Notes under the pieces: model-generated
Databases searched by the model: none
Seen by the model: only the letters and a program-made list of their open reading frames with translations
Told to the model about the DNA's origin: nothing
Part shown: piece by piece, positions 1-64,000 of the stretch
Layout of the letters: each line of letters starts with the position of its first letter
How positions within the stretch are numbered: position 1 is the stretch's first letter
NCBI GenBank assembly: GCA_022414725.1
Contig: CM039463.1
Location: forward strand, 55,935,585-55,999,584
Length of the DNA: 64,000 nt
Direction of reading: 5' to 3'
DNA from: Microglena sp. YARC
Lineage: Eukaryota > Chlorophyta > Chlorophyceae > Chlamydomonadales > Chlamydomonadaceae
Made by a program: the position numbers and the translations under genes

Positions 1-909
1 TGTCTTGACCCCGCCACTATGGGAGCTCTGATTCCTCACCCAAGCAGGCTTTGTCACTCGCAACAAGAACAAAGCTCTAACTGGGCGCGCTTATGGCAGC
101 CAATTGGCGGGAATGCGTGCCCTTCTACCCTCTGCCGGCATCAATGCCTAACAATTTCGCGCTGCATGCGGATTGTTCCAGGAGCTCTGACTGACAGCTG
201 CTTCTACTCTCTGCCGGCATCAATGCTAAGCAATTTTGCGCGGTATGCAGATTGTTCCCGGACGTCTGACTGGCAGCTGCTTCTACGCGCTGCCGGCATC
301 AATGCCAAGCAATTTCGCGCTATATGCAGATTGTTCCCGCAGCTCTGACTATCAGCCGCTCCCTGCTTTTCCCCCTAACCTTTAATTCCAGTGCGGGCAT
401 AGCTGATACCTGATGGGCATCGAATATATTCCTGCAGCGATGTGTGTGCTCTGTAGGAACCGAGCGACTCTTGGGTTCATCAGTGTGGTGGGGTGGGAAG
501 TGTACGCCGCCCAACATTCTGCCTGGTTGCTATTTCCCCTTGCCCCTCACTTCGGGCAAATCTGAAAGGCATCCCATTGAATTCCTACAACGCTGTGTTC
601 GTTTGGATGTAATCAAGCTGCTCTTGGGGTGCGGGGGAGGGGGGGGGGGGGGGGGGGGGGGCATGCATATGGGTGGTTGGTTGGTAATGGTGTTTGCATG
701 TACATGTATGTTGTGGCCATCTGGGAATCAAGTGTCCGTGTAACAGTGCACGATGACAAGCCACCTATGTGGTAGAGAAGGGAAATTATGGGTGGTTGGC
801 CCTCAATAAGTAATTCCATTTGGGGGGCGGGGGGGGTGGAGGGGCTTGCCGTCGGTACGACGGGTACGCTGCCCTAGATTAGGGAATGACACTTTCTGAT
901 CTACCACTG
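1..909. repeat. Window start: 79-bp tandem repeat and unexplained DNA
   Basis: Three direct copies of a 79-bp unit lie at 122-200, 201-279 and 280-358. Each contains the core gccggcatcaatgc and a cagctgc boundary, with roughly 85-90% identity by eye. A G-run of about 28 bases sits near 633-661. No gene is supported: the reading frames here are short and mutually overlapping. Bases 879-909 may be the tail of a host exon cut by the retroelement that begins at 915 (see the entry at 3943). Confidence 0.75.
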
Positions 910-914
910 CAATC

Positions 915-1160
915 TGTGAATTTCCGGAGTATGTGCAGAGCACAGAGACGAGGGGAAGACGGTAAGGATAAGATCTTTACAGTTAGATAAGCATTCAATC
1001 AATGCGCTAGGAGAAAGTACTAGGATGCCGTGGTACCTCATTGTACCGGCATCAGAGTCCGTGCCATAGCTGGCAGCGGCACAGCAGTACAGTGCATTAG
1101 GGAGGAGTCCTGTGCACTCTAAGTCACTCTAGGTGAGCCGGTGAAACCCGGTGAATAACA
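915..1160 (-). repeat. 3' LTR of element 1
   Basis: 246-bp LTR with TG...CA ends. It matches 3702-3937 and the two LTRs of the second element at 4744 and 9473. In minus orientation it follows the G-rich polypurine tract. It is preceded on the plus strand by the duplicated target CAATC. Confidence 0.93.
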
Positions 1161-1170
1161 TCCCCCCCAA
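1161..1170 (-). other. Polypurine tract of element 1
   Basis: On the minus strand this reads TTGGGGGGGA directly before the 3' LTR, the expected place for plus-strand priming. The second element has the same tract at 4999-5008. Confidence 0.8.
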
Positions 1171-1422
1171 TTACTGGTATTCTTCATGTTGGAGAATTCC
1201 TGGAATTAGAGGAGTCTAAAGAAAAACTAGAGGGACTTAAATTATTCATAGCCTGTAGTGCTATGTATTGATAAATTACTAAGACAGGTGGACTGACTTA
1301 AGAGGGCAGGCTGAAACGGGTACATGTAAAGGGCAGGATTGGTCCAAGAATATCCTGCAGGACAGGGTCTCTGCTCAAGGCTAAACTAAATAGAAGAAAG
1401 CAGTCAGTAAAAGTGCAATCAA

Positions 1423-2448
1423 TCAATATCTAGGGAAAAGCTTGAACTTTGGATTTGTCAGGAAATCTAGTATGGGCTCAGAGGGGCTACAGAGGCATGT
1501 GTCAAGATTAGTCAAGCTTAATCTTTCCAGTGCAGCTAATCTGCTGTCTGAATACACAGAACTTGGACCTGGGCAGAGCTTTGGTGAGCATGTCAGCCAT
1601 GTTGGCAGCAGTGGGATCCCAGTTGAGCTTGATGCCTTCTTTCTTGGATTGCTCTTTGAGGAAGTGGAATCTTGTTTCCATATGCTTGAGCCTGGAGGAG
1701 AGCTTCTCTTAGTTCCATGCACTGAGTGCAGCTTGGTTGTCACCATTAATGGTGAGTGCAGGGGGCATGGTACCTGTGGCAGAGAATTGCAGTTTCCTCT
1801 GCTAGCATTCTTCACCATGTCAGCCCAGTATCTGTTAGGAAATTTGGATGAGATGAGGAGTGCAGTGGCTCTATCATGGAGAGTGCGGTTGAGACGCTCT
1901 GCTGATCCATTTGTGGCTGGATTGTTAGGTACTGTGAAGTTGAGGGTAATGCCTTTCTTTTTGCACCAGTTTTTAAACCGGTCGCAGGTGTACTCTGATC
2001 CATTGTCACAGAAAATGGTGCCTATTTTGTTTTCTGTAAGGACTTCATATCGTTCAAGTTCATGCATGGTATCTTTGGGCACTGTGTGTTTGTTTTTGTG
2101 GAATGTGACTATGGAGTACTTTGAGTGGTCATCTAGAATGCCTTGGAAGTATATGTTCCCATTTAGGCTGGGTACTTTCATCTTTCCACTCATGTCAATG
2201 TGGATGATAGCCAAGGGCCTTGTTGCACGTGTGGATGATGTGGGATATGGGTTCTTGTCTATTTTAGAGAGGACACATACTTCACAAGTCTTCTTTCTCA
2301 TTTTGTTGCAGGCTGCAGTGGTGACATCTGTACCTGTGACCATGTGTTCAGAAATGAGCCTGACTAAACTGTTGCTGTAAGAAAGGTGACCCATTCTGTT
2401 GTGGAGAAGTTCTGCTGTTTGTTGGGTATTTCTGGAAATGGCGGCCAT
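1423..2448 (-). pseudogene. copia GAG-pre-integrase and integrase, fused to an RNase H remnant
   Basis: The reading frame starts with a GAG-pre-integrase zinc-binding region: HNRMGH near residues 16-21 and CEVC near 55-58. The integrase core follows, with the expected acidic residues in HIDMSG, FCDNGSEY and NGSAERLNRT. After WADMVKNA (about residue 213) similarity stops abruptly. The remaining roughly 125 residues are out-of-frame translation. In another frame, the DNA at about 1508-1770 encodes a copia RNase H tail with NGDNQAA, LKHMETRFHFLKEQ and ADMLTKAL motifs, interrupted by one stop. The whole reverse transcriptase and most of RNase H have therefore been deleted, with the breakpoint near 1800-1815. 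The integrase C-terminus is also lost. Confidence 0.92.
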
Positions 2449-2486
2449 GACTATGTTCAGACATGTCCCATGGATAAGGGGTATTG

Positions 2487-2945
2487 TCAGGACAAGGGTG
2501 GGAGTGAGGTATAGATTCTTGTTCTTTGACCCCAGTGATTGATGACTTTGTTATTGATTGTCATGGTGCAGGCCTGAGAATCAAACTGAACTAACATAGA
2601 AGGGTTGGCTTTGATGGCTGCAGCCATTGACATGAGGTTAGGAGTGTTAGGGTCATCATTGAGATGAACATTTCTGAGCTTGTGAATCTTTCCATTGTCT
2701 CCTCTGATCAGAGCATTGCCAGATCTGGTGATGTGAGTATATCCTGATGCAGTCTGTACTCTGATATGGGGGAATATGTCATGTATGTCATATAACAGGG
2801 ATTCATCGCCTGTCATGTGGGAGGTAGCTCCAGTGTCCAAGATCCAGTTTACTGCCATGCGGTTTGTGCGTGGGGAGGCATTAAGGGCATACGAAGGAGA
2901 ATGAGGTGCAGTAGGGGTAGATGCAGGTTTGTCATATGCTGGCAC
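2487..2945 (-). pseudogene. copia aspartic protease region
   Basis: Encodes a retropepsin-like segment with the active-site motif WILDTGATSHM near residue 35, followed by a hydrophobic copia-protease-like stretch (VHLNDDPNTPNLMSM). It lies between the gag-like region and the integrase, in a frame different from the upstream gag ORF, which it overlaps. In copia these are one polyprotein, so a frameshift or deletion separates them here. The Met used as start is simply the first in the open frame. Confidence 0.85.
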
Positions 2946-3640
2946 ATTTGATGCGGCTGATTCGGCTGCGATAGGGGAATGCTTTCGGGTGTGATCTCGG
3001 TATCATATTTGGATCTAAGTGCTGCTAGGATGTCATCTGGATCGTTATGTAACTTGACCATCCTTCTAATAGGTTCTGAAAGGTGCGCAAGGATGTATTC
3101 AATCTGAAACTGAGGGAGTTTGTGAGATCCAGGGGCAAAGTAGCAGTGGGATACCTTGAGTTCAGCTTCCATAGATTCAAGCCAATCTTGGAAGAAGTGT
3201 TGGTGGAAGATGAAGGTCTGACGACGCTCAGGCTCAGCGGTTTCAGCGGGCCGCATAGTGATGCGACGAAGCAGTTGCAGAGATTGCGGGTGCAACGGGA
3301 TGGAGAAGAGGAGCAGGAGACAGTCGGAGGTGGAGACCAACTGGGGAGGGAGCTGGAGAGTGGAGAGGTCAGGAGGTGGCGGAGAGACGGCTGAGGTTGC
3401 GTAAACAACGGGACGTGGAGATGGGAAGGGGTGGTGGGGGCGCAGTGGAGGTAGAGATGGTTGTTCAGGGGGGTGAGGGGGTGTGCTGGACGACAGCTTG
3501 ATGCTCAATGGAGCAGAACTCAATCCGGATACGCGGATGATATACCGCACAAGAGTTGGTGTCCCATCGGGGATTCTTGTCGGGTGGAGAGCCTTACTCG
3601 ATCCTTTCAATTGATTCTCACTCCGCGCGACAACAATCAA
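2849..3640 (-). pseudogene. gag-like leader ORF of element 1
   Basis: A 263-codon frame starting about 60 bp inside the 5' LTR. The first part (about 100 residues) is Pro/Ser-rich and resembles the leader ORF of the second element (9109-9369). Residues from about 130 (RPAETAEPERRQTF) to about 220 (EPIRRMVKLHNDPDDILAALRSKY) look like a copia gag fragment. No CCHC zinc knuckle is seen and the frame shifts before the protease, so the gag C-terminus appears deleted. Confidence 0.6.
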
Positions 3641-3689
3641 AATGCCCTTCAGCTCGGAATACCGTCGAGCAAGGACAATCTAAAGCGAA

Positions 3690-3701
3690 GGGACCGTAAC
3701 C
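3690..3701 (-). other. Primer-binding site of element 1
   Basis: Directly downstream of the 5' LTR the minus strand reads GGTTACGGTCCC. An identical site sits at 9461-9472 in the second element. It resembles the copia-type site that pairs with an internal, anticodon-arm region of initiator tRNA-Met (GGTTATGGGCCC), with two differences, and not with a tRNA 3' end. Confidence 0.6.
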
Positions 3702-3937
3702 TGTGAATTTCCGGAGTATGTGCAGAGCACAGAGACGAGGGGAAGACGGTAAGGATAAGATCTTTACAGTTAGATAAGCATTCGATCAATGCGCTAGGAG
3801 AAAGTACTGGGATGCCGTGGTACCTCATGGTACCGGGATCAGAGTCCGTGCCATAGCTGGCAGCGGCACAGCAGTACAGTGCAGCAGGGAGGAGTCCTGT
3901 GCACTCTAGATGAGCCGGTGAAACCCGGTGAATAACA
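3702..3937 (-). repeat. 5' LTR of element 1
   Basis: 236-bp LTR, TG...CA, followed on the plus strand by the target duplication CAATC. It lacks a short segment (about 10 bp) present in the other three LTR copies. Confidence 0.93.
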
Positions 3938-3942
3938 CAATC

Positions 3943-4738
3943 CACCTCGGTCAACTTTGTTCCTGCTGCTTCTTTCTGACATGCGGACCCTTCCATGCCT
4001 CGAATGTCCTCAATGGCAAGGCCATGGGTCTTGACGACCTCAAACCTACTCCCAGAATTCATTGACCCCAATATCCACTCGTCCAATGCTCCCAAGCTCG
4101 CATGCCCCCCCCCCCCCCACCACCCCCACCCCCCACCACCCCCCTTCTGCGAGCGAGCAGTTAACCAAGCCTGGCAGGGAGTTCGCGTCGGGGACCTGTT
4201 TCCACGAGTTCCGAACCGACCAACAAGATAGGACTGCTCCATAGTGTGAAGTTAGCACCTTCTGAACGATCATCCCTAAACAAAGTCCCTGCTTGCATAT
4301 TTCTGATAGCTGTCTGTGCAAAGATGGGGGTGAAACATAGAGAGCAGCTGCCATGCATGTTGAATCATGCATTGCAGCTGCTCTGTCTACTGGAACAAAG
4401 AGTTGTCTTCTGAAACTAAGGTGCCAATTATGTTTCGTCATATCTGCCAGATATCTGCTTGCTTTTTTTAATTTGGTATGCCCCACGGCTGGACCAGAAG
4501 ATGATTGAGGAAGATAACATGGCTAGTAAGGCGTCTGATTTCGATCATGTTTCCTCTCTACCTGTGCAAATTGGTCAGCTAGACCTGATATCTGATTTCT
4601 TGACTGTGGAAGAAAATAAAAGTTTGGATTTGTGTCCATCTTCTTTCTCCCTCTTGATTGCACATTTGGCATATCATCAGAAGCCTGTTGATTTCACAAG
4701 ATCAGATAGCATCTTGGTTTTGATGATAGAAGGGATCT
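3943..4738. other. Host DNA between the two retroelements, with possible broken exons
   Basis: On the minus strand 3943-4092 has a coding-like frame (SRFEVVKTHGLAIEDIRG and onward). It would run in frame through the CAATC target and end at a TAA at 879-881 if element 1 were absent. On the plus strand 4459-4738 is open (111 codons up to the LTR). It would continue in frame past the GTACA target of element 2 for 18 codons to a TAA at 9792-9794. A C-rich tract lies at 4103-4145. Neither product is recognised. Both could be chance frames, but both insertions fall inside an open frame. Confidence 0.3.
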
Positions 4739-4743
4739 GTACA

Positions 4744-4998
4744 TGTAGTTTTCCGGAGTATGTGCAGAGCACAGAGACGAGGGGAAGACGGTAAAGGATA
4801 AGATCTTTACGCAGTTAGATAAGCATTCGATTCAATGCGCTAGGAGAAAGTACTGGGATGCCGCCGGTACCTCATGGTACCGGGGCTCATCAGTGTCCGT
4901 GCCATAGCTGGCAGCGGCACAGCAGTACAGTGTCACAGGGAGGAGTCCTGTGCACTCTAAGTCACTCTAGGTGAGCCGGTGAAACCCGGTGAATAACA
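4744..4998 (-). repeat. 3' LTR of element 2
   Basis: 255 bp, TG...CA. It matches the LTRs at 915, 3702 and 9473 and abuts the polypurine tract at 4999-5008. Confidence 0.93.
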
Positions 4999-5382
4999 TC
5001 CCCCCCAATTCCTGGTATTCTTCATTCTGGAGAATTCCGGGAATTAGAGGAGTTAAAAGAAAACTAGAGGGACTTTAAAATATTAATAAGCAATCATCTG
5101 CTTTGAAAGATAAACTAGCAGGCTGGCTTAACAGGTGCAAGGAGATGAGGCACAGGAGTATCCTGTGGGACAGGATGTCTACTCAGGTCAAATCTAAAAT
5201 AGAAGAAAGCAGACAATCAAGTTGCAATCAATCAATATCTAGGATAAGTCTGTCCTTGATGTCAAGGTGTCCAGAATAGGAGTTGTAGAGGTGACTGGTG
5301 GAAAGTCAAATCTAAAAGACTACAAGGGATGCCATGTAAACTTATCATCTATCAACTGCTGGCTAGCTACTGGATCAGGAGA

Positions 5383-5931
5383 TCAGGTGTCATCGACTGG
5401 GTATGGGATCTGGTAGAACCCATCTCTCTTAAGCCTAGTTGTGATGGCCTGGTGCAGGTCATCCCACAGGTCAGCTGTAGGGTCAGAGTGGAAGGCAGGA
5501 GGGCAGAAGTTGAGTATGAAACAGTCTTGCTGATTCCAGGGCATGGTGGCATCATCAACGTAGATCAGGATAGGGCTGGGCTCTCCATCTGTCCTGATCT
5601 GATGGGATTGCATGAGGAGTCCTGGCTGCCTGTGTGCTGCATTGCAGTAGGCACTGACCATGGCTGCCTGCAGGCAGATGGTCCACTTCAACCTATCCTT
5701 CATGCTGGCTGAGCAGGTGTCATACTTATATATGAGAGTGGCTAGCAGCTTGGAGTGCAAGTGGATAGGGGAAATGACTGGTGCAGGATTGGTGGGCATA
5801 TCCTGTTCTCTCCAGATTTGGTGTGGAAGGGACCTCAGGTACTTGTACCTTGCATAGAAGTCGTGGATCAAGGTGTATAAGGGGACCATAAGCATGTTGA
5901 CTATGCAGGGTGGGGTGGGCAATAGCATCAT
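5383..5931 (-). CDS. ORF of unknown function in element 2
   Basis: 182 codons, opening with a hydrophobic stretch and continuing as ordinary globular-looking protein (DRLKWTICLQAAMVSAYC, then WDDLHQAITTRLKRDGF). It contains YVDD near residue 127, but the flanking residues do not resemble an RT palm. It lies at the 3' end of the interior, just before the 3' untranslated region shared with element 1. Not recognised. It may be the end of a longer decayed ORF. Confidence 0.4.
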   Translation of the reverse strand: MMLLPTPPCIVNMLMVPLYTLIHDFYARYKYLRSLPHQIWREQDMPTNPAPVISPIHLHSKLLATLIYKYDTCSASMKDRLKWTICLQAAMVSAYCNAAHRQPGLLMQSHQIRTDGEPSPILIYVDDATMPWNQQDCFILNFCPPAFHSDPTADLWDDLHQAITTRLKRDGFYQIPYPVDDT

Positions 5932-6604
5932 GTGATCTAATATTTACATCAGTTCCCCCAGGGGATAGTATCCCTCCCTGTGGTTCTCAAGGGTGTAACT
6001 GATAGCAGACATGTGGGCATTGCATTGTTCTGTATGTCAGCTTGGGAACCTGGTTCTGAGGTGGGAGGTGTGCTAACCTGGTGGAGAAGTCTGTGATGCA
6101 CAGTGGGGAACATGGATCTGGAGGAGGTATGTCCTCTTGGAACAGGGAATAGGATGGCAAGTGGTCAAACTGTGTAGGTTTATCTGCAGGTTGCTACTGC
6201 TGCTGGCTCTACTGGGGGTTCTACTGGTGGCTCAACTGGTGGCTGTACTGGTGGCTGTACTGGGTAGTTCTACTGGTAGCTTTACTGGTGGGTTCTACTG
6301 GTGCCGCTCTACTGGTGGCTTTTACTGGTGGCTGGATAGTCTGCTTGGCTGGCTACAGATGGATATCTCTTCTTATAGATCTCCAGACATTTGATGCTTT
6401 CATGCTGGCCAGATGTTGGGCACACATCTATGGCATCATCATCCTGGCTACAACTAGGGGCACTATCTGGCAGGACTTCTACATATCCTGCTTCTCTGTG
6501 ACAGTCTGACCAGTACAGACAGTCTGGGGAAGGCTCACCATTTGATCTCTTCTGGTACTGGGACAGTGGCAGGAGCTGTAGGGGGAGGCTCAAGCAGGTG
6601 CGGG

Positions 6605-7318
6605 TCAGCAGAGGTGGAGGAAGGGGGAGGAGACAGGAGCTGGTGGAGAGGGAGGAGGAGGAGGAGCAGAAGCTGGCGGTGGTGATGGAGGAGGAGGAGG
6701 AGGAGCTAGAGATGACGATGAAGGAGGAGAAGGAGGAGATGCCAGTTCATTGAGCGCGTCTGCCAGAGTCTTGAACGTTGAGTCCACTTAGCTCTTCCTC
6801 CGAGCATAAATGGTGTTGTACCATGACGTTAGGGTCAGGTACCAATGGGTCACTGGGCTGTCTTGATACCAGGTGGGTGATCAGCAGGTTCTTGGGGTAG
6901 AATACATCTGTGGCTATAGACTCCCCCCCCTTGCATTGTTGTGGCAGACCAGGACAGACTGGAGTGATGGTTCAGTCTCATCGTCCTAACCTATGTCCTC
7001 TTGGGAAGGGAGGCATAGGGTAGCCTGGGAGTCATCCAAAGAAAGAGTAAGGTCATCATCTTGTCTCATCATAGCTGGGATGCTTATGAGTTGCATTGGG
7101 ATGCCATTGTGTGGAATGATGAGTGGCATGGGATCACTAGCAATGGGGCATATATGAACATCCTTGAGGGTTAGGATCAAGCCATTGTGTGCTTGGACTA
7201 CAGCTGGCCTGTGGAAGAGCACATACGTGGATGGGGATGTCTGGGAAAGAACACATGGGACCACTGGAGGCGTCTCGCTCCCAGATACCCATCGAGGGAT
7301 GATTCTGAATGAGTGCAT
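6605..7318 (-). CDS. Broken ORFs in the middle of element 2
   Basis: Two open segments. 6986-7318 (110 codons) has no known motif. 6605-6787 begins MDSTFKTLADALNELA and becomes a Pro/Ser run from AGG/GGA-type simple repeats. A further frame at 6309-6593 is probably a shadow. The pieces may belong to one decayed ORF. Between 7320 and 8100 no convincing frame is seen. Confidence 0.25.
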
Positions 7319-8267
7319 GCTTGTTTATAGGTAAGGTGATGAATTGAATCAGAGCTTCTGGAGTACCCAGTCATGTGCCATGGGCTGGGAAGGGCGTAGA
7401 AAACACATAATTGTAGTGCCAGGTGGGTGCTCAGATGTGGTTTGGATCAGAAAGTAGCATCTTCAAAAGGTCCTCACTGCTGTGGTGTTCTGCAAAGTGG
7501 GGGGATTTCCTATCTCTGAGACAATGTGAAGGACAGGTTCAGGCTCAGGAGTAGGGTCTTGGTCTTGTTTGCCCCCACTACTGTGGGTATTCTGCCTCTG
7601 CCTTTGGAGAGTGGGGGTGTTTCCTATCTCTGAGACAGTGTGCGGACAGGATGATCAGCAGGACAGGGCAGGACACTGGAGATCTTACTTTCAATCATGG
7701 CGTCTCGCTCTTTGAGCATGTCCTCTTTCCACTCTGGATTACCATCCAGGTCGCCGTCAGATGAGTATTGATCCTCTGCACCGAGCTGGACACAAAAAAC
7801 CAATGGTGGGGAAAGGAATTCATTGGAGAAGATGACTGGAAGGTGCAGCAGATTTTATATCACTAGCATGGTCTTACAGGTTCATCCTACCCTAGATTGG
7901 ATATCAGATGATCCAGCAGGGTCTCATCACGTACCAAAACAAGACCCATCTCCCAATCCAGAATTCCTTTCCCCATATAAATACTGCTCTTCACATAACG
8001 ATGATGGGACACCAGTCGTGTGATAATATCAATCAATGTCGGCGCGCGGCGAAACGACTGGTTCACCGCGACAATACAGGAATCGGCCCCTGACATTAAA
8101 CTTAACGCACGTTACAGGGTACAACCACCACCGCCTGCACTATAATTAGAGGAGGTTGAGGTTGCTCTTTGTAGCGACCCTCTGCGATGTCCTTGAACCA
8201 GTTAGGATCCTTCTCCAGGGATCTTGGAGAGAGTTGAGGTGCTGCGACCCTCTTGCGGCTCCTTGCG

Positions 8268-8918
8268 TTAGGAACCTTCTCCAGGATCTTCTGCGCGCTC
8301 GCGCGGACTGGCCTTGATTTTGGCGTCGTCCAAAGGGCAGAGGACAAGAGGATCATCTGGGACACAGAGGCATCTTCGGTGGTGGAGGAGGAGCATCCAC
8401 GAATGGCGGTGGTGGTGGCTCATTCCGGTCAGATGGGGACCTGGATGCTCGGCGGATGGGAATGAGCTGCATTGCGATGGATTGGGCAGTGGCGAGAGAA
8501 GTTTAGAGAACTGAATGGTTGTGGGAATGGAGTTTGGATAGGAGGATTCTAGCATGAAACCTGATCCATACTCAGTTCTCAGATAGCGCAAAGCAGACGC
8601 TGCATTGTTTAGTGCGGTCACGAAGAACAGCAGCGATGGATGAGTGGACTGAGTTGCAAATGTGGTCCATAGCAATAAGTTGCTGATGGCAGTGATATTA
8701 CTGCCGGGCGAGGTGAAGTAGTGCATGCCGTCTTTCGGTTCTGAAAACGGAATGAAGTCTCTGTCACCATCAAGCACCGAATGCCTGCAGATGTTGTCCA
8801 GCATTGGGCTGGTCATGTCCTTGTACCAGGTAGCAAAGGTTTCAAGTGTTTCCTTACCGTCGAACTTGGGGTATTGCGGCGCATCCATGGCGATGGTCAG
8901 GGGCAGGGCAAAACTCAA
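8268..8918 (-). CDS. gag-like ORF of element 2
   Basis: 216 codons. The first 150 residues look like real protein, beginning with MDAPQYPKFDGKETLETF and including LLFFVTALNNAASALRYLR. This is reminiscent of retroelement gag N-terminal helices, but no zinc knuckle is present. The C-terminal third (His- and Cys-rich, LLHHRRC) looks frameshifted. The position after the leader ORF fits gag. It is unrelated to the gag fragment of element 1. Confidence 0.45.
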   Translation of the reverse strand: MSFALPLTIAMDAPQYPKFDGKETLETFATWYKDMTSPMLDNICRHSVLDGDRDFIPFSEPKDGMHYFTSPGSNITAISNLLLWTTFATQSTHPSLLFFVTALNNAASALRYLRTEYGSGFMLESSYPNSIPTTIQFSKLLSPLPNPSQCSSFPSAEHPGPHLTGMSHHHRHSWMLLLHHRRCLCVPDDPLVLCPLDDAKIKASPRERAEDPGEGS

Positions 8919-9108
8919 GTAGATGGGAAAGGCGGGATTAGGGAGTAGGAGATCTGAGAACGATAAAACTCGAGATTTGGTTAGGTCGGGTATTCTGGGA
9001 AGGGGTGGGGAAAAGTTGCAAGCAACGGGGTGGGGGGGCTCGAGGAGGGTTTGGGGGAAGGAAGGGTTGGGGTGGAGTCCAACTGGGGAGAGATCTGGAG
9101 GGATTTGA

Positions 9109-9369
9109 CTAAACGGTCAGGCGTGAGGTGAGTTGAGAGACGGCTGAGGCTGACCAGTTAGCAACGGGACGCGGGGAGATGGGAAACAAGGAATGGTGGT
9201 GGGGCCACGCAGTGGAGGTATTGATGGTTGTCAGGGGGGTGAGGGGGGTTTGCTGGACGACAGCTTGAATGCTCAATGGAGCAGAATCAATCGGATACGC
9301 GGATGATATATACCGCACAAGAGTGGTGTCCCCAGCGGGGAGGTTCTTGTCGGGTGGAGCTTTCTTCAC
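9109..9369 (-). CDS. Leader ORF of element 2
   Basis: 86 codons beginning about 100 bp inside the 5' LTR. Similar in sequence and position to the start of the leader ORF of element 1 (TLVRYI, SAPLSI and HHPFP/HHSLFP blocks). It marks the 5' region conserved between the two elements. Confidence 0.5.
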   Translation of the reverse strand: MKKAPPDKNLPAGDTTLVRYISSAYPIDSAPLSIQAVVQQTPLTPLTTINTSTAWPHHHSLFPISPRPVANWSASAVSQLTSRLTV

Positions 9370-9460
9370 TCCTTTCAGATTGATTCACTCCGCGCGACAA
9401 CAAAATCAAAATGCCCTTCAGCTCGGAATACCGTCGAGCAAGGACCCAATCTAAAGCGAA

Positions 9461-9472
9461 GGGACCGTAACC
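9461..9472 (-). other. Primer-binding site of element 2
   Basis: Identical 12-mer to element 1 (minus strand GGTTACGGTCCC), immediately inside the 5' LTR. Conservation between elements with otherwise different interiors supports a real priming function. Confidence 0.6.
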
Positions 9473-9732
9473 TGTAAGTTTTCCGGAGTATGTGCAGAGC
9501 ACACAGACGAGGGGAAGACGGTAAGGATAAGATCTTTACAGTTAGATAAGCATTCGATCAATGCGCTAGGAGAAAGTACTGGGATGCCGCAAACCGGTAC
9601 CGTCATAGGTACACGGCATCAGTGTCCGTGCCATAGGCTGGCAGCGTGGCACAGCAGTACTAGTGTTCACAGGGAGGAGTCCTGTGCACTCTAAGTCACT
9701 CTAGGTGAGCCGGTGAAACCCGGTGAATAACA
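9473..9732 (-). repeat. 5' LTR of element 2
   Basis: 260 bp, TG...CA, followed on the plus strand by GTACA. It has several one- to three-base insertions relative to the other LTRs. Confidence 0.93.
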
Positions 9733-9939
9733 GTACATACCAATATCCACAGCCCTTTCGAAGAAGAAAGAATTCTACAGCTGTGGTACTTTAAATCCAT
9801 TCTTGTACCGTATGGGAATTTGGCTGGCTTGACTCAGAACAAATTGATTTGTGGTACTATCAGGGGAAATTTTGAGAGAAAGGCATGCACATTGCATATA
9901 GGGCATGCCAACTTACATATGAGATTTCAATCTCAGTGT

Positions 9940-11070
9940 CCTCTCTCTACCGCTGAAAGTATCCATCCAATCTCAGAGCCCTCTGTTTATCGTTACAAGC
10001 AACCATTCAATCTCAGCACCCTTTATTCACCGCTCAAGGTAACCATTCAATATCAGAGTTCTCTGCGTATTGTTACAAGTAACCACTCAATCTCAACATA
10101 CTTTCTGTACCGCTAGAAGATACCATTCGATCTCAGCATCCTCTCTATATCGCTAAAAATAACCACTCAATCTCTGTACCCTTTCTGTACCGCTCAATGT
10201 AACCATCCAATCTCAGAGCCTCTGTTTATCGTTACGAGCAACCATTCAATCTCAGCACTCTTTATTCACCGCGCTCAATGTAACCATATTTAATTTCAGA
10301 GTCCTTCTGCGTATTGTCACAAGTAACTAATCAATCTCAACATACTTTCTATTCTGTCCTGGGGATTGTGGTGTAGTGGTGCTTATGCTACTACAAACAA
10401 AGCATACGTGCTCAAGAGGTAGGCTGCTAGTTTATTGTTGTTGACGTGATCCTCACCTCAGGAGGTGGGTTCCCCGATACAAACCAACCAACGGGAAGAT
10501 GAAATAACAATAGTACCGCTAGAAGGAACCATTTGATCTCGGCATCCTCTCTATATTGTTAAAAATAACCATTCAACCTCTGTATCCTTTCTGCACTGCT
10601 TCTGTAACCATTTCATCTCAGAGTCCTCCGTTTATCGTTACAAGCAACCATTCAATCTCAGCACTCTTTATTCACCGCTCTATGTACCATCATCCCCAAT
10701 CTCAGAGTCCCCTGTGTACTGTTACAAGTAACTAATCAATCTCAACATCCTTTCTGTACCGCTAGAAGGAACCATTTGATCGTAGCATCCTCACTATATC
10801 ACTAAAAATAACCAGTCAACCTCTGTATCCTTTCTGCACTGCTTCTTTTTTTGTAACCATTTTCCATCTCATAGTCTCTGTGTACTGTTACAGGCAACAA
10901 TTCAATCTCAGCAACTTCTATTCTGCTAGAAGAAACCATTCGATACCAGCACTTCTGCAATCTCAGCATTTCTGCAATCTCGGTATTTCTGTAATCTCGG
11001 CATTTCTGTACCGGTAGAAGTAACCATTCGATATCAGCATCCCATCTGTACCGCTACAAGAGGCTAGTGC
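9940..11070. repeat. About 40-bp minisatellite with higher-order structure
   Basis: Degenerate units of about 40 bp built on the cores taaccattcaatctcagc and tgtaccgcta. Variant units recur about every 240 bp (for example near 9964 and 10205), so roughly six units form a higher-order repeat. The array is interrupted at about 10352-10515 by a SINE-like insertion. No gene. Confidence 0.8.
10352..10515 (+). mobile_element. tRNA-derived SINE-like insertion
   Basis: Non-repeat DNA inserted in the minisatellite. It carries an RNA polymerase III A-box-like TGGTGTAGTGG and, about 80 bp on, a weak B-box-like GGTTCCCCGAT. Its distal part resembles 38685-38725 (gtgggt-tcccc/ctcccaa-acaaacca). No clear target duplication was found. 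It differs from the SINE family at 48 kb. Confidence 0.45.
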
Positions 11071-12414
11071 ATTTCAGCATCCTTTCCCCATGTTGCCTCC
11101 CCTGCTTGATCAGTATGGCTGGATGTATAGGAGTGTTGGCGATTTTTATCCGAATGATTACAATAGGCAAAAAGATTGCATGGCACAAAAGTTTGTTGAA
11201 ACAGTACCTCAATCAAGTATGGCTATTTGAGCAGGAATATTGGAGATTTTCTAATTCGATACGATTACAATACCGGTAGGCAAATATATTGCACATCACA
11301 AGTTGTTGAAAAAGCACATCGATTGCCAGAAGGGCATAGTGAAACTAGCTAAGATATCAGCACTTATGTTTTTCCGACAACGCGGCGCCATTCTGCCGCT
11401 GCATGGCAACGCAATGGGTCTTGCAATCCAATAGAAAATGGCCCTTGTAGCCCACGGCGTCCATGACGTACCGCGTCATACTATAATCGCACTGAGTGGC
11501 CCAATTTCGACGTCAATTTCACGTCGCACCAAAACAACAAGGCTAGTTATCAGTGGTTCAGTGGACAGCAAAACACAGCAGAAAATGATGAAAGGTGTAG
11601 GAACCACATTAGGCAACTATATATCTAAATCAGCACACTAAATCAACACATAGGACTCCCTGTAATAAAATAACCTACATATTTGGCAGGATTTATAATA
11701 TTGATATAAGTAATACTGCACGATTTTATGTAGTGTTGCTGAAACATGGCCCTAAGTTCAAGGATTGTAAAAGTGAAACGCTAATTAATATATCAACCAG
11801 CCAATACATATAAACATGTATAAATCTACAAAATAAATCATTTTTCAATGCACTCCTATTTAGAGGGGACACTAGCCCTACTCTTATCGTTGAGCTGTGG
11901 TATGAGCATACAGCCATCTGAATAGCTGATGGCTGTATGGTCAAACCTACCTCAGCTGAAGAGTTATCCCCTTTGTATGTGGGCTTGTCTGTTTGACCTT
12001 AGCTCCAAGGTTGCAAACCCTGGCTTTGGGCGCCGTGCGAATCTTAGCCACCACCTTAAACTCAAAGGCCTCCTGCTTAGAGGGGGCAAAAGCAATAAAT
12101 ACAATTTTTCGCGCATACGACTTTTCATTTAGGAATCTATCAGCCAAGCCTAGATTTGCAATGAACTAATGCTATGAACAGGAATAATACACTCCCTTTC
12201 ATGATTGTGAGGGCGGCCAAGGCTTGTTTGAGCGAGCGTCCACCTGGTGTCTGCCTCCTGGTGTTTTCTCTCATATTGATTGTGTATTGGTGCTCGTGTC
12301 TAGCACCTGTACCATTTATACCATCGTGTCTACCACACACTCCAGCGCGACTTCTTCTTTTCTCGCCTCTGCTTTGATTGTAACCCTGGATATTTCGAAA
12401 GCTGAGGGAGTGGG
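11070..12414. other. Region with no supported gene
   Basis: A diverged duplication of about 95 bp lies at 11120-11215 and 11235-11325 (shared gattacaata, ggcaaa, ttgttgaaa). The rest, to 12414, has only short frames on both strands and no recognised repeat. Confidence 0.6.
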
Positions 12415-13230
12415 TCATGCCATAGGATCTGTGGACCCATGTGAGAGGGTCGAGGCCAGCCTGGCCCTGGGCTCCAAAGATGGCTTGACAGGGGAGATTG
12501 CGCCCACGGTATCTGACTGAGGGGACTGGGTGCAAGGAGGGTTGATTCCCGAGACTTGAGGCTTAGGCGTGGGCACACGGAAGGAGGTCTGCCAGCCTGG
12601 TCTCTGGGCTACGCCCCCCTTTAGTGGCAAGGAGGACTTGTCTCTAGCAGGGGTCTTTTGTCTTGGCATGGATGGGGAGGGGTCCGACAACCTGGGGGGC
12701 TTGCTTGAGATGGCTGTGTTTGTAGCAAGGGAGCCAGTAGACACCCGATTGCCTGCAGCGGCCCTGTCTGCTGCCCTATTGGGAGTTGCTGGGACTGGAG
12801 TTGCAGACAACCTCTTGGATGCAGGAGATGCCTGGGGGGATGGAGTATTGGAAACCTTCTTGTATGCAGGGGGTGCCTGGGGGGATGGCTCGGGCGAGGT
12901 GTTGGGAGGGGGGCTCAATGGGGAGGAGTGTTCATGAGTTACAGCGGCTGTGGCTGTGGCAGTGGAAGACACGCCTGTGTGTAATGTGTCTGGGGATAGC
13001 TTGGACGAAGTGTTGAAAGGAGGCTTCACTGGAGGAGGACCCTTCTGTCCTGATTGCTCAGGCGATGGAATGGGGGATCTCTCGTCCGAATCATTGGCGA
13101 CATGGGCATGAATCTCGGTGGTAGTACTGTCGCCTGTGACCCTACCGGATGAAAGCTGTGAGCTCCCTGCCATGGAGTCTCCTGAGCAAGCTACTTTGTC
13201 TCCTGCGTGTGTTGAATAAGCTGAATTCAA
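12415..13230 (-). CDS. Pro/Ser/Thr-rich hypothetical protein
   Basis: A 271-codon open frame of low complexity, rich in Ser, Pro, Thr and Ala, with repeated short blocks such as NTSPEPSPQAPPAYKK and NTPSPQASPASKR. It looks like a disordered or proline-rich domain with no catalytic motif, signal peptide or membrane segment. The first Met (13230) is the only start in the frame, but an upstream exon cannot be excluded. No family recognised. The opposite-strand frames are shadows. Confidence 0.4.
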   Translation of the reverse strand: MNSAYSTHAGDKVACSGDSMAGSSQLSSGRVTGDSTTTEIHAHVANDSDERSPIPSPEQSGQKGPPPVKPPFNTSSKLSPDTLHTGVSSTATATAAVTHEHSSPLSPPPNTSPEPSPQAPPAYKKVSNTPSPQASPASKRLSATPVPATPNRAADRAAAGNRVSTGSLATNTAISSKPPRLSDPSPSMPRQKTPARDKSSLPLKGGVAQRPGWQTSFRVPTPKPQVSGINPPCTQSPQSDTVGAISPVKPSLEPRARLASTLSHGSTDPMA

Positions 13231-13393
13231 TTTCCATTGTTTGTTGGCAGTGCCGAAGATGGCAAGCGGGGCCTAGCACCAAACTTGTGCGAGTGCGTGT
13301 CAGTGGTGTATGTTACCCGTGGCGCAGGGTGACTTGGGTAGTGGTATTGGGCAGGGGCATTGACCTAGCCCCATCGCCACAGTGCATCACCAG

Positions 13394-13950
13394 AAAAGCG
13401 AGCTATACGTCAATCGACATCGAAAAGGCGCCTGCTTGACAAACAGGAGCACTCCTAGACTAGATCGACAGAGGGGGCTGATAGTAACCCCCCACCCCAT
13501 CCAGGCCCTCACATCGCCACAGTTCATCGCAAGACAAGTCCTAAGCGCTCTAGCAGTCACGGGCAAGGCAGGGGGCGAATAGTTAAGAAACTTGATCTGC
13601 AGACTGCGAGAAAGGGCGAGAGCAGGTCCCGACTAGGAGGGGGGCTGGGAAGTTTCGAAAGTAGTAGAGTAAGTTAACTCATAGCAGAATAAGCTACAAA
13701 ACATTGAACAACTTATGCCAAGGATCTTGGCCGCTGCGATGCTGGTAAATCTAGTCATGCACACTCAAGTATGAACAAACGTTTGGTTACGGAGGTGCCC
13801 GGATCGTTCAAAATCTTCAAAGCTAGAGAGAGGCAAGAAGGCACGGAGAGAGACACAGGTGGAACTTGGGGCTGCAGCCCCGGACCCTGGGGGGTCTATA
13901 GGGGGCTAAAGCGAAAAGCGAGCTATACGTCGATCAACACCGAAACTGCG
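13394..13950. repeat. Short direct repeat pair
   Basis: A segment of about 35 bp beginning aaaagcgagctatacgtc occurs near 13395 and again near 13915. In one plus-strand frame both read KASYTSI. Their function is unknown. Confidence 0.6.
13535..13725 (+). repeat. Dispersed repeat shared with 43290-43455
   Basis: Matches the reverse complement of 43290-43455. Shared blocks include cagaataagctacaaaaca and the agtcacgggca segment, at perhaps 75-80% identity. One copy lies beside a satellite and the other in gene-free DNA, so it is probably an old interspersed element. Confidence 0.7.
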
Positions 13951-15470
13951 CTTACTATTGCAAATGCTTAGCGGTCTGCTATAGGCTGGGCGCAATAGCG
14001 GCTATTCGCGCCTGTGGAGTACTGGTGCTGTCAGTCTTCGAGCGATTTTACCTTAGATGGTGGGCGCCAGCTCTTTTCTGGAGCTGAGCTGAGCGCGCTG
14101 CTTTTTCGCGACGTTTAGGCTCAAACATGAGAAAATACCCATTGCTGGTGCGACAAATTGAGATGCAATGGGTTGAGTTAGGGGCTGGTCCTAGAAATTG
14201 GTCGGCTGCTGTTTGAGAAGGCGTCAAATCGAGAGCTGAGGATGGGAGAGCGTAAAGCTCGCTGTTGTAACGATTAGAATGAAGATAGGGCTTTAGAATA
14301 GAGCGGGACGATTGAATGCCTGCATTTATGGCGCATTGTTGGGGTCTACGTTCGAGGCACGAGTGCAGGACACGTCGGGGACGTCATATCGCATCGAGGC
14401 AGTCCAAGGTCACCCGCGTACAAGGTCATGTCATGCTCGCATCAAGCGGCAACAGGTCAGATCGGAGTTGCCCCCCCCCCCCCCCCCCCCCCCCCGCCCC
14501 CCTGTAGTTGGGTGCTGTGTGAGTTCAGACCTGCCGTGCCGTGCCGTGCTGAGAGCATAGGGTACGCTACTGCATGAAATACCTCATCCTCTGCATCATT
14601 CCTCCATCGCTGCTAGCTCTCCGCTTCCCACTGTCTAGATCAGAGGGTCGGTCGTCGCGGGTCGGTCGGTCGGTCGGATCGGTCGGACGGACAAATGGGT
14701 AATTGGGGGCCTGGGGCTCCCCGCCCTGGGGCTCCGCCCTTGAAGAGGGGCTCCGCAAAAATCGGCACCGTAAACGGTGTCACACTCTCACTCATCCCGC
14801 GCCATGACAGCATTCGCCAGCTTTTTGCTTCTGAGCGTATTCATGCTTCATCACCATCCCCATCCACCTTTTCTCCCACTTCTGCCACTCAACCACTTCT
14901 TTCCGTCCCCCATAGCTTCTCCCCCCACTGGTGTTATCGAGGACCCCACGGATAGGTTCGAGGTTGGCGTACCACTATCTTTTCATAGCCCTCCGCATAC
15001 CGCCACCGATTCCCTGCTTTATTCGGATCCCCCCCACGCCCATCCACCCTACTCCCAACACCCCCAACACCCCCCCAACCCGCCCAACCCTCACCCCCCG
15101 CTCCTGCGTGCCAGTAACCGGGGGCGTGCTAAAAAATCCGTTGACACGCCCTCCCCCTCCCCTCCCTCCCCTCCCTCCCCTGATCGCTTCCATTACCACT
15201 CTCTTCCCGCCCGACCTCTCTCGAATTCTCGCATAGCTGTACTCCTCTTCGCATGTACAGGATCATCATCTGCTTTAAAGCCCGCTTGGGTGAGGAAGAA
15301 GCCTCAGGGTCATTAGTCCCCTCCCCCCCCACCCCACCCACCCCTCCCCACCACCCCACCCACACCCCCACCCCTACCCACACACACGTACACAAACACA
15401 CCTTAACCAGGTGCAGACAGCCGTAGGGGGTTATGACCAGACTTAGCAGAGGGGGGTCACACTCATCCTG
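13726..15470. other. Gene-poor GC-rich region
   Basis: Contains a C-run at about 14470-14502, a GGTC-type simple repeat at 14647-14693 and a C-rich stretch at 14840-15400 that opens long but biased frames on both strands (His/Pro- and Gly-rich). A plus-strand frame at 14777-15316 begins with a hydrophobic segment. Its composition follows the C-tract and there is no homology evidence, so no gene is called. Confidence 0.6.
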
Positions 15471-16505
15471 AGGAGCACCTGCCCCAATCAGTTCAGTGGG
15501 GGATGGATGGTGAGCTTAGGACGGAGGGACAGCATGGGCCAACAGCAGAGGAGCACCTGCCCCAATCAGTTCAGTGGGGGATGGACGGTGAGCTTAGGAC
15601 GGAGGGACAGCATGGGCCAACAGCAAAGGAGCACCTGCCCCAATCAGGTCAGTGGGGGATGGACGGTGAGCTTAGGACGGAGGGACAGCATGGGCCACAG
15701 CAAAAGACATCGGCGGTACAGCTCCAGGCAGTGGTGGTGGGACCATCAATACACTCCTCTCTGAAACAGCTGTACATGGCGGTACAGCTTCAGGCAGTGG
15801 TGGTGGGACTCGCTATGCACCTCTTTTGAACAGTTGTTCTTGAAAACAGCTGTACATGGCGGTACAGCTCCAGGCTGTAGCGCTGAGACCGTCATTGCAC
15901 CTCTCTCCAAGGGAGATCAACTTGGAACAGATGTACGAAGCGGCACAGATGCATGCGGCAAAGAGGTGGACGATGTAGCTGTCGAGGCTGGACCAATCCA
16001 AGAGCATGACCTTGAACTAGAACTTGGTCAATGGGCTCCAGCCAGAATTTGGCAGCCCGCCGTCCTCGAGAGCACAAATCTGGCGAGCACCTGCAAGATA
16101 TAGTGTATGGGGATTCAGATGTAAGAGGCGGTACATATGTATGCGGCAAAGCTGTGGACGATGAAGCTGTCGAGGCTGGACCTAGCCAAGAGTATGAAGA
16201 ATTGTACAACCCCCCACAGCACCTGCAAGATATGTATGGGGATCCAGATGTACGAGGCGGTACAGACGCCCCCCCGCAGCACCTGCAAGAGATGTATGGG
16301 GATCCAGATGTACGAGGCGGTACAGACGACCTCATTGCCGCAGAACCTGCAAGATACACATGGGGTTCATGAAGATCGTAGCAGCTGATTCTCTCGGGAC
16401 GTGTGATCCGTCAACACAAGAAGAGAGCTATGTGGAAGCTGCTGCTGCTGCTGCTGCTGCTAAAGCTGACATTTCGCTCGCTAGCAGGGCACATGCAGCC
16501 CCAGG
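15471..16505 (+). CDS. Coding-like repeat block, unidentified
   Basis: Three 78-bp repeats (starts 15471, 15549, 15627) encode a 26-residue unit with MDGELRTEGQHGP. After a roughly 100-bp diverged segment repeat, 60-bp units (16238, 16298) encode HLQDMYGDPDVRGGTD. An older duplicate of a VDDxAVEAGPxQE module is seen at about 15975 and 16160. Unit lengths divisible by three suggest coding selection, and a poly-Ala (GCT) run ends before a donor-like CCAG|GTATAG at 16505. The frame shifts several times, so this is either a decayed gene or several exons. No family recognised. Confidence 0.35.
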
Positions 16506-16514
16506 TATAGGTGG

Positions 16515-16885
16515 TTGGATCATTATCATCATCATCATCATCATCATCATCAATCATCATCAATCATCATCATCTGATATCATCATCATCACCCTCAACA
16601 CCTCCCTCACCACCCTCAGCTCTACCCTCACCTCACCTCACCCTCACCTCACCCTCACCCTCACCCTCACCTCGACCTCACCCTCACCCTCACCTCTCTA
16701 CCCTCACCCTCACCCTCATCCCTCACCTCACCCTCACCCTCACCCTCACCCTCAACCTCACCTCACCCTCACCTCACCCTCACCTTCCACCCTCACCCTC
16801 CTCACCCTTACCCTCACCCTCACCTCACCTCACCCTCAACCCCTCACCCCCCCTCACCCCCCCCACCCCACCTCAACCCTCACCC
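16515..16885 (+). repeat. ATC and CTCACC simple repeats
   Basis: Imperfect (ATC)n at 16520-16590 followed by (CTCACC)n-type DNA to about 16885. The Thr/Ser/Pro frames over it are composition artefacts. Confidence 0.9.
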
Positions 16886-16892
16886 CATGCTA

Positions 16893-17040
16893 GTTTGACC
16901 CAGTTTTAGAGAAATTATCGCTTAAAAAAAAAGTTTTTTTTTCTGTGTGCCCTAATTGGCCCTAAATAGCTATAAAAAGCACTAATACGCTGTCCCTGGA
17001 GGAGGCTTAAAACCATTAACCTAGAAAACCCCCACTTTCA
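16893..17040 (+). repeat. Dispersed repeat shared with two transporter-intron copies
   Basis: Similar to the reverse complements of 53870-54010 and 54180-54320. All have a gctgtccct...gctTaaaacc block followed by a splice-donor-distant AT-rich segment and a tttagct/atagct motif. Probably an old interspersed element. The family's full length is not defined here. Confidence 0.55.
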
Positions 17041-17269
17041 GATTTGAAAAAAAAGTCACTGGGGGGCAAGGTCATCAACCTCATGAGGTACGTACTTCCA
17101 AACGCGCGCTTTTGCGCGCTGGCGCTCTGCCTTTTTGAGCCCCACTGCGCGTTTCGTGCAGTTTTTTGCAACCCCCTGTGGCCGCAGCAAGCATTTTTTT
17201 TGCGCTTTTTGCACTACAAAGCGCAAGTTTGTTTTTCTTTCAAGTGCGCTTAAGCGCTGGCCATTCGGT

Positions 17270-17460
17270 CAATGGAAGTACCCTGGTGACGTACATTACC
17301 CTGGGAAGTACCATTACCCGCTGGTGGTGTACCATTACCCCACCTGGTGGTGTACCATTACCCTGGGAAGTACCATTACCCTGGTGGTGTACCATTACCC
17401 TGGTGGTGTACCATTACCCTGGTGGTGTACTGGTGCATTACCGCTGGGAAGTATCTGGTG
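17270..17460 (+). repeat. 19-bp tandem repeat
   Basis: Repeats of ggtggtgtaccattaccct and a variant with gggaagtaccattaccc. It lies upstream of the exon at 17515. Confidence 0.85.
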
Positions 17461-17514
17461 ACGTTACCATTCATTCTCATGTATTTACTTGTTTATTTTT
17501 ACAGGTTCAATGCG

Positions 17515-17746
17515 CAAAAAGAAAGAAGTCCACATGTCCCAGCTCCGCATTCCGCAATGTTTCCTGGAGCAAGAAGAGTGAGAGGTATCAAGCTGTTTTT
17601 TGAAGTACGCCGGCAAGGGAACTGTACATCGGAATGCTTCATTTCTGCCATTGACGCTGGCCAGGCGATTGATAAGGCAAGTCCTTCTGCTGAACGGCTT
17701 TCGGGTGTGCTCAATTTCCTCTGTCTACATACACCAATGAGGCAAG
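17515..17746 (+). CDS. Internal exon of an unidentified gene
   Basis: Preceded by a pyrimidine-rich acceptor ending tttttacag and followed by a donor (GGCAAG|GTATAAGG). One frame is open throughout and looks like protein (residues include FPGARRVRGIKLFFEVRRQ and ISAIDAGQAIDKASP). The case for an exon is strengthened by the downstream array, in which its last ~60 bp plus the donor are repeated several times, with later copies carrying the better donor CAG|GTAAGG. It shows no similarity to FO synthase that I can see. A shorter alternative frame (MRKKKEVHMSQLRIPQ) ends at a stop. Confidence 0.5.
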
Positions 17747-18890
<1,144 letters not shown>

Positions 18891-18944
18891 CCCCCCTCCC
18901 CCCCCCCTCACACACACTATTACCCCCCCCCCCCCATAACGGGG

Positions 18945-19022
18945 GAAAGCTGTTGTATGATCCCTGGATTTGCTAATCTCTCAGGGCCAAGTTGGAATCC
19001 AAGTATGGTCCTGTCAGGACGT

Positions 19023-19055
<33 letters not shown>

Positions 19056-22000
19056 TGTCACACAACCACACACACCTGACACACAAAACCACCAAACCCC
19101 AACCACCCACACTCCCATCCCCCCCCCCCCCCCCCAATAATAGGTAAAGCTGCTGTATGATCCCCTTACACACACACACACACAAACAAACAAATACCCC
19201 CCCCCCCCCCCCCCCCCCAAATAACGAGGGAAAGCTGCTTTTATGATCCTGGCTGCTCTCTCTCAGCCCCCCCCCCCCTTTACCACACCACAACCCAAAT
19301 AACAGGTAAAGCTGCGGTATGATCCTAGCTGCCTTCTTTAGGCCCCCCTCCCCCCCCCCCCCCCCCCCATGACCCAGGCTGCTTGATCAGGCCCCCCCCT
19401 CCCCCACAACATCCCAATCCATGACAGGGAAAGCTGCTGTATGATCTTGCCCTTAGGCCCCCCCTTTGACAGGGAGACAGGGATGATGCTGTATGATCCT
19501 GGCTGCCTCTCTTAGGCCCCCAGGCCACACAACTCCCCCCCCCCCCTCATCGAACAGGGAAAGCTGCTGTATGATATGACGGAGGGAAAGCTGCTGTATG
19601 ATCCTGGCTGCCCTCTTAGGCCCCCCCTCCTCACCACACTCCCCACTGCATGCAGGGAAAGCTGCTGTAGTGATCCCTGGCTGCCCTCCTCTTAGGCCCC
19701 CCCCGCACCCCCACACACACTAACCCCCCCTCATGACAGGGAAAGCTGCTGTATGATCCCTGGCTGCCCTCTCTTAGGCCAACCCCCTCCCCACACAACA
19801 CTCCCCCCTCATGCAGGGAAAGCTGCTGTAATGATCCCTGGCTGCCCTCTCTTAGGGCACCCCCTCCCCCCCACCACTCCCCCCCCCCTCATGACAGGGA
19901 AAGCTGCTATGTATATGACATCCCTGGCTGCCCTCTCTTAGGCCCCCCCTCCCACACACACTCCCCCCCTCATGACAGGGAAAAGCTGCTGTATGATCCC
20001 TGGCTGCCCTCTCTTTAGGCCCCCCCTCCCCACACACTCCCCCCCCCGCTCATGACGGAGGGAAAGCTGCTGTATGAATCCCTGGCTGCCTCATCTTAGG
20101 CCACCTCTCTTAGGCCCCCCCTGTATGGATCCCCCCCTCTTCTTCGCGCCCCCTCCCCTACACACTCCCCCCCCCTCATGACTAGGGAAAGCTGCTGTAT
20201 GATCCCTGGCTGCCTCTCTTAGGCCCCCCTCCCCCACACACACTCCCCCCCCCCTCATGACAGGGAAAGCTGCTGTATGATCCCTGGCTGCCCTCTCTTA
20301 GGCCCCCCCCTCCCCCACACACACTCCCCCCCCCTCATGACAGGGAAAGCTGCTGTACTGAATCCCTGGCTTTAGCTCTCTCTTAGGCCCCCCCGTGCCT
20401 CCCCACACACACACTCCCCCCCCCCTCATGATGACAGGGAAAGCTGTGTATGATCTGATCCCTGCTGCCCTCTCTTAGGCCCCCCCCTCCCCCACAACCC
20501 ACTCCCCCCAACAAAAGGAAAAGCTGCAGATCTCCCCACAACACCTCCCCCCCCCTCATTAAGGGATGCTGCTGTATGATCCTGGCTGCCCTCCTCTACC
20601 CCCCCTTCCCCCCGATCACACACTCCCCCCTCATGACAGGGAAAGCTGCTGTATTGATCCTCCCCATCCCTCTTCTTAGGCCCCCCCTCCCCACAGCAAC
20701 TTCCACCCCCTCATGGGAAAGCTGCTGTATGATTCCTGGCCCCTCCCTCTTAGGCCCCGACCGCTCCCCCTCGCACACAACATCCCCCCCCCCTCATGCT
20801 GTATGTTTCTGGTGCTTCTTCTTAGGGAATGGCCCCACACACACTCCTCTGAGCCCTCATTTTGCTGTATGATCCTGGCTTGCCCTCTCCCCCACCTTAT
20901 CACACACTCCCTACCCACCCTGGCCCCCCCCCTCCCCCACACACACTCCCCCCCCCAAAATAACTAAAGCATCCCCCCCCCCTCAGGCCCCACCCGCTCC
21001 CCCCCCCTCCTGACAGGGAAAGCTGCTGTATGATCCCTGGCTGCCCTCTCTTTTAGGCCACCCCTCCCCTCCCCCACCGTTTCACATACACTCCCCCCCC
21101 CCCCTCATGAAGGGAAGCTGCTGTATGATCCCCTGGCTGCCCTCTCTTAGGCCCCCCCCTCCCCCACACACACTCCCCCCTCCCCCTCATGACAGGGAAA
21201 GCTGCTGTATGAAATCCCCCTGGCTGCCCCCCTCTCTGCTTGTAGTGATCTTGGCCCCCTCTCCCCCCACACCACTCCCCCTCCTCAGGCCGGCTGCCTC
21301 AAATCTAGGCCCACCACACACACCCCCCCCCCTCATGACAGGGAAAGCTGCTGTATGATCCTGGCTGCCCTCTCTTAGGCCCCCCCCTCCCCCCACATAG
21401 TGCACTCACCCGCCCTAATGACAGGGAAAGCTGCTTGTATGATCCCTGCTGCCTCTCTTAGCTGCCTCTCCAGGGGAAAGCTCAAGGCCCCTCCCCCAAC
21501 ACACTCCCCCCCCCCTCATGACAGGGAAGCTGCTGTATGATCCCTGGCTGCCCCTCTCTTAGGCCCCCCCCCCACACACACTCCCTCCCCAACCCTCCAA
21601 TAACAGGGAAAGCTAAAGCTGCACACACTTTAGGCCCCCCCCCCTCAGCAGGCACAGGGAAAGCTGCTGTCTGATCCCTGGCTTAGGCCCCCCCCGCACA
21701 CACACTCCCCCCAACCTCTCTGAAATCTGGCTGCCAGGCCCCCCCCCACACCCTCCCCCACAACATGTACAGGGAAAGCTGCTGTATGATCTGGTGATTC
21801 CTGGCCCCTCAGGCGACGGGAAAGCTGCTGTATGATCCCTGCTGCCCTCTCTCTTAGGCCCCCCCCTCCCCCCCCACACCCCCCCCCCATGACAGGGGAA
21901 AGCTGCTGTAAATGATCCCTGGCTGCCTCTCTTAGGCCCCCCCTCCTCCCACACAATCACCCCCCCCCTCATGACAGGGAAAGCTGCTGTAATGTAATGA

Positions 22001-25000
22001 TCCCTGGCTGCCCCCTCTCTTAGGCCCCCCTCCTCCCCACACAACTCCCCCCCCCTCATGACAGGGAAAAGCTGCTGTACTGATCCCTGGTGCCCTCTCT
22101 TAGGCCCCCCCCTCCCCCACACACACACCCCCCGAAAGCTGCCTGTATGAATCCCTGGCTGCCCTTTCTTAGGCCCCCCTCCCCCAAACACACATTCCCC
22201 CCCCCCAAATACAGGGAAACTTGCTGTATGAATCCCTGGGCTTTTGCCCTTCTTAGGCCCCCTCCCCACAGCCACTCCCTCCCCCCACTAGGCTTGCTTG
22301 GTATGATCCTCTTCTTAGGCCCCCCCCCTCCCCCCCCTCCCCCCCCTACACTCCTCAATGAAGGGAAAAGGCTGCTGTAGATCCCTGGCTGCCCTCTCCT
22401 TTTAGGCCCCCCTCCCCCCAAGCTGCTGTATGATCCTGGCTGCCCTCTCTTAGGCCCCCCCTCCCGCCACCCACACACTCCCCCCCTATGACAAGGGAAG
22501 CTGCTGTATGATCCCTGGCTGCCCCTCTCTTAGGCCCCCTCCCCCACACACTCCCCCCCAAATAGCAGGGAAAGCTGGCTGTATGATCCCTGGCTGCCCT
22601 CCTCTTAGGCCCCCCTCCCCCCTCCCACACACTTCCCCCCCCCTCATGCAGGCTGGCTGTAATGATCCCCTGCCCTCTCCCCCACAGTCAACCCCCCCCT
22701 CATGACAGGGAAAGCTGCTGTAATGTCCCCTGGCTGCCCTCTATGAGGCCCCCCTCCCCCCACACACTCCCCCCCCCTCATGACAGGGAAAGCTGCTGTA
22801 ATGATCCCTGCTGCCCTTTCTTAGGCCCCCCTCCCCATCACCCACACACCTCCCCCTCCCCCCCCCACTGATTCCTGTGATGACCTGCTGCCCTGGGCTG
22901 GCCCTTTGGCCCCCTCCTCCGCCCACACACTCCCCCCCCCCTGGAATGACAGGGGAAAGCTGCTGTAATGATCCTGACTTCCCTGGTGCCTTCTTAGGCC
23001 CCCCCTCCCCCACCACACTCTCCCCATTACGGGTTCCCGCCCAAAGCAGGGAAAGCTGCTGTATATCCCTGCTCCTCCTGCCCCCCCTCCCCCCACACAC
23101 TCCCCCCCCTCATGAAGGGAAACGCTTGCTTGTATAGATCCCTGGCTGCCATCTATAGCCCCCACCCTCCCCCCAATCCCTGGTGCCTTCTTAGCCCCCT
23201 CCCTCCACACTTCCCCCCCCCCTCACTGCTGTATGATCCTGGATGCCCTCTCTAGGCCCCCTCCCCACACACACTACCCCCCATGACAGGGAAGTCTGTA
23301 TGATCCTCTGCCCTCATATTAGGCCCCCCCTGACAGCCCTCATGGAAAGCCTGTAATGATACTTGTATGATCCCTGCTCCCTGCCTCTCTTAGGCCCCAG
23401 GGACCCTCCCTGGCTGGCTCAATCCACACATAACACTTGTATGATCCGCCCCTCCCGCCCCCCGCCATAAGGCACTTCCCCCCCCCCGCTCAGACAGGGA
23501 AGCTGCTGTAATCGTCCCCTGGCTGGCCCTTCTTAGGACCCCCTCCCGCACAGACACTCCCCACCTCATGACAGGGAAAGCTAGCTGTCTGATGACTGGC
23601 TGCCCTCATCTTAGGCGCCCCCCACTCCACCCACACACACTCCCCCCCCTCATGAAGGGAAAGCTGCTGTATGATCCTTGGGTGCCTCTGTCTTAGGCCC
23701 CCCTCCCCCAAACTCCCCCCCCCAATACAGGGAAAGCTGCTGTATGATCTGGCTGCCTTCTTTAGGCCCCTTCCCCCCCACACTCCCCCCGCCCTCATAC
23801 AGGGAAAGCTTGCTGTATGATCCGGCTGCCCCTCTCTTAGGCACCCCCTCCCCACACACACTCCCCCCCCTCATGACAGGGAAGTGCTGTATTGATCCCT
23901 GTGCCCTCTTCTTAGGCCCCCTCCCCCACAACACACTCCTCCCTCAATGACGGGAAAGCTGCTGTATGATTCCTGGCTGCGCTCTCTTAGGCCCCCCTCC
24001 CACACACACTCCCCCACCTCATCGACAGGAAAGCTGCTGTATGATCCTGGCTAGCCTCTCTAGCCACCCTTACCCCAACACACTCACCCCCCTCATGAAG
24101 GGAAGCTGCTGTATTATCAATGCTGCCCCTTTTAGGCCCCTCCCCCAACACCATCCCCCCCCTTCATGACAGGGAAAGCTGCTGTATGATCTGGCTGCCT
24201 ATCTTAGGGCCGCCCCCACCACCACACTCTCCCCCCTCATTGAAGGAAGCTTGCTGTTTGATCATGGCTGCCTCTCTTGGCCCCCCCTCCCCCCAATCCC
24301 CCCCTCATAGAAAGGGAAAGCTGCTGTAAGTGTCTCCTGGCTGCCCTCTCTTAGGCCACCTCCCCACACAGACTTCCCTCAATAGAGGAAGCTGCTGTAT
24401 GATCCTGCTGCCCTCTCTTAGGCCCCCGCCCTCACCCCACACACTCCCCCCCTCATGACAGGGAGTGCTGTATGAAATCCTGGCTGCCCTCTCTTAGGCC
24501 ACCCCCCCACCACTCCCCCTCATTATAGGAAAGCTGCTGTAGTGATCCTGGTGCTCTCGCTTTAGCCACCCCTCCCCACAGGTGATGTGCAGTGTCTGAG
24601 TCTTTTGTTGGTCCACACGTCCCCCCCCCTCATTGAAGGGAGCTTGCTTGTATGATCCCTGGTGCCCTCTCTTACGCCCCCGCCCTCCCCACACCTCCCC
24701 CTCATGACAGGGAAAGGCTGCTGTATGATTCCTGGCTGCCCTCTTTAGGCCCCCCCTCCCCCCACACTCCCCCTCCCTTATGACAGGAAAGTGCTGTATG
24801 ATCCCTGGCTGCCTCTCTTAGGCCACCCCTCCCCACCCGACACTCCCCCCCTCATGACAGGGAAAGCTGCTGTATGATCCCTGGCTGCTCGTTTTAGGCC
24901 CCCCTCCCCACACCACTTCCCCCCCTCAGTGAACAAAGGAGAAAGCTGCTGTCATGATCTGGCTGCCTATATTAGGGCCACGGGGCTCCAAATCCCGCCC

Positions 25001-25490
25001 CTCATGAAGGGAGCTGCTGTATGATTCTGGCTGCACTTTTAGCCTCCTCCACCCCTCTTCCTCATGAACGGGAAGCGCTGTTGTCCTGGTGCTCTATTAG
25101 GCACCTACCCACACACAACTCCCTCCCCCCTAATGAAGGGAGGCTGCTGGTTAATGATCCCTGGCTGCTCTCGTTAGGCACCCCCTCCTAACACCTCCCC
25201 CACCCCGCAAATAACAGGTAAACGCTCGGTATATCCTACTGCCTTCTCTTAGGCCCCCCGCCCCCCACCCACGTTCCCCATCATACAGGGCAAAGCTGCT
25301 GTATTGCATCTGCCTGCCTCGTCATTAGCCTCCCCTGCACCACAGAGTCTATACTCGTCTTGTTGGCCACACAACAAGTCACCGCACTCTTTCGCTGCAT
25401 CTGGTTATGTCACTAGTCGTCCCGTCCCTCCTCATGACAGGGAAAAGGTGCTGGTATGATCCCTGGCTTGCTCTCGTTATGGGACACCTC
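18945..25490 (+). repeat. About 80-bp satellite, left of the gap
   Basis: Roughly 80 units of 70-85 bp. Each contains gggaaagctgctgtatgatc, then cctggctgccctctcttag, then a C-rich and (CA)n spacer. Every unit carries an acceptor-like ctctcttag|g. Units are fairly regular to about 22500 and become increasingly peppered with one-base indels toward the gap. All reading frames here are artefacts of the C-rich spacer. Confidence 0.92.
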
Positions 25491-25500
25491 TCCAGTTACC

Positions 25501-26500
25501 NNNNNNNNNNNNNNNNNNNNNNNNNNNNNNNNNNNNNNNNNNNNNNNNNNNNNNNNNNNNNNNNNNNNNNNNNNNNNNNNNNNNNNNNNNNNNNNNNNNN
25601 NNNNNNNNNNNNNNNNNNNNNNNNNNNNNNNNNNNNNNNNNNNNNNNNNNNNNNNNNNNNNNNNNNNNNNNNNNNNNNNNNNNNNNNNNNNNNNNNNNNN
25701 NNNNNNNNNNNNNNNNNNNNNNNNNNNNNNNNNNNNNNNNNNNNNNNNNNNNNNNNNNNNNNNNNNNNNNNNNNNNNNNNNNNNNNNNNNNNNNNNNNNN
25801 NNNNNNNNNNNNNNNNNNNNNNNNNNNNNNNNNNNNNNNNNNNNNNNNNNNNNNNNNNNNNNNNNNNNNNNNNNNNNNNNNNNNNNNNNNNNNNNNNNNN
25901 NNNNNNNNNNNNNNNNNNNNNNNNNNNNNNNNNNNNNNNNNNNNNNNNNNNNNNNNNNNNNNNNNNNNNNNNNNNNNNNNNNNNNNNNNNNNNNNNNNNN
26001 NNNNNNNNNNNNNNNNNNNNNNNNNNNNNNNNNNNNNNNNNNNNNNNNNNNNNNNNNNNNNNNNNNNNNNNNNNNNNNNNNNNNNNNNNNNNNNNNNNNN
26101 NNNNNNNNNNNNNNNNNNNNNNNNNNNNNNNNNNNNNNNNNNNNNNNNNNNNNNNNNNNNNNNNNNNNNNNNNNNNNNNNNNNNNNNNNNNNNNNNNNNN
26201 NNNNNNNNNNNNNNNNNNNNNNNNNNNNNNNNNNNNNNNNNNNNNNNNNNNNNNNNNNNNNNNNNNNNNNNNNNNNNNNNNNNNNNNNNNNNNNNNNNNN
26301 NNNNNNNNNNNNNNNNNNNNNNNNNNNNNNNNNNNNNNNNNNNNNNNNNNNNNNNNNNNNNNNNNNNNNNNNNNNNNNNNNNNNNNNNNNNNNNNNNNNN
26401 NNNNNNNNNNNNNNNNNNNNNNNNNNNNNNNNNNNNNNNNNNNNNNNNNNNNNNNNNNNNNNNNNNNNNNNNNNNNNNNNNNNNNNNNNNNNNNNNNNNN
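25501..26500. other. Assembly gap of exactly 1,000 Ns
   Basis: A round-number run of Ns, typical of a scaffold gap of unknown true size. It joins two different satellites, so exons may be missing here. Confidence 0.99.
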
Positions 26501-26559
26501 TTTATCTCCCCAGACACAGAAGTTTAGCGGACCAACAATACACCATAGTCTGTTGGAGG

Positions 26560-29500
26560 ACTCGACACATATCCCACACTCACCAACCCAACAAACCCTT
26601 CTACACAAGGGCCCTAAGTAATGCCCTTACTCGATCTCCCAAGAACAAGAAAGGGGGTACCACCAGCCCTTGTGACGCCACTACACAATCAAGCTGCTTG
26701 ACACCACCAAACTTCAACCCAACGACCCAACACCTCACCCGACATTCCCAAGACAACAAGAAGGGGTCAGCTGGCGCCAAAACATCCAACTGCCTACCCA
26801 ACTTCCACCCAAGCACCCAACACTCAACCCCGACTCCAAGACACCAGAAGGGTCAGCTGGCGCCAAACAACATCCCAACTGTATGACGGCCCAACTTCAA
26901 CCCAACACCCAACATCTACACGCCGACTCCCAGACCACAGAAGGGGTCAGCTGGCGCCAACAACATCCAACTGTGACCCCAACTTCACCCACAAACACCC
27001 ACAACTCACTCCGACTCACAAGGACACAGAAGGGGTCCAGCTGGCGCCAAAACAACATCCAACTGTTGACCCCAACTCACCCAAACACCCCACACTCACC
27101 CGACTCCCAAAACACAGAAGGGGTTCAGCTGGCCAACAACATACCACTGTTGACGCCCAACTTCACCCAACACCCAACACCACCCGACTCCCCAGACAGA
27201 AGGGGTCAGCTGGCGCAAGAACAAACATCCAACCTGTATTGACCGAGAAGCTCACCCAACACCCAACACTCCCCGACTCCCAAGACACAGAAAGGGGTCA
27301 GTGCGCCAACAAATCCAACTGTTGAGCCTTATCACCAACTTCACCCAATCACACAACAGACTCACACCGACTCCCAAGACACAGAAGGGTCAGCTGGCGC
27401 CAAACAACATCCAACTGCCAACCCAACTTCACCCAACTACCCACACGTGCACCCGATCCCAAGACACAGAAGGGGTCAGCTGGCGCCAAACAACATCCAA
27501 CTGTTGGACCCAACTTCCCCCAAACACCCAACACTCACCCGCTGCCAAAGACACAGAAAGGAGTCAGCTGGCCGCCAACCAACATCCAAACCTGTTGCTG
27601 CCCCAACTTCACCCAACACCCAACACCACTATCCGACTGCCAAGACACAGAAGGGGTCAGCTGGCGCCAAACAACATCCACTGTTGACCTCCCAACCATT
27701 TCAAACCCAACCCAACAATACACCCGACTCCCAAGACACAGAAGGGGTCAGCTGGCGCCAAACAAAACACGGTCCAATTCTGTTGACACCCCCAGAACCT
27801 TCACCCAACAGCCCGAAAAACACTCTGACAGCCAGACTCGCCAAAGACAGTCGTGGAGAGGAAAGGGGTCGAACAAGTGCTGAATCCCTGGCGCCAACAA
27901 CAAATCCAACATCTGTGACACAACTTATCACAACACCAACACTCACCCGACTCCCAAGGACACAGAAGGGGGCAGCTTGCGCCAACAACATCCAACTGTT
28001 TGACCCAACTTCACCCAACACACAACATCACACCGACTCCCAAGAACACAGAAGGGGTCAGCTGCTGCCAACAACACCCAACTGTTGACCCCAACTTCTC
28101 ACCCAACACCCAACACTCACCCGAACTCCAAGACACAGAAGGGGTCAGCTGGCGCCCAACAACATCCAACTGTTGGACCCCAACTCACGCAACACCCAAC
28201 ACTCACCCGACTCCCAAGACCACAGAAGGGGTACAGCTGGCGCCAAACCAACATCCAACTGTTGACCCCAACTTCACCAACACCCAACACTACCCGACTC
28301 CCAAAGGACACAGAAGGGGTCACTGGCGCCAAAAAACCGAGGGGATAAGTGGACCCCAACTTCCACCGCAACACCAAGCACGTCACCGACTCCCAAGACC
28401 ACAGGTAGGGAGGGGTCAGCTTGGCGCCAACAACATCTCAATCTGTTGATCCCAACTTCAAAACCCAAACCCAACACTCACCAACCGACTCCCAAGACAC
28501 AGAAGGGGTCAGCTGGCGCCAACAACATCCATGTGGCGCCAACACATCCAACTGTTGACCCCAACTTCACAAGCAACCCCCAACACTCACCCGACTCCAA
28601 GACAACAGAAGGGGTCAGTCTGGCGCCAACAACATCCACTGTTGACCCCAACTTCACCCAAACACCATGACACACACTCAGGGGTTAGCTCCCCAGACAT
28701 CAGAAGGAGGGATCCAGCTGGCGCCAACCATCCAACTGTTGACACCCAACTACCGATCACCCCAACACCAAACACTCACCCCGACTCCCAAGACACAGAG
28801 AAGGGGGATCAGGGGCCAACAACCATCCAACTGTTTGGCGACCCACTCACCCAACACCCCAACACTCACCCGACTCCCTGTTGACCCCAAACTTCACCCA
28901 ACACCCAAGATCACCCCGACCCCACGACACAGAAGGGGTCAGCTGGCGCCAACAACATCCAACTGTTGACCCAACCTTTCACCCAACACCCAAACACTCA
29001 CCCGACTCCCAAGACAGAAGGGTCAGCTGGCGCAACATCCAAGTGGGACCATTTTAACCAACACCACACTCACCCGCTCAAGACAAAAGGGGAGCGGGCC
29101 AACACATCCCTGTTGACCAACCAACAACATGCACCCAAAACTCCAGACACAGAAGGGGTTAGCTGCCAACTACACCAATGCAACTAACTCACCCACTCAC
29201 AACCAAAGACAAGGGGCACTGGCCAACACACCCTGGTTGACCCAATTCACCAACACAACACTCCCGCCCAAAGACACAGAAGGGGTCAGCTGGCGCCTAA
29301 CAACACAAACTGTTGCACCCCAACTCACCCCAACACCCACACTCAACTCCCCAAGAACAGGAAGGGGTCAGCTAAACACAGCCAACAAATTCCACTGCTT
29401 GAGCTGGGCCAAACTTCACCCCCAACACCCAACACTCATAACCCGACCAATCACCCAACTCACTCCCAAGACACAGAAGCTGGGCCAACAAACATCCAAC

Positions 29501-32500
29501 TGGACCCCAACTTCACCCAACATCCAACACTCAGCTGGCAAAGAAGGGTCCAACACATCCAACTGTTGACCCAACTTCACCCAACACCCAACACTCTCAC
29601 CCGACTCCCAAGACACAGAAGGGCAGCTGCGCGCCAACAACATCCCAACTGTTGAACCCCAACTCCTTCACCCAACACCCAACACGAGGGGTCAGCTGCC
29701 GAACAAATCCGACTACCAGCACCAACAGCCCCCAAGACACAGAAGGGGGTCAGCTGGCGCCAACAACATCCAACTGTTGACCCCAACTTAAGAACACCCA
29801 ACACCCAAACACTCACCCGACTCCCAAGACACAGAAGGGGTCAGCTGGCGCAACAACATCAACTGTTGACCCCAACTTCACCCAACACCCAACACTCACC
29901 CGACTCCAAAGACACAGAAGGGGTCAGCTGGCGCCGAATAACAACATCCAACTGTTGACCCCAACTTCACCCAACACCCACACTCACCCGACTCCCAAGA
30001 CACAGAAGGGGTCAGCTGGCGCCATCCAACTGTTGAAACAATCAGAGAAGGGGGCAACTGTTGACCCCAACTTCACCCAACACAACACTCACCCGACTCC
30101 CCAAGACACAGAAGGGGTCAGCTGCGCCAAACAACATCCAACTGTTGACCCCAACTTCACGCCAACACCCAACACTCACCCGACTCCCAAGACACAGAAG
30201 GGGTCAGCTGGCGCCAAACAACATCCAAACTGTTGACCTCAATTCTTCACCCAAACTTCACTCACCCGACCCCAACACAGAAGGTTCACCCGACTCCCAA
30301 GACACAGAAAGGGGTCAGCTGGCGCCAAAACAACACTCCAACTGTTGACCCCAACTTCACCCAAACACTCCCCCACACTCATCGACTCCCAAGACACAGA
30401 AGGGGTCAGCTGGCGCCAACAACATCCAACTGTTGACCCCAACTTCACCCAACACCCAACACTCACCCGACTCCCAAGACACAGAAGGGGTCAGCTGGCG
30501 CCAACAACATCCAACTGTTGACCCCAACTTCACCCAACACCCAACACTCACCCGACTCCCAGACACAGAAGGGGTCAGCTGGCGCCAACAACATCCAACT
30601 GTTGACCCCAACTTCACCCAACACGACCCAGGGGTCAGCTGGCAGCCAGCACATCCAACTGTTGGGACCCAACTCACCCGACTCCCAAGACACAGAAGGG
30701 GTCAGCTGGCGCCAACAACATCCAACTGTTGACCCCAACTTCACCCAACACCCAACACTCCACCCGACTCCCAAGACACAGAAGGGGTCAGCTGGCGCCA
30801 ACAACATCCAACTGTTGACCCCAACTTCACCCAACACCCACACTCACCCGACCCAAGACACAGAAGGGGTCAGCTGGCGCCAACAACATTCCAACTGTTG
30901 ACGCCCAACTTCACCCAACATTTCCAACACTCCCCGACTCAAGACAGCGAAGGGGAGCATGGCGCCAAAACATCACTGTTGACCCCAACTTCACACCCCA
31001 ACACTCACCCGACTCCCAAGAACAGAAGGGGTCAGCTGGCGCCAACAATCATCCAACTGTTGACGCCCCAACTTCACCCCATCACCAACACATTCACCCG
31101 ATCCAAGACACAGAGGGGCAGCTGCGCCAACAACCCAAGACACAGAAGGGGTCAGCTGGCGCCAACAACATCCAATGTTGACCCCAACCTTTCACCCCAA
31201 CACCCAACCACAACACAGACGAAGCGGCAGCTGGGCGCCAACAACATCCAACTGTTGCAACAATCATCCCACAGCCCAACACCAACACCCAACACTCACT
31301 GCCAAAACATCCACCGATCCCAAGACTACAGAAGGGGTCAGCTCGGCGCCAAACAACATCCAACTGTTGACCCCAACTTCACCCAACACCCAACACTCAC
31401 GCCGAACTCCCAAGACACAGAAGGGGTCAGCTGGCGCCAACAACATCCAACGTGTTGACCCCACTTCACCCAGACACCCAACACTCACCCGACTCCCAAG
31501 ACACAGAAGGGGTCAGCTGGCGCCAAAACATCCAAACTGTTGACCCCACTCACTTCACCCAACACCAACACTCACCCGACTCCCAAGACACAGAAGGGGT
31601 CAGCTGGCGCCAACAACATCCCAACTGTTGACTTGGCAAACCCAACTTCACCCAACACCCAACACTCACCCACCCGACTGGCCGCCCCATCCCAGACACA
31701 GAAGGGGGTCAGCTGGAACAAACATCCGCCAACAACATCCAACTGTTGACCCCAACTTCACCCAACACCCAACACTCACCCGAACTCCCAAGACACAGAA
31801 GGGTCAGCTGGCGCCTCAACACATCCGCAAGACACATCCAACTGTTGACCCCCAACTTCACCCAACACCCAACACTCACCCGACTCCCAAGACACAGAAG
31901 GGGTCAGCTGGCGCCAACAACATCCAACTGCCGCCCAACTTCACCAACACCCACACTCACCGACTCCAAGACACAGAAGGGGTCAGCTGGCGCCAACAAC
32001 ATCCAACTGTTGACCCCAACTTCACCAACACCAACACTCACCCGACTCCCAAGACACAGAAGGGGTCAGCTGGCGCCAACAACATCCAACTGTTGACCCC
32101 AACTTCACCCAACACCCAACACTCCACCCGACTCCCAAGACACAGAAGGGGCAGCTGGCGCCAACAACATCCAACTGTTGACCCCAACTTCACCCAACAC
32201 CCAACACTCACCCGACTCCCAAGACACAGAAGGGGTCAGCTGGCGCCAACAACATCCAACTGTTGACCCAACTTCACCCAACACCCAACACTCACCCGAC
32301 TCCAAGACACAGAAGGGGTCAGCTGGCGCCAACAACATCCAACTGTTGACCCAACTTCACCCAACACCCAACACTCACTCCGACTCCCAAGACACAGAAG
32401 GGGTCAGCTGGCGCCAACAACATCCAACTGTTGACCCCAACTTCACCCAACACCCAACACCACCCGACTCCCAAGACACAGAAGGGGTCAGCTGGCGCCA

Positions 32501-34150
32501 ACAAACATCCAACTGTTGACCCCAACTTCACCCAAACCCAACAACACTCACCCGACTCCCAAGACACAGAAGGGGTCAGCTGGCGCCAACAACATCCAAC
32601 TGTTGACCCCAACTTCACCCAACACCCAACACTCACCCGACTCCCAAGACACAGAAGGGGTCAGCTGGCGCCAAAACATCCAAGCTGTTGAGCCCAACTT
32701 CACCCAACACCAAACACTCACCGACTCCCAAGAACAGAAGGGGTCAGCTGGCGCCAACAAACAGTTCCAACTGTTGGGACCCAACTTCACCAACACCCAA
32801 CACTCACCCGACTCCCAAGACACAGAAGGGGTCAGGGGTTTCAGCTGGCGCCAACAACATCCAACTGTTGACCCCAACTTCACCCAACACCCAAACACTC
32901 ACCCCGACTCCCAAGACACAGAAGGGTCAGCTGGCGCAACAACATCCAACTGTTGACCCCAACTTCACCCAACACCCAACACTCACCCGACTCCCAAGAC
33001 ACAGAAGGGGTCAGCTGGCGCCAACAACATCCAACTGTTGACCCCAACTTCACCCAACACCCAACACTCACCCGACTCCCAAGACACAGAAGGGGTCAGC
33101 TGGCGCCAACAACATCCAACTGTTGACCCCAACTTCACCCAACACCCAACACTCACCCGACTCCAAGACACAGAAGGGGTCAGCTGGCGCCAACAACATC
33201 CAACTGTTGACCCCAACTTCACCCAACACCCAACACTCACCCGATCCCAAGACACAGAAGGGGTCAGCTGGCGAACAACATCCAACTGTTGACCCCAACT
33301 TCACCCAACACCCAAACACTCACCCGACTCCCAAACACAGAAGGGGTCAGCTGGCGCCACAACATCCAACTGTTGACCCCAACTTCACCAACACCAACAC
33401 TCACCCGACTCCCAAGACACAGAAGGGGTCAGCTGGCGCCAACAACATCCAACTGTTGACCCCAACTTCACCCAACACCCAACACTCACCCGACTCCCAA
33501 GACACAGAAGGGGTCAGCTGGCGCCAACAAACTGTTGACACTTCCAACTGTTGACCCCAACTTCACCCAACACCCAACACTCACCGACTCCCAAGACACA
33601 GAAGGGGTCAGCTGGCGCCCAACAACATCCAACTGTTGACCCCAACTTTCACCCAACACCCAACACTCACCCGACTCTCAAGACACAGAAGGGGTCAGCT
33701 GGCGCCAACAACATCCAACTGTTGACCCCAACTTCACCCAACACCCAACACTCACCCGACTCTCAAGACACAGAAGGGGTCAGCTGGCACCAACAACATC
33801 CAACTGTTGACCCCAACTTCACCCAACACCCAACACTCACCCGACTCCCAAGACACAGAAGGGGTCAGCTGGCGCCAACAACATCCAACTGTTGACCCCA
33901 ACTTCACCCAACACCCAACACTCACCCGACTCCCAAGACACAGAAGGGGTCAGCTGGCAGCCAAAGCAACATCCAACTGTTGACCCCAAATTCACCCAAC
34001 ACCCAACACTCACCCGACTCCCAAGACACAGAAGGGGGCAGCTGGCGCCAACAACATCCAACTGTTGACCCCAACTTCACCCAACACCCAACACTCACCC
34101 GACTCCCAAGACACAGAAGGGGGCAGCTGGCGCCAACAACATCCAACTGT
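26560..34150 (+). repeat. 85-bp satellite, right of the gap
   Basis: About 89 units with an 85-bp period. The unit contains acttcacccaacacccaac, actcccaagacacagaag, gggtcagctggcgccaac and aacatccaactgttga. From about 32000 units are almost perfect, while nearer the gap they are full of small indels. Because 85 is not a multiple of three and the unit has few stops, long frames open in all phases. None is a gene. Parts of the unit match the intron sequence just upstream of the FO synthase last exon. Confidence 0.95.
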
Positions 34151-35045
34151 TGACCTCAACTTCACCCAACACCCAACACCCACATTCGCCCATGTACCCA
34201 ACACCCACACCCACATTCACCAACAACTTCCGACTGCTAACCCAACTTCACCCAACACCCAACACCCACACTCGCCCATGTACCCAACACCCACACCCAC
34301 ATTCACCAACAACATCCGACTGCCAACCCAACTTCACCCAACACCCAACACCCACACTCGCCCATGTACCCATGCCCACACCCACATTCACCAACAACAT
34401 CCGACTGCCAACCCAACTTCACCCAACACCCAACACCCACACTCGCCCATGTACCCAACACCCACACTCGCCCATGTACCCAACACCCACACCCACATTC
34501 ACCAACAACATCCGACTGCCAACCCAACTTCACCCAACACCCAACACCCACACTCGCCCATGTACCCAACACCCACACCCACATTCACCAACAACATCCG
34601 ACTGCCAACCCAACTTCACCCAACACCCAACACCCACACTCGCCCATGTACCCAACACCACACCACATTCACCAACAACATCCGACTGCCAACCCAACTT
34701 CGCCAACACCCAATACCCCACACTCGCCCATGTACCCAACACCCACACCCACATTCACCAACAACATCCGACTGCCAACCCAACTTCACCCAACACCCAA
34801 CACCCACACTCGCCCATGTACCCAACACCCACACCCACATTCACCAACAACATCCGACTGCCAACCCAACTTCACCCAACACCCACACCCCACACTCGCC
34901 CATGTACCCAACACCCACACCCACATTCACCAACAACATCCGACTGCCAACCCAACTTCACCCAACACCCACACTCGCCCATGTACTCAACACCCACACC
35001 CACATTCACCAACAACATCCGACTGCCAACCCAACTTCCCCCAAC
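34150..35045 (+). repeat. 86-bp satellite variant
   Basis: About ten units sharing the ends of the 85-bp unit (acttcacccaacaccca and aacatccgactgccaaccc), with a different middle (cactcgcccatgtacccaac). It is a sister repeat that evolved from the same ancestor and forms a sharp boundary at 34150. Confidence 0.93.
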
Positions 35046-36325
35046 ACTCACTTAAATCCCAACACACAGGAGGGACCAGCTCCTCATCTAACCCCCACTC
35101 CAGCCAGCCCCCAGCCTCCTTCACACGAATTCTCGAGTCCGTGCCGCTTTTCTTCGTCCACCTCCTGCCATTCAGCAGGCGCCAACAACATCCAACTGCC
35201 AACCTTAACTTCAACCATCCACCCAACACCTTACACCCAACACTCATCCAACTCCCAACACACAGGAGGGACCAGCTTCTCTGCTGACCCCCTCCCCAGC
35301 TGACACCAGCAACATCCAACTGCCAATCCTAACTGCACCCATACACCCACATTCACCCACATCCACCCATGTGCCCACAACCCACACCCACACCCACCCA
35401 ACACTCATCCAACTCCCAACACACAGGAGGGTTCAGCTCCTCTGCTGACCCCCTCTCCTGCTGACACCAGCAACATCCAACTGCCAATCCTAACTGCACC
35501 CATACACCCACATTCACCCACATCCACCCATGTGCCCACAACCCACACCCACACCCACCCAACACTCATCCAACTCCCAACACACAGGAGGGTTCAGCTC
35601 CTCTGCTGACCCCCACTCCAGCCAGCCCCGAGCCTCTTTTGCACGAATCTCCAAGCTCGTGCCGCTTCCCTTTGTACACATGGAGGCCCCGGTGTATCTG
35701 GAGGGCGGATCACGAATGGGGCCAACCCCAACTTCACCCATTCACCCAACACCCAACACCCACCCAAAACCCACCTAGCCACCCAGCACCCAATACCCAC
35801 ACTCACCCAACACTCATCAAACTCCCAACACCCAGGAGGGACTAGCTCCTCTGCAAATTCCCACTCCAGCCAGCTCCCAGCCTCACCCACCCACCCACAC
35901 TCACCCTAAACCCTAAACTCTCACCCAACATTCATCCAACTTCCACCATGCAGGAGGGACCAGCTCCTCTGCCGACCCCTTCTCAAGCCAGCCCCCATCC
36001 TCCTTTGCAGGAATCTCCGAGTTCGTGCTGTTTCTCTTTGTCCAATTCCTAACATTCAGCTGACTCCAAGATTCTTCTTTTGCCTCTCTTTGTCCAACTC
36101 CTGACATTCAGCTGGCTCCGAGGACATCTAACTGCCAACCCTAACTTCACCCATCCACCCAACACCCAACACTCGCCCACATTGACCAACAGGATCCAAC
36201 TGCCAACCCCAACTTCACCCATCCACCCAACACCCAACACCCAACACCCACCCAAGACTCACCCAAGACTCACCCAACTCCCAACACGCAGGAGGGACCA
36301 GCTCCTCTTCTGACCCCCACTCCAG
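35045..36325 (+). repeat. Intron end with copies of the FO synthase exon start
   Basis: Longer units (about 150-300 bp) that combine the satellite flank (actcccaacacacaggaggg) with a pyrimidine tract, an acceptor-like ccactccag and pieces of the next exon. Exon-start copies lie near 35100-35165, 35620-35725 (the best one, encoding LVPLPFVHMEAPVYLEGGSR), 35985-36060 and 36075-36120. They are diverged and lack the rest of the exon, so they are decoys and not alternative exons with full coding capacity. Confidence 0.88.
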
Positions 36326-36329
36326 CCAG

Positions 36330-36776
36330 CACCCGTCCTCCTTTGCACGAATCTCTGAATTCGTGCCGCTTCCCTTTGTACACATGGAGGCCCCGGTGTA
36401 TTTGAAGGGCGGCTCGCGAAAGGGGCCAACCCTCCGGGAGTGCGTGCTGCTACACGCAGTTTCGCGTTTGGCTCTCCACCCCCACATCACCAACATCCAG
36501 GCGTCCTGGGTCAAGATGGGGCCCCAGAAGGCTGCAGCCCTGCTGAACTCCGGATGCAATGACATGGGTGGGGTGCTGATGAACGAGAGCATTACCCGGG
36601 CTGCGGGAGCTACGCACGGTCAGGAGCTGGACGCCAGCTGCATGATGGATATCATCACCGCTGCTGGTAGGCACCCTGTGCAGCGCACCACCCCGTACAG
36701 CCTCCCGCCAGAGGAGCAGGTGCACAAGGCGCTTGCAACAAGTAAAATGGAGCTTGCACCGCTTCTCATGAAGTGA
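36330..36776 (+). CDS. cofH: FO synthase, terminal exon (CofH domain C-terminus)
   Basis: Last exon of 7,8-didemethyl-8-hydroxy-5-deazariboflavin (FO) synthase. The CofH radical-SAM half joins an aminouracil-type product and tyrosine-derived intermediates to form FO. In green algae FO serves as the antenna pigment of photolyase/cryptochrome proteins. The frame shows the diagnostic C-terminal blocks EFVPLPFVHMEAPVY, HPHITNIQASWVKMG, NDMGGVLMNESITRAAGATH and GRHPVQRTT, then a short tail ending LLMK and TGA. The acceptor is CCACTCCAG at 36325 or the AG at 36329, and both keep the frame from 36330. The iron-sulfur CxxxCxxC part and any CofG half lie upstream and are not in the window, possibly in the gap. 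Plus strand, with satellite intron upstream. Confidence 0.94.
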   Translation, partial: HPSSFARISEFVPLPFVHMEAPVYLKGGSRKGPTLRECVLLHAVSRLALHPHITNIQASWVKMGPQKAAALLNSGCNDMGGVLMNESITRAAGATHGQELDASCMMDIITAAGRHPVQRTTPYSLPPEEQVHKALATSKMELAPLLMK

Positions 36777-37159
36777 GGACGCAATGCGGGGAGGGTCCGT
36801 TGACCAAAAGGAAGGTTCCCTTACGTCGCAAGACGCAGGCTATACAATTGGTTGTGTATCAGGCAGCAGAGCTGGGGTCCTCCTAAAGTACCCTGGTAGG
36901 CACCCTGTGCAGCGCACCACCCGTACAGCCTCCCACCGGAGGTGCAGGTACACAAGGCGCTGGCAACAAGTAAAATGGAGCTAGCACCGCTGCTCATGAA
37001 GTGTCCCACTAAATGTTTTGTGATATGTGATATTCACTCTTGACTGCGTCACATGTGTGATGTGTGATGTGTGATGTTCACTCTTGACTCCGTCCGTCCG
37101 TGGGCACATTTGGAGTCCAGAAGGACACCAGGAACAATGTCATCATCATCATCGGCAGT

Positions 37160-37193
<34 letters not shown>

Positions 37194-37700
37194 CAATGTC
37201 ACAATTTGCATTATAATTCAAATAGACCATCTTGGGTAGAGTCTAAGCTCGTGGCTGATGCTGGTAGGCACCCTGTGCAGCGCACCACCCCGTCCTACGG
37301 CCAAAATCTGCAGCTAACAAGTGTGCCTGAAAGCTGACATAGCAGACTGGCAGGCACCAGGCTGGCATCAATAGTTGTGGTGGTGGCGGCAAGCACCAGG
37401 CTGGCATCAATAGTTGTGGTGGTGGCGGCAGGCACCAGGCTGGCATCAATAGTTGTGGTGGTGGCGGCAGGCAGCAGTAGCAGCAGCAGTAGCAGCAGAA
37501 GCAGAAGCAGAAGCAGCAGCAGCACTGTCTCACAATTCAAATTCTTATTTAAATATACCAGCAAGGGTAGCTGGACGCCAGCCGCATGATGGATATCATC
37601 GCCGCTGCTGGTAGGCACCCTGTGCAGCGCATTACCCCGCACAGCCTCACAAGTAAAATGGAGGTAGCGCCTGTGTTAATAAAGTGAGGATTGGATAGGA
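36777..37700 (+). repeat. Copies of the FO synthase coding end in its 3' flank
   Basis: Diverged direct copies of the exon end. 36891-37005 repeats from ctggtaggcaccctgtgcag through the codons before the stop. 37255-37300 is a short piece. 37570-37690 repeats the gacgccagc...atcatcgccgctgctgg block and again ends with a TGA. Between them lie a GCA run at 37155-37193 and three 39-bp units at about 37345-37466 (ggctggcatcaatagttgtg). None retains an intact frame of the length of the real exon. Confidence 0.85.
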
Positions 37701-38520
37701 TTGTTACATATTTTGGGGTGAAGCCCCCCCCCCTCCTGGGGGGCGAAAGCCCCCAGATTCAGCCTGTTGTCTGCTTGTGCGTCCGTCCGACTGACTGACC
37801 GAAAAAACGAAGCCTGGCACGTCAGCCGTCTGCCTCACAAGTCATAACTATCTTGCTTCGTTCATCTCCAGCCTGTTGCCACCTGTCGTTCCGTTGCCAA
37901 CACTCTCCGTCAATTTTCTACGTCGTTTGCGTGCATGCTTAGGACTTGTTAGCCAACTCTGGGCTGCTTACCATCTTCCAATTCAAAGTCCCCGCTCCGT
38001 TGTAGTTACAAAAACAAGGGGGTAATGTTGTGCGGGTTAGTTACACAGTTTGACTAGTCCCCGACGGCGAGGAGCCTGAAGGCGGGATTAGTGGGCTCAT
38101 CTGGGTCTCATGTAACCACTTTGAAGTCAAGAAGGATGCAGCCATGTAATTTGAATCAAATTGTTACATGGTTTTTCAGCCAACTCTGGTCTGCTCACCC
38201 TCTTCCAATTTCAAGCCCTCCTGTGCGATGGTTACTATCACAGAAATCAAGGAGCATACTACGAAGTTGATAAGACAGTTTGTATGATTTGTCCCGGAGC
38301 CTTTCGGACGGCACGGGATGTCTCCTGAAGTACACGAGAAAAACTGCAGCACTTCGGATCTTCGGGGCCTGCCAAAGTATGGATATATGTTACAGTCCTT
38401 GGGCATGCAAAATAGACTAAAGGGACAGACCAACCGTGGCAGGAAGGACTAAACAGAAAAGGCATCGATGAACTGAACCCCAACCAATCGATTTACCGGC
38501 GTGGGGGTCCTGAGTTCTTG
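37700..38520. repeat. Gene-free DNA with two dispersed repeats
   Basis: A C-rich hairpin (gccccccc...ggggggc) lies at 37722-37750. Two copies of a segment starting cagccaactctgg occur at 37953 and 38178. Its reverse complement forms the 87-bp tandem array at 47500-47860. 38385-38510 is a copy of the dispersed repeat that also appears at 47920, 55630, 59300 and 60040. No gene. Confidence 0.7.
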
Positions 38521-38768
38521 CTACAGTGATACTTTAAGTCTACAATATGTCAACATAATTCAATCATCATCCCATATGGCACGATAATTTAACTGTGCGA
38601 TTTGTATCGCATTTTTTAAATAATGCGCGATGCAATTGCAGAGCATACATACAAACAACATGTGGATGTTTAATGTTTTAAGTTTCACACCAGGAAGTGG
38701 GTCTCCCAACACAAACCAGACACAATCTGACATAATCATCGAAATGACAGCACTCTGTCAGCATACAC

Positions 38769-38906
38769 TGTGCCATTACACTGTGCCATTGCACAAAGGA
38801 GTCAGCCGGTCGGATGTGCCATTACACTGTGCCATTGCACAAAGGAGTCAGCCGGTCGGATGTGCCATTACACTGTGCCATTGCACAAAGGAGTCAGCCG
38901 GTCGGA
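38769..38906 (+). repeat. 46-bp tandem repeat, three copies
   Basis: Three essentially identical 46-bp units (38769, 38815, 38861) containing tgtgccattacactgtgcc and gtcagccggtcgga. The frame across them is a by-product. The flank at 38685-38725 resembles the tail of the SINE-like insertion at 10.4 kb. Confidence 0.95.
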
Positions 38907-39182
38907 TGACTCGTTAGTACTATGGCACAGTATTTGCTGACACACTCCAGTCTCAAATAAAGCCCTAGCTTGCAACAAATGTGTATTTATTTTTCCTGGC
39001 ATCTGATTTTACAGCCGAAGACGGCGAACAGCCGAAGTGCCTAACTGCTGGTTGGAGCCATGTTACAAAGTTGAAGTTAAAGTTCCATGTGGATACCCGA
39101 ATGAAAAAAATCTCCAGATTTTACCCGAATGAAAAAAATTACAATTTTTTTGATACCCGAATGAAAAATATTACAATTTTTT

Positions 39183-39855
39183 TGCTTGTATGCGGCTGAC
39201 CGAACAAATTCCCCAAAATCAACCATTCCTCTGATTGGTTACATTTTGTGTGCATCAGATGCTTGCAAATAAAGCCCATCTACGAGACAGTCTAGGCACC
39301 TTCAATACCACTTCAAATTTAACAACCCTACAAAATGTCAATTGTCGTTACTTCACAGTAAACAAAGCTACATCCATCGATTCAATTCAATTAAATCCAA
39401 ATATATTGAATTCAAATGAATACAACTCAACTCAATTAAATGCTTTCAATTCAAGTCGAAACAATTCAATATTGATTCTATCAAATTAATTAAAAACATA
39501 TTAATTAATGAATTCATGAGTTAATACAATTTAATAAATTGAATTAAAGTAAAGTAACAATTAATTAAATATAATTTAATTGATGATGTAATTAAACAGT
39601 ACCAATGACTTTAAAATAATTTTATTTATTCATTTTAATCGTGTTATTAATGAATTAATTCAATTCATTTAATTAATTAAACATTTATACAATTATAATA
39701 AATACAATTATGCAATTAAATCCGAATTTAATTCTTAATTAAATTCATGATTATTTCAAACATTTTCATTCGGGACGCGCCTCTAGGCGCCCTTTATACC
39801 CGAATGAAAAAAATTGCGATTTTTTTGATTGAGGGATTAGCCTGTCAAAACTGTT

Positions 39856-39893
<38 letters not shown>

Positions 39894-40290
39894 ACAACCT
39901 ACTTTTCAGGTTTCACTTCAAATCACAAACAAACGAAACATTATATAAGATTTCCCAATTATAAGACTTATTGATACCGGAGATATTCTCAAGAGACCAC
40001 ATATGAGCATCGCAATTCAAGAAAAGGAGCTAAGGTTTGTGCTTTTGGGGCCAAAAGCGACAATTATTGGGTAACATTTGTCATCATTTCAAATTCGTAC
40101 CATCCAATCATGTGCGCATACATAGGTTTGGGAATGGAATTGTCGTCAAAAAATCGAGGCGAAATATGCAAGCATCACAATGGACGAAACAGTCGCCTAG
40201 GGCACTTGAGCTATTTTTAGCACGGACTTCAGCCACAGCTCACCCGCAGGGCCGGGTGCGTGGGGTGGGCCAGGTTGGAAATCAAGCCAC
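39183..40290 (+). repeat. AT-rich dispersed repeat, copy 1
   Basis: 39183-39800 is a very AT-rich block rich in aattaatt words and ending cgcgcctctaggcgccc. It is about 98% identical to 43709-44330. It is bordered on both sides by tacccgaatgaaaaa motifs (39092-39180 and 39797-39830). The distal part, 39890-40290, matches 44380-44745 at clearly lower identity. The repeat contains no coding frame. Confidence 0.88.
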
Positions 40291-41290
40291 GCCAATTAAC
40301 TAAGGTACTCATAATTCTCGTAATGTTCATGTTTCCAGCCTTGCAACTTGCACAATGAGCAATTCCATGGGAAACGAATACATGTCCATCTCACGCACTT
40401 GCGACCATCGTGCTGTAAACCATGGAGGTACAAACGTTCGCATGGGCACTTCCGAGGCCGCCAGCAATCGGACGGAATCGGACGCAGAGGGACGCATGGC
40501 ATTCAAGTGAGACGCAGCCAACCTACTGAAGCTGCGTCTGCAACGCAACGGACCCTTCGACGTTCCTTCGACGACGGAGGACGCAGTGTCCTGAACAATT
40601 CGCCTTGGTCCCACTGGCGTGCCACTGCGATGCTGCCACACTGCAAGTCTGCCACTGCCAGACTGTCGACCGCCCCCCCCACCGGCCCCCCACTACATCC
40701 GCAATCATCATCACCTGCACCTGGTCGCCAATCTCAGTCCCGATCAATTCTCAATCCCGATCAATTCTCGATCCCGATCAATTCTTAATACCGAAGTTAG
40801 CCTGTCTTCCCTTCGCCTGCCTCTGCTTGCTTGCTGCTGATCACGACGAATTTTCGCCTCACTCTGCCTGCTTGCTGCCGCTTCCGACAATTCTCCTTCC
40901 CGTTAAAATCTCCTTCCAGATCAGCTCCCAATCCCGCTCAATTCACAATCCCGTCGTTCGCCTGTCTCCCCTTCCGCCTCCACCAGGTATCCCACCCACA
41001 CCCACACACCATGTTCAATGCTTAACATGCACTCCCAATCGCACAGGGGTTAGGCCGCATTGAACTCAATCACGTCCACGTCCGAGTTCGGACCTCTCGA
41101 CACTTCCCTTCCCACTTCTACCCACTTCTACACCCCCCCACTCCAATCCCATTTTCCCATCCTCTCGCCCCTATACCCCACGCCAGCGTCCACCCCCGGA
41201 CCTGTCAACCTTTCCTCCCACTCCTGCCCCAGATTTTCCTGGCCTGGGCTTTGCTCCCATTGCCCACACCCTTCCTCACTCCCCAGCCGT
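40290..41290. other. No supported gene
   Basis: Frames of 70-150 codons on both strands overlap one another and cross a short cccgatcaattctcaat tandem at 40730-40790. Composition becomes C- and CCCAC-rich toward 41250. None shows a recognisable domain. Confidence 0.5.
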
Positions 41291-41650
41291 CATGGTGTAG
41301 CACAGCATGGTATGATTTGTACCTACATGCACGGTTTATTGGTGTAGTATGGCAAGGTGAAGCATAGCATGGCATGTAATGGTTTATACATGCCATGCAT
41401 GCATGAATTGTACAATGGTAGTATGGTGTGGTATGGCATGGTGTAGCATAGCATGGTATGGTTTGTATATACATGCATGGTATATTAGTATGGTATGGCA
41501 TGGTGCAACATAGCATGGTTTGTTATGGTTTATACCAACATGCATTGTACAATGGTAGAATGGTGTGGTATGGAATGGTGTAACATAGCATTGTATGGTG
41601 TGTACCTACATGCATGGTATATTGGTATAGTATGGCATGTTGCAGCATAG
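41290..41650 (+). repeat. About 140-bp minisatellite
   Basis: About two and a half units built on tagcatagcatggtatgg and ctacatgcatggtatattgg, each unit made of two related halves of about 70 bp. Confidence 0.8.
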
Positions 41651-41689
41651 CGGTCTAAATGGAAAGGAAGACAGATGGGATCCCTTCTT

Positions 41690-43285
41690 CGGGTGGCAGT
41701 GCATGCGTAGACCCTTGTGTGTGAGTGTGTAAGTGTTTGGGTATGTGTGAATGTTTGCATGGGGTTGTCTTGTAGTGCATGGATGGCCTGGTGTGTGTAA
41801 GGGTGGGTGTCTGATTGGGTTTTGTGTGTCGATGGAATTGTCTTGTAGTGCATGGATGGCCAGGTATCTGTATCTATGTACGGAAACAGATCTTTGTGGC
41901 AGTGCATGTGTAGCCACTTGTGTGTGCATGTGCCTGGGGTTGTCTTGTAGTGCATGGATGGCCAGGTGTGTGTATATGGTATGAACAATGCTGTGTGGCA
42001 GTGCATGTGCAGCCAGTTGTTCATTTGTGTGTTTCCATGCGTGAGTGTCGGGGTGTGTTTGTGTGTGCATGGGTTTGTCTTGTAGTGCTTGGATAGCCAG
42101 ATGTTTGCGCATGTGCGTGCACAGTGCTGTGTGGCAGTGCATGGATAGCCAATTGTTTTGTGTGTGCATGTGTGTGTATTTGAGTGTGTTTGTGTTTGCA
42201 TGGGGTTGTCTTGTAGTGCATGGATAGCCATATGTGCGTGTATTTGCGTGCACAGTGCTGTGTGGAAGTGCCAGAATAGCCAGATGTGTGTGTATGTGCA
42301 TGCACAGTGCTGTGTGGTAGTGCATGGATAGCCAGATGTGTGCGTATGTGCATGCACAGTGCTGTGTTGCAGTGCATGGATAGCCAGATGTGTGTGCATG
42401 TGCGTGCACAGTGCTGTGTGGAAGTGCATGGATAGCCAGATGTGTGTGTATGTGCGTGCGCAGTGCTGTGTGGCAGTCCATGGATTGCCTCATGAGTGTG
42501 TTTGTGCATGCACAGTGCTGTGTGGCAATGCATGGATAGCCATATGTGTGTGTATGTGTGTTCACAGTGCTGCGTGGCAGTGCAGGGTAGCCAGATGTGT
42601 GTGTATGTGCTTGCACAATGTTGTGTGGAAGTGCATGTATAGCCAGCTATGTGTGTGTATGTGCGTGTGCAGTGCTGTGTGGCAGTCCTAGGTAGCTGGA
42701 TGTGTGTGTATGTCCTTTCGCAGTGCTGTGTGGAAGTGCATGGATAGCCAGATGTGTGTGTATGCGCGTGCACAGTGCTGTGTGGCAGTGCATGGATAAC
42801 AATTTGTATTGTGCGTGTATGCATGCGTATTTGAGTGTTTCGTGTTTGCATGGGGTTGTCGTGTAGTGCATGGATAGCCAGATGTGTTTGTTTGTAGTAG
42901 CACATGGCTGTGCGACAATGTATGTGTAGCCAGTTGTTTTGTGTGTGCATGCTTGAGTGGCTGAATGTGTTTGTGTTTTCGTGTGGTAATGTAGTGCATG
43001 GTTAGCCAGATGTGTGTGTATGTGCGTGCACAGTGCTGTGTGGCAGTGCATGGATAGCCAGCTATGTGTGTGTTTGTGCTTGCGCAGTGCTGTGTGGCAG
43101 TGCTAGGTAGCCACACGTGTATGTCCATGCAAAGTGCTGTGTGGTAATGCATGTATAGCCAGCTATGTGTGTATGTGCGTGCACAGTGCTGTGTCGCAGC
43201 GCATGGATAGCCAGATGTGTGAGAATGTGCCTGCGTAGTGCTGTGTGGCAGTGCATGGATAGCTAGTTGTTTGTGTATGAGCGTG
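41690..43285 (+). repeat. 52-bp minisatellite
   Basis: Units of about 52 bp, best seen at 42307, 42359, 42411, 42463 and 42515. They contain gtgctgtgtggcagtgcatg and gatagccagatgtgtgtg. Earlier units (41700-41990) are longer variants with ggttgtcttgtagtgcatgg. All three minus-strand frames stay open because the unit lacks stops and 52 is not divisible by three. They are not genes. Confidence 0.92.
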
Positions 43286-43708
43286 CTCCTAAGTTGTCAA
43301 ATGTTTTGTAGCTTATTCTGCTATTAGTACCTACTTACTCCACTACTTTTGAAACTCCCAGCCTTCCTCTTCTCACTTTCTCGCATTCTGCATATCAACA
43401 ATTTCTCGACTATTTGCCCATGTCCTGCCCGTGACGTCTAATGTGTTTAGGATTTGGTTGCTTATTGGTTTGAATGCCACCGGTTGACCATAATTCAGAT
43501 GCTACGTGTCCAAGCTGTCGAGACTCTGTGTTCAATCCTACGCACGCCAGGAACACGCCCAGCCGACTCTACAACCTAATTGGCAAAACACATTTCAGAC
43601 CGCATATCACACTGCGATTACGTAATACGATATTGTATTAGGTAACAAGCGGCTTGTGTCCTGGGGGTCCCCAATTAATTGCCATAAATGTGGGGAATGA
43701 AGCCACAT
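43286..43708. repeat. Dispersed repeat (reverse copy of 13535-13725) and unassigned DNA
   Basis: 43290-43455 is the inverted partner of 13535-13725. From 43456 to 43708 no repeat or gene is recognised. Confidence 0.65.
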
Positions 43709-44750
43709 CAAGCTTGTATGCGGCTGACCGAACAAATTCCCCAAAATCAACCATTCCTCTGATTGGTTACATTTTGTGTGCATCAGATGCTTGCAAATAA
43801 AGCCCATCTACAAGACAGTCTAGGCACCTTCAATACCACTTCAAATTTAACAACCCTACAAAATGTCAATTGTCGTTACTTCACAGTAAACAAAGCTACA
43901 TCCATCGATTCAATTCAATTAAATCCAAATATATTGAATTCAAATGAATACAACTCAAATCAATTAAATGCTTTCAATTCAAGTCCAAACAATTCAATAT
44001 TGATTCTATCAAATTAATTAAAAACATATTAATTAATGAATTCATGAGTTAATACAATTTAATAAATTGAATTAAAGTAAAGTAACAATTAATTAAATAT
44101 AATTTAATTGATGATGTAATTAATTAAACAGTACCAATGACTTTAAAATAATTTTATTTATTCATTTTAATCGTGTTATTAATGAATTAATTCAATTCAT
44201 TTAATTAATTAAACATTTATACAATTATAATAAATACAATTATGCAATTAAATCCGAATTTAATTCTTAATTAAATTCATGATTATTTCAAACATTTTCA
44301 TTCGGGACGCGCCTCTAGGCGCCCTTTATTTGAAGAGGGATTAGCCCCATTAAAATGTCCGTCCGTTAGTTAGTTAGTCCGTGTGTCACAAACCAAATTT
44401 TCAGGTTTTATGAAATACTTAAAAAAAGTTGAACATTCTATATTTTTGACGAATTATAAGACTTATTTATACCGGACAAATTCTGACCAGAGCACATATG
44501 AGCATCGCAATTCATGAAAAGGAGCTCAGGTTGGGCCAAATAGCTACAATTAACGGTTAACAATTTGATTTCAGGGTGTTTTGAGCTAATATTTCAAATT
44601 TGAACCAGTTAAACAAGTGCGCAAACATAGGTTTGGGAGCAGAATTGTCGTCAAAAATTGGAGGCGAAACATGTAAGCATCACAATGGACGAAACATTCC
44701 CCTCGGGCACTTGTGCTATAATTAGCCCACGGACCCCACCTCAGGGCCGT
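43709..44750 (+). repeat. AT-rich dispersed repeat, copy 2
   Basis: 43709-44330 matches 39183-39800 with only scattered differences and one 4-bp indel. 44380-44745 is the more diverged partner of 39890-40290 and includes cacatatgagcatcgcaatt and ataggtttgggaa blocks. No coding frame. Confidence 0.88.
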
Positions 44751-45380
44751 GCGTGGGGCAGGGGCGGTGGCCACCGGGCGGGGGCCGGGGCCGGGGGCAG
44801 GGCCTGGGACGGGGACGGGGGCGGGGGCCACCGGGCGGGGGCAGTGGGAAGCCACGCCACCTGCCGCTGGCCAAAAGCCCGTTCAGCAGGACGGGACATA
44901 CCGATCACGTCTGGGCTGGGCCGAAACATGCAATACCTTGAACAAATTCCGTAAAATCAACCAGACACCTGATTGGCCTCATTTTTCTTGCATCAAATTC
45001 TTAAAAATAGTAAATCTACATACACGCATTTCATTACATTACAGAAAAGTTCAATACTGCTTAAAAATCAACAACCTTCCAACAGCTCTCTTTTTCGTCA
45101 CCTTGTAGTTAACAATGCTAAATCATCAATCGATTCATTGGAATTCAATTAATTAAAAGCCTCCAGGCGCCCTCCGAATTTAATCCAATTCGAATTGATA
45201 CAATTTATAGCAATTACATGCATTCAAATCACGTTAATTAAATAAAATGGAAAGGAATAAATCGAATTAAAATAACACAACATTAAATACAATTCAATTC
45301 AATTGATTAAAATACATTGAATTAAGGATCCGAATCATTTCATTCGGGACGCGCCTCCAGGCGCCCTTAATTAAGTGTGG
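44751..45380 (+). repeat. G-rich stretch and diverged AT-rich repeat, copy 3
   Basis: 44751-44870 is a GGGGC/GGGGGC-rich tract that opens Gly/Arg frames. 44935-45380 is an older, strongly diverged member of the AT-rich family (acaaattccgtaaaatcaacc start, cgggacgcgcctccaggcgccc end). Confidence 0.7.
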
Positions 45381-45384
45381 GTCA

Positions 45385-45560
45385 AGCGTAAGTAATGATA
45401 ACGCCTGGTGAGGCGTGGTATTCAGGGAGCTCTATATAACAGCAGTAGAGAACGGGCTGCTACTTTACCTGGACAGTGCTACCATGGCGGTTGACACTGA
45501 CCCCCAACACTTTAGTGCACCCAGAGGGATTCGAACCCAGCACTTTCTTCAGTCCATTCC
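45385..45560 (-). mobile_element. tRNA-derived SINE, diverged partial copy
   Basis: Its plus strand starts gtaatgataacgcctggtg, as the other copies do. It ends with an inverted B box (ggattcgaaccc). The apparent protein HPEGFEPS comes from this tRNA-like DNA. It directly abuts the LINE fragment. Confidence 0.7.
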
Positions 45561-45569
45561 CAGTTCTTT

Positions 45570-46990
45570 CTTCAGTCTGTGATGAGGCCCGTATGGATCC
45601 TGATTACAAATTTGTCTATGATGGGGCACAGCTTTCTACAAAGTTATCTTTTATCTACCTGGAATCCCTCTTTGTGGATGGTGACTCAAGCAATCGTGCA
45701 AAAGCTGCTTTTTCTAGGATGCTCACTAAGGCCCAAAAGGCACACCACATGCTCCGTAGGCGATGCCATACTATGGAGATATACAATATTGATATTCTCA
45801 TCCACCTGTTTGATTCTCTTGTACAACCTATCCTGAATTTTGGCTGTGAGGTGTGGGCTCCTTCTATTCTGAACAACACACTTATCTCAAATGACCATGC
45901 TTGTGAGAAATGGCATAGAGGTATACTTTAACAAATGTTGGGTGTTTGCCAATCTACTACATCTAATATTATCATGGAAGAGCTCGGTAGAACCCCGTTG
46001 TGTTTTGCTTGGCTTAAACAAGCTTTGCGCTTCTGGAACAAGACCATAGATAAAGAATCTGAGGATCTCATTAGAATGGCTCTTGAGGAATCTTTTGATT
46101 CCAACACTGGCTGGGTTCATGACTTACGTTGTGCTCTCCACAAGCTAGGATCCAGTAAAAACCTCAACATTTTGGAGGCTGTCGATGTCGAAGGTATTAT
46201 TTTTGAAGTTTTTGAGTCATGGAGGTTTAAGTACCCAAGTGACACCAATGCAGTCAGAGACATCCCTGATGAGAGAAGGGTTGGCTTTAAACGCCTCCGA
46301 TACCAGAAATGGTTCTTACATAAGCAGGATCAGTCGATCAGATTCGTTATATAGCACAGTTTAGAATGGGTTCCCATTGGCTGAAAACAGAAAGAATGAG
46401 GGTGGTGGATATAGCACACATCCCTCGTTCGATGAGACACTGTCAAATGTGTGGGTTCCAAAAACCTGAGGATGAAATGCATATGTTTGAGTGCCCTTTT
46501 TATAATGATATTCGCCTCCGCTACCAGAAGCTGTTTACAGATATTTATAGGCATGTCCATGAGGATACCGACTTAACCGTATGGCATGTGGAATTCTGCG
46601 ATTCCACATTCAGAACCTTTATGAATGGAAATGGCACTAAGACTTTCTGGAGCAACCTAGCCGACTATCTTTCTACTTGTAGAAAAGCAAGACAGGAAGC
46701 CCTGGACTGCTTAGTGGCAGCGTAATTTACTATCCCTTTTTTTCTTCTGGTGACTTCTTATTTGTTAGCTTCTTACCTCCGCCACTGTATGTGGTTGAGA
46801 TCTGGATCCTGCTCTAGGGGGTTTAATACCTACGCCACCAAAACGGTGGTTGGGAGTTTGGTTTGTTTGTCCTCGACACACCCCTGATGTAATGGGGTTT
46901 TTTGCTTTGTAGGTGCTTTTTCTTTTTGTTTAAAGCACAGAGTCTCATACACCCTCGCGGTGTCAAGTAGACTTTAACATGTAATGTAAT
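45570..46990 (+). mobile_element. 5'-truncated, broken LINE (RT C-terminus and zinc knuckle)
   Basis: 45580-46725 encodes the C-terminal part of a non-LTR retrotransposon ORF2. The RT thumb-like region has AKAAFSRMLTKAQKAHHML and LVQPILNFGCEVWAP. Next come QMLGVCQSTTSN and EELGRTPL, and then the zinc-binding RHCQMCG...HMFECP segment typical of LINE C-termini. There is an in-frame TAA at about 45929 and a frameshift near 46352, so it is dead. The 3' untranslated part (46726-46975) ends in a tgtaa-type tail. The RT palm (FADD motif) and endonuclease are absent through 5' truncation. Confidence 0.88.
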
Positions 46991-47490
46991 GTAACATAAT
47001 GTAATGTAATGTACTGTACTGCACTGTAATGTAGTCCAGCGAAATTAATCCACCATTGAACCATTCGCCGAACTGGGATTATACCTTAAGATATTACTGT
47101 CCATACCGGTACATATAAAGTTCATTCAATTTATTTCGAGTTCTTGATAAAAGAAAAGCATCCAATCCGTCCTCTCCGTGATAACATAGAAGCATGTTTT
47201 GAGGATCCGTGCCACGCAAGTCTACCAGTACTGTAGCAGTCTGTTAGCTGGGCAACCACAACGGTTCGAAAGTGGATGTTGTGATTGTTAAGACCTGGAG
47301 AACCCCCCACCACTGTCCCCCCCCCCCCCCCCCCCACCACCACCACCACCACCACCACCACCACCACACACACCCACCCACCTCACACACACTCACACAA
47401 ACAAGCACACACACAAACAAGCACACACACACCATCTGCCCCCCCTACACACACCCAGTGGAGAAGTCTTTAGACTTTCTTTCACGCTTA
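46991..47490. other. No gene; simple repeats
   Basis: Unassigned DNA to about 47310, then a C-run, (ACC)n and (CA)n-rich DNA at 47318-47455. The Pro/His and Val/Gly frames here are artefacts. Confidence 0.8.
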
Positions 47491-47860
47491 TTATGATCCC
47501 TGATCGCACGGGGGTATTGGGATTGGAAGACAGTGGGCAAGCCAGAGTGGTCTGAAAAACTATGTAATCATCCAATCCTGACTTCGTTAAATCACGAGGG
47601 GATTTGGAATTGGTAGACGGTGGTCAGGCCAGAGTGGGCTGAAAAACCATGTAACAATCAAATCCTGACTTCGTTAAATCACGGGTGGATTTGGGATTGG
47701 AAGACGGTGGGCAGGCCAGCGTGAGCTGAAAAACCATGTAACAACAAAATCCTTTCTTTGTTAAATCACGGGGGGATTTGGGATTGGAAGACGGTGGGCA
47801 GACCCGAGTGGGCTGAAAAAACATGTAACAATCCAATCCTTACCTAATTAAATAACGGGG
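47490..47860 (-). repeat. 87-bp tandem repeat, four copies
   Basis: Copies of gaaaaaccatgtaacaatc occur at 47554, 47641, 47728 and 47815, an exact 87-bp spacing. The unit also has gattggaagacggtgggcag. In reverse complement it matches the dispersed segments at 37953 and 38178. Confidence 0.92.
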
Positions 47861-47899
47861 GAAATCCCTACGGAGTGAACCATTCAACTTCGAGCAACC

Positions 47900-48023
47900 C
47901 AGGAAAGCATCAGTCTATTTGTAAGCCTTACTATCGCGGGTGGGCAAGCCCATGTAGCATATTTGGCCTACCCCTGGACTGTAACATACATACACACACA
48001 CTACATCCCACACAATGCTGTGA
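47900..48023 (-). repeat. Copy of a dispersed intronic repeat
   Basis: 47930-47990 carries cgcgggtgggcaagccca, then ggcctacccctggactgtaac. The same sequence, or its reverse, appears at 38385-38510, 55630-55700 plus 55917-56000, 59295-59345 and 60035-60165. Confidence 0.75.
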
Positions 48024-48520
48024 TCACTGTGGGCGGATCAGTACATATCTGACTAGGCCTCCAGCGTATTGCATCACACTTCGAACCTCACTGTGTGCGG
48101 AACAGTTCATATCTGACTTTGCCTCCATCGTACCGCATTACACTTTGAACCTCACTGTGTGCGGAGCAGTTCATATTTGACTTTGTCCAGCCCCTTTCAG
48201 CGAATCAATTGGTCTAGTGGTACACCAAATCGCTTTGAGGATGCAGGGTCGGGGGTTCGATTCCCCCTACGGCCGCCCTGAGCGTTGCAGGTCGTTGTCA
48301 ACCGCGATGGTAGCTTGTCCAGTTGAGGTAGAAGACCGCTCTCTACCCATGTACAACGGGTTCCCTTAATACCACGCCCCACCAGGAGTTATCATTTCCT
48401 CCAGCGTACCGCACCACACTTTGGACCTCACTGTGTGCGGAGAAGTTCATACTTGACTTCACTGTGTGCAAAGCACTACACTTTGAACCTCACTGTGTGC
48501 TGAGCACTACACTTTGAACC
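48024..48520 (-). repeat. 64-bp array: copies of the transporter coding end plus stop
   Basis: Units at 48024-48087, 48088-48151 and 48152 onward, with further pieces at 48398-48520. On the minus strand each reproduces the last 21 codons and TGA of the transporter (the real one is at 48521-48587). A SINE splits the array at about 48185-48397. The copies lie entirely in the 3' flank of the gene. Confidence 0.9.
48185..48397 (+). mobile_element. tRNA-derived SINE (sense copy)
   Basis: Begins gcccctttcagcgaa. It has an RNA polymerase III A box (tggtctagtgg) and a perfect B box (ggttcgattcc), followed by a roughly 130-bp body ending cgccccaccaggagttatc. It is inserted in the 64-bp array. The tRNA-like head does not fold into a clean anticodon arm, so it is not a working tRNA gene. 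Confidence 0.88.
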
Positions 48521-48726
48521 TCACTGGGTGCGGAGCAGTTCATATTTGACTTCACCTCTATCGTCCTGCATCACTCTTTGAACCTCTCCAAGTGACTTGC
48601 CCCTTGTCTCTGGAACTTTGAAGTGCACATATACCGCCGCCATCATCGAAATAAATGCAAAAATAACAAAGGAGAACCAGCCAGCTGCTGATAACAATGA
48701 CATGAACACAAAGTTGGTGAGGGAAC
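48521..48726 (-). CDS. MFS sugar-porter-type transporter, last exon (TM11-12)
   Basis: Encodes the end of TM11 (SLTNFVFMSLL), TM12 (GWFSFVIFAFISMMAAVYVHF), the sugar-porter signature VPETRGKSLGEV and a short cytoplasmic tail ending LLRTQ and TGA. The acceptor is CCCCGCAG|GT at 48727. The exon starts with the last two bases of a split Gly codon, matching the phase of the exon at 51599. Members of the sugar porter family (TC 2.A.1.1) have 12 helices and move sugars or polyols by proton symport or facilitated diffusion. The substrate here cannot be read from sequence. Confidence 0.92.
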
Positions 48727-50518
48727 CTGCGGGGACATGGTGGTGGCGGTTGGTGGTGGTGGTGGTTGGTGGTGGCAACGGTGGTAGGTGGGTAGGAAGG
48801 TTTAGTGGTAGTGAGGATGGTAAAACGCAGCTGCATATATTAAGGACATGTACACAAAGTTGGTGAGGGAACCTGCGGGGACATGGTGGTGGTGGTTGGT
48901 GGTTGGTGGTGGCAGCGGTGGTGGGTGGGTAGGAAGGTTTAGTGGTAGTGAGGATGGTAAAACGCAGCTGCAGATGTTAAGGAAATGATCACGAAGTTGG
49001 TGAGGGAACCTGCGAGGACATGGTGGTGGCGGTTGGTGGTGGTGCCTAGTCGGCGGTGGTGGTTGGTGGTTGGTGAGCGGTTGGTGGTTGGACTTGGAGC
49101 CAAGGCTCAAAGGCTGAACACCACACTAGTGAGCACCCTGAGGCCGCCTGCCCACCTGCTCCCCCACCTGCTCCCCCCCCCCCCCTCCCCCTCTACACAG
49201 GGAGATCCCCCACTCCCCCCCCCCCCCCCCCCCACAGGTAAATCCCCCCCCCCCCCCCCCCCCCCCACAGGGAGATCCCCCACTCCCCCCCCCCCCCCCC
49301 ACCCACAGCCACCACCACCACCCACAAATTCGAATCCCCCACTCCCACCCACACCCACCCATACAGGTAGATCCCCCACTCCCCCCCACCCCCTACCCAC
49401 AAAGTCAAATCCCCCACTCCCCCCCACACCCACCCAAACAGGTAGATCCTCCTCTCCCCCCCCCCCCCCACCCACAAAGTCAAATCCCCCACTCCCCCCA
49501 CACCCACCCATACAGGTAGATCCCCCACTCCCCCCACCCCCTACCCACAAAGTCAAATCCCCCACTCCCCCCACACCCACCCATACAGGTAGATCCCCCA
49601 CTCCCCCCACCCCCTACCCACAAAGTCAAATCCCCCACTCCCCCCACACCCACCCATACAGGTAGATCCCCCACTCCCCCCCACCCCTACCCACAAAGTC
49701 AAATCCCCCACTCCCCCCACACCCACCATACAGGTAGATCCCCCACCCACAAAGTCAAATCCCCCACTCCCCCACACCCACCCATACAGGTAGATCCCCC
49801 ACTCCCCCCCCACCCCCTACCCACAAAGTCAAATCCCCCACTCCCCCCACACCCACCCATACAGGTAGATCCCCCACTCCCCCCCACCCCCTACCACAAA
49901 GTCAAATCCCCCACTCCCCCCACACCCACCCATACAGGTAGATCCCCCACTCCCCCCACCCCCTACCCACAAAGTCAAATCCCCCACTCCCCCCCACACC
50001 CACCCATACAGGTAGATCCCCCACTCCCACCCACACCCACCCATACAGGTAGATCCCCCCCCCCCCCCCCCCACACACACACAGGTAGATCCCCCACTCC
50101 CCCACCCCCACCCTACCCCCACAGTTAAATCCCCCACTCCCACCCACCCCCACCCACCCAGGTAAATCCTCCACTCCCACCCACACCCACCAACATTGGT
50201 AGATCCCCCACTCCCCCCCCCCCCACCCACCCACCCACCCACCCACACAGGTAAATCCTCCACTCCCACCCACACCCACCCACACAGGTAGACCCCCCAC
50301 TCCACCTCTGATCACCCACGCAAAGCAGTACTTGTGAGGACGAGCATAGCTGTAGCCGCCAACACACACAGCCCACCTACTCCCCCCCCCCACACTCCCC
50401 CACCACCTACCCCCCCCCCCCCCCCCCACTCCCCCCACCACCTACTCCACACAGGTAGACCCCCCTCTCAACCTCTCCTCACCTACGCAAAGCAGTACTT
50501 GTGAGGAAGAGCATAGCT

Positions 50519-50702
50519 AGGGGTTGGCTATGTTATATAATATTAGTGAATAAATAATATTATATAATACTATATAATATTAGTCGGACGAGCCGTCTCA
50601 CCAGAATTTTGAATTTATTTGAAAAACTAATATTATTTTGACACTGTAATAATATTCGTTAATATTAGTTTTTCAAATACTAATATTAGTTGCCATTCTC
50701 TA
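50519..50702. mobile_element. AT-rich MITE with 9-bp target duplication
   Basis: 184 bp of TA-rich DNA flanked by agcatagct at 50510-50518 and 50703-50711. Sister copies of the host repeat show the empty site (gagcatagctgtagccgcc). The ends are weakly inverted (tagggg-ttggc versus tagagaatggc). An internal hairpin of aaaactaatatta arms lies at 50620-50685. The 8-9-bp duplication suggests hAT-like mobilisation. Confidence 0.75.
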
Positions 50703-50883
50703 AGCATAGCTGTAGCAGCCAACACACACAGGTAGATCCCCTTACCCCCCTCACCCCACCTCTCCTAACCCACCCACCCACAGCAGTACTTGTGAGGATG
50801 AGCAAATTTATAGCCGCCAACACACACATGTGCATCCTCCTACCCCCCTCACCCCACCTCTCCTCACCCACCCACAGCAATAC

Positions 50884-51094
50884 ACAGTGTTTTTCCTAAG
50901 AACAATTAATCGTGCACACACAATTATTAATGTTAATTTGCGAAATGGCCCATTGTTTTCTCAGGTCTGGGTAATATTGGCCTGGACAACGTCCATAACC
51001 TATTATTAATATTATCATTTTCCCAAAGTGCAGACCCAGAGATCGGACCTGAACGATTATTAATGTTTGGTCCAAAACCCTTAGGAAAAACACT
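50884..51094. mobile_element. MITE with perfect 16-bp terminal inverted repeats
   Basis: About 211 bp bounded by CAGTGTTTTTCCTAAG at 50885-50900 and its exact complement at 51080-51095. It is flanked by gcaatac at 50877-50883 and 51095-51101. The empty site (cccacagcagtacctgtgag) is seen in the neighbouring exon-derived copies. It has no coding capacity. The superfamily is uncertain (hAT-like or similar). Confidence 0.85.
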
Positions 51095-51598
51095 GCAATA
51101 CCTGTGAGAACACAGCCGACACCCCAGGCGACTTAGCCCCCCCCACACCCACACCCACAAACCCACACCCACACACACTCACACAGGTAGATCCCCATTT
51201 CAGCCTCTGCTTACCCACCCACAGCAGTACCTGTGAGAAACAGCATGGCTGTAGCCGCCGACACCCCAAGCGACTTGGCTCCCAGGTTAAACACCTCACT
51301 TGTCAGCACCCAGAATCCCCCGGCCCACCTGCGCCCCCCCCCCCCACACGCACACCTACCGACACCCACACACACAAACGCAGGTAGATCCCCCATTTCA
51401 CCTCTGCTCACCCACCCACAGCAGTACCTGTGAGAAATAGCATGGCTGTAGCCGCCGACACCCCAGGCGACTTGGCTCCCAGGCTGAACACCTCACTGGT
51501 GAGCACCCAGAATCCCCCGGCCTACTGTCCACTATAGGGAGACCCACCTCCTGGGGTGAAAATCCTTTCGCAACCCTGTCGCAACTTAAAAAAAGTAC

Positions 51599-51859
51599 CT
51601 GTGAGAAACAGCATGGCTGTAGCCGCCGACACCCCAGGCGACTTGGCTCCCAGGCTGAACACCTCACTCGTCAGCACCCAGAATCCCCCGGCCCACGAGG
51701 CACTGAAGCTCAGCATGAAGGCACTCAGCGCAGCGAGGGTGAGCCATGATGCGCTGTGTATGTACAAAGTCATAGCGGCGAATAGCAAGGCGGCACTGCA
51801 GCCTACTGCACCCCAGGCGAGCAGTGGTCTGCGTCCGATTCGGTCTACTAGGACCAGGC
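51599..51859 (-). CDS. MFS transporter exon (loop 8-9, TM9-TM11 start)
   Basis: 261 bp. Encodes the sugar-porter motif LVDRIGRRPLL after TM8, TM9 (WGAVGCSAALLFAAMTLYI), TM10 (AALSAFMLSFSASWAGGFWVL), the SEVFSLGAKSPG loop (equivalent of the E-x-x-x-x-x-R region) and the start of TM11 (AATAMLFLTG). Acceptor CTCCTCAG and donor CACAG|GTACTT. It starts with two bases and ends with one base of split Gly codons, in phase with both neighbours. Among several partial copies this is the only complete one, so it is taken as the functional exon. Confidence 0.93.
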
Positions 51860-53461
51860 CTGAGGAGCAAGGGTAAGGGTAGGGAGAGGGAGAGGGGTGG
51901 GGTGAGGTGGTCAGGACAGTATTGTGCAGGCCTGAGGAGTAAGGCAGATGGGGAGGGGGAGGTGATGGTAAGAGGCGAGGGTGCGCCATGGGGGGCTGTG
52001 TTAATGGTGGTGGTGGTGGTTGGTGGTGAGCCATGATGCGCTGTGTGTGTACAATGTCATAGCGGCGAATAGCAAGGCGGCACTGCAGCCTACTGCACCC
52101 CAGGCGAGCAGTGGTCGGCGTCCGACTCGGTCTACTAGGACCAGGCCTGAGGAGCAAGGGGTAGGGGTAGGGGTAGGGTAGGGGTAGGGGTAGGGGTAGG
52201 GGTAGGGGTAGGGGTAGGGGTAGGGGTAGGGAGAGGGGTAGGGAGAGGGGTGGGGTGAGGTGGTCAGGACAATATTGTGCACGCCTGAGGAGCGGGGCAG
52301 ACGGGGAGGGGAAGGTGATGGTAAGGAGGTCATGACCCAGCATGAATGTATTGGAGTGCCAGGCATGCTAGAAGTGTTCGGCGTCCCGTGTAATGTAACT
52401 GGAGCAGGCCTGAGGAGCAAGGCAGAGGGGAGGGGAAGGTGACGGTAAGAGGCGAGGGTGAGCCATGGGAGCTGTGTGCATGGTGGTGGTGGTGGTTGGT
52501 GTGTGTATAAAGTCATAACGGCGAATAGCAAGGCAGCACTGCAACCTACCAAACCCCAGGCGAGCAGTGGTCGGCGTCTAACTTGGTCCACTGGGAGCAG
52601 GCCTGAGGAGCAAGGCAGAGAGGTTTGGGTTTGGGTATGGGTATGAGTATGGGTATGGGTATGGGTATGAGTAGGGGTGGGGATGGGGATAGGGTGAGGG
52701 TGGGGGTGAGGGGTGAGGGTGGGGGTGGGGGTGAGGGGGTCAAACTCCCCAGGCTAGCAGGGGAACGATATACTCGGATATGAATACACATGAATGCAAA
52801 TGTATAGCTCCGCCCTACCTGCCAACACTCCAATGGTCTTGGTGGCAGTAATGGAAGAGAAGGCCAGGGTGGCAAGATCGAGGGACAGATCATACAGTCA
52901 TCCATCAGCCGTTGTATTTATAAACCCACAACTTTTGTGGAATTACAGATGTAACATATAAATGTATACAAAAAAACATGAATACAAACATGTCATATAT
53001 AAAATACAAATACAAATACATATACATAAAATATACAGACAAACATGTCCAATCCGCCATACCTGCTATCACCCCAATGGTTTTAGTGGCAGTGATGGAA
53101 GAGACGGCCTGGGTTGCGAGGGAAAGGGACATATCACCCACCGCAGTCATGATAATTATTTAATCACTATTGTGGGTGGATTTATACGGATGTCTAAGTA
53201 AAATTGAAAAAGAACAAATATAGCACCACACTACCTGCCAGCACCCCAATGGTCTAGCTGGCAGTGATGGATGATGAGGGCAGGGTGGCAAGGGCAAGGG
53301 AGTAGGTCATCCAGTCATCCACCTCAGTCATAATAATGATGAAATCACTATTGTGTGTGGATTTATACAGATGTATAAATACACATGAATACAAATGAAT
53401 ACAAGTATATACACAAATACACATATATACACATAAATACACATATATAGCTGCGCCCTAC
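51860..53461 (-). repeat. Transporter intron with acceptor-side and donor-side exon copies
   Basis: Copies of the next exon's acceptor and first half lie at 52020-52155 (DRVGRRPLLAWGAVGC intact) and 52500-52606 (diverged). Remnants of gcctgaggagcaagg lie near 51930, 52285 and 52405. A GGGGTA-type simple repeat fills 52158-52250 and a GGTATG/GGTGAG repeat fills 52625-52740. On the other side, copies of the preceding exon's end plus donor lie at 53225-53335, 53060-53155 and 52822-52905 (SSITAxKTIGVxAG). Confidence 0.87.
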
Positions 53462-53591
53462 CTGCGAGCACGCCAATGGTCTTGGCGGCAGTGATGGAAG
53501 ACGAGGCTAGGGTTGCGAGAGCAGGCGACATGTCATCGACCTCAGCCAACAACGTGGGGGCAAAGTTGATGACAGCGGTAGAGGCGGTGGC
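53462..53591 (-). CDS. MFS transporter exon (TM7 end, TM8)
   Basis: 130 bp. Encodes ATASTAVINFAPTLL, the counterpart of the sugar-porter QQxSGINAxxYYAP segment of TM7, then EVDDMSPALATLASSSITAAKTIGVLA of TM8. Acceptor CCTCTTAG and donor GCTCGCAG|GTAGGG. It begins in phase 0 and ends with one base of a Gly codon, which the exon at 51859 completes. The QQxSGIN motif is poorly conserved here (NQATASTAVIN across the junction), so substrate specificity may be unusual. Confidence 0.9.
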
Positions 53592-54477
53592 CTAAGAGGA
53601 CGGTGAATGAGCAAGAATAAGATAACACCTATAGTGGGAACTGGAAATGGCCACCTTCACCAGGGTGTACTTGAGGAGGTGTGTGTGTGTGTGTGTGTGT
53701 GGGGGGGGGGGGGTACTGGGAACACTGTGGGGCTTGAGGATGGGGGGAAAGCTATCGTCCAAGCTGATGCCCGTAGTGGGAACCTCAGCCAACAAAGTGG
53801 GGGCAAAGTTGATGACAGCAGTAGAGGCGGTGGCCTAAAAGCACGGCGGGGATTGATTTAAAAACTTGAAATTGTGTTTTTCCTAGCTTCATGGTTTTAA
53901 GCTTCCTGCAGGGACAGCGTTTGATAGCTTTTATAGCTTTTAATGACATTTTTTAATTTTATAGTGTCATTTTTTGACAAACTGGGACCAAAAATACCAA
54001 TCGCTATGTATACCGGGGAAAAAATCCCTGGAGCACAGTGAATGACCAAGAATAAGATCAAGCGTGTGGTGGCAGTAGTGGTGGTGGTGGTGGCGACATG
54101 TCATCGACCTCAGCCAACTATGTGGGGGTTAAGTTGATGACAGCGGTAGAGGCGGTGGCCTAAAAGCACGGGAAGGATTTATTTTTCAAACATGAAAGTG
54201 GTTTTAGGTGTTCTCAAGGGACAGCGTTTTATAGCTTTGTTTAGCTTTTTAGGACATTTTATAATTTTGTAGCGGCATTTTTTGCCATAACAGAGCCAAA
54301 AATAGCAATTGCTATGTATAACGGGGAAAAAATCCCTGGAGCACAGTGAATGACCAAGAATAAGATCAAGTGTGTGGTGGTGGTAGTGGCGGTGGCGGTG
54401 TGTGGTGGTTGTGTGGTGGTAGTTGTGGCTTGTGGGTAGCGGCTCCCTTAGAGGTGAGTGACCAATAATAATATTTT

Positions 54478-54625
54478 TGTTTGATTTGTTTGTCCTCGAC
54501 ACACCCCTGATGTAATGGGTTTTTTTTGCTTTGTGGGTGCTTTTTCTTTTTGTTTAAAGCACAGAGTCTCATACACCCTCGCGGTGTCAAGTAGACTTTA
54601 ACATGAAATGTAATGTAATGTAAAA
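54478..54625 (+). mobile_element. Dead-on-arrival LINE 3' end
   Basis: Nearly identical to 46865-46990: shared tttgtttgtcctcgacacac, caccctcgcggtgtcaagta and an atgtaatgtaatgta tail. Extreme 5' truncation is typical of LINE retrotransposition. It lies antisense to the host gene, inside an intron. Confidence 0.9.
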
Positions 54626-54659
54626 TATCAAGTGTGGGGGATGATAGGTACTACCGTAC

Positions 54660-55610
54660 TGTCGATTTTCATTTTGACACTGCAGGTTTTCATTTTGACA
54701 CTGCAGGTTTTCATTTTGACACTGCAGGTTTTCATTTTGACACACTGCAGGTTTTCATTTTGACACACTGCAGGTTTTCATTTTGACACACTGCAGGTTT
54801 TCATTTTGACACACTGCAGGTTTTCATTTTGACACACTGCAGGTTTTCATTTTGACACACTGCAGGTTTTCATTTTGACACACTGCAGGTTTTCATTTTG
54901 ACACACTGCAGGTTTTCATTTTGACACACTGCAGGTTTTCATTTTGACACACTGCAGGTTTTCATTTTGACACACTGCAGGTTTTCATTTTGACACACTG
55001 CAGGTTTTCATTTTGACACACTGCAGGTTTTCATTTTGACACTGCAGGTTTTCATTTTGACACTGCAGGTTTTCATTTTGACACTGCAGGTTTTCATTTT
55101 GACACTGCAGGTTTTCATGTTGACACTGCAGGTTTTCATTTTGACACTGCAGGTTTTCATTTTCACACTGCAGGTTTTCATTTTCACACTGCAGGTTTTC
55201 ATTTTCACACTGCAGGTTTTCATTTTCACACTGCAGGTTTTCATTTTCACACTGCAGGTTTTCATTTTGACACTGCAGGTTTTCATTTTGACACTGCAGG
55301 TTTTCATTTTGACACTGCAGGTTTTCATTTTGACACTGCAGGTTTTCATTTTGACATGGCAGGTTTTCATTTTGACACTGCAGGTTTTCATTTTGACACT
55401 GCAGGTTTTCATTTGACACTGCAGGTTTTCATTTTGACACTGCAGGTTTTCATTTTGACACTGCAGGTTTTCATTTTGATACTGCAGGTTTTCATTTTGA
55501 CACTGCAGGTTTTCATTTTGACACTGCAGGTTTTCATTTTGACACCGCAGGTTTTCATTTTGACACTGCAGGTTTTCATTTTGACACACTGCAGGTTTTC
55601 ATTTTCATTT
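54660..55610. repeat. 21/23-bp minisatellite
   Basis: About 42 units. To about 55030 the unit is 23 bp (gacacactgcagg...). After that it is 21 bp (gacactgcagg...) with local variants (tttcacactg at 55160-55255). The 21-bp part reads as a 7-residue repeat (MKTCSVK) in all minus frames and is not considered coding, because it sits in an intron. Confidence 0.95.
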
Positions 55611-55703
55611 GCACACACGGAGGATATACATGTATGCTACAGTCCAGGGGTAGAAATAGGCATGCCAGTATGTATGTATGTTACAGTCCAGGGGTAGGCT
55701 GAA

Positions 55704-55916
55704 GGTAATGATAACGCCTGGTGGGGCGTGGTGTTAAGGGAGCCCATCGTACGCGGGTGGGAAGCGGTCTCCTACCTCAAATGGACAAGCTACCATCGCG
55801 GTTGACGACGAACTGCAACACCAAGAGCGACCGAAGGGGAAGTCAAACCCCCGACTCTTCGTCCTCAAGCGATCTGGTCTACCACTAGACCATTGTAAAT
55901 AACTGAAAGGGTTTTT
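55704..55916 (-). mobile_element. tRNA-derived SINE in a dispersed repeat
   Basis: Antisense copy of the 48.2-kb SINE, with inverted A box (ccactagacca) and a slightly damaged B box. Flanked by ggggtaggctgaa at 55691-55703 and ggggtaggctaaa at 55917-55929, a 13-bp target duplication with one mismatch. It splits a copy of the dispersed intronic repeat. Confidence 0.88.
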
Positions 55917-56294
55917 GGGGTAGGCTAAATAGGTTAAATGGACTTGCCCACCCATGATAGGAAGGGCTAATAGGAAATAATTACGAAATAGGATCGATAC
56001 ATTAAAGTATATACACGGAGGATATATCGAATTGTACGTTTTTGTTTGTTTCATGTTTCTCCTTGTAGGATGGTCTTTGTTGAATTGATTTCGCAGTACG
56101 CTCAGCATAGCCACATGGCAATTGCAAAGGCCAAAAGGCCAAAAACTTGAGTAACAGACCTATTGATATAAATAAATACATACATAAATAAATATATACA
56201 TAAATAGTTTGCCTTATAAGGAGGCGTGAAGTTGAGGGGGTCAGCCCGTTTGCTTGCACTGGGGCTAACCACAAAACTATTGATATCAAATCAC

Positions 56295-56413
56295 CTGGTT
56301 AAAGAATGCAAGCCACATGGCGATTGCAAAGGCGCGGCTTTCAGGACCTGTAGCTACCAAGTACGTATCCTTCAACATGACAGCTAGGGTTTGCCCAAAG
56401 CTGCTCTCAAAAC
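56295..56413 (-). CDS. MFS transporter exon (end of central loop, TM7 start)
   Basis: 119 bp. Encodes FESSFGQTLAVMLKDTYLVATGPESRAFAIAMWLAFFNQ: the end of the cytoplasmic central loop, then the start of TM7. Acceptor CCTCTAG and donor AACCAG|GTGATT. It starts with two bases completing a Gly codon from the exon at 57878 and ends in phase 0, fitting the exon at 53591. Confidence 0.88.
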
Positions 56414-57877
56414 CTAGAGGACATTCAATGTGATGCGATGCGATGAGATAAGATACAATGTAATGGGATTGGATGAGATGAGGTGAGATGAGATGACATA
56501 CTATGAGATGAGATGTAATGGGATGAGGTGAGATGTAATTCAATGATATAATATGTGATGTGATGCCACGCGATGAGATAAGATACAGTGTAATGGGATG
56601 AGATGAGGTGAGGTGAGATGAGGTGAGGTGAGATGAGGTGAGATGAGGTGAGGTGAGATGAGGTGAGATGAGGTGAGATGAGTGGGTGAGGTGAGATGAG
56701 GTGAGATGAGGTGAGGTGAGATGAGGTGAGATGAGGTGAGATGAGGTGAGGTGAGATGAGGTGAGATGAGGTGAGGTGAGATCAGGTGAGATGAGGTGAG
56801 ATGAGGTGAGGTGAGATGAGGTGAGGTGAGGTGAGGTGAGATGAGGTGAGGTGAGATGAGGTGAGGTGAGATGAGGTGAGGTGAGGTGAGATGAGGTGAG
56901 GTGAGATGAGGTGAGGTGAGATGAGGTGATGGGGTGAGGTGAGGTGAGGTGAGGTGAGTGAGATGAGGTGAGGTGAGATGAGGTGAGGTGAGATGAGGTG
57001 AGGTGAGGTGAGGTGAGATGAGGTGAGATGAGGTGAGGTGAGGTGAGGTGAGATGAGGTGAGATGAGGTGAGATGAGGTAAGGTGAGATGAGATGAGGTG
57101 AGGTGAGATGAGGTGAGGTGAGATGACATTCGATGTGATGCGATGCAATGAGATGAGATGAGATATGAAGACTTTCAGTGTGTCGTGATGTGATGCGATT
57201 CATCTGATATGATGGGATGAGATGCAATGCCATGCGATGTGACCCTCAAGGCCTCAACATGACAGCTAGGGTTAGCGCAAAGCTGATCTCAAAACCTGGA
57301 GGACATTCAATGTGATGTGATGCGATGCGATGCGATGAGATACAATGTGATGTAATGATTTTCAATGTGATTTGATGCAATGTGAAGCGATTCAACTGAA
57401 TCGATGGGATGAGATGCAATGCGATGGGATGTGATGTGATGCGATGTGATGATGATGATAATGATGATGATGCCATTGTTACTGGTGCCCTGCTGGACTC
57501 CCACCGACCCACACATAACAAACATAATAATAACGAAGTATGTACAACAACAAGTAAACATAATAAAAACAAAGTAACAAGTAACATAATAACATAATAA
57601 ACAATCATAATAATAACAAAGTGTGTACAACAACACACGCAGCACCAGCCTACCTGGAGGCACACAATGCCTCTCAGAACCATCAGACTTCATGCATCCA
57701 CCCAGAGGCAATGGTGATCGTGATGCTGATGAAGATGCTGCTGCTGCTGATGACATTTGTGCCGGTGCCCTGCTGGACTCCCACCCACCCACAAATAAAG
57801 CATAATCATTTGTGCGATGTTTGTAAAAAAAACATGTCTGTACATGTGTGTACAACAAACACGCAGCACCAGCCTAC
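56414..57877 (-). repeat. Transporter intron: 10-bp-type satellite and exon-edge copies
   Basis: 56430-57240 is a gatgaggtgag/gatgcgatg-type simple satellite that opens long Ser/His/Leu frames on the minus strand. 57246-57303 is a copy of the next exon's acceptor and start (LTLAVML retained). 57460-57530 and 57725-57800 are copies of a dispersed GAT-rich repeat with ccctgctggactcccacc. 57625-57712 is a copy of the preceding exon's end and donor (GGCMKSDGSERHC). Confidence 0.85.
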
Positions 57878-58384
57878 CTGGAAGCACACAGTGCCTCTCA
57901 GCACCATCAGACTTCATGCCTCCACCCGCAAGCAAATCATGCTGCGTCAAATATTGCTCCTGCCACCCCTCTCTGGCCTCTTCTTTGGCTATGACAACAA
58001 TGCCATCGCAACAGCTTGAGCCAGTGCCACAGCCCTCCAGCCAACGCCCGGTCTCCCCTCCGACATGGACTGAGCTGAGTGGGGGTGAAGGGTAAGCTGT
58101 AGGAGGACCAGCAGTACAGCTAGACACATTGTGAGATGCAGTTCCATTTATATTGCTAGAGCCGTTTCCACAGCCCTCCAGCAAGGGCCCCTTCTCCCCC
58201 CTCTGCTCATCCCACGGCTGGAGTGAGGCTGCTCCTCCAAGAGCTTGCCCCTCACCCCCCTTCGACTCATTACATGTCCCTAGTGAGACTGATACTAGAC
58301 CCTGCCCCTCTCCTCCCCCCGACTCATTCTCATCCTGTCCGGCACTGGCTGCGGTGTGTACTGGCGTTGGGACATGGCTGAAAC
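57878..58384 (-). CDS. MFS transporter exon (large hydrophilic central loop)
   Basis: 507 bp. Encodes about 169 residues of a hydrophilic, Gly/Ser/Glu-rich, probably disordered loop between TM6 and TM7. It begins FSHVPTPVHTAASAG, includes EGCGNGSSNINGTASHNVSS and ends GGGMKSDGAERHCVLPG. Acceptor TTCATTCAG and donor CTTCCAG|GTAGGC, with both edges in phase with the neighbours through split Gly codons. A typical sugar porter has a loop of about 60 residues. Here the loop exceeds 300 with the other loop exons, reminiscent of plant tonoplast sugar transporters, though no sequence similarity to their loops is claimed. Confidence 0.8.
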
Positions 58385-60162
58385 CTGAATGAAAGCAACG
58401 GGGGGAGAACATTGGAGCATGTCAAGTGAATGAACAAATACATACATATATAGTATGTCTTATTACCAGTCGTGCGGTTAAGGGGGGCAGCCTGGCACTG
58501 GTTGCGGTGTGGACAGGCGTTGGGTTATGGTCCAAACCTGAGGAGGAGCAATGGTGCATGTCTGTCTTGTGATTGAATGAATACATACATAAATAGTATG
58601 TCTTGTTAACAGACGTGAGGTTAAGGGGGCCAGCCTGGCACTGGTTGCGGTGTGGACAGGCGTTGGGTCATGGTGCAAACCTGAGGAGGAGCAATGGTGC
58701 ATGTCTGCCTTGTGAATGAACGAATACATACATAAATAGTATGTCTTGTTAACAGACGTGAGGTTAAGGGGGCCAGTCCGGCACTGGTTGCGGTGTGGAC
58801 AGACGTTGGGTTATGGTCCAAACCTGAGGAGGAGCAATGGTGCATGTCTGCCTTGTGAATGAACGAATATATACATAAATAGTATGCCTTATTACCAGTT
58901 ATATTTACGCCAGAAGTATGCCAGTGTTTCTATTTATATTTCTATTTACGCAAGAAGCATCCCAGTGTTTATATTTCTATTTCTATTTACACCAGAAGTA
59001 TGCCAGTGTATATATTTATATTTACGCCATATATGCATGTCAGTTTTTTGTTTAGTGTTTAGTATTTATATATGTACACCTGTGTACGCCAGTGTTTTTT
59101 ATATCTATGCCAGTTTTTTGTAGCGTTTATACAAGTATGCCAGAATTTTTTAGCAGGCTTAGCTGACTTGTTTCCTTTACCTTCCTTTACCTTCTTTTAC
59201 CTTCAATTCAGTTCACCAGTGCTTGTTCTTTAAACTGCCATTCCTGTTTTTTAACTTGTTCTTTAAACTGCGATTCCTCTTTTTAATGCTGGGGTATTTC
59301 TTTAGCCTATTTGGCTACCCCTAGAATGTCCAAATACATACATGCATACGTACGTACATACATACATACATGCATACCTGTTTTTGGTTGCTGTGAGATA
59401 ACACCAAGTTGTGTGTCGTGACCATTTTGACTATGTGTTTGGCTGTAGGAGGAGGCAGACCCCATTGCGTTGAGCCGCTCCTGCATTCAGAATTCAAGTG
59501 AAAGTGAAACAATGCTCTCGAGAACATGTCCATGGGTCAACATGGGTCAACATGGGTCACACAAGTCATACTTGGACCCCTCATGGACCCCTCATGGCTT
59601 GTGGGACCCATGTTGGGGGGCATGAGGGACCCATGTTGAGCCCCATGAGGAACTTTGCGCATGGGGACATGAGCCCCATGGGGAACATTGCGTTAAAAAG
59701 GTAATGAGAACGCCTGGTGGGGCGTGGTGTTAAGGGAACCCGTCGTACGCGGGTAGGGAGCGGTCTTCTACCTCAACTGGACAAGCTACCATCGTGGTTG
59801 ACGACGACCTGCAACGCCAAGAACGACCGACGGGGGAATCGAACCCCCGACTCTTCGTCCTCACATTGATTTGATCTACCACCAGACCAATATATACCAC
59901 TGAAAGGGGCTACATTGCGTTAAGTCGCTCCTGCATTCAGGATTCAAGTGGAAGTGATATGATGCTCCCAATAACATCTGTTTAAAGTGAAAAGTGAAAA
60001 ACACGGAGGGAAGTTAGCATGGCCCCTGCCCCTACATATATGTATTTTGTTACATTTCAGGGGGTAGACAAATTGGCTACAAGGGCTTGCCTGACCATGA
60101 TATCAGGAGGAGCTAAAAATATAAAAGTACTGATGAACTGAACCCCCTAACAATCGATTTAC
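58385..60162 (-). repeat. Transporter intron: 143-bp acceptor array, dispersed repeats and a SINE
   Basis: Three 143-bp units (cores at 58491, 58634, 58777) each contain the next exon's acceptor and first ~50 bases (gtttggaccataacccaacg on the minus strand). 58890-59130 has roughly 50-bp repeats with cgccagaagtatgccagtg. 59295-59345 and 60035-60165 are copies of the dispersed intronic repeat. 59530-59660 is a catgggtcaa/catgggaccc tandem. A SINE lies at 59697-59911. No coding frame is supported. Confidence 0.85.
59697..59911 (-). mobile_element. tRNA-derived SINE with 12-bp target duplication
   Basis: Full-length antisense copy with perfect inverted B box (ggaatcgaacc) and A-box region. Flanked by acattgcgttaa at 59685-59696 and 59912-59923. 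Confidence 0.93.
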
Positions 60163-60298
60163 CGACAGAGGCCCTGGATGCTTCCTCCTCCACTTTCTCC
60201 TCCTCTTCCTCCTCCTCCTCCTCCTCCCCCTTTTGCCCCTCCTCCTGCTGCTCCTCACGGGCGTCCTCCTCCTTGTCCTCCTGCCCGTCCTCCTCCTC
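60163..60298 (-). CDS. MFS transporter exon, acidic (tentative)
   Basis: 136 bp encoding a very acidic stretch (Asp/Glu-rich with runs of up to ten Glu) ending VEEEASRASV plus one base of Gly. The donor CTGTCG|GTAAATCG is in phase with the next exon. The acceptor is uncertain: the first usable AG after the donor at 60336 gives an intron of only 38 nt and preserves phase 0. A one-base assembly error instead of an intron is also possible. The frame is open and belongs to the central loop. Confidence 0.5.
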
Positions 60299-60336
60299 CT
60301 CATCATCACCCATCACACACACATTCGCCCACTCAC

Positions 60337-60417
60337 CATCTGCGCCTTCTTGACACACTCAACCTCCTCACACAACTGGGACATCTCAGACTCCACCTTG
60401 GCTTGAAACTCAGAGTC
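60337..60417 (-). CDS. MFS transporter exon (central loop)
   Basis: 81 bp, 27 codons, starting DSEFQAKVESEM. It resembles the charged helical segment that follows PESPRWL in sugar porters. Acceptor TTTCCAG and donor CAGATG|GTGAGT. Phase 0 at both ends, matching the exon at 60639. Confidence 0.78.
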
Positions 60418-60599
60418 CTGGAAATGGTGATGATGGTGATAATTATGATTACGAAAGTGATGATGATGTTGATGACGATAATAATGATAATGATGTTGAT
60501 GGTGGTAGTGCTGCTGCTGCTGCTGATTACATTTGCCCTGGCACCCAACTGGACTCCAAATGCAATATATATATATAATTGCATGTATCCCCCCCCCCC

Positions 60600-60630
<31 letters not shown>

Positions 60631-60638
60631 AAACTTAC

Positions 60639-60723
60639 ACTAGCAGCTCTTCTCTTGGTGCCCTTCAGCAGCAACCGAAGAACCTCTCTTGCACTTGACG
60701 CGTTACCACGCATGAGCAGCCAT
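60639..60723 (-). CDS. MFS transporter exon (PESPRWL-type motif after TM6)
   Basis: 85 bp. Encodes WLLMRGNASSAREVLRLLL and KGTKRRAAS, the sugar-porter segment after TM6 (ESPRWLLxxGRxxEAxxVL). The first base completes the Arg codon before Trp. Acceptor CTTGCAG and donor GCTAGT|GTAAGT. Exons for TM1-6 must lie upstream, beyond the satellite and outside the window. Confidence 0.85.
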
Positions 60724-63700
60724 CTGCAAGTGTGTGCACGTATCAGCTGACAAGGTGTCTCTTGGAATAGTGATAAATCAAGTTTGTTTTAACAGCAAAA
60801 ATATGAAGATCATGAGCAGACATCTGCAATTCATGGGCGCATATCAGCTGACAAGGTGTGCCTTGGAAAAGGGATAGACTGAGTTTTTTTTGTAACAACA
60901 AAAAAAAATGAAGATCATAAGTGGATATCTGCAATGCGTGCGCACATATCTGCTGACAAGGTGTGTCTTGGAATAGTGATAAACCAAGTTGTTTTTGTAA
61001 CAGCAAAAAATATGAAGATCATAAGCGGATATCTGCAACGCGTGCGCACATATCTGCTGACAAGGTGTGTCTTGGAATAGTGATAAATCAAGTTTGTTTT
61101 AACAGCAAAAAATATGAAGATCATAAGCGGATATCTGCAATGCGTGCGCACATATCTGCTGACAATGTGTGTCTTGGAATAGTAATAAATCAAGTTTGCT
61201 TTGTAACAACAAAAAATATGAAGATCATAAGCGGACATCTGCAATGCGTGCGCACATATCTGCTGACAAGGTGTGTCTTGGAATAGTGATAAATCAAGTT
61301 TGCTTTGTAACATCAAAAAATATGAAGATCATAAGCGGACATCTGCAATGCGTGCGCACATATCTGCTGACAATGTGTGTCTTGGAATAGTGATAAATCA
61401 AGTTTGCTTTGTAACAACAAAAAAATATGAAGATCATAAGCGGACATCTGCAATGCGTGCGCACATATCTGCTGACAAGGTGTGTCTTGGAATAGTGATA
61501 AATCAAGTTTGCTTTGTAACATCAAAAAATATGAAGATCATAAGCGGACATCTGCAATGCGTGCGCACATATCTGCTGACAATGTGTGTCTTGGAATAGT
61601 GATAAATCAAGTTTGCTTTGTAACAACAAAAAAAATGAAGATCATAAGCGGACATCTGCAATGCGTGCGCACATATCTGCTGACAAGTGTGCTCTGGAAT
61701 AGTGATAAATCAAGTTTGCTTTGTAACATCAAAAAATATGAAGATCATAAGCGGACATCTGCAATGCGTGCGCACATATCTGCTGACAATGTGTGTCTTG
61801 GAATAGTGATAAATCAAGTTTGCTTTGTAACAACAAAAAATATGAAGATCATAAGCGGACATCTGCAATGCGTGCGCACATATCTGCTGACAATGTGTGT
61901 CTTGGAATAGTGATAAATCAAGTTTGCTTTGTAACAACAAAAAATATGAAGATCATAAGCGGACATCTGCAATGCGTGCGCACATATGCTGACAATGTGT
62001 GTCTTGGAATAGTGATAAATCAAGTTTGCTTTGTAACAACAAAAAATATGAAGATCATAAGCGGACATCTGCAATGCGTGCGCACATATCTGCTGACAAG
62101 TGGTCTTATAGAATCTTTCTTTGTAACAACATCAATAATGCGGACAATGGCTGCTCTTGGTCAAGTTTTGCACATCATGAAAATCATGAGCATCTGCAAT
62201 GCGTGCGCACACATATCTGTGACAAGTCGGATCAGTGATAACATCTGGCAATGCGCGGTGCATCGTCATGTAACAACAAATAAATTGAAATAGTGATAAA
62301 TCAAGTTTTGCTTTGTAAGACAAAAAAAAGATATGATCTGCAAAATATCTGCTGACGCATTGTAACTGAATGCACATCTATGCTGGAATAGTCGAAAAAT
62401 ATGATAAGACATCTGCAATAATCAAGGTGTGTTGGGCCCAAGTTGCTTTTAACAACAAAAACCAAAGATAATAAGCGGACATTGCAATGCGTGCGCACAT
62501 ATCTGCTGACAATTGTGTCTCTGGAATAGATAAATCAAGTTTTTGCTTTGTCACTAACAACTACACAACAAAAACGTTCATATTGCGTTGCAAGTCTCGA
62601 TCGTATAAATCGCTTGTCTTCACCTCATATCTTCATATAAATCATTCGTATCAACAAACAATATGACATCTGCAATCGTGCGCACATATCGTGCTGACAA
62701 TGGTTGTGACACAATCTCTTTGGAATAGTGATAAATCAAGTTTGCTTGGTAACAACATAAAAAATATGAAGATGTACATCTGCCAATGCTGCACATCTTT
62801 GCACAATGTACAAACTCTCAATAGATGAAGTTCATAAAGCGACATAATGCTGCGACATATCTGCTGGAACAAGTGTTCTTGGAATAAATAAATCGCTTTG
62901 TAACAACAAAAAATATGAAGATCATCGGACATCTGCAATGCGTGCGCACATATCTGCTGACAATGTGTGTCTTGGAATAGTGATAAATCAAGTTTGCTTT
63001 GTAACAACAAAAAATATGAAGATCATAAGCGGACATCTGCAATGCGTGCGCACATATCTGCTGACAAGGTGTGTCTTGGAATAGTGATAAATCAAGTTTG
63101 CTTTGTAACAACAAAAAATATGAAGATCATAAGCGGACATCTGCAATGCGTGCGCACATATCTGCTGACAATGTGTGTCTTGGAATAGTGATAAATCAAT
63201 GGTTTGCTTTGTAACAACAAAAAAATATGAAGATCATAAGCGGACATCTGCAATGCGTGCGCACATATCTGCTGACAAGGTGTGTCTTGAATGTGATAAA
63301 TCAAGTTTGCTTTGTAACAACAAAAAATATGAAGATCATAAGCGGACATCTGCAATGCGTGCGCACATATCTGCTGACAAGGTGTGTCTTGGAATAGTGA
63401 TAAATCAAGTTTGCTTTGTAACAACAAAAAAAATGAAGATCATAAGCGGACATCTGCAATGCGTGCGCACATATCTGCTGACAATGTGTGTCTTGGAATA
63501 GTGATAAATCAAGTTTGCTTTGTAACAACAAAAAATATGAAGATCATAAGCGGACATCTGCAATGCGTGCGCACATATCTGCTGACAAGGTGTGTCTTGA
63601 AATAGTGATAAATCAAGTTTGCTTTTGTAACAACAAAAATATGAAGATCATAAGCGGACATCTGCAATGCGTGCGCACATATCTGCTGACAATGTTGTCT

Positions 63701-64000
63701 TGGAATAGTGATAAATCAAGTTTGCTTTGTAACAAAAAAAATATGAGATCATAAGCGGACATCTGCAATGCGTGCGCACATATCTGCTGACAAGGTGTGT
63801 CTTGGAATAGTGATAAATCAAGTTTGCTTTGTAACAACAAAAAATATGAAGATCATAAGCGGACATCTGCAATGTGCGCACATATCTGCTGACAAGGTGT
63901 GTCTTGGAATAGTGATAAATCAAGTTTGCTTTTGTAACAACAAAAAATATGAAGATCATAAGCGGACATCTGCAATGCGTGCGCACATATCTGCTGACAA
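60724..64000 (-). repeat. 104-bp satellite grown from the exon acceptor
   Basis: About 30 units of 104 bp (for example 61169, 61273, 61377, 61482). Each contains, on the minus strand, the acceptor-like GCGCACGCATTGCAG followed by ATGTCCGCTTATG, a version of the real junction TTGCAG|ATGGCTGCTCATG. The unit next to the gene (60800-60840) still has gatcatgagcagacat, close to the exon, while distal units have drifted to gatcataagcggacat. 62100-62900 is a degenerate, indel-rich stretch. Leu/Phe/Tyr-rich frames are artefacts. The array runs off the window. Confidence 0.93.

Follow-up and report, generated by a model that had tools for sequence, protein, structure and literature searches.

Tandem partial copies of exon edges in the introns of a transporter gene and other genes of the green alga Microglena sp. 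YARC

Results

A transporter gene and an FO synthase gene with copied exon edges

The window, i.e. the whole stretch of 64,000 nucleotides that was analysed, contains eight exons of a transporter gene (E0–E7, Table 1), which can be joined into a single open frame of 496 amino acids. The encoded protein matches the Pfam family Sugar_tr (E 1.1e-31), and its best homologues share about 48–52% identity with it. On these grounds the exon models can be regarded as credible; the splice sites in use were deduced from the open frame and from these homologues. The joined exons match the homologues without spare pieces, and the copies described below sit inside introns. E3 carries in-exon repeats, both offsets of which are multiples of three. 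Of a second gene, a CofGH-type FO synthase, the last exon was identified; the region 36285–36770 matches PRK09234 (3.8e-50) and CofH (3.5e-45). A search for upstream FO synthase exons by radical-SAM motifs found none. This part of the window is rich in repeats and contains a run of 1,000 N at 25501–26500. Scans of the whole window with Rfam (gathering threshold) and for tRNAs gave no matches.

When each transporter exon was compared by BLAST with the window, including 60 bp on either side (and again with 200-bp flanks for E2–E7), partial copies of exon edges were found at seven of the eight exons. The next exon upstream bears edge copies as well. A preliminary description of this DNA had counted six of eight, having missed the E2 copy; all copies that it listed were recovered. 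Their E-values lie between 1e-8 and 1.7e-66 where the copies are single, and between 1e-21 and about 6e-6 in the E0 array, whose units consist of the E0 intron tail with its AG, followed by as many as 13 bases of the exon. E1 showed no edge copies in the search with 60-bp flanks, and BLAST against the window found no donor copy for E0, E1, E2 or E4. The sole matches of the E0 donor flank were to its G run, and the E4 tail matched a 23-bp fragment at 56131–56109. At the FO synthase exon, copies flank both ends, and the satellite upstream has a diverged acceptor plus exon start within its unit; 58 of its 360 same-strand matches at E<=10 cross the junction. The copies are head-to-tail, on the same strand, next to their source and at regular offsets, which places them in the class of tandem genomic duplications. 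Growth into intronic minisatellite or satellite arrays, likewise proposed earlier, is seen in two introns, upstream of E0 and in the FO synthase gene.

Table 1. Exons and exon-edge copies in the window
Feature	Position	Strand	Remarks
Transporter exon E0	60639–60723	-	in frame with other exons, bounded by AG/GT
Transporter exon E1	60337–60417	-	no edge copies found
Transporter exon E2	59378–59480	-	
Transporter exon E3	57878–58384	-	internal repeats, offsets 57 bp and 141 bp
Transporter exon E4	56295–56413	-	
Transporter exon E5	53462–53591	-	
Transporter exon E6	51599–51859	-	Sugar_tr match
Transporter last exon E7	48521–48726	-	contains stop codon
E0 array, upstream of E0	~60811–64000 (window end)	-	period ~104 bp
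E2 acceptor + head copy	59977–59913	-	84.6%, E 1e-15
Three tandem E3 acceptor + head copies	58541–58494, 58730–58637, 58827–58773	-	
E3 tail + donor copy	57711–57621	-	91%, E 6e-31
E4 acceptor + head copy	57352–57254	-	88%, E 2e-31
Two E5 acceptor + head copies	53846–53782, 54171–54092	-	93–94%
Three E5 tail + donor copies	53330–53214, 53149–53006, 52893–52784	-	BLAST
E6 acceptor + head copy 1	52189–52025	-	93%, E 2e-66
E6 acceptor + head copy 2	52615–52499	-	86%, E 2e-35
Two E6 tail + donor copies	51525–51423, 51328–51226	-	96%, E 3e-44 each
Weaker E6 tail + donor copy	50365–50327	-	
Two E7 acceptor + head copies	48924–48828, 49059–48965	-	88% and 85%
E7 end copies (stop codon + 3' flank), downstream	within 48462–48024	-	BLAST
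FO synthase last exon (CofGH-type)	36292–36776	+	profile matches; start read from sequence
Six FO acceptor + exon-head copies, upstream	35013–36044	+	E 8e-22 to 4e-63
FO satellite, diverged acceptor + exon start in unit	26710–34183	+	unit 85 bp
Three FO exon-end copies, downstream	36893–37003, 37259–37293, 37569–37648	+	E 4e-13 to 5e-43; first copy extends to stop codon

Head copies lie upstream and tail copies downstream in a survey of 71 exon cores

We surveyed the genome (568 million bases) using 71 exon cores (subsets of 29, 30 and 12), which were drawn from four Pfam families and include the FO exon; most of them were scanned with 1.5 kb flanks only. Copies of exon heads were located upstream in 75 cases and downstream in none, and copies of exon tails downstream in 69 cases and upstream in none, as the preliminary description had predicted; a single copy (at L047) was ambiguous. 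When the transporter locus and the FO exon are left out, the counts are 54/0 and 55/0, i.e. 109/109 on the expected side. Copies that include both edges, and thus the whole exon, were absent from the 71 cores within the flanks scanned. Among the family-picked cores 28/61 had copies (7/19, 12/30 and 9/12 by set, the last being the tRNA-synthetase sample), spread over several contigs. Exon-edge copying is thus real and extends beyond the transporter gene.

The arrays vary in form. At C3:27664521 eight copies follow one another at intervals of about 138 bp, and in one CCT1 intron five tail copies of the previous exon precede two head copies of the next. Two CCT1 paralogues differ at the matching exon, one bearing tail copies (L055) and the other head copies (L057). 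The closest named homologue of CCT1 is from Sanguina aurantia (Chlamydomonadales); two EukProt proteins match the two paralogues at 98–100% over the best-matching exons and less over others. The repeat at C5:19590926 was considered as an in-frame internal repeat of 75 bp, but this was rejected since the offset is 74 bp and the profile match had overrun the donor. It represents a further downstream copy of exon tail plus donor, which the automatic counts enter as 'inside', with the core as negative.

Exon edges are duplicated about as often as the adjoining intron

In the window, local copies were found for 12/22 tiles straddling an acceptor and 9/18 straddling a donor, for 50/110 intron tiles within 150 bp, and for 9/58 tiles lying at least 60 bp inside an exon. 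At a threshold that about half of the edge and near-intron tiles met, 0/146 tiles matched a far part of the window. A similar picture emerged for 34 other cores, the exon ends of which are profile-defined and may overrun the donor (as at C5:19590926): 67/228 tiles were copied at core ends (<30 bp), 33/463 in the core middle, 57/254 in the flank at 0–60 bp and 203/662 at 60–200 bp; 30/1432 tiles matched an unrelated locus. Inverted matches were rare (6/2374). Exon edges are therefore duplicated about as frequently as the adjoining intron, and exon middles are spared. The similar rates at edges and in neighbouring introns argue for random duplication filtered by splicing rather than for a junction-specific machine.

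We thus consider it probable that the head-to-tail arrays in a gene's own introns arose by random tandem duplication and are tolerated since the one intact exon can still be found. Duplications of roughly 60–300 bp would strike the DNA of a gene randomly. Those within an exon or over a whole exon would alter the protein and mostly be lost, whereas a duplication across one junction would keep the exon complete and add a spare half of it. At an acceptor the result is [intron tail|exon head][intron tail|exon head]rest; since whichever copy stays connected to the remaining exon sequence counts, by definition, as 'the exon', the spare acceptor falls upstream, and donors mirror this. Within one intron every spare donor would then precede every spare acceptor, so that no acceptor-then-donor pair occurs among the spares. 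Splicing by exon definition would skip the spare sites; with a single intact exon left for the spliceosome to recognize, the arrays would be tolerated. Every straddling event would add intron length, and the arrays could subsequently expand or contract by slippage or unequal exchange.

In a simulation of random tandem duplication with an intact-exon filter, head copies fell upstream in 955 cases and downstream in 35, while tail copies fell downstream in 1063 cases and upstream in 24. Its wrong-side fraction of about 3%, obtained in a model without divergence or detection, counts somewhat against this reading, as 0/144 were observed. As simulated introns grew from 200 to 800–1300 bp, copies appeared at 58–69% of edges. 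The tandem same-strand arrays and the sides seen in the 71 cores bear out the earlier suggestion of duplications that straddle the junction and leave the intact exon in place. The sides themselves are as had been claimed, but they do not constitute an independent rule, as straddling duplication forces them. Growth into satellites is borne out as well, but junctions are not preferred over the neighbouring intron.

For this last reason a process specific to junctions, such as splicing-coupled duplication, R-loops or replication that stalls where exon and intron meet, appears unlikely. The very high frequency of copies at the transporter and in the tRNA-synthetase sample would fit such a process, as would the enrichment of tandem repeats near intron ends that the relevant passages of PMC3887541 give for C. 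reinhardtii and V. carteri; however, simulated random duplication reproduces the observed frequencies.

Copies drift, and their splice motifs decay in the wider sample

Copies differ from their exons by about 2–29%, and at different positions, which speaks against a mere echo of the assembly. In 15 of 17 arrays of at least three copies identity declines with distance (negative rank correlation), with two of the 15 near zero. In 111 copies the differences by codon position 1/2/3 amount to 222/202/403, at about 2350 sites each; with one copy per edge (35 edges) they are 80/65/136. Positions 1 and 2 are thus alike and position 3 is about twofold higher, as in one freely drifting lineage, and this excess is expected if the copies drift while the exons stay constrained. 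Coding constraint on the copied exon parts was not found in these codon-position differences. Over about 150 kb just 13 duplications were recent and two-copy, and their breakpoints showed no clear signature or microhomology.

It appears quite improbable that the spare sites are functional, be it as regulated alternative acceptors or donors or as decoys with a role in adjusting splicing or in eliciting nonsense-mediated decay. In the aligned window and FO copies the spare GT is intact in 7/7 and the spare AG in 17/17, with no change from AG through the fourth exon base, which is better than the divergence suggests and might point to function, although the latter count is biased because for three of the 17, those of E3, the alignment begins just ahead of the AG. 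The exonic parts drift at all codon positions, and in 54 further copies the motif columns differ in 11/100 and 14/116 cases versus 116/667 and 128/776 elsewhere. Since the motifs decay, albeit somewhat less than neighbouring columns, we rejected the notion of conserved spare splice sites.

It is very improbable that the copies stem from misassembly or from a mobile element of introns. The N run and the repeats around it could raise this suspicion, but the diverged copies are found on several contigs, and the CCT1 paralogues bear different arrays at the matching exon. Moreover, the 29 set-1 cores match their own gene only (0 of 312 comparisons with loci of other genes), so that an introner or transposon dispersed across unrelated genes was not found in this set. 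Duplication of whole exons followed by decay to fragments, which might be suggested by several exons having exon-derived copies to either side, can practically be dismissed, as decay would leave downstream heads and upstream tails (0/144), and no copy at the 71 cores has both edges.

Discussion

Intron lengthening is usually attributed to transposons. In this genome the gene's own exon edges are the source of a large part of the intron sequence that can still be read as such, as seen at 28 of the 61 family-picked cores, and edge copying may explain how these introns became long. For the long introns of chlamydomonads, which have lacked an explanation, it is a candidate cause that can be tested. 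The loci also provide a natural experiment in which a spliceosome chooses one junction among several near-identical ones. Furthermore, the copies are neutral in-place relatives of coding sequence that can be used to measure constraint, and spare exon edges could mislead gene prediction.

Tentatively, and with more doubt than confidence, one may go further and suppose that serial duplication of an intron's own exon boundaries is the main route of intron growth in this lineage, that the same process runs more slowly in Chlamydomonas and Volvox, and that exon definition governs splicing in these algae. If so, each intron would be a two-sided fossil record, with spare donors after the previous exon and spare acceptors before the next, and satellites would bud from the spare-edge arrays. 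In Chlamydomonas and Volvox the slower version would account both for long introns and for the repeats close to junctions, and the tolerance of edge copies would point to exon-definition splicing.

The preliminary description knew of no report of such a gene architecture. Among the literature matches listed, which covered few subscription papers, we found none that describes it genome-wide; a single straddling case and junction-near repeats, however, are published. In the former, as the passages on it relate, one tandem duplication covers the 3' portion of an intron together with the 5' portion of the exon that follows (PMC4974935, 2016), and thus straddles intron end and exon start like the edge copies reported here. 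In that one gene the duplicated acceptor came into use, and an additional intron and a piece of exon were formed; our copies, in contrast, are found in many genes and at both exon edges, arranged serially inside introns that already exist. The AGGT model of Rogers and Hellsten, in which an exonic AGGT segment is duplicated, and the internal gene duplications of Gao and Lynch, which comprise whole introns and exon parts, both add an intron, as outlined in passages of PMC3443670 and PMC4974935. They share with our case the within-gene tandem duplication that supplies intron sequence, but here no added intron is seen and existing introns appear lengthened. In C. reinhardtii and V. carteri tandem repeats are concentrated near intron-exon junctions (PMC3887541), which resembles the position of our copies towards intron ends; the passages on them score repeat motifs, and splice-site or exon-edge content and a side rule are absent from those passages. 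Relatives of Chlamydomonas have median introns of 198–343 bp and lack the usual short peak, and, in the passages concerned, the authors consider the mechanism driving long introns likely ancient and leave it open (PMC8226300). In the different genome analysed here, a candidate mechanism of lengthening is visible.

Copies of exon edges in the window

The assembly that holds the window (on contig C2) comprises 568,105,699 bases in 2,390 contigs. The minus-strand gene encodes a major facilitator superfamily sugar transporter (Pfam Sugar_tr, E 1.1e-31), the best homologues of which, Cymbomonas tetramitiformis among them, share about 48-52% identity. Its eight exons in the window (E0 to E7) have AG/GT borders and join into a single open frame of 496 aa. 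Partial duplicates of exon edges lie in the introns, either of the acceptor and exon start (head copies) or of the exon end and donor (tail copies). When each exon with 60-bp flanks was compared with the whole window by BLAST, all transporter copies listed in the preliminary description were recovered, together with one E2 acceptor copy and duplicates of the last exon's end, both absent from that description; the same search gave no edge copies of E1. Offsets and codon positions were taken from a comparison with 200-bp flanks, excluding E0. L009, the neighbouring transporter exon that lies upstream beyond the window, carries on its upstream side four acceptor copies and on its downstream side, depending on the threshold applied, four or five tail copies. 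The E6 tail array is decaying and is broken up by AT-rich insertions with short inverted repeats (position in the table).

On the plus strand lies the last exon of a second gene, an FO synthase; six copies of its acceptor and head are found upstream, and downstream its end is copied three times. Farther upstream, an 85-bp satellite contains a diverged FO acceptor and exon start. The FO junction aligned to it with a score of 66, where 500 shuffles that kept base composition only reached 40 at most, and was spanned by 58 of 360 same-strand BLAST hits in the satellite (E<=10). Because the shuffles were composition-only and the intron tail is of low complexity, the six intermediate copies weigh more than this score. 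A second, large satellite has units with possibly acceptor-like ends; its source exon, if it has one, was not found.

The window also holds, in three copies, a dispersed repeat located in transporter introns or the 3' flank, which we take to resemble a tRNA-derived SINE, with boxes like TGGTCTAGTGGTAGA ... GGGTTCGATTCC; ARAGORN reported no tRNA in the window. An integrase/transposase-like open frame, with an IS481-type family as best NCBIfam match (1.9e-21), is probably of retroelement origin.

Features of the window
Feature	Position	Strand	Detail
Integrase/transposase-like open frame	1,426-2,550	-	
Large satellite	19,583-24,976		73-81-bp units
85-bp satellite	26710-34183		
Intermediate FO copies	35013-36044		six
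FO synthase last exon	36292-36776	+	CofGH 3.8e-50
Dispersed repeat	48,200-48,380		
Transporter last exon (E7)	start 48726	-	
AT-rich insertions in the E6 tail array	50,520-51,110	-	
Dispersed repeat	55,690-55,920		
Dispersed repeat	59,700-59,920		

Sides and specificity in a genome-wide sample

The sample was drawn from Pfam family matches in the assembly, and each exon core (the part matching the family, or the FO exon) was tested with ±60 bp against the surrounding DNA. Copies had to reach E<=1e-5 and include 15 or more bases of the core, and matches of low complexity were removed; those not extending past the core were tallied separately as internal. Set 1 contained 29 cores (10 from the window, the neighbouring exon and the FO exon, 7 from other sugar transporters and 12 radical-SAM), set 2 the best-scoring 30 of 64 Cpn60/TCP1 matches, and set 3 12 of 29 tRNA-synthetase matches. 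Cores with an internal stop were left in the counts (8/30 in set 2, 4/12 in set 3), and E0 drops out of the core count, its units sharing just 13 exon bases.

The genome-wide check by side proposed in the preliminary description, run on these cores, placed every head copy upstream (39, 17 and 19 in sets 1, 2 and 3) and every tail copy downstream (34, 28 and 7), with no wrong-side and no whole-exon copies in the three sets; the cores of one gene, and the copies of one array, are not independent of each other. One case is ambiguous, a head match within a core that itself has a stop (L047). With the given locus and the FO exon left out, the automatic count scored 28 of 61 cores as positive, and each of their 54 head and 55 tail copies lay on the side expected. 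The negative cores are partly long open frames with edges beyond reach (e.g. L018-L022, L030, L035). These five, L018-L022, four on contig C3 and one on C362, are radical-SAM open frames, 416-600 aa long and closely alike at their ends, perhaps ELP3-like copies; none has edge copies within reach.

In set 1 there were 5 internal copies upstream, 6 downstream and 6 inside the core (two of these last, in E3, inverted); set 2 had 4, 1 and 1, and set 3 a single one downstream. At one transporter exon (L012, C5:19590926-19591921) an internal position was rejected: the profile match had overrun the donor, and two of the copies counted as inside are actually a tail and donor copy just beyond it, right behind the exon at an offset of 74 bp.

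The duplicates are local and direct. Set-1 exons gave 0 matches in 312 comparisons with the loci of other genes at the same threshold; 30 of 1432 tiles (2%) matched an unrelated locus, and 22-31% of flank tiles had a direct local copy. Inverted local copies were nearly absent (6/2374 tiles).

Geometry and the side rule

By tile counts, junctions are not special. Among 40-bp tiles of the window, a local copy was found for 12/22 spanning an acceptor, 9/18 spanning a donor, 26/61 in exons within 60 bp of an edge and 9/58 in exon middles; the counts were 50/110 and 140/284 in near introns and 58/170 in introns more than 500 bp away. A second set covered 34 further, stop-free cores from the radical-SAM, Cpn60/TCP1 and tRNA-synthetase groups, after removal of one masked locus and of long frames resembling single exons. 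Here, 67/228 tiles were positive in the outermost 30 bp of the core, 42/199 in the next 30 bp and 33/463 in core middles, and in the flanks 57/254 at 0-60 bp, 203/662 at 60-200 bp, 407/1463 at 200-500 bp and 898/3847 beyond 500 bp.

Random tandem duplication of 60-300 bp was simulated, duplications being kept only if they fell within an intron or across a single junction, with divergence and detection outside the model. In introns growing from 200 to 800-1300 bp, 58-69% of edges acquired copies; at 1300 bp, 955 heads lay upstream and 35 downstream. The side rule is thus attributed to geometry and the removal of exon-breaking duplications. The preliminary description had stated a directional rule and explained it by tandem duplication over the junction; the sides hold as claimed in all counted copies, but with that geometry they are not an independent rule.

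Divergence and order of the copies

Divergence was scored in 111 copies, the 51 cores examined being all of set 1 plus those 22 cores of set 2 that lack a stop. Copy and exon differ at 222, 202 and 403 sites in codon positions 1, 2 and 3 (about 2350 sites each), or 80, 65 and 136 when each edge is represented by a single copy. Such a pattern, with positions 1 and 2 changing equally and position 3 twice as much, fits copies that are free to drift beside an intact exon changing mostly at silent sites. Aligned copies from the window and FO exon contain a spare AG in 17 of 17 and a spare GT in 7 of 7, the last exon base being altered in one of the seven donor copies. Since spare splice sites decay in another 54 copies whose motifs can be placed uniquely, a function, while possible, is not claimed for them.

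Since heads are duplicated exclusively on the upstream side and tails exclusively on the downstream side, any intron has the previous exon's spare donors ahead of the next exon's spare acceptors. Exon definition needs an acceptor followed by a donor, a pair that this order should keep from arising among the spares. One intron of the Cpn60/TCP1-family gene CCT1 has five tail copies of the exon before, then two head copies of the exon after, then that exon; the donor-then-acceptor order is also seen between E3 and E4, E5 and E6, and E6 and E7. The two CCT1 paralogues, one on C3 and the other on C5, differ in their arrays at the corresponding exon, with tail copies at L055 and head copies at L057, a difference suggesting rapid origin and turnover of arrays. 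EukProt protein P0040, which matches the C3 paralogue, lacks some 20 conserved residues encoded in the genomic exon (L048, ~600-670), perhaps because the gene model is wrong or because splicing differed.

Comparison with known systems

A single duplication across an intron end and exon start is described as having created a new intron in one potato gene (PMC4974935), and a 2012 review names tandem genomic duplication as the sole proposed intron-gain route demonstrated in vivo (PMC3443670). Enrichment of tandem repeats close to intron ends has been reported for two green algae (PMC3887541), and the long introns found in Chlamydomonas relatives are left unexplained (PMC8226300). The type of mutation is already known, and what seems new here, within the literature searched, is its scale, its two-sidedness and the share of intron sequence involved.
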